Under the pieces are notes generated by a model that had not been told where the DNA came from, made no database searches, and saw only the letters and a program-made list of their open reading frames with translations. Of a DNA stretch of 64,000 bases, positions 1-64,000 are shown piece after piece. The translations under genes and the position numbers were made by a program. Each line of letters begins with the position of its first letter. Within the stretch, counting starts at the first letter, position 1. This DNA comes from Mesostigma viride. Its lineage: Eukaryota > Streptophyta > Mesostigmatophyceae > Mesostigmatales > Mesostigmataceae. The stretch spans positions 1,310,976 through 1,374,975 of the forward strand of contig RPFO01000027.1 of NCBI GenBank assembly GCA_009746045.1. Reading direction: 5' to 3'.

Positions 1-19
1 CGGACCATGGTAGCTCGTG

Positions 20-152
20 CCTGCCTGAGATGTTCATTGGCAAGCGTGGGAGGTGCAACGTGTCACCAGGCTATGATCACGTGACAATGCAATGTTGACA
101 AAGTGTCAGCAACCTTGGAATGGCATCTCCGCTGGACGCCAGCCTGTGCCAC
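20..152 (+). repeat. Dispersed repeat, inverted partner at 50191-50306
   Basis: About 115-130 bp here match, in reverse complement, the segment at 50191-50306 (shared words include the run around the CACGTGA at 77-83 and the block at 115-150). The match is imperfect and stops on both sides, so it looks like an interspersed repeat rather than a local duplication. No coding content is seen and its class is unknown. Confidence 0.6.
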
Positions 153-2845
153 AAATCAGTTACCACCTGCTCCAACATGGCTCCAACGTCAAAAATTTTT
201 GCACGCGGTTGTCAGCACACATCTGTCAGTCAGTCAGTCGACAGTGAGTCAACACCCCCCCCCACACGTTTTTAAAAGATTGGGGTCCAGCAGTGGTCCA
301 GGCGACCCACGGGCCGGCAGCGCTTCATTTAGACTTTTTTCCACAGCCGGCACCGTGCCGGCAACAATTTTTCTTGGCCGGTAGCCGGCGAATGCCGGCC
401 AATAGCCGGCGTAGGCCGGCCACGAGCTGGCCAAGTACCTGGCTCTGTGGACTACTAAGGAGTGTGGAGGCACTGATGGAACGCGGGAATGCTGATCGAT
501 AAACTTGATAGATGCCGGTTTGAAAACTACCGACACTCCTCACATTGTTTGTTTCACTAAATAATTATGAGGCGCGGCGTCGACCACCTGCAACGATAAA
601 TAAAACAAAAGATTCTTTCAATTTTTTAAAATAATTATTCCTGAGCGTACTCCCCTGTCGTTTTTCATAGCTACCAAACACTAAACAAAGAAAGTGTAAA
701 TAAATATTCTTTGACTGCCCAACTGAAGCGCTTCTTTTGCGGTAAAAAACAAAGAATCTCTGGCTGAAAAATGTGCTCAGTTTTACTAGCCGTCAAAAGA
801 GCAGTGCAGCCTAGTGCAGCCGGCTGGGTAGCCTGGGTTATAAAACAAACAAAGAATTATTAAATTTCGCAGCTAGTTCAACGTTTGTTTGGTAACCAAA
901 CAAACAAACTAATCACTAATTAATTGGACGGGCACATTAGCACTTGCAACCAATAAAACGCTTTTTTCTAATTCCAAAATGCTAGGGGTGCCGGCGCTGC
1001 GGTGTTGTTGTTGTTGTTCTTGTTGTGTCCCACGCCGCACATGGGCAGCAGAGAATCTACAGTGGCCGAGGGCCGGATATATTAGGCTGCGGTGTAAGTT
1101 GTGTATGTACCTTACAGCATGAGGTGGGCCCCGCCGCCCCGGCACCTAGGAGAGCCAGCCGTCTGGCCGGATCCGCGCCGGGTACTTTTCTCCACAGCCG
1201 GATCCGGCTGCCGGATCCGGACGGATCCGGCTGTAAACGAAGCGCTGCCCACGGGCTGCGATCTTAAACTTGTAGTCAAATCCTGGGCTGACGATCTTAA
1301 AGTTGAGAGCTGTAGGATCTCAAATCTGATGCGTTATACCAGGAGGGGTGACATCTCCAGGCAAAATTTCCTGGATACTAGGGGCCCGTCCCAGGGCCTG
1401 ACTGCTGCGGTAAGCGCCGGCCCCTGAATTGAAATAGGGGCTGGCGAGTAAAACGAGGGTCGGCGGCGGTGGCCCCGTATTACTGGCCCCCAATAGCGCA
1501 GCGCTACGTGGCCGAGCTGCGGCACCACGTGGCAAGATGAGGCACCACGTGGCAAGATGAGGCGCCACGTGGCTTGATGCCGGCATGCCTCTCCGACGAC
1601 AGGCAATTACTGGGCAAGACATATCACAGTACCCTAGTACCATCCGAGCTACTTATGTCGCCAAACTATCTCTGTTGGATATGACCGGCGTGGGATTCCA
1701 ACTAAACTGAACTGAACTGAACTGAACTGGGCAAGACATCTGCAGACTGCATGACAGTATAGCACGGCGCGGCGTGAGGACGGATGCCGACACAGTTTTT
1801 TGTGTAGGCATCCGTAGGCCCGTACATAGCTGGCATCCGGGGCATGGCAAGATGGGACGCCACGTGGCATGATGCGGCATGCCGCGCCTGCTGTACAATA
1901 TGGGGGCCCGAAATCTAGGGCTGGCGGCTGCATAAAAATTCGGCCCCTGGAATCTCCCCTATAGGGGCCGAAAAGATGGGGGCTAGCTAGAATTGGTGCC
2001 GGTAGCTGCACGGGCCCCTAGTATGGAAATAGGGGCCAGACATTCTGGACCGGCGGCTGCAGGATCCGGCCCCTATTTAGCTTGGCTCAATGTCACCCCT
2101 CATGTTATACCTGAGTACATAATCTATATCGCATACGACTTACCAGCCATTTGTACCTACTACAAGACCTATGGACCAAAACCAGCCCTGCGATCTTAAA
2201 GACTTTTGTGGGGATCCCGGACATAGATTGACACAATTAGTGTGATCCACTGATCAACAAGTTGAGATTGCGTACTTGTCCAATAGGACTCTTGACAACA
2301 ATAATAATTCATCAGTATCGAAAAAATCGCAAGACGCATTGATGATGCAGATTGCCACTGAAGTCGCGAAACGCTCGTTTTGCGGTTTAGTGATGACACA
2401 AAAATCGTGTACGACTGTAAAAAATCGTGTTTATAATGCGTGGCCGTTTGGAATGCATGGAGAGGTTGCAACAATTGTGTGCCGCTGCAGGGATAGTGCG
2501 GAGCTCGGTGCCGACTGCCGAGGTATGTGTCACAGCCATGATATCGATGCTTGTCGGCTCAGTACATGCATATTGATGCTACCGTGTTCCTCGCGCTACG
2601 ATGCGGCAAATCTGTATCGGCTATCGATGAAGACAATAGCAGTTCTGCCATATGTTTTGTATACAGGATGGACAGCTGGAGAATTTTGGCAGCAGTACTA
2701 ATTGATCATCAATTAGAAACGACGAAGCCGATCTGCAAACTTTTGTTATTTTTGTTTTCCGGCATGGTCCGTGATATATTTATAACAAACTGATATAAGA
2801 ATTTCCCCGCCACGTTTGTCATCAGAGCGACCTGCTGAATAATAG
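153..2845. other. Upstream non-coding region with short repeats
   Basis: No convincing gene is seen. The stretch holds GCCGGC-rich inverted words (345-430), a CCGGATCC-rich cluster (1165-1235), a GTT run (about 1003-1025), three tandem copies of an 18-bp unit containing CACGTGGC (about 1503-1576), a CTGAA pentanucleotide run (1707-1728) that looks like a retroposon tail, and scattered GGCCCCTATTT-like words (1425-2075). It lies directly upstream of the gene starting at 2846, so promoter elements may be present, but none can be assigned. Confidence 0.4.
1503..1576. repeat. Tandem 18-bp repeat with CACGTGGC cores
   Basis: Three near-identical 18-bp units, each carrying CACGTGGC. That word resembles a plant G-box, but the spacing and upstream distance (1.3 kb) give no direct support for a regulatory role. 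A related CCACGTGGCATGATG lies at about 1859-1873. Confidence 0.6.
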
Positions 2846-3404
2846 ATGAAGCTGCGGTTTTGGGGAACTCGGGGCTCTATCAGCAAAGCCGGCGCCAGCA
2901 CACTGAAGTACGGCGGGAGCACGTCGTGCGTCGAAATTCGCTCTAGCCGAGGCACGTTGATTATTCTCGACTGCGGCACAGGCGCGCTGGCACTCGGGGA
3001 TGCCCTGCAAAAGAAAGGGGGGCCCATAACGGGCTATATATTTATCAGCCACACGCATTGGGATCACATCCAAGGGCTGCCATTTTTCACCCCGCTCTTC
3101 GTCCCTGGCAATACCTTCCACATTTTCGGCCCGAAGGGCCTGGACAAATGCCTGAAACAGACGTTGGAGGGGCAGATGCAGTACAGTTACTTCCCCGTCA
3201 CCGCCGATGCATTCGGCGCGGTTGTAAAATACCACGACATCGTCGAGGAGAGCTTCATGGTGGAGGACGTGCGGATATCGACGCACTACCTGAACCACCC
3301 CGCGCTGACGCTCGCATACCGAGTAGAATGCGACGGCGCCTCGGTCGTGTACTGTACGGACCACGAGATGTACGACCGCAGCCTCGCGGGGGGCAGCTAC
3401 CCTG
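2846..3404 (+). CDS. MBL-REC-GAF gene, exon 1 (MBL core)
   Basis: Encodes residues 1-186, starting MKLRFWGTRGS as is typical for this MBL subfamily, and carrying the HTHWDH metal motif (residues 69-74), THYLNHP (H148, H152) and CTDHE (D173). It ends in phase 1 at the donor G|GTTAGT; the reading frame would meet a stop three codons into the intron. Confidence 0.9.
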
Positions 3405-6400
3405 GTTAGTGCCGCTGCTTCTTTCCTCCCTCCCTTGCTTCCGTGCTCCCGTGCTCCCGTGCTTTAGCTGACATCACCGCCACCTCCCATCCCATGCATG
3501 CTCCTCTAGTACCTTAGTGCTCTTCCCTGCCTTCAAGCAAATATAAATAATCCTCATCTGTTCCTATCCCTTCTTCCTCACGGTGTGTCCCTCTTTACAA
3601 TTAGTCCATACACTGTTTGTAAAATTAATGCATGCACCCACCCACCACCATGATGTGCCCCCGCCCGCCCGCCGGCCCGCCCGCCCACCCACCCACCCCC
3701 ACCCGGCACCCACCTATTCACGGACCCATGCACCAACCCATGATATTTTTCCTAAAATAAGGCATCTTTATACGTGTGACCAGGATAGTATTGTACACCA
3801 CATTGTTATTACTTACCTATCTTGGAAGCTATTGTACACCACATTGTTATTACTAACCTATCTTGGAAGCTATTGTACACCTCATTGTTATTACTAACCT
3901 ATCTTGGAAGCTATTGTACACCACATTGTTATTTCTAACCTATCTTGGAAGCTATTTTACACCACATTGTTATTACTAACCTATCTTGGAAGCTATTGTA
4001 CACCACATTGTTATTACTAACCTATCTTGGAAGCTATTGTACACCACATTGTTATTACTAACCTATCTTGGAAGCTATTGTACACCACATTGTTATTACT
4101 AACCTATCTTGGAAACAGAATCAGCCATGCAGGACTCCCCCATTGAACATTCGTAATTATTGGGGGGGGGGGGGGGGGCAGGGGTGTAGCTCTGTGAGGA
4201 CTATGCTGGTGCCAGGGTATTCTCGCGTTTACTATCTAAAGTGTTCAGTTATTGACTAAACTGGTAATGACAAGTTGCTAGTTTCTTGACCATACTTGCA
4301 TATGTACGTCTCTGATGCGCGGAGTGGGGAGTGAGTAGAATGGGAACCAGCCATGCGCGCAATGAAGCTGTGCCACATGCCAACATTGCTCTTACACTTA
4401 TCCCGGCCATATTTCTGATTTTATTTTCTGCACCAGTGACGGTAAACAAGATCAGACAATATTCAAGGGTCCACCAGGCTCAGTAGTGGGCCGGTGGTAG
4501 AGAAACAGGAAGTACTAGATTGGTGCTTTCAAGTACCTGTGGACGTCTCCTGGGTAACTCTTCCATATTGCCACATTCATAGCATCATGCCACATCCATA
4601 GCATCATGCCACATCCACAGCACCATGCCACATGTATCCACAGCATCACGCCACATCCATAGCATCATGCCACATCCACAGCATCATGCCACATCCATAG
4701 CATCATGCCACATCCACAGCAATGTCATGCCACATCCATAGCATCATGCCACATCCACAGCATCATGCCACATCCATAGCATCATGCCACATCCACGGCA
4801 TCTGATGCCACATCCACATCATCATGCCACATCCATAGCAGCTGCATCACGCCACACGCGTATCGTCGCGGTCCGTAATGAGTCGGTGGGAATGATAGCC
4901 AGTTGCTGCCTATCGGGCAATGCCATGCGCCATCGCATGGGACAGGCCGGTACATAGATACATACAGACAGACGTACATGGTATGTACAAATCAATGCAG
5001 GGTAGAATCTCGACTGTTTGTGGTAGAGCAACGGGCTGGGTCATGATATAGTGCAGTTTCTGGCACCAACATGAGGATTTATTTGTGATACAGGCAGGTT
5101 TTGCAGCTGCTAATATGTGTTCGGCATTTGTAACCATCCGTTTCACTGGCTAGCTGGCTGGTTGCCCCCATGTTGTGCTCAATTCAAAACATGCCTGCCC
5201 TGATCGCTAACTAGCGATGGCCTACCGGCGTAAACATGCATATACTAACTGCATGTATGTATGTACTGCAGCTAACTAGCAATGACCTAGCGGCAACATG
5301 TTCCTAATCCACCCCCCGCAAACAATGTGTATGTACTAACTCCATGTATGTGTGCACTGCAGCTAACTAGCGATGACCTAGTTAACATTTTCCTAATCCA
5401 CCCCTCGTAAACATGTATGTACTGCAGCTCCTGGGAGCGCCGACGACCTGCACTGCAGCTTCTTCCGGGGCTGCTCACTGCTCATCCACGACTCGCAGTA
5501 CACCAAGGAGGAGTATCAGGAGAAGGTCGGCTGGGGGCATTCGACGTGGGAGTATGTCATCCACATGGCCGCGTGGGCACAGGTAAGGCCGCCTCATGGG
5601 TACGATGCTTCCAGTGATGTGCATGGGGGTACGTGGTCCACATGGCGGTGTGGGCGCAGGTAATTACTGCCTCGGTCACTGTGCAAGGGCCCGCGATGGC
5701 AACCGCTGGAGCTCTAGCTCTAGCTACCACAGCTCCACTGCTTACGGTGATTATGAGGCCGTGTCCTTGTGACCAGTGCAACAGCCTGTGGGGTGCCTTT
5801 GCCGCGGGTAGCATGGTCATCGCATGCACTGTTTGCCTAGCTTGGGCCATGGATGTAATAGCCTAGCATGAGCCGCGGGTTACCTCTCTGCATCCCTCTC
5901 ACTGTGACGCACCCAGCGGTCACCCGTACTGGACTCTCATCCCATCGCAACGCTGTGTGCTTTGGTCTTCTGCTGCCATCTGCAACAAGAGGATGCCGAC
6001 CTAGTCAACACATCCAAGAGCTCAGAGGCCTTCAAATCTGTCCGTGGCATACCATGACGATTGGGTAGTCATGGACTAAATGTTCAAGTCCAGCCTGTGC
6101 TGGTTGTTCATTGATACCGTTCTTGTGGGCACTTGCTCCTAGGGGTGAAGCCATAATGACACGCCATTACTCTCCCCCTCCCCTTTCTCTGCTTCTGTCT
6201 CCCCCCCCCCTCCCCCCCCCCTTCCGCCCCCCTTCCCCCCCCCCTTCTCACCCCCTTCTCACCCCCTTCTCCCTCTCTTCTCCCCCCTTTCCCCACCCTT
6301 CTCACCCCCTTCTCACCCCCTTCTCACCCCCTTCTCACCCCCTTCTCACCCCCTTCTCACCCCCTTCTCACCCCCTTCTCACCCCCTTCTCACCCCCTTC

Positions 6401-9400
6401 TCACCCCCTTCTCACCCCTTCTCACCCCTTCTCACCCCCTTCTCACCCCCTTCTCACCCCCTTCTCACCCCCTTCTCACCCCCTTCTCACCCCCTTCTCA
6501 CCTCCTTCTCACCCCCTTCTCACCCCCTTCTCAGCCCCTTCCCCCCCCTTCTCCCCCCTTCTCCTCCCCTTCTCCTCCCCTCCTCAACCCCTTCTCAACC
6601 CCTTCTCAACCCCTTCTCACCCCCTTCTCACCCCCTTGTCACCCCTTCTCACCCCTTCTCCCCCCTTCTCCTCCCCTTCTCCTCCCCTTCTCACCCCCTT
6701 CCCCCCCCCTTCTTACCCCCTTCTCACCCCCTTCTCACCCCCTTCTCACCCCCTTCTCACCCCCTTCTCACTCCCTTCTCACCCCCTTCTCACCCCCTTC
6801 TCACCCCCTTCTCACCCCCTTCTCACCCCCTTCTCACCCCCTTCTCACCCCCTTCTCACCCCCTTCTCACCCCCTTCTCACCCCCTTCTCACCCCCTACT
6901 CCCCCTCTTCTCCCCCCCTACTCCCCCCTTTTCCCCACCTTCTCCTCCCCTTCTCTCCCCTTCTCTCCACCCCTCCCACGGGTTTTCTCCCCCAACTTTG
7001 TCCCACTCCCCATTCTGCCCCTGCCCCCCTCCGCACCCCCCAGGTGGGCATCGTCGCCCTCTTCCACCACGACCCTCGCCGCTCCGACGAGCAAGTGGAC
7101 GCAATCCTGGCCGCCGCCCGCAACAAGATGCGGGAGCTCACAGAGGACACGGCGGGGATGCAAACCAAGGTGATCGCGGCGCAGGAGCAGTGGTCGCTCG
7201 AGGTGCAGCCCACGCCGGTGACGTGTGCCAGGGTGTTCCCGCACCCCAGCGCACCGTCCATGGACTTGGACCGCGTGCCCTCGTTGCCGACACCGCCCTT
7301 GTCCCTGTTGCCTCCCACCTTGTCCGCCGCGGTTGTGGGTTGCGCCTGCAGTGGGGGGAACCCGGATGCGCCCCTGCCCAGCCTGCCCTGCCTGGTTGAG
7401 AATACCAGCCTGCCTTGCGTGGTTGCGGATGCCAGCCTGCCCTGCGTGGCTGCGCATGGGGGCGTCGACCCTGCCCCCGATGACCAAAACGACACCAATG
7501 CCTCCTGCGCGCTGATCGATGCGCTCGCGGGGGAGGACGATTCGGCGGCCCCATCGGTCACGGATAAATGGAACGCCAAGGCAGCACTGGGGGACAAAGT
7601 GGAGGCCCCAGTCGTGGCGGATGCCAGGTTTCCTGCTGTGGCGGACGCGGAGGAGCCAGTGTTCGAGTTGGTGATGTTTGTCACGGACGCCCATGTGCTG
7701 TCGTTGCTGCGGCAGGCATTGGCGGAGGAGCCCCGCATCGTGATCTGTCATGCCGCGAGTGAGGGGGAGCTCATGGAGGTGGGTGGGGGGTGAAGATCAT
7801 GGCCATGTGCGGTGGTGATGTGTGGTGACTATGTGTTGGATGCTTGATGTTTTGTGTGGTGATGACCTATGAGTTGTGGTTGTGTTGCGATGTAGTATGC
7901 GGCTATATCTATATGGTAGTAGATGGTACTTGCTGGCCATGTGTGGTGTTTGGGGGGATAAGTTATAGCTTTCGTGTAGCTGTTGTGGGAAATCCTCTTC
8001 TGGGTTCATAAATCAGTTTCACATGCTTGCTGTAGCTTCACATCACTGTAACTGCTATGCCCAGCCGTCATTGCCTAGGTCAAGGAAATCGCCTGGGTTG
8101 CATGGCATGCAATTAAATTCCAATTCTGTGAGATCGGGGCACACTGAAAGAGGGACTGGCTACCATAGCATTTTTAAGTGTATTGCCCCTTGACATTTTG
8201 CCTTAGCGTATGTTTGTTATGTCAATCCCAGGACCCTACCCTATGTTAGTTATGTATATTCATTGGCCCTATCCTATGTTTGTTATGTCCATCCATGGAC
8301 CCTACCCTATGTTTGTTATGGCCCTATCCTATGTTTGTTATGTCTATCCATGGACCTCTTCCATGTTTGTATCTATAAACTGTTTCCTACTAGTGCGGCG
8401 GTTGTTTACCACTATCATAGTTGCTCACTAAATTCTGTCGTTAACAGTGCCGCTGTGGTCACAATTGGTCCTAGAGTAGTTCACTAATCATTACAGCATA
8501 TCCATGTTGCCATAATTGTTGGATTGGGGCCATGCATTGCGCCCTTGTGTTAGGTTCTCAGATATCTCTATGCCAAGAGAGGTAACTTGCCAGCGCCTCC
8601 ACTGCTTGCTTCTATCGTCACTGACTGAGGCATGCCCAGCATGTCTGCATGTACCCGACACCAATTGAATCTGTGTCAATATAAGCAAAACACTGGTCTA
8701 GGTCGGATGTGTAGAATTACTATGATAATCATGGCAGTGCTGGTCATCCTGGTAGAGTCACTATGACATCCACAAGATGCGGGTCAACGTCATCCACGAT
8801 CCCATCTGCTTTGCGCCCGCCTGCCCGCGCGGCCCACACTTTTCCTCTCCCCCCCTTCACCATCACGATCCCAACTGGCTGCCCTGGTATGTGCAGATGG
8901 TTGAAACTCTGCGGCCCTCCCTGGTGCTTCTGGGCAAGAACCTGCTCGGTGTCGAGGGCGGCGGGCTGGGCCTCCACCTGCGCGTGCTGGACCGCCTGGG
9001 CCCAGAGCACCCTGGCCTCATACCCATGCTCGTCTGTGAGGACGGCCAGCGCCCGCCGCTGAAGGACACAAGCGGGCTGGCGATTCGAGAGTTCCTCGAC
9101 CAGCCCTTCTCGCCAGCGTACGCGCGCACCCGCATCTTGTGCAACCTGATGCGGCGGCAATGTCGCTGGGTGGCGGCGCCGTTCCCTCCCAACGAGGAGG
9201 CGCGGCTCGCGGCGACACACGCGCTGTCACTGCTGGACACGGAGAGGGAGTTGAAGTGGGTGGCAGCATTACGTTTGTGGAATAGGAGGGGAGAGGGAGA
9301 TGAAGTGGGTGGCAGCATGCTTATTGCTGTTGTTGCGGCCGCTATGTGTGGGTGTTGTTGCGGCCGCTATCTGTTGGTGTTGTTGCAGCCGCTATGTGTT

Positions 9401-10515
9401 GGTGTTGTTGCGGCGGATGTCTGATGGTGTTGCTGCGGCGGATGTCTGATGGTGTTGTTGTGGCCGATATCAGAGGGTGGTGCCTCGGCCATACTGTCGG
9501 TAGTAGATTAAGTGGGTGGCCGGAACCTGTTAACGTTGATGCCATCTTTCTAAAAATGGTTATGGTCATGTATGTTAGCTGTCTATTGTCGCTATCTTGT
9601 CCTAAACCACAACCCTAAATAACATCGTTGTATTGTTGGTGTTGGTGTTTCATCCACCTTGTGATGTAAACCTACATGTATGTTGTATCTTGTGCAGAGG
9701 TAGACAGAGGCGATGTGGGTTTGTGGTTGTTTCTTGCATTCACTTGGGGGCTGGCTCACACTTCTACCTGGTGGAATAGCTATAGGGCCGGCTGGGGCAT
9801 CATGTGTTGGCTGGCACATGACAAGCCAACTACTTGACTAGCTGCTTTCTGACGCCCCCACAAGAACAAGTCGGCTACCCAATGCCCCATCAATGCTGCG
9901 TGCTCTCTTCGTTGTTTGCGGTCATTGGGGGTCAATCATTGGCTGGTCGTCATGTCACCAAATTCCACTACCCTGAACCCATGCCTGGCTACCCCAAGGT
10001 ATAACCTAATCATCAATCTCTGCACTTTGATTCCTTTTCTCTCACCCTGGCCCCCTGCCCGCCCCCCCCTCAGGTACGACCTGATTACCAAGATGGCGGC
10101 GGGCCTGTTCCAGACGGCGCTGTCGGTCGTGACGCTGATGGACATCGGCCGGTGCTGGATCAAGTCCTGCTCCTCGGACGACATGACGGTCGAGGAGACA
10201 CCTCGCGACACCACCATATGTGCTTACACGGTGCTGCAGAATGGTGTGATGGAGGTGGAGGACACGCTCATGGACGACCGGTTCGCAGACACCCCCTTTG
10301 CGACGAGCGGTATCGTACGGTTCTACGCGGGCGTCCCGTTGAAGGCGACCAGCGGGTTCAACGTGGGCACACTTTGCATCCTGCACAGCCGGCCCAAGAA
10401 GCTGTCGCCGAAGCAACGGGAGGAGCTGTGGAGAATGGGGGAGCTGCTCTCGCATTTCATGCAGACAGGGCACACGCCCCTGCCGCCCCGGCATAAAAGG
10501 AAGACACTGTCGTAG
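2846..10515 (+). CDS. MBL-fold hydrolase / receiver-like / GAF fusion protein (5 exons)
   Basis: Exons 2846-3404, 5428-5582, 7044-7778, 8897-9255 and 10074-10515 total 2250 nt and encode 749 aa plus a TAG stop; every junction keeps frame and uses GT-AG. Two in-frame stops (TAA TAG) directly precede the ATG, which fixes the start. Residues 1-250 are a metallo-beta-lactamase fold with HTHWDH (H69, H71, D73, H74), H152, D173, H224 and H246 as probable metal ligands. A roughly 190-residue low-complexity linker has three SLPC words. Residues 441-590 resemble a response-regulator receiver, and 595-720 a GAF domain (ETPRDTTICAYTVL, RFYAGVPL, GTLCIL). The order MBL-REC-GAF is known from bacterial signalling proteins. 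A hydrolase acting on phosphodiester or cyclic nucleotide-type substrates is inferred from the fold only. The receiver lacks the phospho-Asp. Bacterial ancestry is inferred; the introns show a nuclear setting. Confidence 0.88.
3788..4115. repeat. 41-bp minisatellite in intron 1
   Basis: About eight copies of a 41-bp unit beginning ATTGTACACCACATTGTTAT, with few substitutions. It lies wholly inside intron 1. Confidence 0.9.
4555..4850. repeat. 17-18-bp minisatellite in intron 1
   Basis: Around 16 units of the type CATCATGCCACATCCATAG / CATCATGCCACATCCACAG, alternating between the two variants, which suggests a higher-order dimer. Confidence 0.9.
5428..5582 (+). CDS. MBL-REC-GAF gene, exon 2
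   Basis: Encodes residues 187-238 with LLIHDSQYTKEEY and VGWGHSTWE (H224), the conserved distal part of the MBL fold. It joins exon 1 in phase 1 (G|CT gives Ala) and ends in phase 0 at CAG|GTAAGG. A degenerate copy of its last 30 bp plus donor lies 77 bp downstream (5629-5662). Confidence 0.88.
5583..7043 (+). other. Intron 2 with giant polypyrimidine array
   Basis: 1461 bp. The final roughly 800 bp (6180-6990) are almost pure C/T, built mainly from an 11-bp unit CTCACCCCCTT, followed by the acceptor CCCCCAG at 7043. The array is open in several frames, but the repeats have no protein-like character and sit just upstream of the conserved exon 3 start. Confidence 0.85.
6180..6990. repeat. 11-bp polypyrimidine minisatellite
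   Basis: Units of CTCACCCCCTT and C-rich variants run for about 800 bp on the sense strand, ending about 50 bp before the intron 2 acceptor. Confidence 0.93.
7044..7778 (+). CDS. MBL-REC-GAF gene, exon 3
   Basis: Encodes residues 239-483: VGIVALFHHDP (last MBL strand and His ligand H246), a helix, then a variable linker with three SLPC-type repeats and acidic stretches, then the first half of the receiver (FVTDAHVLSLLRQAL). Phase 0 at both ends; donor GAG|GTGGGT. Confidence 0.85.
7779..8896 (+). other. Intron 3 of MBL-REC-GAF gene
   Basis: 1118 bp, GTGGGT...GTGCAG. Contains a short tandem array of CCTATGTTTGTTATG-type units (about 8203-8370). No gene is seen. Confidence 0.75.
8897..9255 (+). 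CDS. MBL-REC-GAF gene, exon 4 (receiver second half)
   Basis: Encodes residues 484-602. RPSLVLLGKNL is the strand that normally ends in the phosphorylated Asp; here Gly496 takes that place. FLDQPFSPAY matches the conserved K-P-F loop with Gln552 for Lys. The region then continues through the linker ALSLLDTERE that usually leads into a GAF domain. Ends in phase 2 at AA|GTGGGT. Confidence 0.83.
9256..10073 (+). other. Intron 4 of MBL-REC-GAF gene
   Basis: 818 bp, GTGGGT...CCTCAG. A copy of the preceding exon end and donor lies at 9289-9318. A roughly 27-bp array of GTTGTTGCGGCCGCTATGTG-type units follows at 9318-9470. Confidence 0.8.
9318..9470. repeat. 27-bp minisatellite in intron 4
   Basis: About five to six units of GTGTTGTTGCGGCSG-type sequence in the intron between receiver and GAF exons. 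Confidence 0.75.
10074..10515 (+). CDS. MBL-REC-GAF gene, exon 5 (GAF domain)
   Basis: Encodes residues 603-749 and the TAG stop. It carries a full GAF domain with EETPRDTTICAYTV, DDRFADTPF and FYAGVPLKA motifs, ending in a basic tail. Acceptor CCCCTCAG; phase 2 join gives Lys at the exon 4/5 boundary. Confidence 0.9.
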
Positions 10516-10533
10516 GGGGCATCAATGCTGGTC

Positions 10534-10539
10534 AATAAA
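10534..10539 (+). promoter_or_regulatory. Possible poly(A) signal AATAAA
   Basis: AATAAA lies 19 bp after the stop codon of the MBL-REC-GAF gene. The position fits a short 3' UTR, but the hexamer could occur by chance. Confidence 0.35.
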
Positions 10540-11099
10540 TGTAGCCATGCGCAGCTGCAGGAGTGTGCATCTGCGTTGCCGTGTGAAAATGTTGTCAATG
10601 CATGGCTGACCGTGAACAAAATGACAAAATGGCCTTATCGGGGGCCAGGGAGCGTTGGTGCGCTGCCCCGTTTGGGTTGCGTTATACTGTGTGTTATTTA
10701 CCCGAGCAAGCTTGGGTATGGTAAGGACGGGCTCAGAACTTTTTTGTTGCACTGGCAGATGTGACCAGCTTTGAGCTCAAAGATGCCGGCTGCCGGTCAT
10801 GTGGCTTTGGGGAAAGTGCCACGGGAAAAAGCGAGAGGCCTGTGCGAGCCAAGTATGGCGATCGACTATCTACAAAAGTGCCCATTAGGCATGCCTCATG
10901 GCCTCTCTTTGAAGCAAGATTTTGCGCAGCTAAGGGATGCTGGCAGAATTCATTTGGCTGGAGTATGGATGGCCCTTCTTTGTTTCAAGTGCGCGACATC
11001 AAACTTTTCCCGGGAGGCACCGGCCCGGAAATCTCTTCACGGTACCGAGTGAACTGGACCGTACAGATCCAAACTTCAGTGCGTGCGACAGGATCGAGG
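10540..11099. other. Intergenic, no gene recognised
   Basis: Only short unrelated open frames are seen. No recognisable family or repeat was found. Confidence 0.5.
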
Positions 11100-11109
11100 A
11101 AAAAGTACT

Positions 11110-11400
11110 TATGACTATTATGATTAAATTAAATTAAATTATAACATGCCTCCGTTGGGAGATCATGTAGCACATATTCATTGATGGATGGTGGAGCGGA
11201 GAGAGCCGCGTAATCTAACTAACCTAATGCTAATCTACCTAGTCTGAAAAAATCCTAACTATCCTACTCATCAAAACGCCGCCTCCTCTTGGGGGGAGGT
11301 GGCTTGCCCACAGGGTCGGGCGTGTGAGCCTTGACAATCTTCTGCCACCGCGTCTTGTTCTGCATGGCAGTCCAAAGAAGGGAGAGAGAGTGGATGCGGT
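11110..11400 (-). mobile_element. 3' fragment of a LINE (ORF2 end plus 3' UTR and tail)
   Basis: On the minus strand a frame ends at 11264 with the basic tail PPPPKRRRRFDE and a TAG stop, preceded by MQNKTRWQKIVKAHTP. A short 3' UTR follows, then an AATTT repeat tail (about 11125-11142). The last 45 bp share TGCTACAT...CTCCCAACGGAG with the ORF1-only elements at 11645, 21707 and 61282, suggesting a common 3' end recognised by one retrotransposition machinery. That it is ORF2 is inferred from position and composition; no RT motif is left. Confidence 0.55.
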
Positions 11401-11644
11401 ATTCAAACTTGGGACTTATTATTTTTTCAAAACTTAGCCCTAACCCGGAGAAGACAAGCGTACAACACGGGAAAACGTATGTTGCCGGACGGAGAAGACA
11501 AGTGTAGAACTCGAATAGGTTTGTAAAACCGTCCGGTAAGTTAACCTTGACGGGGTAACATAATGACCTTTAGACATGACACCAGGCTGTTAGCCGTCAT
11601 GACATGGGTTTTTCTGCTATTAGCTACCTATTAACGGAGCCAGA

Positions 11645-13668
11645 CGAAAATGGCTGACGGCGGTATGGCTGACGGCGGAGTTCAGATCTTTTGCATCTGA
11701 GCCCCAAATTCGGTCAGACCACTCGCATTCGATGCGCTTTTTTGAGACGCACCCGCCAGTATAATCGGTTACGGCTGAAACGCAGTATTGCGGAAGTTAT
11801 CACGTGACAGGCAGCTATGACGACCTCTAAAGCAAAACGGGGTTTGGAAAAGGAGCTTACCGGCTCCCAGCCCAACCCGCTCGCCATCGTTCTTGCCCAG
11901 CCGCCTGGGCTCGCCAACCCACCGCCAGCAGCCCCATCGCCCAGCGCCTCGCCTGAGCCCAAGAAACCCTGCCACGCTCGCAACTGGAGCAAGTTCCTCC
12001 CCGGCGACCGACGATTCGCCTGGACCGTGTGGCAAGAATTGTCGCCGCAGGAATGCATTGAGGTTCTCCAGTTCCTCGAACAGGAGCGGAAGCTCTTCGT
12101 GCCCAAGGGGGGGGCGGCTATCGACTACAATGGAGACATGTCCTGGCTCTATGCTTTGGACGAAGTACAACAACGCCTGATTATCTTGACCAGCCAATTC
12201 CAGAGCCACCTCTCCGACCTCACCCGCACGCTCCGCACCCCAGCCCCCGCACAGCCGGCAGCCCCATCGGCTTCCTCCCTCTGCAAGGATGACCTCCGCG
12301 CAGTGCTGGAGGAGCACGTGACCTGGCCGCTGGCCGAGCAGCTGACATCGCTGAACACCACGCTCAACAAGGTCGAGGCCCGGGTCTCCAACGTGGAAAC
12401 CAAGGTCGTCCACAAGCTCCAACCCCAGTTCACGGCGCTACACACCGCGGCGCAGGCTTCGGAAAAGCATGCTACACTTGTCTCTCGCCTTAACCAGGTG
12501 GAGGGAAAGTGTGGCGTGCTCCTGAAGAAGCTTGAGGCCATCACCGCCCACACCGAGGCCCTGGCCACACAGGTCCCCAAGATAGCGGAGCAGACGGCCA
12601 CCATTGCATCCCAGCCACCCCGGCAGGATGCTGGCGACCTCCCGCCGCTCTCCTACGCGGACCTGCTGCGGTCAGCGACCGCCTCCACCACCGACGCCAT
12701 CGCCACAAAGCTCCAGGAGCTGGAGAACCACCGCCAGGCCCAGCAACGGGAGGTCACCGACCGCGCTCGCCGCGAGTGCCGAGTGGTGCTACGTCGCTTC
12801 CCCCAGAAGCCAGGTGAGACGTCAACCTCTCTTGCTGACGAGCTCAAGAACCAGCTTCTTACCCTCATGGGCCTGGTAGGTGAGGTAGCACTGAGCGGGT
12901 GCCACCGCCTTCCCCACTCACGGGACAAGGCGGCTCCCCCACCAGTCCTCCTCACCTTCCCCTCCCCTGAGGATAAGCAGCGGTTCCTCTCTCGTCGCAA
13001 GCGGTTGCACGACCTCACCTGGACGCTGGATGACGACCTCACCCCCGCTCAGCAACAGCAGCGACGCGACCTGTGGCCGGAATACCTCCGCCATAAGCAG
13101 GACCCCCAGAAGCCCAAGGTGTACTGGAGGGGCGGGGACCTGATGATCAACCACAAGATGTGGACGCCCCCAGCGGGCTAGAAAGCAATAGCCCTAGATT
13201 GTAACCATTGGCGTCACTGCCGCTAAGGCAGCCATGCCTAGACTGTTTGCCTAGCTGTGCCAACACACCTAGTCACGTGCCGCCAACGCACGGTCCACAA
13301 CCAGCCATAGCCTAGTACAGCCATGCTACGCCCTGGCTATGTTTAGCCAAGCCATGCCTATAATGGGACCCCCCCATGGATGTTGCATTAAGAATTTAGC
13401 CATGCTATGCCATGCAGAGAGATGCTCTCTGTCGAGAAGCCATGTCCTAGCTCTTGTATAGCCATGCTGATCTTCCTCCCTCACAGGCATGCTCCCCCCC
13501 TTACCCGGGCATAGCGTGATAGACCATGAGGGTGCAGGTGCCCTGGTGCACCTAGAGCAAGGGTAGCTTACATTCCCACCCTTGCATGAAGTAGCCTAGG
13601 ATGTATTAAAAGCCATATGCCCCTTCTCAGGGATATGCGCTACATTGACTCCCAACGGAGCGATGTTG

Positions 13669-13717
<49 letters not shown>
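11645..13717 (+). mobile_element. Full-length ORF1-only non-LTR retroposon with 13-bp TSD
   Basis: The 13-bp sequence TAACGGAGCCAGA occurs at 11632-11644 and 13718-13730 and brackets the unit as a target-site duplication. The element has a 5' leader with GGCTGACGGCGG words, one intact 454-codon ORF (11817-13181), a 480-bp 3' region and an AAT-repeat tail of about 50 bp (from 13668). No reverse transcriptase is encoded. The right flank resembles an unoccupied site at 21258-21280. Confidence 0.8.
11817..13181 (+). CDS. LINE ORF1-type RNA-binding protein
   Basis: Intact 454 aa. The N-terminal third is rich in Pro/Ala/Ser with PSASPEPKK, a motif repeated in related elements nearby (SPASPEPKRS). 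Residues about 165-265 are heptad-like (KVEARVSNVETKVVHKL onward) and should form a coiled coil. Residues about 310-395 resemble the RRM-like core of ORF1 proteins (ECRVVLRRFPQK, GCHRLP, PVLLTFPSPEDKQRFLSRR), followed by the conserved C-terminal part DDLTPAQQQQRRDLWPEY and VYWRGGDLMIN. It probably coats element RNA. Start ATG chosen as the first in frame after the leader; related leaders at 24130-24270, 24435-24590 and 26215-26350 end at similar positions. Confidence 0.8.
   Translation: MTTSKAKRGLEKELTGSQPNPLAIVLAQPPGLANPPPAAPSPSASPEPKKPCHARNWSKFLPGDRRFAWTVWQELSPQECIEVLQFLEQERKLFVPKGGAAIDYNGDMSWLYALDEVQQRLIILTSQFQSHLSDLTRTLRTPAPAQPAAPSASSLCKDDLRAVLEEHVTWPLAEQLTSLNTTLNKVEARVSNVETKVVHKLQPQFTALHTAAQASEKHATLVSRLNQVEGKCGVLLKKLEAITAHTEALATQVPKIAEQTATIASQPPRQDAGDLPPLSYADLLRSATASTTDAIATKLQELENHRQAQQREVTDRARRECRVVLRRFPQKPGETSTSLADELKNQLLTLMGLVGEVALSGCHRLPHSRDKAAPPPVLLTFPSPEDKQRFLSRRKRLHDLTWTLDDDLTPAQQQQRRDLWPEYLRHKQDPQKPKVYWRGGDLMINHKMWTPPAG

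Positions 13718-13720
<3 letters not shown>
13668..13720. repeat. AAT microsatellite, 3' tail of retroposon
   Basis: About 17 AAT units abut the right target-site duplication, as expected for a non-LTR element tail. They lie in a frame that would read as poly-Asn, which is not a gene. Confidence 0.85.
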
Positions 13721-13721
<1 letters not shown>

Positions 13722-13730
13722 GGAGCCAGA

Positions 13731-14700
13731 TTTTCGACGACTGGCTCGAGGCGTACTTTTCTCGTTTCTCGTTTTCAGGATTTCACAAAAAAGTGGTTTT
13801 TCATTTTAAAAATAGGTTACACATCCGTTTCAAGTCACCCAGGGAAAGCTATTGTGCTGAAGATGTACGTCTCATCAAAACACACCATATCTAGACATGC
13901 ATATCTTTTTTCACATGGACCTCATGAAATGACATCATCCCATGGCACGAATTTCTGCATTCACATAGTAACGTGGATTTTCTACTCCAGTTCAGACTCG
14001 GAAGACTCGCTATCGCTGTCCACCCGAATAGGGCGTTGCTGCTGTCTATTGCCATGGCCTCCCTCTCAGCAGCCCGTTCTTGCCGCAGCCTAGCACGTGC
14101 GTTGGGAAACACGGGGGCCATCTGATCTGTCTCAAGTAACGCTCACGCGGGTTAAACAGCGCTCGCTCTATGGCACGTGCAATCACATGCAGTGAGCGGT
14201 CACTCAACTTTGGCGCTACCATGATCTCAAAAGCAGATTGCGCAAGGGGATAGTCCAAACCCCTTCCATAGTACACTCTCCTGCCAACCATGCAGGAATT
14301 TGGTTTCCTCCTGCCAACCATGCAGACAAGTGTCGCTTTGTACCCTCCCTAGTTTTAATGCTCTGTGTCCCGTGTCTTGCTAAATGCCGACTAGACAGGT
14401 ACAAAGTCTCCCCGACGTCATCGACCGCGTCATCTTCATCTTGCATGAGCCTCGTCCACATCCACCTTGCCTTGCATGGCCTTCTGCCTGCACACAAGAT
14501 GCATGGGCAACGCTGAAACAAGGAAATCAAGACCATAGACGATCAAACTTCTAATCAGACGGTCGGCTGAAAAAGGTTTCTGGATGAAAATGACGGACAG
14601 TAAAACCGTGGCAGATTCCTAAAACATGGCAGATTATAAATCAATGTCGCGTTTGAGATTATAAACCAATGTCGTGACCACCATTGGCGTTCCTTGCATG
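13731..14700. other. Unassigned sequence, likely old repeat
   Basis: The start (13731-13760) matches 21268-21290. Some open frames on the minus strand (14046-14536) show no family I recognise. No gene is called. Confidence 0.4.
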
Positions 14701-15005
14701 GGCTTCCCTGCATTAATCAATTAATTAATTAAATAATAGACACGTGACTGCGTCACGTGAGCATTAGTCCTCAGTGGGAGGGGAACATGGGATGGAATGG
14801 ATGGTGTAAGCTATTATCTAGGTCCTAGTTACAGGGGTGTGGGCACCACGGCCGGAATCGCTGTGAATGCCATACGCAGTCACACGCGGAGCCCTCACAG
14901 ACTTGGGGGTGGTCTCCTTCATCACTACTTGCCATCTATCCTTGCGTACCATCTGCCTCCGTATTACAGACAAACCAGGAGGCTGCTCGGGTGAGCCCGT
15001 CACGT

Positions 15006-16600
15006 CTAGTGTAGCACAAGTCCATGCCGATCGAGTCTATCACGAAAAGTCCACGGGTGGCGGCCCTGCCGCGCGCGGCCTGGGGCACGCCAGCTGAGGA
15101 CATATCGCCCAGGCTGGGCGGGCTTGGTGCCAGCTAGTCTATCTGATGTGTCTACCTGATCTGTGCGGGCCAGGTGCCCGGCTAGGCCCAGGCGCCTGTG
15201 CCTAATAATGTGGGAAACATAGGGCAAATCAGCGTACAAATCCTCATTACTAATGTGCAAACCAAAGGCGATGTTAAGGGCCTTGCGCAGCATCTTGGTG
15301 ACGGTGCCATCGAGGCGTTGCTCCAGCTCGACTGCGCCAGTGTCCAGGTCTCGGCGCCGTAGGTCAGGATCGTCAGAATGACGACCTTGACTAGAGGTCA
15401 CGCATGACGATCCGGGGTACTAGGGCGGGGTTGCTCCACCAGCGGCGGTGGTCATGGAGTTGCGCCCACGCCATGCCGATCCGTGTCGTCAGGTCGTTCT
15501 CGCAGTCGGGAAGCCAACTGCCGAGCAGCTTGAAGCGGCCTGAAGGAGGGTAGTTGACCTCGGCATCCTCTAAGGGGCGGAGTGTGGGTGGGGGCCCTGC
15601 CATGCCGAGGGCCAGGGCCTCCGTTTTGGGGCTGATTTCTAGACCAACCGCCCGAGCCTCGAGCGCCAGGCAGTCCAGCCAAAGTTGGGCAGACTCCGGC
15701 TTCTCGATGAGTGTGATGTCGTCGGCATAAATGAGGTCAGCTAGTAAATTCTGCTTGTTAGTCGGCCCCCCTTCTCCAAGCTCGTTCGTGATCGCTAGGC
15801 CAGGGGCACGGCCTGCAATGCTAGCAAAGCGAGCACGTGCCTGGCGCATAACATAATCCACTATGCAATAATAAACAGGTACGGCGACAGGACGCAACCC
15901 TGCCAGACGCCAGTCTGCAGTGGGCATGCATGGCGGGGCCGGTAAAGCCATGTTGAGTGCGCACCGAAGTGGTCGACCCCTCATACAGCGTGCGGATGAC
16001 GGTAATCAGGGGAGTGGGGACGCGAGCGCGAGCAAGTACAGCCCATCAATAGTAGAGCGTCCCAGAGGACAGAATCAAAAGCCTCGATGAAGTCGATGAA
16101 GATCAGGATGGCGGGAAACTCACCAGGTTGCAGGAGAGCGATTTCCTCGAAGAGGCGACGCGCGACAAAGATGGCCATGACGGTGTTGCGCCCAGGACGA
16201 AAGCCCATTTGACTTTCCCCTCAAGGTGACGGCCGTGGACAGCAGAACGAAGGCGGTTTAGGATCATGCGCATGAACAACTTGAGTGCGGCGCTCTGGAT
16301 GCAGACTCCTCGGTAGTTGGCGGGGTCGTCAGGGGAACCTTTGTTTTTGTACAGCATAATTCGGTAGCTGTGCTGCCACTCAGGAATCGGCGGCGCGTCG
16401 GCAAGCAGGATCCGGTTGCAGACGTCAAGCAGGAACCCCGTGAGCGTCGCCAGCTTAATCACCGGGGCGGGGAGCTGGTCAGGTCCAACGGGCGGCGTAG
16501 AAGCGGCGCAACTTGCTAATCGGGCGGCGGTGCAGCCGGTGCTCAGCTCGAGCTCGGTGAACGGCGGTAGCTCGTTGGGGTCGGCCAGGGGTTCCGTCAT
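15006..16600 (-). pseudogene. LINE reverse transcriptase (broken)
   Basis: Reading frames at 16600-16103, 16208-15981, 15984-15391 and 15401-15006 form one RT in pieces. Seen are WQHSYRIMLYKNKGSPDDPANYRG, in parts, then a MGFRPGRNT motif, FIDFIEAFDSV (catalytic Asp of motif A), LIYADDITLIEK (YADD, motif C) and the thumb region GLEISPKTEALALG, then a C-terminal tail with HIIRHRRLGLAGHLAR. Frameshifts lie near 16210-16100, 15985 and 15400. Not expected to be functional. Confidence 0.8.
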
Positions 16601-17615
16601 GGCTGGGTACGTGTAGTCCTGCTCAGCGGCGGGCGGCGTGGGCGGCGCAGGGACGTCCGCAGGCGCGACTGCCAGGCGCGCGGCCGCCAGAGGGCCAAGC
16701 GGCGGAGGCGGCGGGCCGGGGGCGTCGAGCAGCCGGGCCGGGTACTGGAAGGAATACCACTCAGTCGAGCTGCTGCTGCGGTGAGCCAGAGAGCGTCCGC
16801 GGCGCCGGCTGCGCGCCGCCGGCGGGCCGTTGGGCGTGACGCAGGCGGGTCCAGGCGTACGTACTTGCCGTGCTGGTCCTTGAGGTGGGCGAAGTACTCG
16901 CAGACATGGAGGTCCTCCTGCTCCTTGGTCACCTGCCGGATGGCCGAGTGGTAATCGGCTTTGAGGCGGGCGTAGCGGGCGGGGTCGTGGTTGCCGCGCA
17001 GGGCTTGCCGGGCCTGGATGACGGCGGGGAGCCGCCTGCTGGCTGGTGAAGCGGGGCGGGTGGCGGGGGGGCAGCAGGGCCCCGGCGGCGCCCGGCAGCT
17101 TGCCAGCGAGGTGCCGAAGGGCCGATGCCGGGCTGGCAGCGAACCGAGCTGGGCGTGGCTGGCCGGGATGTCCAGCGCGTCGACAAACGCCTCTGCCGCG
17201 CGCTTGTGGGCGCGTTTTTCAGAGAAGTCCTCCAGAGCGTCGTCAGATTTCTCAAGCTAGCAACTGCAGTGTGCGCAAATCAGGTGGTGCCACGTGCTTA
17301 CGCGTACGAAAGGGCGAGGGGAATCGCAGGCGGATGCGGGCGGTGACGATGTGATGATCGGAGCGCACCAGGGGGATCACGTGCGAGCGAGCAGCTAGTA
17401 CAGATCCTTGATGACGCTTGCGCATTACAACATAGTCGATGCAGCGTTCAGTGCCAGTTGGCGAGGTGTGTGTGACCAAAGCATATGGACTATGTGGAAA
17501 GCGGGTGTTGGCAGTGACAAAGTCGCATGTCGTAAGCAAATCAGCAAAAAGTTCCGTGTTGGCATTGGAGACTGTACCGTTGGGGGCGTGCTGACATCCG
17601 CCAGTACCCGGTGGT

Positions 17616-17821
17616 AGTTAGGTTAATATTGTGCGGAAACCTTTTTGCCACTTGGGCTACTCAGGTTCCGCACAATATTACCGGCGATAACCACTCGCCG
17701 GACACTCAAGTTCACACCGGTGTGAACTTGAGTGTCCGGCGAGTGGTTATCGCCGGTAATATTGTGCGGAACCTGAGTAGCCCAAGTGGCAAAAAGGTTT
17801 CCGCACAATATTAACCTAACT
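17616..17821. repeat. Perfect 206-bp palindrome, copy 1
   Basis: Centre between 17718 and 17719 (ACACCGGTGT). The arms are fully complementary from AGTTAGGTTAATATTGTGCG inward. It would extrude as a long hairpin. Shares CTTTTTGCCACTTGGGC and CCACTCGCCGG with the element at 27687-28492. Confidence 0.93.
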
Positions 17822-17875
17822 AAAACCTAGCCTCTTGGGGCGAGGACGAATCACTAGGCTCGGAACACCCGTATG

Positions 17876-17970
17876 CATGAATATGATCGAATATAAGCAT
17901 CTCGTTGGTGCAAATATCGATATGAATATGATCGAATATGAGCATCTCCTTGGTGCGCATATGATTAGAG
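17876..17970. repeat. Tandem duplication in composite element centre
   Basis: Two copies of a roughly 46-bp unit beginning ATGAATATGATCGAATAT lie side by side. The downstream part (about 18019-18030) has GGATTCGAACC, the reverse complement of a tRNA B-box consensus, but no tRNA fold follows. Confidence 0.6.
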
Positions 17971-18056
17971 CCGGGTGCCAAATCGGAACGAATTATTCCC
18001 CAAATAATCCGCTTCCGAGTGGATTCGAACCTGCGCCCCGCAAGGATCCAGGTCTT

Positions 18057-18262
18057 AGTTAGGTTAATATTGTGCGGAAACCTTTTTGCCACTTGGGCTA
18101 CTCAGGTTCCGCACAATATTACCGGCGATAACCACTCGCCGGACACTCAAGTTCACACCGGTGTGAACTTGAGTGTCCGGCGAGTGGTTATCGCCGGTAA
18201 TATTGTGCGGAACCTCAGTAGCCCAAGTGGCAAAAAGGTTTCCGCACAATATTAACCTAACT
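18057..18262. repeat. 206-bp palindrome, copy 2
   Basis: Nearly identical to copy 1 at 17616-17821, in direct orientation, with a single arm mismatch (CTCAG for CTGAG near 18213-18217). Confidence 0.93.
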
Positions 18263-18800
18263 GTGGTAGTGTTGCGTTGGCGTCCACCAGTAGCAGAGCG
18301 AGGTAGTTGCGACCAGCCAGGGGTGCCGTTCCCCACGTTCTCCAACGCAGCAAAGAAGTCCTTGCGATCTTGTTCTGGGTGGCCGGAGTGGGGTGCGCAA
18401 CCGACGCCCACCGTCAGGGCGTAGGTCGAGTACGTGGCCCTCCTCCGAATGGAAGGTGGCCACAAGGAGCCGAGCGTTTACCAGCTGAGGTTCGCCCATG
18501 TGTCGTACGGCGAGCGGGGAGCAGAGGAGACCGACGCCCCCGTTCCCGGTGCCGTCGCCGCCTCCGTAATAGAACCGCGAGCCGTCGATGTCGTCAGCAG
18601 CAAGTGCAGTCAGTCCGCGGGCCGATGCAGTGCGCCTGTGTTCTTGGATTCCCAGGATGGCGATATTATTGTCGATGCAGAAACCAATAAGATTGGAGAC
18701 TCGATGGCACTGACAGTCGTCGCTGCACAGGCAGTGACAGCTAGCGGTCAGCGTCGGGCTGGAGGGTGCGGGCGTTGAAGGTGGCGATGGCCAAGGGCGC

Positions 18801-20080
18801 GCGTTCCGTGCCTAGTCCACCACTATCCTTATGAGTTTAACTGTTGACACTGTCCTCAGCTTTCTTTCATTTCGTCTTGCTCTTTTTTATCACGTCGGAC
18901 AGATTCACCCGCTATAGACAGACTTTGTGCTTATATATTCAACCAGGACTGTGGGAAACTTTGCGAGCTGAAGACGTGTTAGAATCCCTGAATGCCTCGA
19001 TCTGTGGCCCTGTCGCCATCGACCCGCAGTCCCGCACCTGCCCACCACCGCCAGTGGCTTTCCTTGTGGTGCCTGTGCTCTCACGCCCTCTTGCCTTCGT
19101 CCAACATCCAGCTGTCATGAAAGACGCGACGCGCATTCGCTGTCGCCAGGTTTGGATCGACCAAAGGACACGCACTTAGAACTAATAATATATAACCCTA
19201 CTAGTCTTACGAAGCAAACTTGAAATAGTTGCTCGTACATGGCTAAACATCCTAGGACCGTAACTCGAGCTACGTTGCTGAAATGTCAGAGTTATCAGTC
19301 CAGCACCGGCGTAAAGAACCGAGACTCGTGAATTTTGTGACACTTCCGCGACTTAAGTTTTCTGTCTCATCTTGTCGTACAATACAACACATTTACGCGA
19401 ATTCGGATTTCTCTGAAAATAGTTTCTTATAATGGGGGAGAACGAACGCCGCAATCGAAGTGTTCCTGACGGCGGCAAAGATTACGTGGCACGCTCTTGG
19501 GGTTCCAGTTTCGCTGGCATGGCCGGCGACTAGGGCCGGTTTTAGCGGATGATAATCAGTTTGGATTTTGCAACTGCATGGGTGATTAGTTACGGGCAGT
19601 TTTCGTTGTTGTTCAGGCGGTTAAAAATGTCGTATTTATAATTAGGTCTTTTAATTTTGTATGCTGGCCTGAAACTGCCTTTGATTGGTGACTAGTTTAG
19701 TTTAAAAAAGTTCTGACTCGAATCATTTTGCTTACATTTCGTAGTTGCCGGTCTGACATTTGAGTTAGGCTGGGTTTTTTTTAGGGGCGTTGCCATGTAG
19801 CGTGTTGTGCCGTCTTTTTAGGGACCTTGCGAGGAAGGGGAAGGTCTTTTTTCTTGCCCACCCACCCTCCCTGTGTTTTTTTGTCTTGGGGATTCGCAAA
19901 CTTTGCTCGGAGAACTGCAAATGGCAGGGGACGCCATTTTGCTGTCCATTTTAAGCGACCACTTAATGTTTTCAATAAGAAGTTGGTGGAGCGGGAGCAA
20001 TGGATACACGAAAGAAACTTGCCTCCCATGATATATCTTGATAGAGGCATGCCTCTTATTAAATTTTGGGTGTAGCTTGT
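18801..20080. other. No gene recognised
   Basis: AT-richer sequence with only short open frames and no family signal. It may hold the LINE 5' region at its left edge. Confidence 0.45.
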
Positions 20081-20081
20081 G

Positions 20082-20226
20082 TCACTGGACCCGAGTGGGA
20101 CCAGCGCTATAGTGGTCACGAGGGCCGACTTGTAGTCACGAGGGCCGCATGGCCCGAGTCACTGACTACAAGTCGTCCCGAGTGGCCGGCCACGTTATAG
20201 CGCTGCGTCCCACGAGTGTCCAGTGA
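20082..20226. repeat. Imperfect 145-bp inverted repeat (fold-back)
   Basis: TCACTGGAC at 20082-20090 pairs with GTCCAGTGA at 20218-20226. The arms stay largely complementary toward the centre near 20150 (GGGCC/GGCCC), including AGCGCTATA and GACTTGTAGTC. MITE-like; no target duplication was identified. Confidence 0.7.
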
Positions 20227-21694
20227 TCGATACAAACAGGTTGTCCACAAGTGGGACAAGTGCGGAACTTGTACCACTGCAGTGGGACAAGTACGAACTG
20301 GTAGATTTGTCCCCGAGATTTGGTCAGAATTGGTCCAAAGCAATGAATTTTTCATTTCTCGGACCATCGTGTCCGTAGATGGACATGAAATAAAGACGTT
20401 ACGGAATCTACACCCTACACGTGCCCCGACTGCGTCGGGGGTTCAGTTTCCAGGGAGGCGGGGAAGTTGCTTTTGAACCAGATTGCAGTACCTACCTGTT
20501 GTTTGTCCGCGTGAAAAGTTCAGTGATCCGCTTGAATAATAACCGCCTCGCGGAAATAAAAAAGGGAGAATCCACCATATTCCGGAGCAGTCCGGAGCCA
20601 TGATTGAATCTTCAGGCTGCCATTTTAGTAGAGATTGTCTCACGGAACCAGAGTGGGCCAGACAATACAGATTTCGATCTAGAAAGTGTCCAGGCCCGGA
20701 CAAAGAAGCAGGCTGCCGGCAGAACCTTCTTGTTCTTGTTGACCAGTTCCAGGCTGACAAGTCCAGTGCGCGCCGTCATGGCGCCTTTTGTAACTGCCGC
20801 GGTTTCTTGGCCACCCCTCCACAACGGTTCAGCGCGCCCGTAGTCTGCCGCGGTTTCTTGGGGCCACCTCCCGCCCCGCCACCCCCGCCCTTCCACCAAC
20901 GATTTTCGCCACTGATTTAATTGATCCTGACGACAGACCTCTCGTTCTGGGTTTCCGCTCATCCAGTTTAACCGTCCGATGATTGATCTACGGCCACGCA
21001 TACGACCGCGCCAGGGCGCCACCTTTTCCATAGTTTCCCCAAAACCACCAACATTTCAAAAGTGTCATACTTTTATTTCGAACCCAAGATCCGACAGTTT
21101 AGACTGGCGGGCCGAATATCTGACGGTCAAATATGCGAGTGTGGTACCAGGCAAAAAGGAATCACAGTGATCGCAGGGAATTTGGCTGTGCACTTGTCCC
21201 ACGCCGTGGACAAGCTACCTCTTAATTAATCTCTGAGAAATTGTGAATTTGAGAAACGGAGCCAGATTTTCAACGACTGGCATTGCATGGCCACGCCGCG
21301 CCCAATCCTGGAATCTGAGTCAGCCGTAGGATCTGCGTGAAAATCCCAGTAAAAGATGGGAGGCATGTAGGAGTTGAAATTCGGAAATTGCGTCCTCGCG
21401 CGTGCCATGCATAGAGATCTTCCGATCTCACGAACTTAGATGAAGTGGCGCAGCGCCAGCAGGTCCATAGTCCCAAATAATCCTTTAGGCACTTGCACTG
21501 TACACCGGAAATTGTGGGGCCTTTTGCCTATAAAATACGCTTGCATGGGACTTGAGGTAATTAGAATTTTTCATGAGGTAGGTAAATTTGCAAAAACTAA
21601 GTCCGTGTAAGTCCGAAAAAAGTCGAAAGGTGAAAAGGCTTTGTCAGCTGAACTAACCCAGTCAATGGCGACGACTTTGATCAATGCACAATTT
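20227..21694. other. No gene recognised; short repeats
   Basis: Repeated GTGGGACAAGT words at 20245-20300. A block at 21255-21290 resembles the flank of the ORF1-only element at 13721-13760. Otherwise unassigned. Confidence 0.4.
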
Positions 21695-21706
21695 TGGTGC
21701 ACGAGA

Positions 21707-24313
21707 ACATAACTCCGTTGGGAGTATATGTAGCACATATCCCAGAGAAGGGGCAATATGGCTTTTAATACATTCTAAGCTACTTCCTGCAAGGGTCGGA
21801 ATGTAAACGACACTTGCTCTAGGTGCACCAAGGGCACCTGCACCCCCCAGAGTCTCAGGCAACACCCAGCTAAGGGGAGCCCGGCATAGGGGCCGAGGGA
21901 AGATCAGCACGGCTATACAAGAGCTAGGGCATGGCGTCTCAGCAGAGAGTGGCTCTCTGCGTAGTCACAACATAATAAAGCTAGGCATCATCTGGTGCAT
22001 GTGTGGCGCGTCATGGGCACACATGTACATGACTAATTAATGTTAATTCATAAGTCAGCTGGTATAGTGCCTGTAGTAGGCGTGCATGTACAAGTCCATG
22101 CCGCTGTCTAACTATTCTACACTACTACTGATGTATTCCCCTAAGCTGGGGTCGCTGGGGCCGCGGTGGTCGAGGGGGTCGCGTGCCAGGGCTTGTGGCC
22201 GACGCGTAGATGGCCGCCCCCTTCCATGTACACTGGCTGTCCCGCCTTGGTCTATAGCTGCTGGAGCTGGAGGTAGGTCGGCCATAGCTCCCGTCGCCGT
22301 TGTTGCTGCGCCAGGGTCGAGTCGTCGTCCACGGTGAAGGGAGTGTTCTCGAGCCGCTTGCGGCGTCTGATAAACGAAATCTTGTCCGCTGGGCTCTTAA
22401 AGATGAGAAGAAGCGGGGGCGCCCCTGCCTTACCCCGCGCGCGGGGAAGGCGGTGGGCGACCAGCTTTAATCTCACCAAGAAGGCCCATGCGATCAAGGA
22501 TTTTGCTCTCAAACGCACGCGCAAGCTTCACGGAATTCTCACCTTCCTCCATGTCGAAGCTCTTGAGTATGACGTTAAGCTGGCTGCGCTTGGCGAGCTC
22601 GGCCTCCTCGAGCGCGGAGGTCGAGCTGCTGCTACTGGAGCTGTGCTGCATTGGCGGACTCAGGTGCATGGTGGAGGTGGTGTGTTGCTTAAGCATGTCC
22701 GCCCAGGTCTCAGTGGGTGGGTGGACTGAGCGCCAGCCGGGCCAGCAAGGGCTGGCTTGGCGGCTATGTCCTTCACCGCCTGGGCGGTGAGGCCTGCGGT
22801 GTTTTGCAGGACCTCGAGGGGCGATGGCATTGTCCTTGAGGCGCTGGTCGATGTCGTGGAGCTGGGCGGTGATGGCGGCGGAGGAGGGGCCGGTGGTGGC
22901 GGTGGAGGAGGCGAGGAGGGTGGAGGTGGCGGTAGAGATGGTGGAGAGGAGGGGGAGCTCGGCAGTCAGTCACTACATTTCGCCGCCTAGGACACCTTTT
23001 TTAGCGGGGAATGTGGTTCGGTCAAGTAGGGGAAAACGGTGGCAGGTCTCCGAGCGTCAGATACTTGGAAATTTCGTTACGTTCGTATCGAGAGTAGATT
23101 TCTGACAATTTTCCTCGTTCGGACAGAGCCACAGTGAATTTCAGCATCCGTCCAGTACCAAAGCATGGACCTAGCAGGAATTCCGTCAGACATCTTGGAA
23201 GTAGCAATTTTTAGTATCGAGCGCACTTGCGCTAGTGTTCAGTACGAATTTGACCTCCGTCAGGTCAGCAAGCGGCGTGGGAATATACTGAACTGAAGAA
23301 AACGGTGGACTGTACTAAGAAATTCGTACTCAAATTTCGTCATCGGAATCGGAGGGAAATATTCGACCAAGGACTAGAGATTTCATCGAATTTTCAGAAC
23401 TGGCCAATTGATGCCAAATGGCGCCATTCTAGATAACAAGTGTTGCTTTACTGGTATCCGACGGTGCCGAACTTCGAAATTGAATTTGTAACCCCCGCCG
23501 TATTGACGGAACCACATTCTCGCATAAATTGGGTTTCCGCGGTGGCGAAATGTAGTGGTGTGCTGCCCATGGGGCGCCACATCTGCAGCGATGGGGGCCA
23601 CGTGCTGCTCGAGGGCCTCCTTAAAGAGTGAGCGGATGGAGGATTCGGTTAAGGTGGTGGTGAGGGGCTTGGGGGGCCAGAGCTCCTCGATGGAGCAGCC
23701 AAGGAGGGAGAAAAGAGCGAATCGTTGAAGGTGGGGGCGGCGGGCGTTGAGGACGTCCTTGTCGAAATTGCGCCTCTGAAGGAAGGCATTGACGAGGCGA
23801 CCTTGGACAGTGGGAAAGCTGCTTGCACAGTTCAATAAGAGAGGCGTGTGTCCCGAAAAACACGTAGGCCAGGATGCGATCGTGGGTGAGCTGGTCAAAA
23901 AAGCTGGGCTGGCTGGCGTCAAAGTCGTACTCGTCCAAAAGCTCGGCAGGACGACTGCGCTTGGGTTCAGGCGACGCTGCTGGCGAGGCGAGCCCGGGCT
24001 GGGCGACCACTAGAGCTTGGCTATAGTGGCGCCGCTGCCTTCTGGGCTGGTAGGCGAAGCTGCAGCCAAAGCTGCAGACGTATTTTCAGGGCCAAGCACA
24101 GCCACCAGGCTGGGTTGCGGGGAGGAGCGTTTGCTCGCCATATATTGCGTAATAGCTTCGGAAAATTATATCAGCATGTGCGTCTTAGAAAGACGAAGCG
24201 ATTGTGATATTCACAGCTGAATTCGGTGCTCAAACGTGAAAGTTATGCATGAGCTCCGCCGTCAGCCATGGCTACCTCGTGGCTCGTGCATAGCCCCATC
24301 AGCGAGGGAGATA
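21707..24313 (-). mobile_element. ORF1-only non-LTR retroposon, degenerate, 12-bp TSD
   Basis: TGGTGCACGAGA occurs at 21695-21706 and 24314-24325 and fits a 12-bp target duplication. On the minus strand the unit has the same leader (GGCTGACGGCGG type, 24255-24275), a decayed ORF1 and the same 3' end (CTCCCAACGGAG type at 21709-21725) as the element at 11645-13717. It is about 2.6 kb and encodes no RT. Confidence 0.75.
22252..24145 (-). pseudogene. Degenerate ORF1 protein gene
   Basis: Starts around 24140 with MASKRSSPQPSLVAVLGPEN, continues with ASPEPKRSRPAELLDEYDFD and, after several frameshifts and stops, ends with RRRKRLENTPFTVDDDSTLAQ and QRRRELWPTYLQ near 22260, which match the RRM and C-terminal region of the intact ORF1 at 11817-13181. 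An unrelated stretch at 22980-23500 may be a further insertion or decay. Confidence 0.7.
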
Positions 24314-24429
24314 TGGTGCACGAGATGGATCGTGAAATTCATGTAATGTAGACGCCCTGTGATGTTGTGACCTTTGTAACATTTTTTCCCCATTTAGCGA
24401 CAAGCATGTTTTGCGGCTTTATTGATGTG

Positions 24430-26185
24430 ACAAGCCACGAGATAGCCATGGCTGACGGCGGGGCCCATACCTTTCACGTTTAAGCTCCAAATTTTGCTGC
24501 GACTATCACAATGGCTTCGCCTTTCTAAGACGCACATGCTGATATATTTTCCTGAAGCTATCACGCAGTGCCGAAGTTATGACGAGCAAATGCTCCTTGA
24601 CGCAACGCAGCCTGGCGGCTGCGCTGTACCCTGAAAATACGTCTGCAGCTTTGCCCTCCGGCCCTGAAGGCAGCGGTGGCAGCCACTAACCAAGCACTAG
24701 TGGTCGCCCCGGCTTCCCCCAGGCTCGGCTCGCCCTCGGCATCGCCTGAGCCCAAGCGCAGTTGCCCTGATGAACTGAGCTGGGACGAGTTCAACTTTGA
24801 CTCCGGCCAGCCCGGCTATTTTGACAATTTAATCACACCCTGGCAGTGGATTCCTGAGCTACGATTTTTGGGGATTGCACGCCTCCGGCTTCTTTAACTG
24901 TGCAAGAACCTCCAACAGCAGAACCGCCTCCACGATGCCTTCGGGATGTGCAATCGTTCGGTTCCACACCTCAACAAGCAGTTGACCCCACCCCCCCGGG
25001 CCTTCAGCTCTACGCCTGAACCTCTCCCTCCTTGGGTGCTCCGTCGAGGAGATCTGGGCCACCCCCACCCCGGCACAGTGACCACGGTCCTTCGGCCCAA
25101 AACCACCTTTCGCTCACTCGGTCGAGGCCTTCGAACAGCACGTGACTCCCCTCGCTGCAGATGTGGCATGCAGCCATGGGCGGCACGCTAGCTGCCGAGC
25201 TCCCCCTTCTGTCCAACACCTCCAACCTCTTCGCCTCCACCTCCAAACAAAGCCACCATCATTGCACCACCACCACCACCGACGCCACCGATCACCGCCC
25301 CACTCCTCGACATGGACAAGCGCCTCAAGGACAATGCCATCGTTATTGAGCTAGTGCGTGCAAAACACCGCAGGCCTCACTGCCCAGGCGGTGAAGGACA
25401 TTGCCGCCTGGCCCGAGCCCCTGCTGGCCCCGTCGGCGATGCACCTCCCACACAGACCTGGGCAGCATGCCATGATGAACCACACCCGCCACCACCGGCA
25501 CCTCCACCATCGCCGCCCAGCTCAAGCCGAGCAGACGCTCGACCTCCGTGAGGAGGCCACGCTCGACAAGCGCAGCCGCAACGTCATCGTCAATGAAGCA
25601 CTTCGACCAGCTGCCAGACTGTTGAGAATTCCGATCGAGTCCCTTGCCCAGGCATTTGAGAACAAAATCCTTGCCCCCGTGTCCCTCATTGGTGAGCTCA
25701 AGCTGGACTAGTTCCTCCGCCTTCCCCGCTCGCGGGGTAAGGCTGGACCGCCTCCGCTGCTCCTCACCTTTGAGTACATGGTGGACAAGCTGCTGTTTCT
25801 CAAGTGGCTCAAGCGGCTCGTGGGTCCGACCTCCTACACGCTGGACGACGACTTGACCCTGACACAGCAACAACGGCCACGGGATCGCTATGGTTGACCT
25901 ACCTCCAGCTCCGGAAGACAGCAGGGAAGCCAGTATATACTGGAGGGGGGCGGCCGGTCATCTACTTTGACCACAAGCCATGGCATGCGACCCCTGTCGA
26001 GCAACCAACCCCAGCAACCCCAGCCTATACAGTACTAGCCGGGATATAGCAGTAGTGTAGAATAGTAAGGCTTAGCCGACGTGGCCCACGCCCACGTCGG
26101 AATGCATGCCCGTGATGGGACCCACACAAGATGTTGCATTACATAGCGTTTAGGGTTAAGTAACTTAAGTAGTTATAGCCATGCT
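24430..26185 (+). mobile_element. ORF1-only retroposon, degenerate copy B
   Basis: The leader at 24430-24577 is closely related to that of the element on its left but lies head to head with it. Its 3' portion (GATGTTGCATTA, about 26120-26135) matches 13381-13392 of the intact element, then diverges before the shared terminal motif, so the 3' end is lost or replaced by copy C. Confidence 0.65.
24578..26049 (+). pseudogene. Degenerate ORF1 protein gene, copy B
   Basis: Frames change several times. Seen are MTSKCSLTQRSLAAALYPENT, in parts, then ASPEPKRSCPDELSWDEFNFD, a middle part with LASTSKQS and histidine/threonine-rich sequence, DKRSRNVIVNEALRPAARLL, EYMVDKLLFLKWLKRLVGPTSYTLDDDLTL and QLRKTAGKPVYTGGGRPVIYF. 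The order matches the intact ORF1 at 11817-13181. Not functional. Confidence 0.65.
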
Positions 26186-26189
26186 TTGC

Positions 26190-26665
26190 CCATGCCACCA
26201 GCCACGACTCAGGTAGCCATGGCTGACAGCGGAGCTCATAACTTTCACGTTTAGGCACCAAATTCGGCTGTGAATATCACAATCGCTTCGTCTTTCTAAG
26301 ACGCGCGCACACGCTGATATAATTTTCCGAAGCTATTACGCAATATATGGCGCAACGCAGCCTGGCGGCTGCGCTCAGCCCTGAAGATACGTCTGCAGCT
26401 CCGGCTGCATGCAGCTTCGCCCTCCGGCCCAGAAGGCAGCGGCGCCACTAGCCAAGCCCTAGTGGTCGCCCACCCCTCGACCGGGCTCGCCTCATCACCC
26501 GCAGCGTCGCCTGAGCCCAAGCGCAGTCGCCCTGCCGAGCCAACCTGGGAAGCGCTAGACTTTGACGCCAGCCAGCCCGGCTTTTTTGACAAGATCAACG
26601 AACTACTGATATGCCGGAAATTCGGCCTTCCGTCAGTTGGTTTTGCGGCTCACGCGCTTAATTAC
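26190..26665 (+). mobile_element. ORF1-only retroposon, 5' fragment (copy C)
   Basis: A leader (26215-26350) related to those at 24255 and 24435 is followed by the N-terminal part of ORF1 (SPAASPEPKRSRPAEPTWEA, 26480-26580). It stops near 26600, where unrelated sequence begins. It follows copy B in the same orientation. Confidence 0.6.
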
Positions 26666-27090
26666 ATGTAGTTAGGACCTTTTGACCGGTTGTTACCCGG
26701 TCTGGTGACGTGTCAGTTTTACTGTAGTGTGGACTGGTGTCGAGTCGCGCCGCTCTGTGTACTTTAGTAGTGGTCCTTAATTATCCTTTGTTGTGTAGAA
26801 CTAGTGGATCGGCGTGGTTCCTGGATGCGAGGGCCACTGTCGGCCCGAGCATGCTTGCACGTTGGTGATCATTTATGCCTCTTTCTACCCCTCGTGATGA
26901 CACTCGGCGTGTGTTATGGATGTAACACATATTAGCTTCAATGGGTAATGGCTTACTAGGTGCTTCCTTCGTAATATCCTCGTAATTGATTTGGTTTATG
27001 GCATACTTTAGTCACATATGTGAATGCATTGAGATCTGACTCGATGCGTCCGACTTTCGCAAAAGGTAGCTCCTCCGAGTAGCTGGCAGC
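26666..27090 (+). mobile_element. Possible diverged solo LTR
   Basis: Blocks such as GTCGCGCCGC (26742-26751) and GCGAGGGCC...GGCCCGAGCA (26827-26850) resemble 51327-51340 and 51390-51415 of the LTR at 51103-51782. Ends and target duplication were not found, so the assignment rests on partial similarity. Confidence 0.3.
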
Positions 27091-27120
27091 CTTATTAGCT
27101 TAGGAAGAGTTAGGCGAGGT

Positions 27121-27686
27121 TCTTTGATAGGTCGAGGGCGAGGAGGCGGTGGAAATCCGCGGCGTAACAGCGCCCTTGAGCGATTTGTCATGGCCTCTCT
27201 GGACCTGGAAGCCGACCCCACTGTTGCTGCCGCCATCGATGTCACTGCAAGGCAAGTCGCCAATACCTGCTACGATCACATCCCCTCCCTAGTCCCTCCT
27301 CAACGCTGCCCTCATGCAAACCTGTCCACGACCACCTCGCCACCCACCATGCCCATTCCAAACACGCCGACAACTCCATCCACTCCGCCATCACCCACAT
27401 TGCAGCATATGCAGGCCAGCAGCAGCAGCAGCAGCTCCTACAGTACATGCAGCTCCAGCATGCAACAACTTGCCGCCTCCATAACTCCTGCCAAGACCAG
27501 CTATGCCGCCCGGCCACGCTTCAGAACCCTACGGAGCTCATCAACGAAATCAAAACAGTGGTCAAAGCCAGCACATTGGATGCTATGCACGAACCAATTC
27601 GCTCATCAGCAGTATATTGTGGTTCGAGGTGTTCCCCCGATTACGTCAACGATGCACGCCTGGGCCACTGCCAGTCCGGGGCGACA
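27121..27686 (+). pseudogene. Degenerate ORF of unknown retroelement
   Basis: A 202-codon frame (27124-27732) begins with GRGRGGGGNPRRNS and contains Pro/Thr/Ser-rich and poly-Ser stretches. Another frame shows NPTELINEIKTVVKASTLDA. The look is that of an ORF1 relic of a different element. The palindromic element at 27687 interrupts it. Confidence 0.4.
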
Positions 27687-28492
27687 GTTATTATACATAG
27701 TGATGGAACCTTTTTGCCACTTGGGCAATTAGGTGTTACATCCCAGCCCAGACACACCTAGCCTGAGCTACGTAGCGAAAGATCCTCCTTGCCGGAATTA
27801 GGAATAATTCAAGGTGGCCTAATGTAGATTGCGCTTCACGACGTGAGTCGTGAGATATTTGGCACCGCGGCTTGATGCCAAGCTAATTGTACACACTTAT
27901 ATTGGCTAGCAATACCAATTACAAATGGATAATTGCCCCGGGCTCAATGTGAAGGCGTTTTCGCACTTAACAATCATCAAACCAAGAGGACGAGACTCTC
28001 GTCCTTCGGACTAATTTAACCTAGGTCGGTTGCGGCGCAGATACAACGCCAATCCTTCTAGAACATTCCAAGTCAATCATTCCACGTAGGATCCGGGCCG
28101 ACATGGACCCTCAACTACAGGATCCACGCCTAGAACTACAGACGGACCCATAACTGGCGCGGCGCCACTGCACCGGCCCCTACAAGGTCAACCTAGGACC
28201 AAAATAACTAGTCCAATTCACACAATAACCAATATCAATAAATCCCATCACAACAGACCAAACGGTCTTAGTAATTTATTCCATCGTTACGTCCAACCAA
28301 AAGGGCCGGGACGTAACATTAGGCCCGTCACTATTTATCCGGCGAAAACCACTCGCCGGTATCTATTCCGCGTTAAGTTCACGTGAACGTCCACGGCGCG
28401 GAATAGATACCGGCGAGTGGTTTTCGCCGGATAAATAGTGACGGACCTAATTGCCCAAGTGGCCAAAAGGTTCCGTCACTATTTACAATAAC
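27687..28492. mobile_element. Palindromic fold-back element split by a solo LTR
   Basis: Without the LTR and one TTAGG the element is about 215 bp and largely self-complementary, with a centre at TTCACGTGAA (28378-28387). It shares CTTTTTGCCACTTGGGC and CCACTCGCCGG with the 206-bp palindromes at 17616 and 18057, but the intervening sequence differs, so it is a diverged family member. Confidence 0.8.
27734..28318 (-). mobile_element. Solo LTR with 5-bp TSD (TTAGG)
   Basis: Reverse complement of the LTR at 51103-51782: it starts TGTTACATCCC and ends GGGACGTAACA on the plus strand, 585 bp long, flanked by TTAGG at 27729-27733 and 28319-28323. The internal region is missing, as after LTR-LTR recombination. 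Confidence 0.88.
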
Positions 28493-28599
28493 AAAAACAT
28501 CGTAGTGTGGGGGTCGATATCTATATCGTACTGCTGGGGCTACTGCAGTACTGAATCTCGCCTTAACGATATTCCAACCGGGCATTTTCCCCTTCCGGG

Positions 28600-28790
28600 C
28601 GGGTACGTACGTACGTGTAGTCCTGCTCGGGTGGCGGGCGGCGTGAGCGGCGCAGGTACGCCCGCCACAGGCGCCGGGCGGGCGGCCGCCATGCAGCGGG
28701 CCGAGCGGCGGAGGCGGGGGGGGGGGCACCCAGCAGCCGGGACGTATTGGGAGAGTTCCGCAAGTCCAGCTATTGTTGCGGCGAGTTTCA
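28600..28790 (-). mobile_element. LINE fragment related to 16600-16760
   Basis: The stretch from GTACGTGTAGTCCTGCTC (28608) through GGCGGAGGCGGG matches 16608-16760 of the LINE at 14705-18800 in the same orientation. Short and coding-dead. Confidence 0.65.
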
Positions 28791-28799
28791 AATGTACAT

Positions 28800-29640
28800 T
28801 GTGTTGGCTTGATCTTTGAATGCCAGATTATTTTCTGTAGGGTTCTTCCTCTTTTCGGGGCTTTCCTTATGTACGTTGCATGCCGCTCTCACCTCCGTAA
28901 TTCATCATTATCAAGGAAAACATATTGGAACGTCATGCGTCCAGGAATAGTTGTCTCACTTAATATATGTCCACAGCAAGTTCAAAATATGGGCCTCATG
29001 TAAGGCCTCGAGAAAATCTCGCACGCAAAGTATGCCTACCACGCAAAGTATTCCTTACATATTTCACCGCATGATCACGCGTGATCCTCGTCGGCGCAGA
29101 CACGCACAGAGAATAAGACGCAAGAATAAAGATACAGTGAGTACGTACTCACCAATTGCTAGTTATCAGAGAATAAGTTTACGTACTACAAATATTATAG
29201 CATAGTATAATAAATCAGCATGTGCCTTGATTGCAAGGTCATGAAGCTCCCGATATTCACATGTTCTACTGTTTTGGGCTCCAGGCCCGCGATAGTTGCC
29301 TCAAAATAGAGTGTCTCCTCAAGCCATGGCTGGAGCGGCAGTCGGCCCCATGCTTGACCCACCTGCATGTCGCAGAGTGCTGGTCGCATACACGAACTAG
29401 GGGCTTGCACACGGCACCGAACCATGATTGATCCGGCCGGCGCCGCAAGGCATGGTTCCACCACCTGGGGCGCAGACGTTCTAGTGCCAGATTCCAAACC
29501 GAGCCTTTTGCGCCAGCTGGACTGCTGGCCTGATCCCATCTCTTCTCAACCCTGCACTGCACTCGCGCTCAAGTCTGGGTCTGCACCACTGGTGATGCCC
29601 GGCCATGCTACAGACTGGGTTCGTGCGAGCGGTGGTTGCG
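28800..29640. other. No gene recognised
   Basis: Short open frames only; no family signal seen. Confidence 0.4.
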
Positions 29641-29663
29641 TCCCCGACTTTGAAGGTAGAACC

Positions 29664-29816
29664 ATACCATATCATATCAAAGAGACAACCAAAGAGATAC
29701 CATATCATATGGCTGTCTTATCATATCAAAGAGACAACCAAAGAGATACCATATCATATGGCTGTCTTATCATATCAAAGAGACAACCAAAGAGATACCA
29801 TATCATATGGCTGTCT
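29664..29816. repeat. Tandem repeat of about 55-57 bp
   Basis: Three near-identical units containing TATCATATCAAAGAGACAAC and CCATATCATATGGCTGTCTT. Confidence 0.85.
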
Positions 29817-29829
29817 TGCTTACTTACTA

Positions 29830-30720
29830 CTACAACTGTACCTAATACTATGCAATATATAGCGGTAGGTTTCCTAGGAAACCACGTCGCGTGCGGTTGG
29901 GCTCCAAGCTTGAAAGGTGGGTTCCAAACCTAAGGGATGGCCCCTGAACGGTTCCCTTGCACCCAGGCTGACTCACTTGCACGACATGAAGACCAGGGAC
30001 CCCTTGCCAACCTCCCCAGTTTGAAAAAAAGTTGTCGTTCTTACTCCGCGGGAAGCTGACCCCAAACGCCTGGCTTGCCCTCATGGAATGTAGCCTCTAT
30101 GGCTGCGGCACTCCCAGCCTGAACAGCTTGCAAAAGAGGCAGGGCCCTGCAAGGGCACGACGCGGGACGCAGGGTGTGGGGAGTGTATACGATACATACG
30201 TTTACATCTTCCACAATTACATTCCCAATCTTTTCGGGTAGTCAGCCCAGCATGGGTGATCCTACCCAACTTGGGGCGGGTGGTCCTACCCACAGCATGG
30301 GTAATCCCTGCCAGCTCAGGTGCCTTCCTTCCCTCTCCAAGCACGTGGACACAAGTATAACCGCGCGCGTTCCGTTGCTGGAGCCACCGCTTGGCCATGG
30401 ACGCCCAAAGCACCCCACCACTCCCTTGATAAGCGCTCGCTTGACAGAGCTCCAAGCTGATGTTCCCATCTGCGACGGCCGGGCTTCTCCATCGGCTTTC
30501 AGTCAGTGCTGGCGCAGCGCTCCCATCCCTGGCCTCTGGCCTCACCCACTTCCAACATTTTCCTAATCTACCCCCCCTTGGCCACGGGGGGCAGCCTTGC
30601 AAATCCTCAGTCTCATAGCAGTCGTGTACCAACAGCGCTCGTCCGGTTGTCAGAACAGGTTTTCAATGTCTCGGTCAACACCCCGAATACCCTTCCATTC
30701 ATGCTGCCCGAGCTGTTCTT
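29830..30720. other. No gene recognised
   Basis: Region between the tandem repeat and the 3' end of the cyclase gene. Open frames are present on both strands, without motifs. Confidence 0.4.
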
Positions 30721-30721
30721 T

Positions 30722-30752
30722 GAGTGGTTGCGTTCTTTTTATAGCAACCACT
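30722..30752. promoter_or_regulatory. Perfect short hairpin just after the cyclase stop codon
   Basis: AGTGGTTGC (30723-30731) pairs with GCAACCACT (30744-30752) around a 12-nt loop, starting 18 bp after the stop of the minus-strand cyclase gene. It could mark 3' end processing or be chance. Confidence 0.4.
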
Positions 30753-30769
30753 TTATGAGTTCCGTTCCT

Positions 30770-30962
30770 TTACTTCTCGGTCAGCTCGCGGAATCCCTTC
30801 CAGTCGGGTGGCGAGATGTTGCCGTGCGCGCGCATGACCCCCAGCAGTGTGGTGCTGGGGCCGTCAGGGATGACGTCCCCCGTGCGCGTGCGGCGCATCG
30901 TGCGTGCCGTCGCCAGTAGCTCCGACGCCACGTCCCAGTGGCCCTCCGTGTATGCGGTGAAC
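30770..30962 (-). CDS. Cyclase gene, exon 13 (C-terminus)
   Basis: Residues 1049-1112 and TAA: FTAYTEGHWDVASELLATA, then DGPSTTLLGVMRAHG and DWKGFRELTEK, the C-terminal block shared by this cyclase group. Acceptor CCCGCAG. Confidence 0.9.
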
Positions 30963-32981
30963 CTGCGGGGGTGGGGTGGGGTGGGGATATCAAAAAAAAA
31001 AAAAAAAATCCATCAGGAGAGCAGTATTGAATTGATTAGGAGACAGTGGAGGAGGAAGGACAAGGGGGAAATGTGGAGATCGGGAAGACGACGACATAAG
31101 CACTGGGAATTTATAATGCAAGGTACCAGGGCAACCAGGTTCATTTCAAAGGGTTCATTTAAAATGGGTGTCATTTAAAGTAAGGGTTCATTCCCCCAAA
31201 GGGTTCATTCAAAATAAGAGTTCATTCGAAATGTGGGTTCATTCACATTAACGGTGCGCAATACGAAGCTGGGCTGGTGTTGAATGCAGCGTGTGTAAAG
31301 ATGAAAGGTAAACAAATTTGTTACAAGGCTTCTTCAGGATGAAAATTCCAGACGGTAAGGAGATCGAGAATTGTTGTAGGGAGCCTTGCGATGGATGGAG
31401 GGTGGACGCACTGAAACCAAAGGGGGAGAAACCAACCACAACGTGGACAAGCAGTTAACAACAGAGGATGTGAACAAAGACAGGAACAAGTGGGGGGAGA
31501 ATGGGAAGCAGAGAAGCCGAGTCTTTGCTCTTTGCACTACGCGCTTTGCACTTTGTACGTGAATGGCATTAGCGTGCAGTGAAGCGGGGAGGGAGGAAAG
31601 GGAGGGAAGTTAGCAAGGCAACATTACCCCAGGCAAAAACTTCGGCAAAAATAGCCCACCCCATGCACATTGGCAGCAATTTACCATACCATGGCAACCC
31701 TCACTACATTGACAAGCAAACAAAGACAACAGCAAACACACAACGGCCCCTGGCACACACAGAGAGCGCCAGCAAAGCAACCCCCCCCTGGCGGTGAAAC
31801 GTGGCAAAAAATCCCACATGGCAAAAGCTCGCTCAGCATATCACCACGGGAGACGGCTCGCTAGGCGGCTCACCCCTGGCGGAAGGTGGCGAGGAACTCT
31901 GGCGGCGAGTCGGACATGGCGACAATGTCGGGATGTTCCACAAACTCGTCGTTGAACTCGCGAAAGCTCGCGCTGTCCTGAGGGAAAACGGGCGACATCG
32001 GGTCCTCCCCCTCGTCCAGCTTGGGCGGGCTGATGTTGGCCAGGTTGACGTCGTATGTCCACAGGCCCATCGGGCGCAGAGACCCCTTGACGGTCACACG
32101 GTCGATCTCTCGGCACCGGGCACGGACGCCAGGGGACAGAATTGCGGCGAAATCGGAGGAGAGGAGGATCGGGACCCCAAACTGCTTGGTGGCGGCCTCG
32201 AGCCTCGCCGCGATGTTAACATTCGGGGATAGGTAGGAGGCGTCGATCTTGTACTCGGACCCAATTGCACCCTCAATCGCCCAGCCGACGTGGAGGCCGA
32301 ACCCCATGGACACCTCGTAGTGGTCAGTGAAGAAGCGCTTGCGGATGCCCTCGTTCTTGGCAAACTGGGCCAGCCGGGCGCTCTTCTTGAGGGCGGCCAT
32401 GACGACAATGAAGGAGGCGAGCGCCTGGTGTGTGTGTGGGGGGGTGGGGTGGGCAAATGATTATATTGATTAATAACAAAAAAACATGAATAATTTATGA
32501 ATTTATGAATAGTCAAGTGGATATAAATACTTGGATTAGGGTTTGCCAGGGGAGTGGCGCGCGGCAGGCGGCATGTGCGTGTGTGAAAGCGAGCGACAGG
32601 TGCGCGCAAGTGGGTGGAAGGCATGCGGAGGAAAGCTGTGAGATAAGAGATAGCAACACAAGATTATCGCTATCAGCATCATTATCAATCAGATAAGAGA
32701 TAGCAACACAAGATTATCGCTATCAGCATCATTATCAGATCAGAGATAGCAACACAAGATTATCGCTATTAGAATCATTATCAGATAAGAGATAGCAACA
32801 CAAGATTGTCGCTATTAGCATCATTATCCACGATGGTGGTGAAGGGGACGAGCACCGCGGAGTGTGCGTGGGGGGGTGGGGTGGGGGATGGGTTGAGGAG
32901 TAAGTTGTGGGGTTACGGGAAGTGGTATGTGCTGTGTGTGGGGGGAGAGAATACCGGTGGGATGGGAGGGGTGGGCCGGTG

Positions 32982-33023
<42 letters not shown>

Positions 33024-36000
33024 ATTTGTTAACTTTTGTTTGTTTGTTTATTTGTTAACTTTGGGTGCGAATGTGGGGGCTTCAGCAATGCACTCCCAGC
33101 TTCCTGCTCACCTCCGCCCACCCCACACCCACAACTTACTGGTTGTGGTTGCCCTCACAAACTTGTGGTTGCCCTCACAAACTTGTGGTTGCCGTCACAA
33201 ACTTGTGGTTGCCCTCACAAACTTGTGGTTGCCCTCACAAACTTACTGGTTGTGGTTGCCCTCACAAACTTGTGGTTGCCCTCACAAACACCCTGGTTGC
33301 CCTCACAAACTTGTGGTTGCCCTCACAAACTTGTGGTTGCCCTCACAAACTTGTGGTTGCCCTCACAAACTTGTGGTTGCCCTCACAAACACCCTGGTTG
33401 CCCTCACAAACTTGTGGTTGCCCTCACAAACATCCTGGTCGCCCTCACAAAATGCTACTGCCAAATTGTTCTTCAAATTCAGTCATTTCTACTGTACCTG
33501 GCAGTCCTACTTCCTACTACGTTTTCTCACCTGGTCAGCGGTGCGCTGAATCGCCTCCCGCTGCGGCTTGAAATAGTCCTTTATGCTAGACCCGTACCCT
33601 GATTCGTTCTTCTTCTACACCACTTCCCACAACAAGCCACCCCACGGCTTGGAATAGTTTCCAATACTGGACCCTTACCCTCGTTCCTTTCTCTCTCTAC
33701 ACCACTACACGTCTCCTTTCAAAAGTACTACCTTCCTAAACACCACCTTCCTAAACCACTACCTTCCTAAACGACTACCTTCCTAAACGACTACCTTTCT
33801 AAACCACTACCTTCCTAAACGACTACCTCCCTAACCACTACCTTCCTAACGACTACCTTCCTAAACGACTACCTCCCTAACCACTACCTTCCGAAACGAC
33901 TACCTTTCTAAACGACCTTTCTAAACGACTACCTTTCTGAACACCACCTTTCTACACCACTACCTTTCTAAACGACTGCCTTTCTAAACGACTACCTTTC
34001 TACACCACTACCTTTCTAAACGACTGCCTTTCTAAACGACTACCTTCCTAAACCACAAGCCACCCCACGGCTTCTCACCTGGTCGGCGATGCGCTGGATG
34101 GCCTCCCGCTGCGGCTTGGTCGGATTCTCCAGACTGCCCATCGAGATGAACTTTGGGAACTTCCAAACGAGCAGGAACGCGTCGCCGATGTTCTTGTTGG
34201 CAGAGCCCGAGTGGAGCGAGACCTCCATGTGGACGATGCGCGCGATGGAGTTGACAAACTCCATCACCTGGCGGGGGTTTCGGGGCAGTTGTGGGGTTTC
34301 GGGGAATGAGGGAATCCAGGGACAGTGAAGGAAAGGTTCAATGATGAGGGGCTAGAGGGACGACTCAGTCAATGCGGACGATGCGTCGATGGAGTTGACA
34401 AACTCGATCACCTGGGGCAGCGGTGGGTCTTCAGAAACGAGGGAATGCAGAGAGAGAGTGAAGGGAAGGTTAACTTTGAGGGAGAAGTTCATGTGTACCG
34501 ATGGCGTGTGTACCGCAGTGCACCTTGGATAGAGTTGACAAACTTCATCACCTGGGGGCAGCGGTGGGGCTCGAAACGAGGGAATCCAGGGACAGTGACA
34601 GAAGGGGTAACGTTGAGGAGAGAGGAGTCTGTGGGTACAGTGCACCGATGGAGTTGACAAACTTCCATCACCTGGAGGCGAGCGTGGGCTCTGGGGGGAG
34701 AGAGGGGATGAAAGGAAATCGGGTGGGAAAGGGCTAGCTGAGGAGCAAGACCTGCTTGTGTGTGAGAGCATGCGTGCGATGGAGATGACCAACTCCATGG
34801 CCTGACGGTGGGTGTGGGCGTTTAGGGCAATGGCGGACGACGGCTTCGACTAAGGCAAGGGCGGTGGATTGTGAAAGTGTTGAAAGTACAGGGAATGGGG
34901 AAGGGAGTTAAGTTGTACTAATAAAATATTGGAGTAGTATATATTTTTGTGATTGTGCGGGAGTCGTTGAGATAAGAAGACTTAGACAAACTCTGCCACC
35001 CAGGGGTGGGCATGGGGTTGACTTGTTGGCGTGGGAAAAGAGGAAATGGAGGGAAAAGTAAGAGACGGGTCAACGGTGAGGAGTTTCCCGTCCATAAAGC
35101 TTTGAACCTCACATGCGCTACCCTTTAGATAGTGTTACTTCAGATTACAGTATTACTATATTACAATATTACTTCAGATTACCCGCAAAATATTCTTGAG
35201 TATATGTGCACAACACGTACTTGCTCTTGCAGCACCCCCCTGTTACGTCAATAAAAAGCTTTCGGCCTCACATATGCTCCGCGCCTCTATGTAGTCTATG
35301 TACTTGCGTCATTCACCCCCTTATACGCGTGGTATGGCGCAAAATTTGACCTGCACATATAACGAATATCAAAGAATCTGACCACACTCTACTACACATC
35401 TGCCACGCACCTGCTCCTGCAGCACTTTGGCCACATCCATGAAGCTTCAAACTTCCTCAGGAGCTACTATGTAGTCTCTGATATTACTCCAGAACCCCAA
35501 ACATACATCACTACTATGGAGCCTATCTAATTACCTTAACTACTGTGGAACCTATCTAATTACCTATCTAATAACCCCGCACATACCGCCGGGAGGGCTG
35601 GGGTATAGTGCCAGCATAACATTCTACGGCGGTGCATTCTCATTTCAGCAGGTCAGTCATAGAAAACGAGCATCGCTCCCCAAATATACATAGCATACAT
35701 GAAACTAAAAATAGCGGGTATAAATAGTAAATAATATTGTATGCACGATAGCGCAGCTGCACCTGCAGCACCTCAGTCACATCAACGAAGCTCAGCGGCA
35801 AGTCACATCAACAAAGCTCAGCGACGTACTAGTACTATGTATACATACTAGTTGTACTGTTTATGTATGTATATACTACATCGTGGTACTACTTTATGGA
35901 CAGCGCACCTGCCCCTGCAGCACCTCGGTCCCTTCAACGAAGCTTGTAGGTACTAGTACTATGTACACACAGTAGAAGGGCTATGTACATACAGTAGTGT

Positions 36001-39000
36001 TGCTATGTATGTATATACAGTAGAAGGGCTATGTACATACAGTAGAAGGGCTATGTACATACAGTAGAAGGGCTATGTACATACAGTAGTGGTGCTGTGT
36101 ATATACAGTAGTGGTGCTATGTATATATATGGACAACGGACCTGCTCCTGCAGCACCTCGGTAACGTCCGTGAAGTTGCGGATGTCGCAGAACCCGAAGA
36201 TGGCCACCATCTTGTGGCCAGCGACCATCGGGTTCAGGTCACCCCCGTTCTTCATGTTTTCGCCGATGATCTCGGCCCCTGCGTCGCCGAAGCCGATAGC
36301 CAGGAGCGAGCAGATCTTGATGATGCTGTTCTCCAGGATCATGGTCTGGCGAGGGGAATGGGTAGGTTGCATGGGAACGGGAAGTGGGGGGGGTTAATGG
36401 TATCCCGTGTCATGGTCTGGCGAGGGGAATGGGTAGGTTGGATGGGAACGGGAAGTGGGGGATGATTGAGATTTCTTGGGGATGAGAGTCAATACCTCTT
36501 TTGATGAGCAGATGATCAACGTCTTGCTGAATTGGTTAACAAAGCCGGCGGAAAATATGTAACATTAACAAAGCCGGCGGAAAATATGCAATACGGCCAG
36601 TAGTGATCAGATTTTCACTACGCAGTTCTCATCAGTAAGGTCTGGGTAGTGCGTGACCTGTGCCAGCAGGAGAACAAGGGCAGGCAGGGCGGCAGTGGCG
36701 CGCAGCATGACAGCGTCTGTGGGTGGGCAAGCAGGCGCGTTGGATGGGGCTCGCATCGGTAGGGTGATTGATCGCGATCGAGCTGTGATGATAGAAATGG
36801 TGTGTTGATGATAAAAATGTCTTCTCTCATCACAATTTGGTGGATGGTGGTTGTGGGTCGGTATGTTGATTGATAGCGAGAGGTGAGGGTAGACACAGCG
36901 TTATGTTGCCGGTAATGTCTTCTCGCATGGGGTTCCATTGGCCTTGGGTGGATGGGGTTGTGGGTCGGGCGGGGGGGTTGCGTAGGGCTGGGTTTGGTGA
37001 AGTGACGTATGGAAGCTTTATGAGCGATAATACATTGGCGAGAGACCATGCCGGCATCAGCATCCCTCTTGTTATCATATACTGGCAAGAGAACATGCCA
37101 GCACTAGCATCCCTGGTATAAATCCTAGTGTAATCCCTAGTACAATCGCTAGTATAATCCCAAGCATGATGCCTAGTATAATCCCACGCAAAATCCCGAG
37201 CATAATCCCTAGTACAACCCCTAGTACAATCCTTAGTATAGCTGTTGTGGTATAATATCCTTAACCCACCTCAAACTGGGTGTATCCTCCACCCACCTCA
37301 AAACTGGTTGTGTTCTCCACCCACCTCAAACTGGTTGTCCGACTTCTTGCGCTTGCCCGTCTTCTCTTCTTCATGAAGCACCTTCTGCTTCATCAGCGGG
37401 TTCTCCGATACGTCCCGCACCTGGGGCACGAATAGCCGTTTAAATGGCAGCGAGGCAGCGACCGACAGCAGCGGCCTATTTGTTAAATTGGGTTCTCTGA
37501 TACGTCCCGCACCTGTGGTACCTGATTACCTGGGGTATTACGGCCCTAAGGCACGAGAAACAATTAGCAGCGTCTTTTAACGCACACGAAACGTGTGTGA
37601 TGACAAGGAAGCATCACTCCCCTCCCCCCCCGTTCCCCCAGCACCACCCTGTACTTATAGAAAACTTCACACCCTCACCTTGTTAATCATGCTCTAAATG
37701 ATGACCAAAGCAATAGCACAAGCACTCATGAACAGCCCCAATCAAGCTAGAGAGCCTAGACTAGGGTATCTAGAGCAGCTAGAGTGCCTAGGCTAGGGTA
37801 TCTAAAGGAGGTAGAGCGCCTAGACTAGAATATCTAGAGTAGTTAGAGCGCCTAGACTAGGGGTATTTAGAGTAGCTAGAGAGCCTAGACAAGGGAAACC
37901 CTGGGAAATCGCACCTGCTAGATCATGCGCTCAATGGGCAGGGTGTCGAGCACACCAACCACCCTACATAGCAGCCTGATTCCCACACTATGTGGCATGA
38001 TGTAGCGCGCACGCTGTGTGGCATGATATAGCGCGCACGCTGTGTGGCATGATATAGCGCGCACGCTGTGTGGCATGATATAGCGCGCACGCTGTGTGGC
38101 ATGATATAGCCCGCACGCTGTGTGGCATGATATAGCGCGCACGCTGTGTGGCATGATATAGCGCGCACGCTGTGTGGCATGCTATAGCGTGCACGCTGTG
38201 TGGTGTGATATAGCCCGCACGCTGTGTAGTATGATGTTATGTTCCTAATTAATTAATTATGCAGTATGATATAGCCCGCACCCGCACACTGTGTACTATG
38301 AGCCTCCTCACCTTCTTGATCATGCGCTCGATGGGCATGATGACGAGCTCGTTGGCATCGCGAGAGAACAGGAGCGCTCCCATGCCCAGAATGATGCACA
38401 CAAAGACAGTGCTGGCGCACGCACGCATCAAGCAGGGGGGGAGGGGGGGCATAGGGGAATAGGGGAATAGGGGAACAGGGGAATGGGGGGTAAACATGAT
38501 GCATTCTCAAACATGGTGCTGGCAGACAGGATGAGCGATGAGGGCATCGTGAGGCCAGAATAATGAGCGACGAGGGATGGGCATCGTGAGGCCTGAATAA
38601 TGAGCGACGAGGGATGATCATCGTGAGGCCAGAATAATGAGCGACGAGGGATGGGCATCGTGAGGCCAGAATAATGAGCGACGAGGGATGGGCATCGTGA
38701 GGCCAGAATAATGAGCGACGAGGGATGGGCATCGGGAGGCCAGAATAATGAGCGACGAGGGATGGGCATCGGGAGGCCAGAATAATGAGCGACGAGGGAT
38801 GGGCATCGGGAGGCCAGAATAATGAGCGACGAGGGATGGGCATCGGGAGGGGGTCAGGGAGAAAGTGTGTGTGGATGCCGAAGATGCAAGATGCAGATGA
38901 GCCAGAGCAGACGTAGGGTTGATGGGCAGACGTAGGGTTGATGGGCAGACGTAGGGTTGATAGGCAGACGCAGGGTTGATGGGCAGACGCAGGGTTGATG

Positions 39001-42000
39001 GGCAGACATAGGGTTGAGCAGAGGTAGACTTCAAGCACGCAGCACCTGTGCTCATCCGTGAAAACTCAATGGCGAGGCAGACGGGGGGTGTAAATGGATT
39101 TGCATTAGCATTTGTTTCCCTCGATCGCGCACAGCTTCCATTAATGTGTTGCGCTATCTGTTTACCCACCGGCATGTGTTCAGGATCGCCTGCATCCGGA
39201 TTCCTCCATTCCTATTCAACACACACAACAGATAGGCGGGGTGTTCCAAAAAATACCCACCGGCATATGTTTAGGATGGCCTGCATCTGGCTCTCCCACC
39301 GCTTGTCGCTCACGGACTCGCTCGTGTCAAAAATAGACAGCAGCATTTCCCCGGGCCGGAGGTGGTCCAGCCGCTCTCGCTTGAACAGGATGGTCCCGTT
39401 GATAGACTGCCAGCGAGGGCGAGGGGGAGAGGGCAATGGGTTGCATTTGCATGACAGGTTAGGTAGCATCAGAAACGGTGGCGGATGAGGGAAGGTGGAC
39501 AAGCACGCATAGCAAACGGTGGGGGGATGAGGGAAGGTGGACAAGCACGCATAGCAAACGGTGGGGGGATGAGGAAAGGTGGACAAGCACGCATAGCAAA
39601 CGGTGGGGGGATGAGGAAAGGTGGACAAGCACGCATAGCAAACGGTGGGGGGATGAGGAAAGGTGGACAAGCACGCAGTATGCCCCAGCGTGACTAAAGA
39701 GGTCCCGTTGAGCGCTATGAGCGCGTCCACGCACGCCTCTAGCTCCTATACGTGTGGAGTCAACCCCTATCTATACATAGGGGCACGTAGGTCTCCAGCT
39801 CCTATACGTTAGGAGTCAACCCCTATCTATACATAGGGGCACGTAGGTCTCCAGCTCCTATACATGTGGAGTCGACCCCTATCGATACATAAGGGCACAT
39901 AAGCACCCACCATGGTCAGCGGATGGATCGTTTCCACATAGGTCTCCAGCGTGGTCCGGTAAATCGAGCTGTCATTGCTCTGAATAAAATCCCAGTAGTC
40001 CAGGCCACTCCTCGAGCTCCCCATGTAGCTCTCGTGCACCATCTGGGGCGGTCCATAGAGCAGCCAGTAAGCGACACATCAAACGACACATAGAGCAACA
40101 CATGTGACAAAGGGGGCATCGCAGAAGCACACCGCAACAGCTTCCCAATGCAACCCGCTACGCAAAGGGGGTTGGATGTGTTTAATGCTGCTCACCATGT
40201 AGGTCCTGTGCCATGTCTGCGACCATCCATGGAACAACGACATGTACCAGATAAAGTAGAAACACGCCAAGAGTCTATTTAAGGGATGAGCGACCGAGCG
40301 GTCGCGGGACAGCATCACATTCCCCAGTAGTTATGCTGTCATTGATGCCAGCAATACTGGAAACGTTACAAACCCCTTTGGGTAAATGGGATGTCACTAT
40401 ATTGAAGAAAGTCATTGCCATGCCTGCAGTGTTGGACGTGCCCAGCACGAAGTTTAAGTTGGCGTAAAGTTTAACTAAAAGTTGGTGTTGAAGACAAGGA
40501 TCATCCATCACAATCAGCACCACCCGCCACAAGAGCACGCCAAAAACAAGACAAGGGTGCAGTGCTTTTAGTAACGGTACGCGTGCGTCAGCCGCTGACG
40601 CGTCAGTGTCTGACCCGTCCGACTTTTTCGTCCGCGCGTCAGACAGCTGACGCGTAAATTTTGGCTCTGCGTCAGTCGACTGACGCATAAATTTTGTCTG
40701 CACATTAGTCGTCTGACGCGTAAATTCAGGCAGCATGTCAGTACTTATGGGCACCGAGTCTATGCGTCAGGCAGGGTCAATATAAGGTGGGTACCTACTA
40801 ATGTACTGAAGTCCACTGAAATGCTAACTTCGCACTGGATATCTACGAATTCAAGTTCACCAGTTCAGGTCTGTTCGTTGATATGCTTCAAGATTCTAGG
40901 CCGTTATCATGCCCATGCCAGACCCGCCGGCCCTAGCCTGCTTGGCGGCGAGAGTGACGAGAGTTCTAGACGAATGTAAAGTTGTAACCCAGGACGACTG
41001 GCCATGGTCGATGTCTCGATGATGGCAAAGGTTTTAGGAATATGATTGATGAGCTGATTGATGAAGCGTTGCGAGGTTGCCTGATTTACATATTGCTTTG
41101 AATCGAATTCCAGGTGTGTTTATTAACGCTGTAGATTTGTTTGCATAAGAAAGAATTCTGTCCATTATTAGATGCGTAGGGAAATTTCGGGCCGGGTCAG
41201 TAATATTGTATAAACATTTAACAACGTTAATGGTTTAGTCCGATAGTCAACTAGCAAAGTTAGCGACCTGGGGGTTGGAAGTTTTTGGGTGAAGGGATGG
41301 CGCCGGAAGGAATACTGGGAAAAATTAAATCTGGGGGGATCGCAGCTTTTTTCATGCCGAAACAGGCCGCCGACATGGCCAAAGCGCCTGCGCCTGGTCC
41401 GCGTGCCATTGTTGGCGTAGGCCAGGCAGCCGACGCGCTGAACCGCAGCAAGAGGAAAAGGGGGAATGATAGCAATGCAGCCAGCAGTGCAGCAGCAGCA
41501 GCATCGGCTCAGTCCGGCAATGCTGGTGAGCCCCCAGGCTGACGCTCCGCCAACGGCGGCAAGTCAGCCAGGCTGACGCGGACTAAAACCCTTACTAAAA
41601 GCACTGCAAGGGTGAACAAGAAAAGACAGGAGGCAAAACGAGAGGCAAGAGAGAGCAAGGCCATACAACGAAAGAGGCAAGAGAGCAGACCGCAGCAAGG
41701 ACGATGACACGATTGATGCAACAAGTTGATAGTGCTCCTGTAGTACTATCTCATACTACAGTCTCAATACTATAGTCTTAATACTATAGTCTTAATACTA
41801 CAGTCTTAATACTATAGTCTTAATACTACAGTCTTAATACTACAGTCTTAATGCTATAGTCTCAATTCTATAGTCTTGATACTACAGTCTTTATACTGTA
41901 GTACTCTTTCATATTAATGGGACTCTCGCATGAGACGATGGCGATACCCACCTCCAGGCCCCGCAGCGTGACCGCGCCCTACCCACCTGCGTTCATGCTA

Positions 42001-43211
42001 ACAGTGCTCAGTACTCTCGAATAAGACAACGATGGCGACACCCACCTCCAGGCCCCGCAGAGTGAACGTGTCTGGGATGAGGTAAAAGTTGGCGTCAAAG
42101 ATGGGGACCATGAACAGCATGAGCAGCACGCCGATGATGACGCGCCGCGTGGTCAGGTCCGAGAGCTTCTGGCCGACGCGGCTCTGCTGCACCCCACCAG
42201 GCTTGCCCTGCACGGTGACAAGTAGTGTCACGGGTGGGTGCACGACATATGTCAGTACAGTGTGACATTCAGTAAGGCATCACATGCTGCATCACGTCAC
42301 AGTGCCTGGCCTGCGCGGTGACATGCAGTCCCAGGGTCAAGCAAAAGTCCCCGAAGATGGTGGTTTGTATTACAAGTCAACTGCTCCACGTTGCTGGGCT
42401 TGGAGTGCAGGACAGGGCCGGCTCATGACCGAGGAAAGAGAGGATGGTGGTGAGTGTGATGGATGCTGCTATGGTGCACCTCGCTGGGCATGACCTGCAG
42501 GGTATAGGGGTTTCCAGTTTCCTTCGGTGGTTAGCAGCATATAAATAGCTGCACCTCGTTGTTTGGCCGGCAGGGCAGGGACCAGCCCCTAACGAAGGAA
42601 AGAGATGCGTGGCGGTGAGTATCAACAAACAAGTTTATTGGTGGTCACACATACGGTAGCAGAAAGTGATGTGGATGAACTACCCGCGTCATTATGTAAT
42701 TTATTTCTTTTATCATGCACCTCGCTACACTTCGCCTGGCCGAGGCATTTACTTCGTACACCGCCCCACAGTGCGCCGCCTTGCCGACCTGCGACAGGCC
42801 CGGCACAACCCACAATACGATAGAGTCTAGGAAGCATTTCCCCAGCCCACCCCACGCACCATCTTGCCAAGGTGCTCCTGTTGAAGCGCGTACAACTCCG
42901 GGTCCATCTTGGCGCGCTGGACCTCGTCCTGCGTGCGCTTGAGGTTATGATACATCTTGAAGACCCGCACGAGGCGGATCAGGCGCAGAATGCGGCCCGC
43001 GCGCGTTCCGGCGCGGGAGGTGCGGCCCGCGCGGGCGAGCGTGGCCGAGTTCGCGCCCTCGTCTGTGCAGGGACAAAAAATGTCATCGATGCAGGGTAGC
43101 AGGGTCAAGAGGTCTGGCGCCGGGTGATGGAGCAGAGGGCGTAGAAATGAGCGTCGGGGCACTAGTGTGGTTGCAAGCATGGCACATGCCGCCATGCCCC
43201 TGTCTGCGCAA

Positions 43212-43253
<42 letters not shown>

Positions 43254-46200
43254 TATTATTAGTCTGCGCAAGATACTCGAGAATGTCACAGGCCAGGCCC
43301 TCGTCTGCACTAACTAATTAAGTTAGTTTACAGGCCAGGCCGACAAGGAGCACTGGATGAGGGTTAGAGGGACAGCGTGGCATTCCAAAAAATTAAAATG
43401 CTATATGATTGTTTATTGTGTCAGTGCTGTGCCTTCACCTGCGCGAGGTAAACAGGTGAGAAGGCAAGAGCAGGAACCAGAACAGGTGCGAAGTCAAGAA
43501 GAGATGGATGGTGGAGCATAGCGCGTGTTGGGGGGGCATGCACATGAGAGACAGTGAGAAAGGGAGCCAGAGAGTTTTCTTTGGCGCGGATGCCGCCGGG
43601 CCATTGTCTGCGAAGGAAAGTTAAGTTGCCTTGCAAAGGTTCACAAGTGAAAATGGTGGAGCAGAGGAGGGTGGGAAGAGCGTGTAGACAACATGTATGT
43701 ATATACTACTATATACTACTATAGCATACATCCTTTATGTACGTATACATCCTTTATGCATTGAAATAGCTCAACAGGAGTGAGAGGAGCGCGGGAGCCA
43801 TGGCAAAATTGGTAGCGTGGATGAGGGCACGGCCCCTTCCGCTGCGCCAGGTGATTAGGTGAATAGGCGAACAGGCAAATAGGTGAATAGGTGAATAGGC
43901 GAACAGGTGAATAGGTGAATAGGTGAACAGGTGAATAGGTGAATAGGTGAACAGGTGAATAGGTGAATAGGTGAATAGGTGAATAGGTGAATAGGTGAAT
44001 AGGTGAATAGGTGAATAGGTGAATAGGTGAATAGGTGAATAGGTGAATAGGTGAATAGGTGAATAGGTGAATAGGTGAATAGGTGAATAGGTGAATAGGT
44101 GAATAGGTGAATAGGTGAATAGGTGAATAGGTGAATAGGTGAATAGGTGAATCAAGTGAACAGGTGAATAGGTGAATAGGTGAATAGGTGAATAGATGAA
44201 TAGATGAATAGATGAATAGGTGAATAGGTGAATAGGTGAATAGGTGAATAGGTGAATAGGTGAATCAAGTGAACAGGTAACTAGGCGAAGCCAAGCAGTA
44301 CAAGGGGAGCACGAAGAGGATGGCATGTACACGCGCGTGGCAGCGGACAAAAAAAAGACAAATTTCGGGCGCCCGTGTGTGAACCAAGTAGATTGTCCAC
44401 ATGGATTAAAGTGGATTGTTCACGTCAAGAAGTTGGGAGATGACGGAGCAGTAAGTGAGGGCATGGGCATCAGGGCAATAGCATGAAAGCGAGCGTGGCA
44501 GGGGATGTCATGCCCTCGCCTGCGCAGGAAAACAGTACAATACCATCACAAAGTAAGCCATGATGGAGCACATAAATAAGGGCGAGGTGTGTGCTGGAGC
44601 CATTGCACAAAAACACAGCGTGGCAGAGCATGCCGCCCGATCCGCTCACCTGCACAAACAGGTCCATCTCGATGGGCACATCCGGCAGCAGCGATGTTAC
44701 TTACTACCCAGCAGCAGCGACGTTACTTACTACAACAACCTAGATCCATAATCTATATATAAAATATATATCCATAATCTCTATATATTAAAAATATATC
44801 CATAATCTGTCTATATATAATAGATGACTTGCCTGATTCGCTCTCCTGAATAAACAGGTGCATTACGACGGGTAGATCCAGCAGCAGCGATAACGTCGCG
44901 ATCAGGTCGAGCCAAAAATAGAAGCCGAGGAAGTAGTCTGGCTTAGATATGCTCGCCAGGACTGGAGGGTGGGCCGGTGGGGGGATAGGCAAGCATGCGT
45001 GTGTTAGTGTTAGTGTTAGTGTGCGTGTGCGTGTGTGTGTGTGTGTGTGCGTGTGTGTGTGTGTGTGTCTGTGTGTGTGTGTGCGTTGTGTTTGTGTTTG
45101 TGTTTGTGTTTGTGTTTGTGTTTGTGTGCGTGTGTGTGCGTGTGTGTGTGTGCGTTGTGTTTGTGTTTGTGTTTGTGTTTGTGTGCGTGTGTGTGTGTGT
45201 GTGCGTGTGTGTGTGTGTGCGTGTGTGTGTGTGTCTGTGTGTGTGTGTGTGCGTGTGTGTGTGGGGGGGAGGGTGGGGTGGGGGGGGGGGGGGGGGGGGT
45301 GCGTGTGCGTGTGCGTGTGCGTGTGCGTGTGCGTGTGCGTGTGCGTGTGCGTGTGCGTGTGCGTGTGCGTGTGCGTGTGCGTGTGCGTGTGCGTGTGCGT
45401 GTGCGTGTGCGTGTGCGTGTGCGTGTGCGTTGTGTTTGTGTTTGTGTTTGTGTTTGTGTTGTGTTTGTGTTTGTGTTTGTGTTTGTGTTTGTGTTTGTGT
45501 TTGTGTTTGTGTTTGTGTTTGTGTTTGTGTTTGTGTTTGTGTTTGTGTTTGTGTTTGTGTTTGTGTTTGTGTTTGTGTTTGTGTTTGTGTTTGTGTTTGT
45601 GTTTTGGTTGTGTTGTGTTTGTGTTTGTGTTTGTGTTTGTGCTTGTGTTGTGTTGTGTTTGTGTTTGTGTTTGTGTTTGTGCTTGTGTTGTGTTGTGTTG
45701 TGTTGTGTTGTGTTGTGTTGTGTTGTGTTGTGTTGTGTTGTGTTTTGGTTGTGTTGTGTTGTGTTGTGTTGTGTTGTGTTGTGTTGTGATGTGTCGTGTC
45801 GTGTCGTGTCGTGTCGTGTCGTGTCGTGTCGTGTCGTGTCGTGTCGTGTCGTGTCGTGTCGTGTCGTGTCGTGTCGTGTTGTGTTGTGTCGTGTTGTGCT
45901 GTGCTTTTTTTTTTTTTTTTTTTTGGTGTGTGTGTGTGGTGTGCAAGCAAGATCAAGACAAAGGGCCAAAAGGTTAGCGCGATACAGCAGGTGTCAAGAG
46001 GAGCGAATGGGGAAGTAGTCTGGCTTGGATATATTGGCTTGGATGTATTGGCTTGGATACATGCTCACCAGCACGGCAGGGTGGTGGGAGGGACAATGGG
46101 CAGGGACAATGGGGAGGGACAATGGGCAGGGACGACGGGGATGCCAGATCATAAGAAAATTCGGAAGCGACGGGGAGCGCTACGCCATCAGCAATGTTCC

Positions 46201-49200
46201 GTGAGGGTGTGTTCAGTCATGGATATGGTTGCTAGGGAAAGGGGCAGGGGGCAGGGGGTGGGGGGTGGGGGGTGGGGGGTGGGGGTGGGGGTGGGGGGTG
46301 GGGGTGGGGGGTGGGGGTGGGGGTGGGGGGTGGGGAGGGGGGGTAAGATGTGCGGACGCTCAAAGCATACATCAACTTGTAGCGCGTTTTATTTCTTTTT
46401 TTCTTTGGAGGGGGGAGGGTGTGTGGGGTGGGGGGTGGGGGGGGCGGTAGCAGCGCTGTCAGAAATGAGAGTGCGACCAAGTGGATGGGCAAGAAAAGGC
46501 AGGGACAAACAAGCCGTAAGCAACCTTGCACCGAAATGTTTACTAGAGGAGTAAAACTAAAGTAGGGATAGAGCAACTCACAGAGTTATAGTGGTTCTTT
46601 TTACGGAGATAGACCAGTAAAACGAAACTAGGGTTATAGCAATTCACGGAGCTATGTCGGGAATAGCAGGGTGATATACGCTAGTACACTACTTGTCTGT
46701 AAGCATTAGTACAGTGTAGTGCAGTCTTGAACTATTTATAACTTGACTCACGCGGCTCAAGCGGGAAGAGCGCCAGGCAGATGATCATTCATATGAGTAG
46801 TAGCGTAGCTGCGCATACAGTACATACAGAGCACCATAGCAGGCCAAAGTAGAGCGACTCACTGAGCTCGAGCGAGAAGAGGACAAGGCACATAATGACC
46901 AGCCCAACGAACACGCCGTCGGCGCCCTTGTACGTGGCCGCTAGCCGGATGTCCTCCCCAACCAGCGCCCAGATGGTGATGACGAGCATGAACACCGTCG
47001 TGCTCGGGTGGTCGATCGCGCGGGAGATCTTCTCAAGCCAGGGGTGCTGCCGCCGGCGCTTGGAGTCGAAAAGATTCTCCTTCTCGTCCACTAGTGGAAG
47101 GGCAAGGAGGCGGTGGTGGTAATGGTGTGGGTGGGTGGGTGGGGTGGGTGGGGCGTGCAGCAGTGAGGAACTAGGGGGGGGGGGGGGGGGAAGCCATGCG
47201 GGAATTTTTGAAACTGAATTTGTTATAATATGTTAGCTTGTCAATTATAATATTTACATTTTGTCGTGTTGTTATGATATGTTTACGTGCCTCCATGGGG
47301 AGCCTTCTAGGAAACCTCCAAGAGTTTTACAGAAGAGGCCCAAAAGAAAGGGGGGGGAAGAATGGGGCCAGAGATGGTCACCGGATGCACGGATCAACAT
47401 GCAACCACATCAGGCAACCACATCAGGCAACCACATCGGGCAACCATATCAGGCAACCACATCGGGCAACCACATCAGGCAACCACATCGGGCAACCACA
47501 TCAGGCAACCACATCAGGCAACCACATCAGGCAACCACAACATGCAACCACATCAGGCAACCACATCAGGCAACCACATCAGGCAAACCAACACAACGTA
47601 ATTAGCAGTCATTCTAAAACAATATAATCTTTCCAAGCAGTTGATGTGAGGCCTACGGTGTAGATCCTCACCAGGTCACGCCTGTTCTGGATTAATTTAA
47701 TTTACAAGTAGACTGCATCACGGGACGCCTGTTCTCAATACTTAATACTGTTTTTAATTCAAGAATACTGTTCTTAATACTTTAATACTGCTATTAATAC
47801 TATCTGGATATCTGCGCCGCGGACGACTATCTGGTTCCAGCAACATCATGGCACAAATTCTTCCGAAAGCGAACCAGTTCTGGTTTCCTCCTGCATCTCT
47901 CCATAACATCCATCAACATTATAACATTATCAACATCTCTGATATTGCTATCTCATTGATTGCTATTTGGTTCAAGCACCTTAACGGCACTATTATGCAT
48001 GCTATTACCAATATTATATCACAATCAAGATTGCATCTCATTGATTGCTATTTGATTCAGCCAGAACAAACAAAAAAAACATAACGGCAGAAATCCTCCC
48101 AACAGCAAGCCTGTTCCAACGACCTCACGATCCGCCCTTTCTTCCACATGTCCCGCTTCTTCCCTGTCCCGTGGATCAGATGTCCACTGTCAACCTGGCC
48201 TGCCGTCCCTGCTCTCCCAACCACCCATCCACGATGTACTCCCAACCACCCATCCACGGCCAAGGCAGCACGCACCTGGATCCGCGCCCGGCAGCAGGCT
48301 CCTCCTCCGCCCCAAGATCCCCGTGTTCCGCCCTGCGCTCGACCGCCGCCTCGCCGCCGCTGCCGCCGCCGCCGCGTTGCCCCCTGTGAAGCTCCTCACC
48401 CGAAGGAATTCGGGCTCCGCTGGGAAGCCCACCGGATAGGGCACCACGGGCGCGGCCGCGGCGGCCACGCTCTGCACCCCCTTGAGCATGTTTATCCCGA
48501 GTTCCAGGGACGAGCGGAGGGAGGACCCGGGGGCCGTCTGCCCTCGGACGGAGGCCATACCCTTGGCGTCGACGGCGCTCCCGCGCTGGCGCTGGGGCCG
48601 GCCACCGCCCCCATGGGGGCCGCCATCCCCGACCACGGTGTCGAATCGACCACCCACGGGTCGGGGCGCTGAGTCATCGATGAAGTCCACGTTGGGTCGG
48701 GGAGCACCGGCTGGGGGTGGCTGCCCTAGGTGGCCCGGGTGGCCACCCCCGTGAGCCTCGTCAAAGGTGACCTGGTAGCGCGTCACCACGCCGCTGGTGG
48801 AGAGCGTGGAGAGCGATTTGTTGAGCTCGGGCCCGCGCCCGTTGTGGCTATACTTAGAATCGTGGCTATATTTGGGATCGTGGCTGTACTTGGAGTCGTG
48901 CGCGTGCTTGGCGTCCGAGAGGGCCTGCGATGCAGGGCCTGAGCGTATGCCCGGCTCGCCCGCGTCATGAGGGTCGCCGCGCAGTGGGGAGGGGTGGTGC
49001 CCGTTGGCCATGAGGCCGGAAGGGTGGCCTGGATGCGCAGGGGGCAGGGGGGCCCTGCTCTGGGGGTTTGCAAAATAGGCAGGGGAAGGGATTTCCCCGG
49101 GGGATAGGGGCTCCTCCAGGAGGTGCCGTGTCTCGGGGTTATCGCCACGTGCCGCGACCTTGATGGAGGCTTCCTCCCGCGTCGGGCCGAGCGCGTCCAT

Positions 49201-49281
49201 CGGGAGCGACCCATTTTCCTGCGGGCAAGCCATCAGTTTCTTGGTGGGAGGCCCCGATATTTCCCTGACGTCATAGTCCAT
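30770..49281 (-). CDS. Voltage-sensor membrane cyclase, class III (13 exons)
   Basis: Exons (high to low): 49281-48276, 47090-46863, 44961-44833, 43062-42860, 42207-42046, 40042-39911, 39406-39261, 38411-38312, 37420-37325, 36345-36142, 34267-34079, 32424-31874, 30962-30770. They total 3339 nt, 1112 aa plus TAA, with every junction in phase. The first 340 residues are low-complexity. Residues 350-500 form a voltage sensor: S1, S2, S3 and an S4 with Arg at regular spacing. Two more membrane helices (about 545 and 675) bracket an outer segment of about 100 residues. Residues 780-980 are the cyclase: metal Asp788 (FCDIRNF) and Asp831 (IGDAF), SEYKIDASY, Asn935 and Arg939 (VNIAARL), ending with GFRELTEK. 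It should convert ATP (or GTP) to a cyclic nucleotide under membrane-potential control; no pore helix is seen. Comparable fusions are known in ciliates, apicomplexans and algae. An in-frame TAG about 130 bp upstream, with no ATG between, supports the start. Confidence 0.9.
30963..31873 (-). other. Cyclase intron 12
   Basis: Holds a GGTTCATT-type array (31135-31245) and an A run (30990-31008). Otherwise plain. Confidence 0.7.
31135..31245. repeat. Degenerate GGTTCATT repeat
   Basis: About five to six units of 20-22 bp built on GGGTTCATTTMAAATG. Confidence 0.7.
31874..32424 (-). CDS. Cyclase gene, exon 12 (catalytic core, second half)
   Basis: Residues 866-1049, the longest catalytic exon: GFGLHVGWAIEGAIGSEYK, DASYLSPNVNIAARLE (substrate and transition-state residues Asn935, Arg939) and FGVPILLSSDF, then an acidic tail. 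Lys and Ser/Thr-type residues near the base pocket favour adenylate over guanylate cyclase, which is inference. Donor CAGGG|GTGAGC, phase 2. Confidence 0.9.
32640..32830. repeat. Minisatellite in cyclase intron 11
   Basis: Three to four units of roughly 45-60 bp containing GATAGCAACACAAGATTATC and GCTATYAGMATCATTATC. Confidence 0.85.
32985..33020. repeat. GT microsatellite
   Basis: An uninterrupted TG run of about 36 bp in cyclase intron 11. Confidence 0.9.
33140..33455. repeat. 18-bp minisatellite in cyclase intron 11
   Basis: About 17 units of TTGTGGTTGCCCTCACAAAC with occasional variants (ACCCTGGTTGCC). Confidence 0.9.
33715..34060. repeat. CTACCTTCCTAAACGA array in cyclase intron 11
   Basis: About 20 pyrimidine-biased units of 15-17 bp (plus strand), adjacent to the donor edge of exon 11. 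Confidence 0.85.
34079..34267 (-). CDS. Cyclase gene, exon 11 (catalytic core)
   Basis: Residues 803-865: EFVNSIARIVHMEVSLHSG, then NIGDAFLLVWKF with the second metal Asp831. Acceptor CGCCAG, donor CAG|GTGAGA, phase 0. Its 5' edge is repeated five times in the upstream intron. Confidence 0.9.
34375..35010 (-). repeat. Five degenerate copies of the exon 11 acceptor edge
   Basis: Copies centred at 34375-34420, 34528-34565, 34645-34682, 34768-34808 and 34978-35010 repeat the junction at 34230-34275 (CACCTGG then GAGTTGACAAACT on the plus strand). Spacing is about 120-200 bp and divergence grows with distance. Confidence 0.8.
35215..35942 (-). repeat. Four degenerate copies of the exon 10 donor edge
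   Basis: Copies at 35897-35942, 35750-35797, 35404-35448 and 35215-35262 repeat the junction at 36131-36180 (plus-strand core CACCTGCTCCTGCAGCACCT). Several retain a potential GT donor. Confidence 0.8.
35945..36125. repeat. 22-bp ATGTACATACAGTAGAAGGGCT array
   Basis: About seven units directly downstream (minus strand) of exon 10. Confidence 0.85.
36142..36345 (-). CDS. Cyclase gene, exon 10 (start of catalytic domain)
   Basis: Residues 735-802: TMILENSIIKICSLLAIGFG, AGAEIIGENMK, then VAIFGFCDIRNFTDVTEVLQ with the first metal-binding Asp788. Donor CAG|GTCCGT, phase 0. Confidence 0.9.
36335..36470. repeat. Tandem duplication spanning the exon 10 acceptor
   Basis: 36341-36395 and 36412-36465 are near-identical; the second carries an intact ATGGTCTGGCGAGGGGAATG junction word, upstream of the true acceptor. 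Confidence 0.88.
37120..37235. repeat. CCTAGTATAATCC array
   Basis: About nine degenerate 12-14-bp units in cyclase intron 9. Confidence 0.8.
37325..37420 (-). CDS. Cyclase gene, exon 9 (cytosolic linker)
   Basis: Residues 703-734 (VRDVSENPLMKQKVLHEEEK and a basic stretch KRKKSDNQFE) connecting the membrane helix to the catalytic domain. Phase 0. Two extra copies of its donor edge follow it directly. Confidence 0.86.
37735..37890. repeat. CTAGAGCGCCTAGACTAG array
   Basis: Four units of about 38 bp in cyclase intron 8. Confidence 0.8.
37985..38235. repeat. 26-bp minisatellite in cyclase intron 8
   Basis: About nine units of GCGCGCACGCTGTGTGGCAT plus GATATA, very homogeneous. Confidence 0.92.
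38312..38411 (-). CDS. Cyclase gene, exon 8 (second membrane helix and linker)
   Basis: Residues 669-702: TVFVCIILGMGALLFSRDAN is a membrane helix, and ELVIMPIERMIKK is the HAMP-like connector found in this cyclase type. Donor AAG|GTGAGG, phase 0. Confidence 0.9.
38520..38860. repeat. 37-bp minisatellite in cyclase intron 7
   Basis: About nine units containing AATAATGAGCGACGAGGGAT. Confidence 0.92.
38905..39020. repeat. 18-bp minisatellite in cyclase intron 7
   Basis: Six units of GGGCAGACGTAGGGTTGAT type. Confidence 0.9.
39261..39406 (-). CDS. Cyclase gene, exon 7 (outer segment)
   Basis: Residues 621-669 (NGTILFKRERLDHLRPGE, SVSDKRWESQMQAILNIC). Acceptor CTGGCAG, donor GCCG|GTGGGT, phase 2. 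An alternative open stretch at 39690-39742 repeats part of this exon and could be spliced in instead, but it lacks a good donor. Confidence 0.78.
39475..39690. repeat. 42-bp minisatellite in cyclase intron 6
   Basis: Five units containing GTGGACAAGCACGCATAGCA, nearly identical. Confidence 0.92.
39733..39860. repeat. Three copies of an exon 6 segment in intron 6
   Basis: Units of about 53 bp contain ACGTAGGTCTCCAGCTCC, which echoes 39938-39958 inside exon 6 (TLETYV on the minus strand). Confidence 0.75.
39911..40042 (-). CDS. Cyclase gene, exon 6 (outer segment)
   Basis: Residues 577-620 (MVHESYMGSSRSGLDYWDF, SSIYRTTLETYVETI), probably extracellular or lumenal. Phase 0. The exact join across the intron with the hAT insertion rests on phase and splice sites, not on a recognised motif; an extra small exon in 40043-42045 cannot be excluded. 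Confidence 0.72.
40560..41606. mobile_element. Non-autonomous hAT transposon, 8-bp TSD
   Basis: CAAGGGTG occurs at 40552-40559 and 41607-41614. The element begins CAGTGCTTTTAGTAA and ends with its inverse TTACTAAAAGCACTG. An 8-bp duplication with CAGTG ends is diagnostic of the hAT superfamily. At 1047 bp it is too short for a transposase. An 81-codon frame at 41297-41542 (IAAFFMPKQAADMAKAPA) may be a transposase N-terminal remnant. The left end also holds several TGACGCGT palindromic words (40580-40720). Confidence 0.9.
41297..41542 (+). pseudogene. Possible hAT transposase N-terminal remnant
   Basis: 81 codons from MAPEGILGKIKSGGIAAFF to a TGA, with a poly-Ala/Ser end. It lies inside the hAT element. 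No catalytic or zinc-finger motif is visible, so the identity rests on location only. Confidence 0.35.
41735..41905. repeat. TCTTAATACTATAG array
   Basis: About ten units of 14-17 bp in cyclase intron 5. Confidence 0.85.
42046..42207 (-). CDS. Cyclase gene, exon 5 (membrane helix)
   Basis: Residues 523-576: SDLTTRRVIIGVLLMLFMV contains one strong membrane helix; the outer segment starts at PIFDANFYLIPD. Phase 0 at both ends. The donor GAG|GTGGGT and exon end recur at 41940-41975. Confidence 0.87.
42860..43062 (-). CDS. Cyclase gene, exon 4 (S4 voltage sensor)
   Basis: Residues 455-522. ARAGRTSRAGTRAG and RILRLIRLVRVFK place Arg at every third position, the signature of an S4 gating helix, followed by a charged linker (KRTQDEVQRAKMDPELYALQ). 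Acceptor CTGCACAG; donor ATG|GTGCGT, phase 0. Confidence 0.9.
43211..43262. repeat. ATT microsatellite
   Basis: About 16 ATT units near exon 4. Confidence 0.92.
43855..44285. repeat. 8-bp GTGAATAG minisatellite
   Basis: Around 50 units of GTGAATAG with rare variants (GTGAACAG, ATGAATAG). In the minus frame it would read PIHLFTYS repeats, but no gene context supports translation. Confidence 0.94.
44833..44961 (-). CDS. Cyclase gene, exon 3 (S3)
   Basis: Residues 412-454 with KPDYFLGFYFWLDLIATLSL (S3 with its conserved Asp). The acceptor is CCTCCAG; the donor is GC (TCAG|GCAAGT), the only one that keeps phase with exon 4. A partial copy of its 3' half followed by a normal GTGAGC donor sits at 44643-44697. 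Confidence 0.83.
44995..45900. repeat. Block-structured GT-rich satellite
   Basis: Successive homogeneous blocks: mixed TG/TGTGCG (45000-45270), a G run (45262-45300), GTGTGC (45301-45430), TTTGTG (45430-45660), TGTTG (45650-45790) and TGTCG (45790-45890). Each block uses a different 5-6-bp unit of the same GT theme. Confidence 0.95.
46225..46345. repeat. G-rich GGGGGTGGGG array
   Basis: About 100 bp of nearly pure G/T with G runs of four to six, a candidate G-quadruplex region (on the non-coding strand of the cyclase gene). Confidence 0.88.
46863..47090 (-). CDS. Cyclase gene, exon 2 (S1-S2)
   Basis: Residues 336-411: basic KRRRQHPWLEK, then S1 (TTVFMLVITIWALVG) and S2 (GVFVGLVIMCLVLFSLEL). 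Acceptor CACTAG, donor CTCA|GTGAGT, phase 1. A second, degenerate copy of the last 45 bp with its donor lies in the next intron at 46741-46790. Confidence 0.88.
47091..48275 (-). other. Cyclase intron 1
   Basis: 1185 bp, GTGCGT...CACTAG. Contains a G run (47175-47191) and the 13-bp array at 47400-47590. Confidence 0.78.
47400..47590. repeat. 13-bp CAACCACATCAGG minisatellite
   Basis: About 14 units with CGGG/CAGG variants. Confidence 0.93.
48276..49281 (-). CDS. Cyclase gene, exon 1 (N-terminal cytosolic region)
   Basis: Encodes residues 1-335: disordered, Pro/Gly/Ser-rich, with a YSHDSK-type tandem repeat (KYSHDPKYSHDSKYSHNG), two poly-Ala runs and a basic end (RRRSS, GRRRSLLPG) that could be a phosphorylation target. 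Donor CCAG|GTGCGT, phase 1. Confidence 0.8.
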
Positions 49282-50190
49282 CGTGAGACGGGCAGGGCCG
49301 ACGGATCCTGGGTAGCCCAGGCGGTCCGCTTTGCCCCCGCCAAAAGCGAGAATATGCCAAAGCCGGGATGATAAGCTGCTGGTGGTGCTATTGAGGTCGT
49401 CGACCTATTATTAGCAGCCATGCCAACAGCATAGCCCACCGGTTTAAGTTCGTTACGCCGCGCCTCGTGCAATCAATCATGGGCGCTCACGTCTCACGCT
49501 GCCTCGTGGCATGGGAAACTAGTGTCGTCACAAGGTCGGGGGTCACTGAGACGGTGGCCGTTAACGCTTTTTATCCCACGGCAGACGCCGTTAAACAACT
49601 ACATAAATCACCATTTTACACGAGCAATCGGGCGTTTGGGCGTGAGGGTTGATGAACCTGTCAATCGATCTACCCTTCATACGCTGCACGGCATCCACAC
49701 TACACCAGTAAGCCTAAATTAGAGTCTAGCCCGCAACCCGGGGGACGGCAAGCACACTGGTAGGATGTGCTAGAAGCACCCGGCATTAGTAACAGAAGGG
49801 AAGAATGGGCCAGACTAAAATTGGGGAAATTCATGCTAGGCCGGCAATCATCGTGAGCAATGTCGAGCAAGGGGCGAGCACGCGAGATGCCAGAGGTCGC
49901 GTTTGCTTCTGTGACCGTCAAGAAGCTGGTTCGTCTTGGTCCATAATTATTCATCGACATCTCGAAGCACTACTGCAGACAACGTATTCCGATCGTACTG
50001 AACGCAGACAATATTTACGTAAGTCCCGCAGTCCACGGTCCCTTCGTACGGCGTTTGCGAATTGTAACCTATCTCAGATCCTGAAGGATAGTAGCGACCG
50101 TGGATGATAGGGGTCGTCCGTCCACGGTGCATGTCTGCGAAGTGCGACAGATGCCGGTGCTTTGACCGGTCAGTGGAGTAAGTTTAGTGG
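49282..50190. other. Upstream region of cyclase gene, no gene recognised
   Basis: The cyclase frame stays open upstream to a TAG near 49410. A 5' UTR and promoter should lie here, but no element can be named. Short frames only. Confidence 0.4.
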
Positions 50191-50306
50191 CACAGGCTGG
50201 CGTCCAGCGGAGATGCCATTCCCAGGTTGTCAGCATTGATTTGTCACGTGATCACAGCCTGGTGACACGTTGCACCTCCCAGGCTCCCACGCTTGCCAAT
50301 GCACCT
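50191..50306 (-). repeat. Dispersed repeat, partner of 20-152
   Basis: Reverse-complement match to the window's first 150 bp, including CACGTGATCA at 50248-50257. Flanks differ. Confidence 0.6.
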
Positions 50307-50381
50307 CTCTCAATCAGTCAATCCGCAGCATCAAGAGGTGATTTGTCCGCAGTCTACTAGTGGTCTCTACTATGGTTTCAT

Positions 50382-50382
50382 A

Positions 50383-50415
<33 letters not shown>

Positions 50416-50416
50416 G
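50382..50416. repeat. GTT microsatellite
   Basis: Eleven TTG units followed by TGTCCCGC; a similar GTT run followed by TGTCCCAC lies at about 1003-1033. Confidence 0.85.
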
Positions 50417-50448
50417 TCCCGCTAGGGTTTCATATGGTCGGTTCTTCG

Positions 50449-50535
50449 GATCCATCTATGCGGTTTTTCGGATCCATCTATGCGGTTTTTCGGATCCATC
50501 TATGCGGTTTTCGGTTCCATCTATGCGGTTTTCGG
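50449..50535. repeat. 23-bp GGATCCATCTATGCGGTTTT repeat
   Basis: Four units with small deletions. Confidence 0.88.
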
Positions 50536-50819
50536 GTGTACCTGTCCGTCGGTCCGTTGGATTCACACATCTGACGGTCGTAAATCGGTGGGAGAGAAAT
50601 GGGTGGGATAGATGAGCATTGTAGAGATAATTATCTTCCAGGACGGATCGCAGATATGATCTCAGATGTTAATGAAATTTGGAAGTATGGAAGCGGAGTT
50701 TTCCCGACACTGAAAACGTATTTCTGTCAGCCTTTCTAGACTAGCTTCGTATGAATCTTTCTTAAACTTCATGCAAATAGATATACAATAAATTTACATT
50801 TATTTGGATAGTTCTGCCA

Positions 50820-51102
50820 TTGTTGAGTTGAGTTGAGTTGAGTTGAGTTTATTCCTGCGCCGGTCAGCCGACAGGGTTATTAATAGTGGATCCATAGGCT
50901 GGCCGGGCCCCGCCGACCTCATGCGGGTGCTCGCCACACCCGCCAGCCCTTTCCTCCTCCCCCCCCCCCCCCCTTCTTGCCATGACCACTTGCCTTTCAG
51001 CCACCGCCCACCCCGGCCCTCCTCCGCCCCACTGATACCATCCGGCATGGCACCCACCACCTCCTCCGCCCGGCCACCCGGCGGCCCCACCGCCCCACCG
51101 CC
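50820..51102 (-). mobile_element. Probable 3' end of a LINE or SINE with CTCAA tail
   Basis: On the minus strand GGAATAAA is followed by about five CTCAA units (50824-50848), a pattern of non-LTR elements with pentanucleotide tails. The preceding GC-rich part is open but unrecognised. A comparable CTGAA run is at 1707-1728. Confidence 0.4.
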
Positions 51103-51782
51103 TGTTACGTCCCGGCCCTTTTGGACGGACGTAACAATGGAATAAATTATGTAGTTTGACTTGTTGTCATAGTCCGTAGGACTTTGGGACTCATTTCGGG
51201 ACTTAATTTGGGAATTGTCCCTTGGTCAGGACTTTTGTATGGAACTATGACAGTTTGGGCGATTCGGACCAGTTATTTTGGGCCTAGGTTGTTGTATGCG
51301 TGTATTTTCTAGGGGCCGGTGCAGTCGCGCCGCGCTGCGTACGGTACTTTATAGCTAGTTGAGATATTGTACTCATGCGTGGATTCTGTAGGCGAGGGTC
51401 GATGTCGACCCGAGGATCGTGTGTGGACTGCATGCTTTGGAAGGTCGGCGCCATGTCGGCGCCCCTTGCTTGCCAGCGTAGTGGCAGACCTAGGTGAAAT
51501 TGGTCCGAGGACGAGAGTCTCGTCCTCTTGGTTTGATGAATGATAAGTGCGAATACGCCTACACATTAAACCTGGGGCAACTATCCATTTGTAATTGGTA
51601 TTGCTAGCCATTATAAGTGTGTATTAAGTAGCTTGGCATCAAGTCGCGGTGCCAGATATCTCACGATTCCAGTCGTGAAGCGCAATCTGCATTAGGCCAC
51701 CTTGAATCTTCCTAATTCCGGCATGGTAGATCTTTCGCTACGTAGCTCACTGGGCTAGAGGTGTCTGGGCTGGGACGTAACA
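51103..51782 (+). mobile_element. 5' LTR of a retrotransposon
   Basis: 680 bp, from TGTTACGTCCC to GGGACGTAACA (TG...CA ends with inverted termini). A second, solo copy lies at 27734-28318. It is followed by a primer-binding site and gag. No 3' LTR was found in the window. Confidence 0.88.
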
Positions 51783-51783
51783 C

Positions 51784-51795
51784 TGGTATCGGAGG
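51784..51795 (+). promoter_or_regulatory. Primer-binding site (initiator Met tRNA type)
   Basis: TGGTATCGGAGG begins one base after the LTR and resembles TGGTATCAGAGC, the complement of the 3' end of initiator tRNA-Met used by many plant and algal LTR elements. Confidence 0.75.
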
Positions 51796-52877
51796 AAATG
51801 TGCCGGCAAGGTTAGCTAACTCTCGCGGAGAGAGCTAGTGTAGCCAGTTAGGAAACCAGGGCGGTGCTTGGCGTAGATAGAGGTTCCGGAATTCAACGAT
51901 TGCTGACAGGTCGGCGGCCAGCCCGTAAAGGGATTCAACGACGACCTAGGCAGCAAGCGGCCAGTCCGGGATACTCGGCGGGGCTAGCAATAGTCCTGTG
52001 GTGAGGTGCTGTCAACGAAAGCGTTCAGCTCTCCTGTTTTCAACGACACCAAGTGGCGGCCATGGCTTGCCTTCAACGACACCGGGTGGCGGCCAGCTCA
52101 GGAGGGATCAACGTCATCGAAGATGGTACGTCCCCTAGTTTAGATTTATCCTTCTAGACGCTTGCCTTCTCTCCGGGACCGCACGCGTAGGGGGTTCTTG
52201 TTATACGTTGTGCTTCTATAGGTTCGTTGTGAATGTCGTTGGTGCCAATGGAAGTCGCGGATGACGACCATTCGTTGTTTGACCTGTCGTGGGGGTGGAT
52301 ACCGTCTGGCTGTTGCCGACTGTGTTGACGGTGTCTACTTCCGTGTGCTTATTGTATGGCCCTTTGCCGCGGAAGGCTGGGGCGTGTGCTGTGTTAGATT
52401 CCGTCTTCTTCCTCGTTGCGTTATGTGGTAACTGCACTGCACTTAGAGGTATTCCTGGGATTCCCCTTTTCCTTCTTGCAAGCTTCTGCTAGCCTATAAT
52501 GCATTACGCCCCTACAGGGCATGTGAGGAATACATTAAGGATAAGGGCTCTATTGCCAGGTGGAAGGGGTTTTATAACATTACAGATGCAGATAGGTTTG
52601 TTAGGGAACACGTACATGCCATTGCCTGAGGGGATGCACACCACTCGTGAATGCTCCAAGCCACCCACGATCAGCAGTCAGGGGGAGGGGACAGCAGTTA
52701 CAGTTACCTTCTCTCAGTTGACCATTGGCCCTAGCAGACAGTAGAGGAGATTATTACTAGGGAATAGTACTAGGTCCTACATATATAAGATCTATAGCAC
52801 GTGGTTGCCCTCTCTCCCTCTCTCTCTTTCTTTCTGGGGAGGTGTTGCCTGCAGTGCAAGGTATCGGTACGAGCACC

Positions 52878-53184
52878 ATGCCACGAAAACGGAGAGAACC
52901 TGTCAACAGAGAGATAGAACAGGTAGACAACCACGAGCAAGGTATAGAGGTGGTAGAGGTACCACCGCACGTCCAAGTAGGGACAGGTACAGGTGAGGTC
53001 ATGGAGAGACCTGCGGAAGGCTCCCCACTATCCAGAGGCCAGGGCCGCAGAGATTCATCAGATGATGACAGTCCAGACTCCAGGTTGGAACAAGGGGGGG
53101 ACGGGCGCAGCCAGGAGATGCTCCAGGAGGGTTTCCAGCAGCAGCAACGGCAGCAGCAGCAGCAGGGTTTCCAGCAGCAGCAAC

Positions 53185-53220
<36 letters not shown>

Positions 53221-54037
53221 GACCACAGTGGCCGCCGCGGTATCCTGAGCAGACAGGGCACGAGAATGAAAACACGCAGTACTACCGTTATCATGCTCAG
53301 CTAGCCACGGAGCGACCATCGCAGCCCTGGGCTGGGCGCGGCCGCGCCACGGGACCTCCGCCGGCCACAACACACCGGGGCAGGCGTCGAGTGTCCTTTG
53401 GCCGTACTTCCCTACTACCCATGGTGTTGTGGAACTCTGAGGATGACGGGGAGGACACCGGGGCAGATGGCGAATTCGGCGATTTGGAGGGGGCCGTGGA
53501 GGATGGCGAGGAACCAGGGGCACAGGACCCTCCCTTTGGAGCTCATAGGCCACGGGCCCGGCTAGGGGGTGACAGAAGCAGCGCCACCGCACACGACGAG
53601 GGGACTCAAACACCCGTCCAGCGACACGTCCCCCAACCGCAGCGACCTCGGGCGCAGGACAGCAGCATGGTCCACTCGCCTGCGGTCGTCAGCAACCTGA
53701 ATTTCAGCAGGGTGGCATTGGATGACCCGGGGTATGAACACCCCTCATCAGTACAGGTGCGGCGGACTTATGGTACGCCGCCCAGGTCCGGATCTCTCCC
53801 CCGGTCGCAGCCCCCCGCCTTCGGCTCCATCCCCCACGTAGACGTCGGTGGGCCCATCACCAACGCGGTAAAGGCCCCACCGATGCCCAATTTCAAGAAT
53901 GTACCCAAGCTGCACGCGGACATGAAACCGCGCGAGGTAGACGAATGGGGACGCATGTGGCAACAGCAGTATACCATCTGGCGCAATCACCACAGCTGGC
54001 AGCTGGCCACCTGTGATCTGATCCCGCTAGTGGTTAA
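52878..54037 (+). pseudogene. LTR retrotransposon gag, 5' part
   Basis: Begins MPRKRREPVNREIEQ and contains a Gln-rich run, acidic segments and the start of the capsid-like domain (PPMPNFKNVPKLHADMKP, WGRMWQQQYTIWRNHH). At the TTAA at 54034-54037 a DNA transposon interrupts the frame, giving a stop four codons later. The domain resumes at 56285. Confidence 0.8.
53145..53220. repeat. CAG (Gln) repeat in gag
   Basis: Two blocks of CAGCAG-rich sequence, coding for poly-Gln in the gag frame. Confidence 0.85.
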
Positions 54038-54238
54038 GGGGACATGACACCCGGGACTTTTTTGGCGCCAAAAAAGTCGGGACGGTACCGACGGACCGTG
54101 AAATTGTGGTGCACAGTGCGCGCACCGTGCGGAGGTGGCCATGGCGACGTGCGTTCCGTTAAAATATGGCTAATCCGGCGGGCGACAGGCCGAAAAATTA
54201 AGCCGATGGTTAAAAGTGATGACTTCTATTATGATGTT

Positions 54239-54709
54239 TCATAGCCAGATCTGCACTATTTGCAAATTCGCTGCCTTTGTTGGTACAGATTTGCACGGGG
54301 GTCTCATCCAACAATTTGGCCGCGATGAATAATCTAGCATGCGTGCCTGCGACGGTAGAACTCGATATTCGTGGGTTGTATTGATGCAGTAAGAGCCGTT
54401 TAGTAACGGACACCATGAAAATAACCTAAGCGTCTTCGATCTGCGGCCATTTCCTGTCATTTCTAAAATGATTTCGTTCAGGCCTGCGCGATCCGCGGTT
54501 AATCCATCCATGGCTGGCTGGCTTTTCTTGCGCGCCTGGGTAGGAAATAATGCCGGCCGTGGTACGTTGATTTGCCGCATGTCACCGCCCAGTCTGTTTG
54601 CGCTCTTAGTGAACCTGGCATGAAACTTTTGGCGCCGTTTCTGGGTTCTTCTTGCTATTTTGTTCTCCACTTGTTGCAGTTGTGCTATCAGATTTTCCGC
54701 AGCTTTCAA
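54239..54709 (-). other. Open frame of unknown nature in TTAA element
   Basis: 156 codons on the minus strand with a basic, coiled-coil-like start (NLIAQLQQVENKIARRTQKR). No family recognised. Confidence 0.3.
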
Positions 54710-55005
54710 TGGTTTTCCTTACGCTGCGTATGCCATGCTTCCTAAAGCTACCCAGAATTGATCGGGCAGTTATCTGGCTTTGCTACGCTTCCTGTATGGA
54801 GGTTTTCGCACGGTAGACATTCTATATTGCGTAGTCAAGGACCCTAGCTGCCTGGGAGCGGCATCACCGTTGCAAGGAGCTGGCGAGCTCATAAACGCCT
54901 GTCATGGCTCTTCAGCCTGCTGGAAAACAAGGTTCTTGTATGGAAGGTGAAAATATGTGAGTTACTTATCACATCCCCACCTGTTTAGCCTCCATTAAAC
55001 ATGGC

Positions 55006-55482
55006 TTGTACTTCCTAGATGACAGGGATCAGGTCGTTATGGCTATGAAGGATGCACCTTTTATCCATAAGCGTCATGACATGGTGTTGGCTATGAGTGA
55101 TTCCCGCAAGCGGTCATACCTGCTCATAATGGTTAAAGAGTTGGTGGTTGTTTTCTTCAAGCATCTAGCATTTGTTTTTCGTGGTTCTGCCCCATTTGCA
55201 GGGGGCAAGCTTAGGAATGTGCTCATGGTATTGCCTCATGTCATGGTGCACCAAGCATGCAGGCTGGCAGCTATAACAAGATGTAATATGGATGCCCGGT
55301 GCATTAGATGCTTGGGGCGCGAGGACAAGAATCACAACCCCTTCCTGCTGTGTGAGGCAGGTGCAGGCGGGGAAGAGCATGGTGCCCACATGCTCTGCCT
55401 TGGCCTGACAAAGAAAACCATGCCGGTGGGTGCCTGGTATTGCCCCAACTGCATGGGGGACGGCGATTCCGACGAGGGCTAA
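55006..55482 (+). CDS. PHD-finger-like protein of the TTAA element
   Basis: 158 codons, possibly longer upstream. The C-terminal half has CIRCLGREDKNHNPFLLCE, GAHMLC and GAWYCPNC, which follow the PHD order C-x2-C, LLC, H-x2-C, W-x-C-x2-C, except that one cysteine of the second pair is missing. The N-terminal part is unrecognised. PHD-like cysteine modules occur at the C-terminus of piggyBac-type and other transposases, so this may be a transposase remnant or an accessory protein. Confidence 0.55.
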   Translation: MYFLDDRDQVVMAMKDAPFIHKRHDMVLAMSDSRKRSYLLIMVKELVVVFFKHLAFVFRGSAPFAGGKLRNVLMVLPHVMVHQACRLAAITRCNMDARCIRCLGREDKNHNPFLLCEAGAGGEEHGAHMLCLGLTKKTMPVGAWYCPNCMGDGDSDEG

Positions 55483-56284
55483 AGCCTTCCTGTGTGTTAT
55501 CAAGGTGGCAGGATAGTGCTTGTATTATTTGGCCATCATAAGACATGATGGGACTTGCTTGGGTGGGTCATATGCATGTGTGCCCCCTCATGCCATGTTG
55601 TACCAGGAACGCAGCGTGGCAGCTATAATATGATGTAACATGGCCATACTAGCTCAGAATGACCTGGGATTTCATAGCAAGCTTCCTAACATCATAAATA
55701 AACTAATGGCTGTTGTTTTGGCCCAGTTTGTGGTGGGCAAGGGTGTCTTTGTGGTGGTGTTTGAGCTCCAAACCACAAAAAGCGATCATTTTTTTTTTGC
55801 ACATGACCATATTTCAATGTGAGTAAACGTGGTCAGAATGAGCTGAAACTTTGGGGCTGTGTGATTGCAACCCTGGGCCAATTTTGATTATATGATTTGA
55901 CCCCATTGCATGTGTCTATGATTTGATATATTTTTTTAGGCACCAAAAAATACGTGTTTTGGGGTAAACTATTTCAATGTGTCTAAACATGCTTATTCTG
56001 ACCTGCAAACTAGCTGGAATTAATGGCAAGGGTTGCAATTAGATGGGAATATATGATTTGGCCACAATGGGTTTGCCCATTGTCCTAGGGAAAATCGGCC
56101 AAAAATAGCGTCTTTTTCTATTTTTAGCACATAACGGTCACATGGTGGGGGGTAGTACACCCCCAAGTGGTTGGAATTATTTTTTTTTATCATATTTATG
56201 GTCCCCCATCATAACTGGATTTTTATCACATGCCTAGGTATGGTTTCCAGAAAAGTGCCCTTTTGGGGTGTCATGTCCCCTTAA

Positions 56285-57087
56285 CTCCTGCATGGACCCC
56301 TCGGTGGTGAGCATCTTGAACTGTGAGAGCATCGCGTCCCAGTCATACCCGCAAACCGTGGAGGAGCTGATGGACCGGGTGCGCCGCAAGCTGGTGCCCC
56401 CAGATGCTGTACTCCACGAGCGAATCGCCTTCGGCAAGCTGCGCCAGGGGACCACCCCATATCGCGAGTTTCTGTCCAAGTTTGAGTCCAGCGCCGCCTA
56501 TCTGACCGACATGACCTGGTATGAGTACAAGATCAGGTTCATCGAGGCACTCTGTCCCGAGCTGCAGGACGAGGTATTCAAGCACTACGCTGAGGTCCCT
56601 TGGGAGGAGTGGGACATCTTGAATATCCAGAGGTATCTTCTACAGGTGGCCGACGTGATGGCTCGCGGGCGTGCACCCTCAGTGCGCCGTTTCTTCAGGC
56701 CAGCTCCCCCGCACGACGGCGAGGGGAACGAGGACTCCCGCGATGACCTGGAGGACGGGAACGCTGACCATGGCCTCAACGCCATCGACGCGAGTAAAGC
56801 CCGTTGCTTCATGTGCTTTGAGGTGGGTCACCTCAGGCGCGACTGCCCCAAACTCCGTAGCAGGCATGCTGGACGTGGCACGGGGGAGACCGAGCCCAGG
56901 TTTTCAGGCTCGGCGTTCGGCAGTCGCCCGGACTCCTCCGGCCCAAGGGACAAGCCCCGCAACGCGGACGAGCGGGCGCCAGCAGGCCCGGCAGTTCACG
57001 ACTCAGCACCAGCAGCCGCGGCCGCCAGCGATGAGTTCTACCAAGGGCGTGCTGCGCGCGGTCAATGAGATCGAGGCTCACGACTAG
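56285..57087 (+). pseudogene. LTR retrotransposon gag, 3' part with zinc knuckle
   Basis: Continues the capsid-like domain (VEELMDRVRRKLVPPDAVLH, GTTPYREFLSKFES, FIEALCPELQDEVF) and ends with a nucleocapsid CCHC knuckle CFMCFEVGHLRRDC and a basic, Gly/Arg-rich tail, stop at 57085-57087. The gag order is that of Ty3/gypsy-like elements. Confidence 0.83.
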
Positions 57088-57328
57088 CCTCCGGACAGCG
57101 TGCGACCTTTGAGTCACCAGCAGTGGCCGGTTACGAGTTTGCCGCTGGGAAGCATACTACAATATATATTATATAAGTATATTTAACTAATAATTATATT
57201 TTTATAATATGTTCAGTCCGGTGCGCTTTTCCAGTCCTAGTGGCTGGCCACCTTAGCCATTCTGAGAATGCCCACCTGTGTAGGGCAAGGGGGGGTGTCT
57301 GTTTTGCCCCACATCTGTACCAAATACC

Positions 57329-57440
57329 AAGGGTGCATTGGTCCTGCACAGTAGCAGGTCACCCTGTTATCACGATGTCAGTAGTACGAAGGGTGCATTG
57401 GTCCTGCACAGTAGCAGGTCACCCTGTTATCATGCTATCA
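57329..57440. repeat. 60-bp tandem duplication
   Basis: Two units containing AAGGGTGCATTGGTCCTGCA and GTAGCAGGTCACCCTGTTAT. Confidence 0.9.
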
Positions 57441-57584
57441 GCAGTAAGGGGGGTGTTTGGAATCATACACTGACCCCATGCATAGACGCCGTTGGCGGTA
57501 ATGGGAAATTACTATTAGGCGTCTAGCACTAGTGGTTTTATATGGGGTACTGTTGGCGGTAATGGGATATTTTATATATGAGAA

Positions 57585-58713
57585 CACCGGCCTGACATCG
57601 TGGTGCTGGACTTTGAGGGGGGTGGCCGGCATCTGCTTATTGACGTTTCGGTGGCGCGGCCCTTGGCTCTTAGCCACGTGGCTGGGGCCTCCCTCACGGC
57701 AGGTTACACGGCGGACCGGGCGGAGCGGGCCAAGCTCCTGGCCTACGGCGACGTCGGGCACCATCGTGTGGTGCCCTTTGTCCTGGAGGAGTTTGGGGCC
57801 ATGGGGCCCCTGACCTCCGCCTTCTTCAAGGAGTGTTGCCGGCTCCGGGAGGACCGGCTGGACCTGGAGGGCCAGCGGGCCCCATGGTCGGCGCGGACCT
57901 GGACGTCATATTGGCGTCAGCGCTTGTCGGTGGCGCTGACTCGGGCCATGGCTGACATCATGCTCCGCCGTACGCGGGCTGATTTTGCGGTGCAGCAGGG
58001 CTATTAGGTTCCTCCCGTTAGGCGTTTCCATTGGTCTTATCGTAGTATAGAGCTTTGACATGGCTCTGTATATAGGTTTATAGCTGGGCGTTTGCTTTGG
58101 TTTGAGTGATTTCACTCTGCTGTAAGTAATTATATTTTTAATATATATATTAAAAATATAATTACTTACAGCAGAGTGAAATCACTCAAACCAAAGCAAA
58201 CGCCCAGCTATAAACCTATATACAGAGCCATGTCAAAGCTCTATACTACGAAGTACGATAAGACCAATGGAAACGCCTAACGGGAGGAACCTAATAGCCC
58301 TGCTGCACCGCAAAATCAGCCCGCGTACGGCGGAGCATGATGTCCGCCATGGCCCGAGTCAGCGCCACCGACAAGCGCTGACGCCAATATGACGTCCAGG
58401 TCCGCGCCGACCATGGGGCCCGCTGGCCCTCCAGGTCCAGCCGGTCCTCCCGGAGCCGGCAACACTCCTTGAAGAAGGCGGAGGTCAGGGGCCCCATGGC
58501 CCCAAACTCCTCCAGGACAAAGGGCACCACACGATGGTGCCCGACGTCGCCGTAGGCCAGGAGCTTGGCCCGCTCCGCCCGGTCCGCCGTGTAACCTGCC
58601 GTGAGGGAGGCCCCAGCCACGTGGCTAAGAGCCAAGGGCCGCGCCACCGAAACGTCAATAAGCAGATGCCGGCCACCCCCCTCAAAGTCCAGCACCACGA
58701 TGTCAGGCCGGTG
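57585..58713. repeat. 1.13-kb near-perfect palindrome of a LINE endonuclease fragment
   Basis: Arms 57585-58145 and 58146-58713 are reverse complements, with centre at 58145/58146 in an AT-rich stretch. The one difference found is a 7-bp insertion in the right arm (near 58244-58254). Both arms encode the same peptide with LLIDVSVARPLALS and ADIMLRRTRADF. The right arm continues beyond the palindrome to 58857. Confidence 0.92.
57600..58007 (+). pseudogene. Mirror copy of the same endonuclease fragment
   Basis: Left arm of the palindrome: 135 codons identical in protein sequence to 58291-58700, in the opposite orientation. Confidence 0.8.
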
Positions 58714-58857
58714 GTTGGGGGAATAGAAGGCAGCGCCATCCGCATCCTCGGACCGGATGTTCGCGTGGGGGAAAACCGACCGAATCATGGCGAGCACCAC
58801 CGTCAGGAGGACAGTGTGCAAATACAAATACCAATTCTGATTCTGTTGGCCCCCCAT
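58291..58857 (-). pseudogene. Restriction-like endonuclease C-terminus of a non-LTR element (copy 2)
   Basis: 188 codons from MGGQQNQNWYLYLHTVLL to the stop at 58291, containing RPD...LLIDVSV, the PD-(D/E)XK signature of the endonuclease in R2/CRE-type retrotransposons. Everything upstream is missing. Confidence 0.7.
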
Positions 58858-58869
58858 GCAGGCAAGGTA

Positions 58870-60690
58870 GGTTTTTAATATATATATTCATTGAGAATGA
58901 TAGATTACGGAGGTGAGATAGGCATGCAACATAAGGAAAAACCCGATAACTGGGAGAATAACCCTGAAGAAATTAATAGTAATCTGACACAGACATCCAA
59001 GGATCACGCCAGCGGCACAAGGTACAACTAACTAGACATCACAAAACTACACGCAGCAACAGCGCTGCCGGCCCACCATGCAGGCCTGGAAGGGATCTAG
59101 ACCGCATGGGTCGCGACAAAGTCGGCCCGGGTGCGGCGGAATAACACATCAGCCACGGTGCGAGTGAGGGCGAGTGACAGGCGCTGCCGCCAATACGAGG
59201 ACCACGTGCGGGCAGACCACGGGGCGGTCTGACCCTCGAGGTCGAGGCGGTCTTCACGGCGCTGGCAGCACTCGTGGAAAAACTCCGCTGTCTTGGGGCC
59301 CATGGCCCCGAACTCCTCAAGGACAAAGGGGATGACCCGGTGGGGTCCCACATTGCCGTAGGAGGCAAACTTGTCGCGCTCAGCCACAGTGGCAGCAGCG
59401 CCGGCATCCACAGCCGCCCGGAGGATGTGGCGACCGGAAAGCGGCCGAGCCACGGAGACATCGATGAGCAGGTGGCAACCCTGCCCGTCGTAGTCAAGCA
59501 CGGTAATGTCGGGGCGGTGGTTGGGTGAGTAGAGGGCGGCCCCATCCGCGTCCTCGCACTTGATGGTGGAGTGGGGAAAGACCGACCGAACCATGGCACA
59601 CACCACCCGGAGGAGAGCGGTATGGAGATAGAGGAACCAGTTCTGGTTCTGCTGGCCACCCATGCACGCGATGTAGTGCGTCCCAGTAGTATCCAGAGCA
59701 AGCCCGCAGCTGCCGCAGGACGCACCCGCCGTGATGAGAGGTTGCGGGGCAAAGAGCTGGTGGCGGAGAGCGATGGCGTAAAGGGCCGGAACCAGCGTGA
59801 ACAAAGGGCTCATGGGGAGGGCGCGCAGGAATGCGGACCCCACGCTCCCCTCAAGGGAAACGGAGTGAAGCCATGCAAGCCTTCCCCTGATCGTTCAAGC
59901 TCGCGTGCAGACCCATCCAGTCGGCACAGTGTAGTATACCCGCGTAGGTCTTTTGTTGTTTTTCATGAACGCAGGCAGGGAAGACACTAGGACTGACGAC
60001 AGTAGACACGCCGGGCGTGCCCCGGGGCAGGCGACGGTGGACGGCCTGAGCGGGGCGGACGAGGTCGCAAGCCTGCTGGATCCCGAGGTAAGAATCCTGC
60101 ACAGCCTGCACAAAGGGGAAGGGGGATGGGGTGACCAAGTCGGGAATGGCGCTGACGGCGCTGGGGACCAACCGGCGGATCTCCGCCCAGGCTTGAGCAA
60201 CAGAGCCAAGGAAGGCGGCGGGGGCGAGGCGGGCGGCGCGGGTGAGCCCACACCCGCCCATGCGGCAGGGGAGGGTGGCCAAGCGCATGGAGTGAGCTGG
60301 CAGGCTAGGGCCGGGGAGGAGCACCTGCAAGGCGGCCTGAATGCGCTCGTCATGGCCTTCCGCGGCAAGCCGCACCAAGTGGGGGGGAGCGCCACGGAGC
60401 CAGTGAACCACCCGCGGGTGGGCGCAAAACCACAGGAGGAGCCCTTTGGTCTGGGGGTCCTTGAGGCGCGCCCAAGTCTCGAGGACATGGGTGCGCTGTT
60501 CCACGGTGGCCCGGAGCTCCTCTTCGACGTAGTCAGGGTCACCCACAGGGACGCCTAGGCACGAGAAACCACGCGCCCGCGCCAATGCCCCCGGGATAGC
60601 CGCGGGGAAGCCAGAGCAGTCCCCCTGGGGCGAAAAGACTGCACACTTGGGGAGGGTGAGCCGAAGGTTGATGGCCGCCATGAGAATGTA
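58870..60690 (-). mobile_element. 5'-truncated non-LTR retrotransposon with restriction-like endonuclease
   Basis: Minus strand: post-RT region (59851-60681), zinc-binding motif and endonuclease (59097-59843), then a 3' UTR to about 58880. It sits between gag and protease of the LTR element, so it inserted into that element. Exact ends and target duplication were not resolved. Confidence 0.7.
59097..60681 (-). pseudogene. RT C-terminal region, zinc knuckle and REL endonuclease
   Basis: The first part (60681-59851) has MAAINLRLTLPKCAVFSPQG, GFSCLGVPVGD and LPCRMGGCGLTRAARLAPAA, the thumb region after the YADD box. After a frameshift near 59845, the second part has CGSCGLALDTTGTHYIAC (CCHC), NHRPDITVLDYDG and LLIDVSVARPLSG (PD-(D/E)XK) and ends at the TAG near 59097. 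About 75% similar to the fragment at 58291-58857. Confidence 0.75.
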
Positions 60691-60699
60691 ATAATATAT

Positions 60700-61107
60700 T
60701 CAGACACGGCCAACCAACCGTCATGGATGTCAAGTTTTTGGTCGACACAGGCGCTTCCACGTCCTTCATCAACGCGGCACTGGTGCGCCGGCTGGGACTG
60801 ACGTGCGCACAGCCCCCACACCGGACGGCCGTGCATCTGACCCACTCGGATGGTCGCCAACACCAATCGCCCGGTCTGGCAGATATCATAGGTGTGCTGC
60901 AAGGCACCCCGTTCGACCTGGCTGCGACCATCGCACCGCTGGGCGCAGCGGACATCATCATTGGGCTCGACTTTGGACGCGCTGGATGTGGACATTCGCG
61001 TGCGCCGGCGAGTAGTTTGGTTTCCCGATGGTTCCTTTTGGTGCCCTGACGGCGAGTATAGGGCATATCGCATTACACACGAGCGCCCGGCGGTCCAGCA
61101 TCCTTGA
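60700..61107 (+). pseudogene. Retropepsin-like protease of the LTR element
   Basis: MDVKFLVDTGASTSFINAAL gives the DTGAS active site, and AADIIIGLDFG gives the flap-distal ILG-like motif, the two hallmarks of retroviral-type aspartic proteases. A frameshift near 60975 moves the end into another frame (DIRVRRRVVWFPDGSFWC). The element stops here; no RT, RNase H or integrase follows. Confidence 0.82.
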
Positions 61108-61281
61108 CTCCTTGGCAGTAATTGGACGATCGCGTGGACGCGTCGTCCCCGGGGGAAGGGGAGGGGTCGCAGAGCGTATGAAACCAGATGGCTACTAATA
61201 ATACCATATACTTCTTTACTATACCTACCTTTTATATACTAAGTACTTGTACTGGTCCACTACACTTCTTTATGATACCAT

Positions 61282-61444
61282 TGAATTGTAACATAACTCC
61301 GTTGGGAGTATATGTAGCACATAGCCCAGAGAAGGGGCATATGGCCTATCATACATTCTAAGCTACTTCCTGCAAGGGTGGGAATGTAAACAACACTTGC
61401 TCTAGGTGCACTAGGGCACCTGCACCACCCAGAGTTTCAGGCAA
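61282..61444 (-). mobile_element. 5'-truncated ORF1-only retroposon, 11-bp TSD
   Basis: TATGATACCAT flanks the unit at 61271-61281 and 61445-61455. The 163 bp match the 3' ends of the elements at 13520-13665 and 21707-21860 (CTCCGTTGGGAG on the plus strand). Confidence 0.85.
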
Positions 61445-61540
61445 TATGATACCATACTCTTCTTAATTATATCTAGCTCCTGTATGATCGGCACGGTTCG
61501 GCTTTGGATCGAGCCGGCCATCTATGTACCTGAATCCACC

Positions 61541-61652
61541 GCAGCCGCGCGTGGATCCGACGACCCTTCTACTGCCATGCCAGGGATCGATGCGCAGCCG
61601 CGCGCGGATCCGACGACCCTTCTACTGCCATGCCAGGGATCGATGCGCCAGT
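61541..61652. repeat. 53-bp tandem duplication
   Basis: Two units with GGATCCGACGACCCTTCTAC and TGCCATGCCAGGGATCGATG. Confidence 0.9.
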
Positions 61653-63640
61653 GTGCGGATATTATATATTTTCGATATTCTCTATTTTCTATATAATATA
61701 TTTTCTCCATGCTATATTCTCTATGGGATAATCTGCAGTTGGTGGTGCTTGAACGGGTCGTCCCGAAGAGGACCACGTCAGGCACTCAGCACCGCATGTG
61801 CACATGGTCCTGGCCTTTTTGGACATGGGCTCACCGGATGCTTGATGATTCTACTACTATAAGGCGTCCGTACCGAGGCATCTCCGCGTGGGATGCCGGA
61901 TTCGGCAGCGAGTGCCAGCGACCCCAGACTACGGCCTGACTGCACGTCGCGTCCCGCGTGACCAACGGACGCGGAGTCCCATGGCACGCGGCCAAGTATT
62001 ATTATAGGGAGCCTTCCGGCTGGCGGCCATGAGTCACGGCTCCCTGACTTCCTGGCGCATGAGGGACGCGCCTCGCTTCTCGTGCACCCGTACGTGATTA
62101 ATTTCACTAGTGCGGCACGGTGCTTGGAGACGGCACGGTGCGTGGAGGCTGTTGCAACCCCGATGCGACTGGGCGATCAGGCAGGGCGGAGCCTGTACTG
62201 AATCGTGGTCGGCCGGCAAACAGATGTACAGCACCTTGTTGAATTGTCGGTAGCCAACCAATTGGCTACCCCGGCATTGAGTCGACGCCTAGCTGGGTCA
62301 GGGCACTCCTGGGCTCGAGTAACCGTGCATGCAGGGCGCGCCCGCGTCCGCCGCGACCGTCGGGAGTAAGGGCCCCCGGGGCTGCAAGCATATGCGGGCA
62401 CGGTGCAGTTGCATGGCGACAGCACGTACTGCCGGCAGTAGTGGGGGATGACCCAGCCGGTCGTGGTTGCACTGGTTGCGCTGGTGCCGGTCGTGGTTGC
62501 ATCAGAAGCAGGTGGCGGTGTCCGGTCATTGTCTCACCGCCTCAACAGTGCGCGTGCATGGTGCCGATGCCACATGATGTGGCGCTGTCGCCCCGCAGAC
62601 TGCCGGTGTCCGAGTAACACCCGGTATCACTGCATAGGGCCGGTACATCCGCTCTGAGCGGACCCGGCGCTGACGCGCGCTGAGCCATGGCAGAGCACTG
62701 AGGTACATGGGACGTGCGGGATCTGGCCGTCGAGGGCGAGTCACGGGGACTGTAGTAACGGCGACCCGAGACTGAGAGGCAGGCAGGATCGAGCTGCTGG
62801 AGTCTGAGCACCTAGTCACTGCCCGCGACCCTGTGCATGGCTACCATCGCGCAGTGTTCGCGTCCCTCCTGTGGGCTGAGCCCGGTAGGGAGTTGTTCCT
62901 TGCACCACTGGTGGAGGCCGATCGAGCGTGATTTGCAAGTGGCTCGTGTCCGCGCGCCTACGAGGTTGCATGGATGAGGGACTCAGAGCAGGGCGTTCCA
63001 TGTGCATGGCGGGCGGGCTGTGTGGGCTTCAAAACGTACTCTACCCCATGGCCATGCACTGGTACAGGGGTGGTGAGAGGCCTTCAAGCTTCGAGTGGGG
63101 GATGTGGCAATGCGCGGTGGGGACTGCATACATAGGGGCGTGTTTCTGTTGCGGGAATCGGGATCCTGGGCAAGACAGCCAAGCGGGGTGGACAGGCGGT
63201 GATCGGTCGTGCGCGGGTTGACCCCGGCCACGATCGCTGTATGTGCTTGAGCACCTGTGGGCTGGGCGCGATCGAGCCCGAGGAGCTCTTGTTTGGGACT
63301 GCGGGGTTGCTTCGGCCCTACTCCATGAGCAGCACGGTGTCTCGCAGGGGCAACGTTACTGATACGGCAGTTCCTGCAAGGCGTGTCACTCCCCGACCTG
63401 CCCATTGCATTATATAAGTGCGGGCATTGCGGGCGCTATGCAGTCCACGTCGGCGGCCTCGAGCATCACATGCTTATGGGCCGCGCAAACATCAACCGTG
63501 CTCTTGCTGTGCAAGTGTCACGGAGGGTGTGACTGCGAGCTGAGGAGTTTTCCCCCGCTTGCGGTGGAGTTCAGGCACATTGGCAGTAAGGAATGCGGGG
63601 ACCGGCGACTGCTCCGGTCTATGCACGTCGGCCGGAGTGG
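61653..63640. other. GC-rich sequence, no gene recognised
   Basis: Many short open frames on both strands but no motif, no coding periodicity that could be judged by eye and no clear transposon ends. Confidence 0.4.
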
Positions 63641-63681
63641 TGTTGTGCCTAAACTACTGCAGCTTCGTGGAGGAGTTGGCA

Positions 63682-63895
63682 GGGCGCACTCCAGTGGACA
63701 CGCTGGGGCCCTGCTAGTTTTGGGCACTTAACGTGCCATATTATCCAAGTTTCCGGTGTTGATCGACTTTGCCTGTTTCCTGCGCTGGATAGAGACGGCG
63801 GGGCGCACTCTAGTGGACACACTAGGGCCTTGCGGGCACCTGCATGCGTTCGCAGGTGCAGGGGAGGCGCACTCTAGCGGCCACGCTAGGGCTTC
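63682..63895. repeat. Three spaced copies of a GGGCGCACTC motif
   Basis: GGCGCACTCYAGYGGMCACRCTRGGGC-type words, cited in parts, at about 63682, 63801 and 63865. Each is an imperfect inverted repeat (CTAG/CTAG arms). The window ends shortly after. Confidence 0.65.
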
Positions 63896-64000
63896 CCCCG
63901 CTATACAGCCACTCCAGCGGCGGCCAGGGACGGCCACGTTGCATGGTCGGTTGGCTCACGGCGCGCCTGTATTTGAGAGGACGCGTACAGCTGTCGGTAG

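Follow-up and report, generated by a model that had tools for sequence, protein, structure and literature searches.

Intron lengthening without transposons has mostly been deduced from bulk statistics. Nearby non-tandem duplications, i.e., short inserts drawn from within a few hundred bases, reportedly accompany tandem ones in plants, as Vaughn and Bennetzen (cited in PMC5730883) described in 2014. Copies of this kind share with those described below that short local inserts stand alongside tandem ones. They differ in that the copies described below are almost only direct and crowd into introns, where their iteration preserves a record of exon edges. In the potato RdRp case one duplication event makes a new intron and, in the portion of that account used here, duplication over an intron-exon boundary leaves exon sequence together with splice signals, either inside an intron or as one (PMC4974935). 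The latter also applies to the locus presented here; however, existing introns appear to lengthen, with several events per intron and with splice positions fixed. For human introns, a 2007 study by Zhuo and others (cited in PMC3488318) draws, to judge by its title, the same link between tandem array and intron. Tandem exon duplication and mutually exclusive exons, as far as the excerpts used here describe them (PMC9013439), also repeat exon sequence in an adjoining intron, whereas here only the edges are repeated and no coding constraint was found.

The window, that is, the whole 64,000-nt stretch of Mesostigma viride DNA that was analysed, carries a cyclase gene of 13 exons on its minus strand, from 49281 to 30770. 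Its 1112-aa product is a 100% match to protein P0001, named jgi/Mesvir1/15598 (Mesvir1, Mesostigma viride). The gene model gives exons 1 (48276..49281), 2 (46863..47090), 3 (44833..44961, followed by a GC-AG intron), 4 (42860..43062), 5 (42046..42207), 6 (39911..40042), 7 (39261..39406), 8 (38312..38411), 9 (37325..37420), 10 (36142..36345), 11 (34079..34267), 12 (31874..32424, extended by 2 nt to restore phase) and 13 (30770..30962). All 13 of 13 matches of the cyclase fall in its own locus. The gene is thus single-copy, and paralogues are ruled out as the source of the copies.

To score edges, the first or last 60 bases of each exon were aligned with the exon's own intron (Smith-Waterman, 2/-3/-5/-2) after masking of simple repeats with a period of up to 12, and 200 first-order-Markov versions of each intron, rather than exact dinucleotide shuffles, served as the null. 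Cyclase edges score up to 61 against their own introns and at most 25 against other introns of the gene; the recurrence at other sites that introners or transposon-made introns would display was not found among these introns. In the comparison with randomised introns the copies, termed echoes here, exceed chance, with 11 of 24 edges outscoring all 200 resamplings of their intron. The signal is confined to the exon margin: exon 40-mers score at least 30 in 14/61 cases at up to 20 nt from the edge, in 1/42 at 21-40 nt and in 0/186 deeper in the exon.

The original prediction named 14 cyclase edges as copied, and 11 of these are clear and three weak. All of the donor copies are clear: those of exons 2 (46745..46785, 31/41 identities, GT kept), 3 (44635..44695, 49/61, ungapped), 5 (41922..41974, spanning the junction, 48/56) and 7 (39163..39199, 33/37, GT kept, with no flank similarity in a gapped local test), the two of exon 8 (37912..37951, 34/40, and 37673..37695, 20/23), the two near-tandem copies of exon 9 (37264..37310, spacing 28 and 55), the four of exon 10 (35895..35929, 32/35; 35757..35783, 23/27, GT lost to CT; 35405..35444, 33/40; 35201..35236, 29/36) and that of exon 11 (33524..33570, 43/47, GT kept, unrelated flank). 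Acceptor copies are equally clear for exon 9 (37490..37521, 29/32, AG kept), for exon 10, where self-comparison displays a young copy (36410..36461, 52 nt at 98%) that lies 71 nt off with 19 nt separating the two, and for exon 11. Five copies had been claimed at the exon 11 acceptor; four pass (34369..34415, 43/48; 34528..34558, 28/31; 34630..34678, 42/49; 34742..34822, 63/81, AG kept) and the fifth does not, and this ladder recurs as longer units (360-nt alignment, 69%). The case for the exon 9 donor and the exon 10 acceptor depends on junction-spanning copies, which score 35 and 89, whereas the exon parts alone score 23 and 25.

The acceptors of exons 4, 6 and 7 are the weak ones. The several copies proposed for exon 4 reduce to a single junction-spanning one (44489..44528, 31/40, 2 gaps, score 32), the edge itself scoring 22. 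The copies of exons 6 and 7 score 24 and 22, values that 2/200 and 5/200 resamplings equal. The search also revealed copies beyond those predicted. The exon 3 acceptor has a clear one (score 39), with a junction alignment at 46041..46084 (36/44, 3 gaps, AG lost to CG) and an exon-only copy at 46011-46032 (21/22). A copy of the exon 12 acceptor region (32840..32885, 39/46, AG lost) is mostly intron, with 16 nt of exon, and scores 55, the exon part alone scoring 18. Two weak copies of the exon 5 acceptor (scores 31 and 29) are at 42462..42503 (31/42, AG kept) and, gapped, at 42285..42337 (41/53, 5 gaps). On the plus strand, a second gene of the window has, at 5624..5663 (40 nt, 82.5%), an echo of a likely donor edge, the exon edge itself (5547-5586) being placed by codon usage only. 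It should be noted that for this gene, the exon 5 donor, the exon 10 acceptor and the exon 11 ladder self-BLAST was used, so short shifts may be missed.

Echoes are also found in unrelated genes. Eight further genes were modelled, chosen by homology to E. coli enzymes with echoes disregarded; their models are predictions made in this analysis. Together with the cyclase the survey comprises nine genes, 90 introns and 180 exon edges of one genome. Where exon matches lay more than 30 query residues apart, the intron between them was skipped (GCVP 1, ILES 2, PURL 1, ALAS1 1, OGDH 1), and one ILES intron in which an exon was probably missed was left out. A score of at least 30 against the own intron is reached by 34/180 edges (25/156 in the eight added genes alone), and 42/180 outscore all 200 Markov resamplings. 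Echoes are present in 6/9 genes, or 5/8 of those added, and no edge reaches 30 in the two AlaRS genes or in GCVP, where 2/6 edges nevertheless beat all resamplings at a score of 25. The process is uneven among genes. That the matches reflect chance, composition or an assembly artefact is barely credible: the introns are indeed rich in simple repeats, but repeats were masked as stated above, and no match of at least 30 was found for the reverse complement of any edge in its own intron (0/180) or for exon interiors 80-140 nt from an edge (0/132). Echoes have a mean identity of 0.899 and many differ from the exon by 5-20%, unlike an assembly duplication.

With 60-nt queries the median extent of a copy into the exon is 33 nt; 45/48 copies sit in the intron half that adjoins their own edge. 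Introns with echoes are longer than others (p 0.004 with edges as the unit of count, medians 867.5 vs 584 nt), in keeping with the proposal that introns grow through duplications, some of which run across a splice junction. The further statement that copies nearest the exon are the most similar persists as a trend only (21 vs 10 pairs in 10 ladders from all genes, permutation p 0.077).

The splice junctions themselves are not special, contrary to what had been supposed. Pieces of intron near its ends have a copy in 56/302 cases vs 34/180 for exon edges (odds ratio 1.02); exon edges are copied no more than the adjoining intron. Throughout the introns, 270/1012 unmasked 60-nt pieces are copied within the same intron in direct orientation and 16/1012 in inverted orientation. 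Beyond the cyclase gene, three stretches of contig C335 gave 15/272 direct and 10/272 inverted; this control represents one neighbourhood, and its search range was 600 nt on either side instead of an intron.

Template switching of the polymerase theta type usually yields inverted copies too. Inverted copies are nearly absent in the introns and were seen for none of the 180 edges, and the echoes are therefore not assigned to polymerase theta. The near-lack of inverted copies fits slippage or fill-in better, direct copies being what tandem duplication at staggered breaks would leave.

Young duplications, defined as at least 94% identical over at least 22 nt, are of two kinds. At shifts of up to 50 nt there are 29, and 26 of these are tandem, i.e., the unit length equals the spacing. 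At shifts above 50 nt there are 39 clusters: 13 tandem, 2 with no more than 30 nt between the copies, and 24 dispersed, the last being short nearby patches with unrelated flanks. The two lists overlap in arrays. Inside introns dispersed copies do not outnumber tandem units. The 24 isolated young pairs have a median shift of 107 nt and are a subset of 106, the other 82 of which overlap one another, many in tandem arrays. Self-BLAST seems to miss shifts below about 50 nt (an exact 41-nt duplication in CARB intron 10 was absent from its output), a loss that is irrelevant to the edge, interior and reverse-complement tests, all of which are Smith-Waterman alignments.

The original prediction attributed the echoes to tandem duplication, and in part this is borne out. 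Clean tandem duplications cross the donors of CARB introns 6 and 10, the latter being the exact 41-nt unit, and ladders occur at the cyclase exon 11 acceptor and in ILES introns 9, 12 and 15, the last of these introns holding a ladder of decoy sites. Tandem duplication at breaks with protruding ends is, moreover, an established process in the parts of the literature consulted (PMC5730883; PMC8355091), and its products are short, direct and local, as here, where tandem units are common. It may then be asked whether whole-unit tandem duplication across a junction, by slippage or by staggered-break fill-in and end joining, acted alone and the intron half was later eroded or deleted. The same orientation of all edge copies would suit this, as would the similar intron-side flank of 14/41 echoes (the flank test covered 41 echoes from the first six genes). 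However, only 2 of the 14 young duplications that touch an exon are tandem; in one the copies stand 19 nt apart, and the other 11 are dispersed. Exon copies of at least 94% identity have unrelated flanks in ILES intron 3 (38/38), PURL intron 1 (58/60) and CARB introns 11 and 12, the CARB intron 12 copy being pure exon (28/28). Tandem duplication alone is thus a possible explanation, though one that we consider rather unlikely.

We favour a broader reading, that the introns hold copies of their own exon edges which are short, direct in orientation, decaying and often accompanied by the splice site, and which were probably left by local duplication, be it template switching, slippage or error-prone repair of breaks; duplication of this kind would make introns longer. 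A growing strand may slip onto a nearby stretch of the same strand and copy a short patch. Were the strand then to go on (A-B-A'-B'), a tandem unit would result, and were it to return instead (A-B-A'), a dispersed copy. As tandem units are common inside introns, only the dispersed class requires the return step. Which enzyme and which lesion give rise to such a duplication are matters that we infer. Selection would remove duplications inside exons and intron duplications would be tolerated, since the exon-proximal original is still spliced. The exon edge would be merely a nearby template, and it is the most readable record because selection fixes one copy.

A role of the echoes as functional splicing decoys or stepping stones, held by selection, should also be considered. 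Splice sites were counted for 41 of 48 exon-only echoes, those that end no more than 3 nt from the query end. In 25/41 the echo site has a score typical of real sites, and in 10/41 it equals or exceeds the real site from which it was copied. Similarity also spans the splice core and, in ungapped register, drops steeply just beyond it, a drop for which random patch ends account only in part. A special retention of splice cores was rejected, as the excess vanished once the queries were limited to exon and ended 3 nt before the junction; the apparent retention arose because alignments were allowed to span the junction. The splice dinucleotide is retained no better than the rest of the copy (30/41 vs 33.1 expected), and by this measure decoys are neither kept nor purged. 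In addition, splicing at the echo would disrupt the reading frame in 30 of the 41 testable cases, and intron-only copies are equally common, including those of the same short dispersed kind. A role held by selection is therefore very improbable. The differences from the exon fall at codon positions 20/16/26 in 169/163/167 sites (the 16/48 echoes with an unambiguous frame). The copies decay as if neutral, regardless of splice function and, where the frame is known, of codon position.

Equally exon-like intron sequence is left by intron birth, through tandem duplication of exonic AGGT, and by duplication of whole exons, as described in the sections used of PMC4974935 and PMC2891723. Under intron birth the end of the upstream exon should recur on the far side of the intron, at its 3′ end, which the position of the copies near their own edges contradicts, and exon duplication is at odds with their short reach and with the lack of coding constraint where this is testable. 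It is hardly plausible that the echoes are remnants of either event.

If local duplication is indeed the source, a stronger and more doubtful proposition may be put forward. A direct-only local copying pathway, giving tandem units and short patches some 22-60 nt long over no more than a few hundred bases, concentrated in introns over intergenic DNA and possibly tied to transcription, might be the chief source of intron growth in this lineage. Introns would then be palimpsests of their own exons with decoy splice sites, and spliceosomes would routinely have to choose the true site among near-identical decoys. Single events of intron growth are readable here because selection has fixed the exon-edge template, which provides a clock for the copying as well as a map of it. 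The echo loci also represent a natural experiment on splice-site choice among near-identical decoys. Transcript data for Mesostigma viride are reported in the genome paper, as far as the portion consulted indicates (PMC6947507), and could reveal how frequently a wrong copy is used. For 17/180 edges, in 14/90 introns, an echo site of real-site strength and similar exon context is found tens to hundreds of bases away.

The first and last 60 bases of each cyclase exon (the exon edges) were aligned to all introns of the gene, with simple repeats of period 12 or less masked. The Smith-Waterman scores (2/-3/-5/-2) of the edges reach 61 against their own intron, and are at most 25 against the other introns of the gene. 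The matches of 11 of the 24 edges outscore every one of 200 Markov resamplings of the corresponding intron. A score of 30 or more was taken as the presence of an echo, i.e., a short, decaying, same-direction copy of an exon edge inside its own intron. When the cyclase exons were divided into 40-mers, this score was found in 12/37 tiles within 10 nt of an edge and in 0/186 tiles beyond 40 nt. Some copies cross the junction in self-alignment, e.g., at the exon 10 acceptor (52 nt, 98%). The original prediction named 14 echoed edges; 11 of these are clear and three, the acceptors of exons 4, 6 and 7, are weak. Beyond the 14, there is a clear copy at the exon 3 acceptor, while those found for exons 5 and 12, again on the acceptor side, are weaker or mostly intronic.

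The 13 exons of the cyclase gene span 49281 to 30770 (minus strand), and the encoded 1112-residue protein is a 100% match, over the full length, to jgi/Mesvir1/15598. The Pfam entries on the database protein match (P0001) are PF00520, PF00211 and PF26726, which we take to denote a cyclase domain and domains for ion transport. A genome search placed 13/13 matches in the gene's own locus, which marks it as single copy. Intron 3 (window 44832-43063) has a GC-AG splice pair (GCAAGT). None of the other 89 modelled introns has a GC donor, but the modelling permitted GC only as GCAA after G. Very long microsatellite and minisatellite tracts (a GT-rich array and a GTGAATAG-type array) are also seen in the sequence of introns 2 and 3, at window 45001-45950 and 43857-44280.

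The pattern is found beyond the cyclase gene. A genome search with seven E. coli enzymes led to models of eight algal genes, picked without regard to echoes: Fd-GOGAT, CARB, GCVP, IleRS, PurL, two AlaRS genes and OGDH. These alone display an echo at 25/156 edges. With the cyclase gene, the combined set of nine genes has 90 introns and 180 edges, 34 of which have an echo and 42 of which score above all 200 resamplings. When each intron was searched in reverse complement, 0/180 edges reached a score of 30, and 0/132 samples of exon sequence taken 80-140 nt from an edge did so. Echoes were found at 9/24 edges in the cyclase gene, 9/24 in IleRS, 6/16 in OGDH, 6/30 in CARB, 3/16 in PurL, 1/30 in GOGAT, 0/6 in GCVP, 0/20 in AlaRS-1 and 0/14 in AlaRS-2, a gene-to-gene spread that exceeds chance (p 0.0004). 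Near the cyclase gene, window 5547-5586, at an exon end suggested by codon usage, is echoed at 5624-5663, and a 27/27 identical copy is found at another such exon end in the neighbouring piece L014.

The splice junction itself proved not to be a special site of copying. Intron interiors were sampled as non-overlapping 60-mers and compared within the same intron, and 270/1012 have a direct copy and 16/1012 an inverted copy. Of the 60-mers that lie no more than 120 nt from an intron end, 56/302 have a copy, the same rate as the 34/180 for exon edges (odds ratio 1.02). Thus duplication is general within introns and uses exon edges as it does other templates; the edges are the best preserved of these because selection fixes one copy. 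Against this reading, AlaRS-1 has internal intron copies in 49/136 samples, much of this from one 60-nt array in the sixth intron, yet none of its edges pass. Three stretches of contig C335 outside the cyclase gene, searched 600 nt to each side, gave 15/272 direct and 10/272 inverted copies, and the direct-copy rate is lower than in introns (p 1.7e-16); this sample represents one neighbourhood, of which at least part is transposon, as piece L010 has a Tf2-type domain.

Of the echoes, 45/48 lie in the intron half adjoining their own edge; the alignments have a median reach into the exon of 33 nt and a median spacing of 192 nt. Tandem duplication across splice junctions, the mechanism originally proposed, accounts for part of the data. 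Two tandem units run over a donor (41 nt at CARB intron 10 and 47 nt at CARB intron 6), and the ladders at the cyclase exon 11 acceptor (a 360-nt alignment, 69%) and in IleRS intron 15 (at donor distances of 85-767 nt) look like old tandem units. The young duplications, defined by at least 94% identity over at least 22 nt, are of two kinds. Those with a shift of up to 50 nt are tandem in 26/29 cases, and those with a larger shift form 39 clusters, 13 tandem, 2 with at most 30 nt between the copies and 24 dispersed, the two lists overlapping in arrays. The 14 that touch an exon comprise 2 tandem cases, 1 that has 19 nt between the copies and 11 dispersed; the wholly intronic ones comprise at least 24 tandem units alongside 13 dispersed copies. 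Thus tandem units prevail inside introns, and short dispersed copies where an exon is involved. The rarity of tandem units over exon edges, a pattern seen post hoc, is possibly due to selection against decoys very near the true site; alternatively, arrays may simply need room.

Near-identical copies with unrelated flanks are found in IleRS intron 3 (38/38), PurL intron 1 (58/60, one gap) and CARB intron 12 (28/28), the last stopping two bases short of the junction. The intron-side flank is similar in 14/41 older echoes. One observation against general local copying concerns the echo donors: in ungapped register, their similarity drops from 15/24 at intron base 7 to 7/24 at base 8, immediately beyond the splice core. 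The drop is partly accounted for if the intron side decays faster and patches end at scattered points, but copy ends may also favour the splice core. Copying probably proceeds by slippage, template switching or error-prone repair. Inverted copies are nearly absent from these introns, unlike what is characteristic of polymerase theta products. Experiments have established that breaks with protruding ends give rise to tandem duplications (PMC5730883, PMC8355091).

The echoes decay as if neutrally. The splice dinucleotide is kept in 30/41 junction-reaching echoes, with 33.1 expected from an exon-part identity of 0.899, and differences by codon position number 20/16/26 in 169/163/167 sites (16/48 echoes, those with an unambiguous frame). 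As potential decoys, 25/41 echo sites have scores that fall within those of real splice sites, with 10/41 at least equal to their own real site; use of the echo site would shift the frame in 30/41. Echo-bearing introns are longer (median 867.5 versus 584 nt, p 0.004, in a per-edge count where one intron may enter twice).

Among the matches listed, the closest known system is intron gain by tandem duplication, and introns that reiterate their own exon edges appear in no title or visible abstract of the open-licence papers listed. Such intron gain includes a potato case in which the duplication crosses the intron-exon boundary (PMC4974935) and Drosophila cases (PMC2891723); a review (PMC3488318) cites work on human introns from tandem arrays. 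According to the genome paper for M. viride (PMC6947507), its introns are long, averaging 1142 bp, and intron space has 30.1% repetitive elements; the examined text has no mention of echoes. That paper also reports full-length isoform reads, and a second genome paper exists for the species (PMC7027972).

Local duplication is also high at window 56-60 kb (direct 31%, inverted 35%), around repeated ORFs that are possibly retroelement pieces. Outside the window, at 82662-89168 (pieces L016-L017), one minus-strand frame is open over 6.5 kb, in surroundings that are largely repeat-masked. Elsewhere in the algal assembly (G000), contig C2011 matches E. coli IleRS, AlaRS and SucA over long stretches that lack introns, beside weaker GltB-like and CarB-like matches, and contig C557 has a long intronless GltB match; both look like candidate bacterial contaminants.
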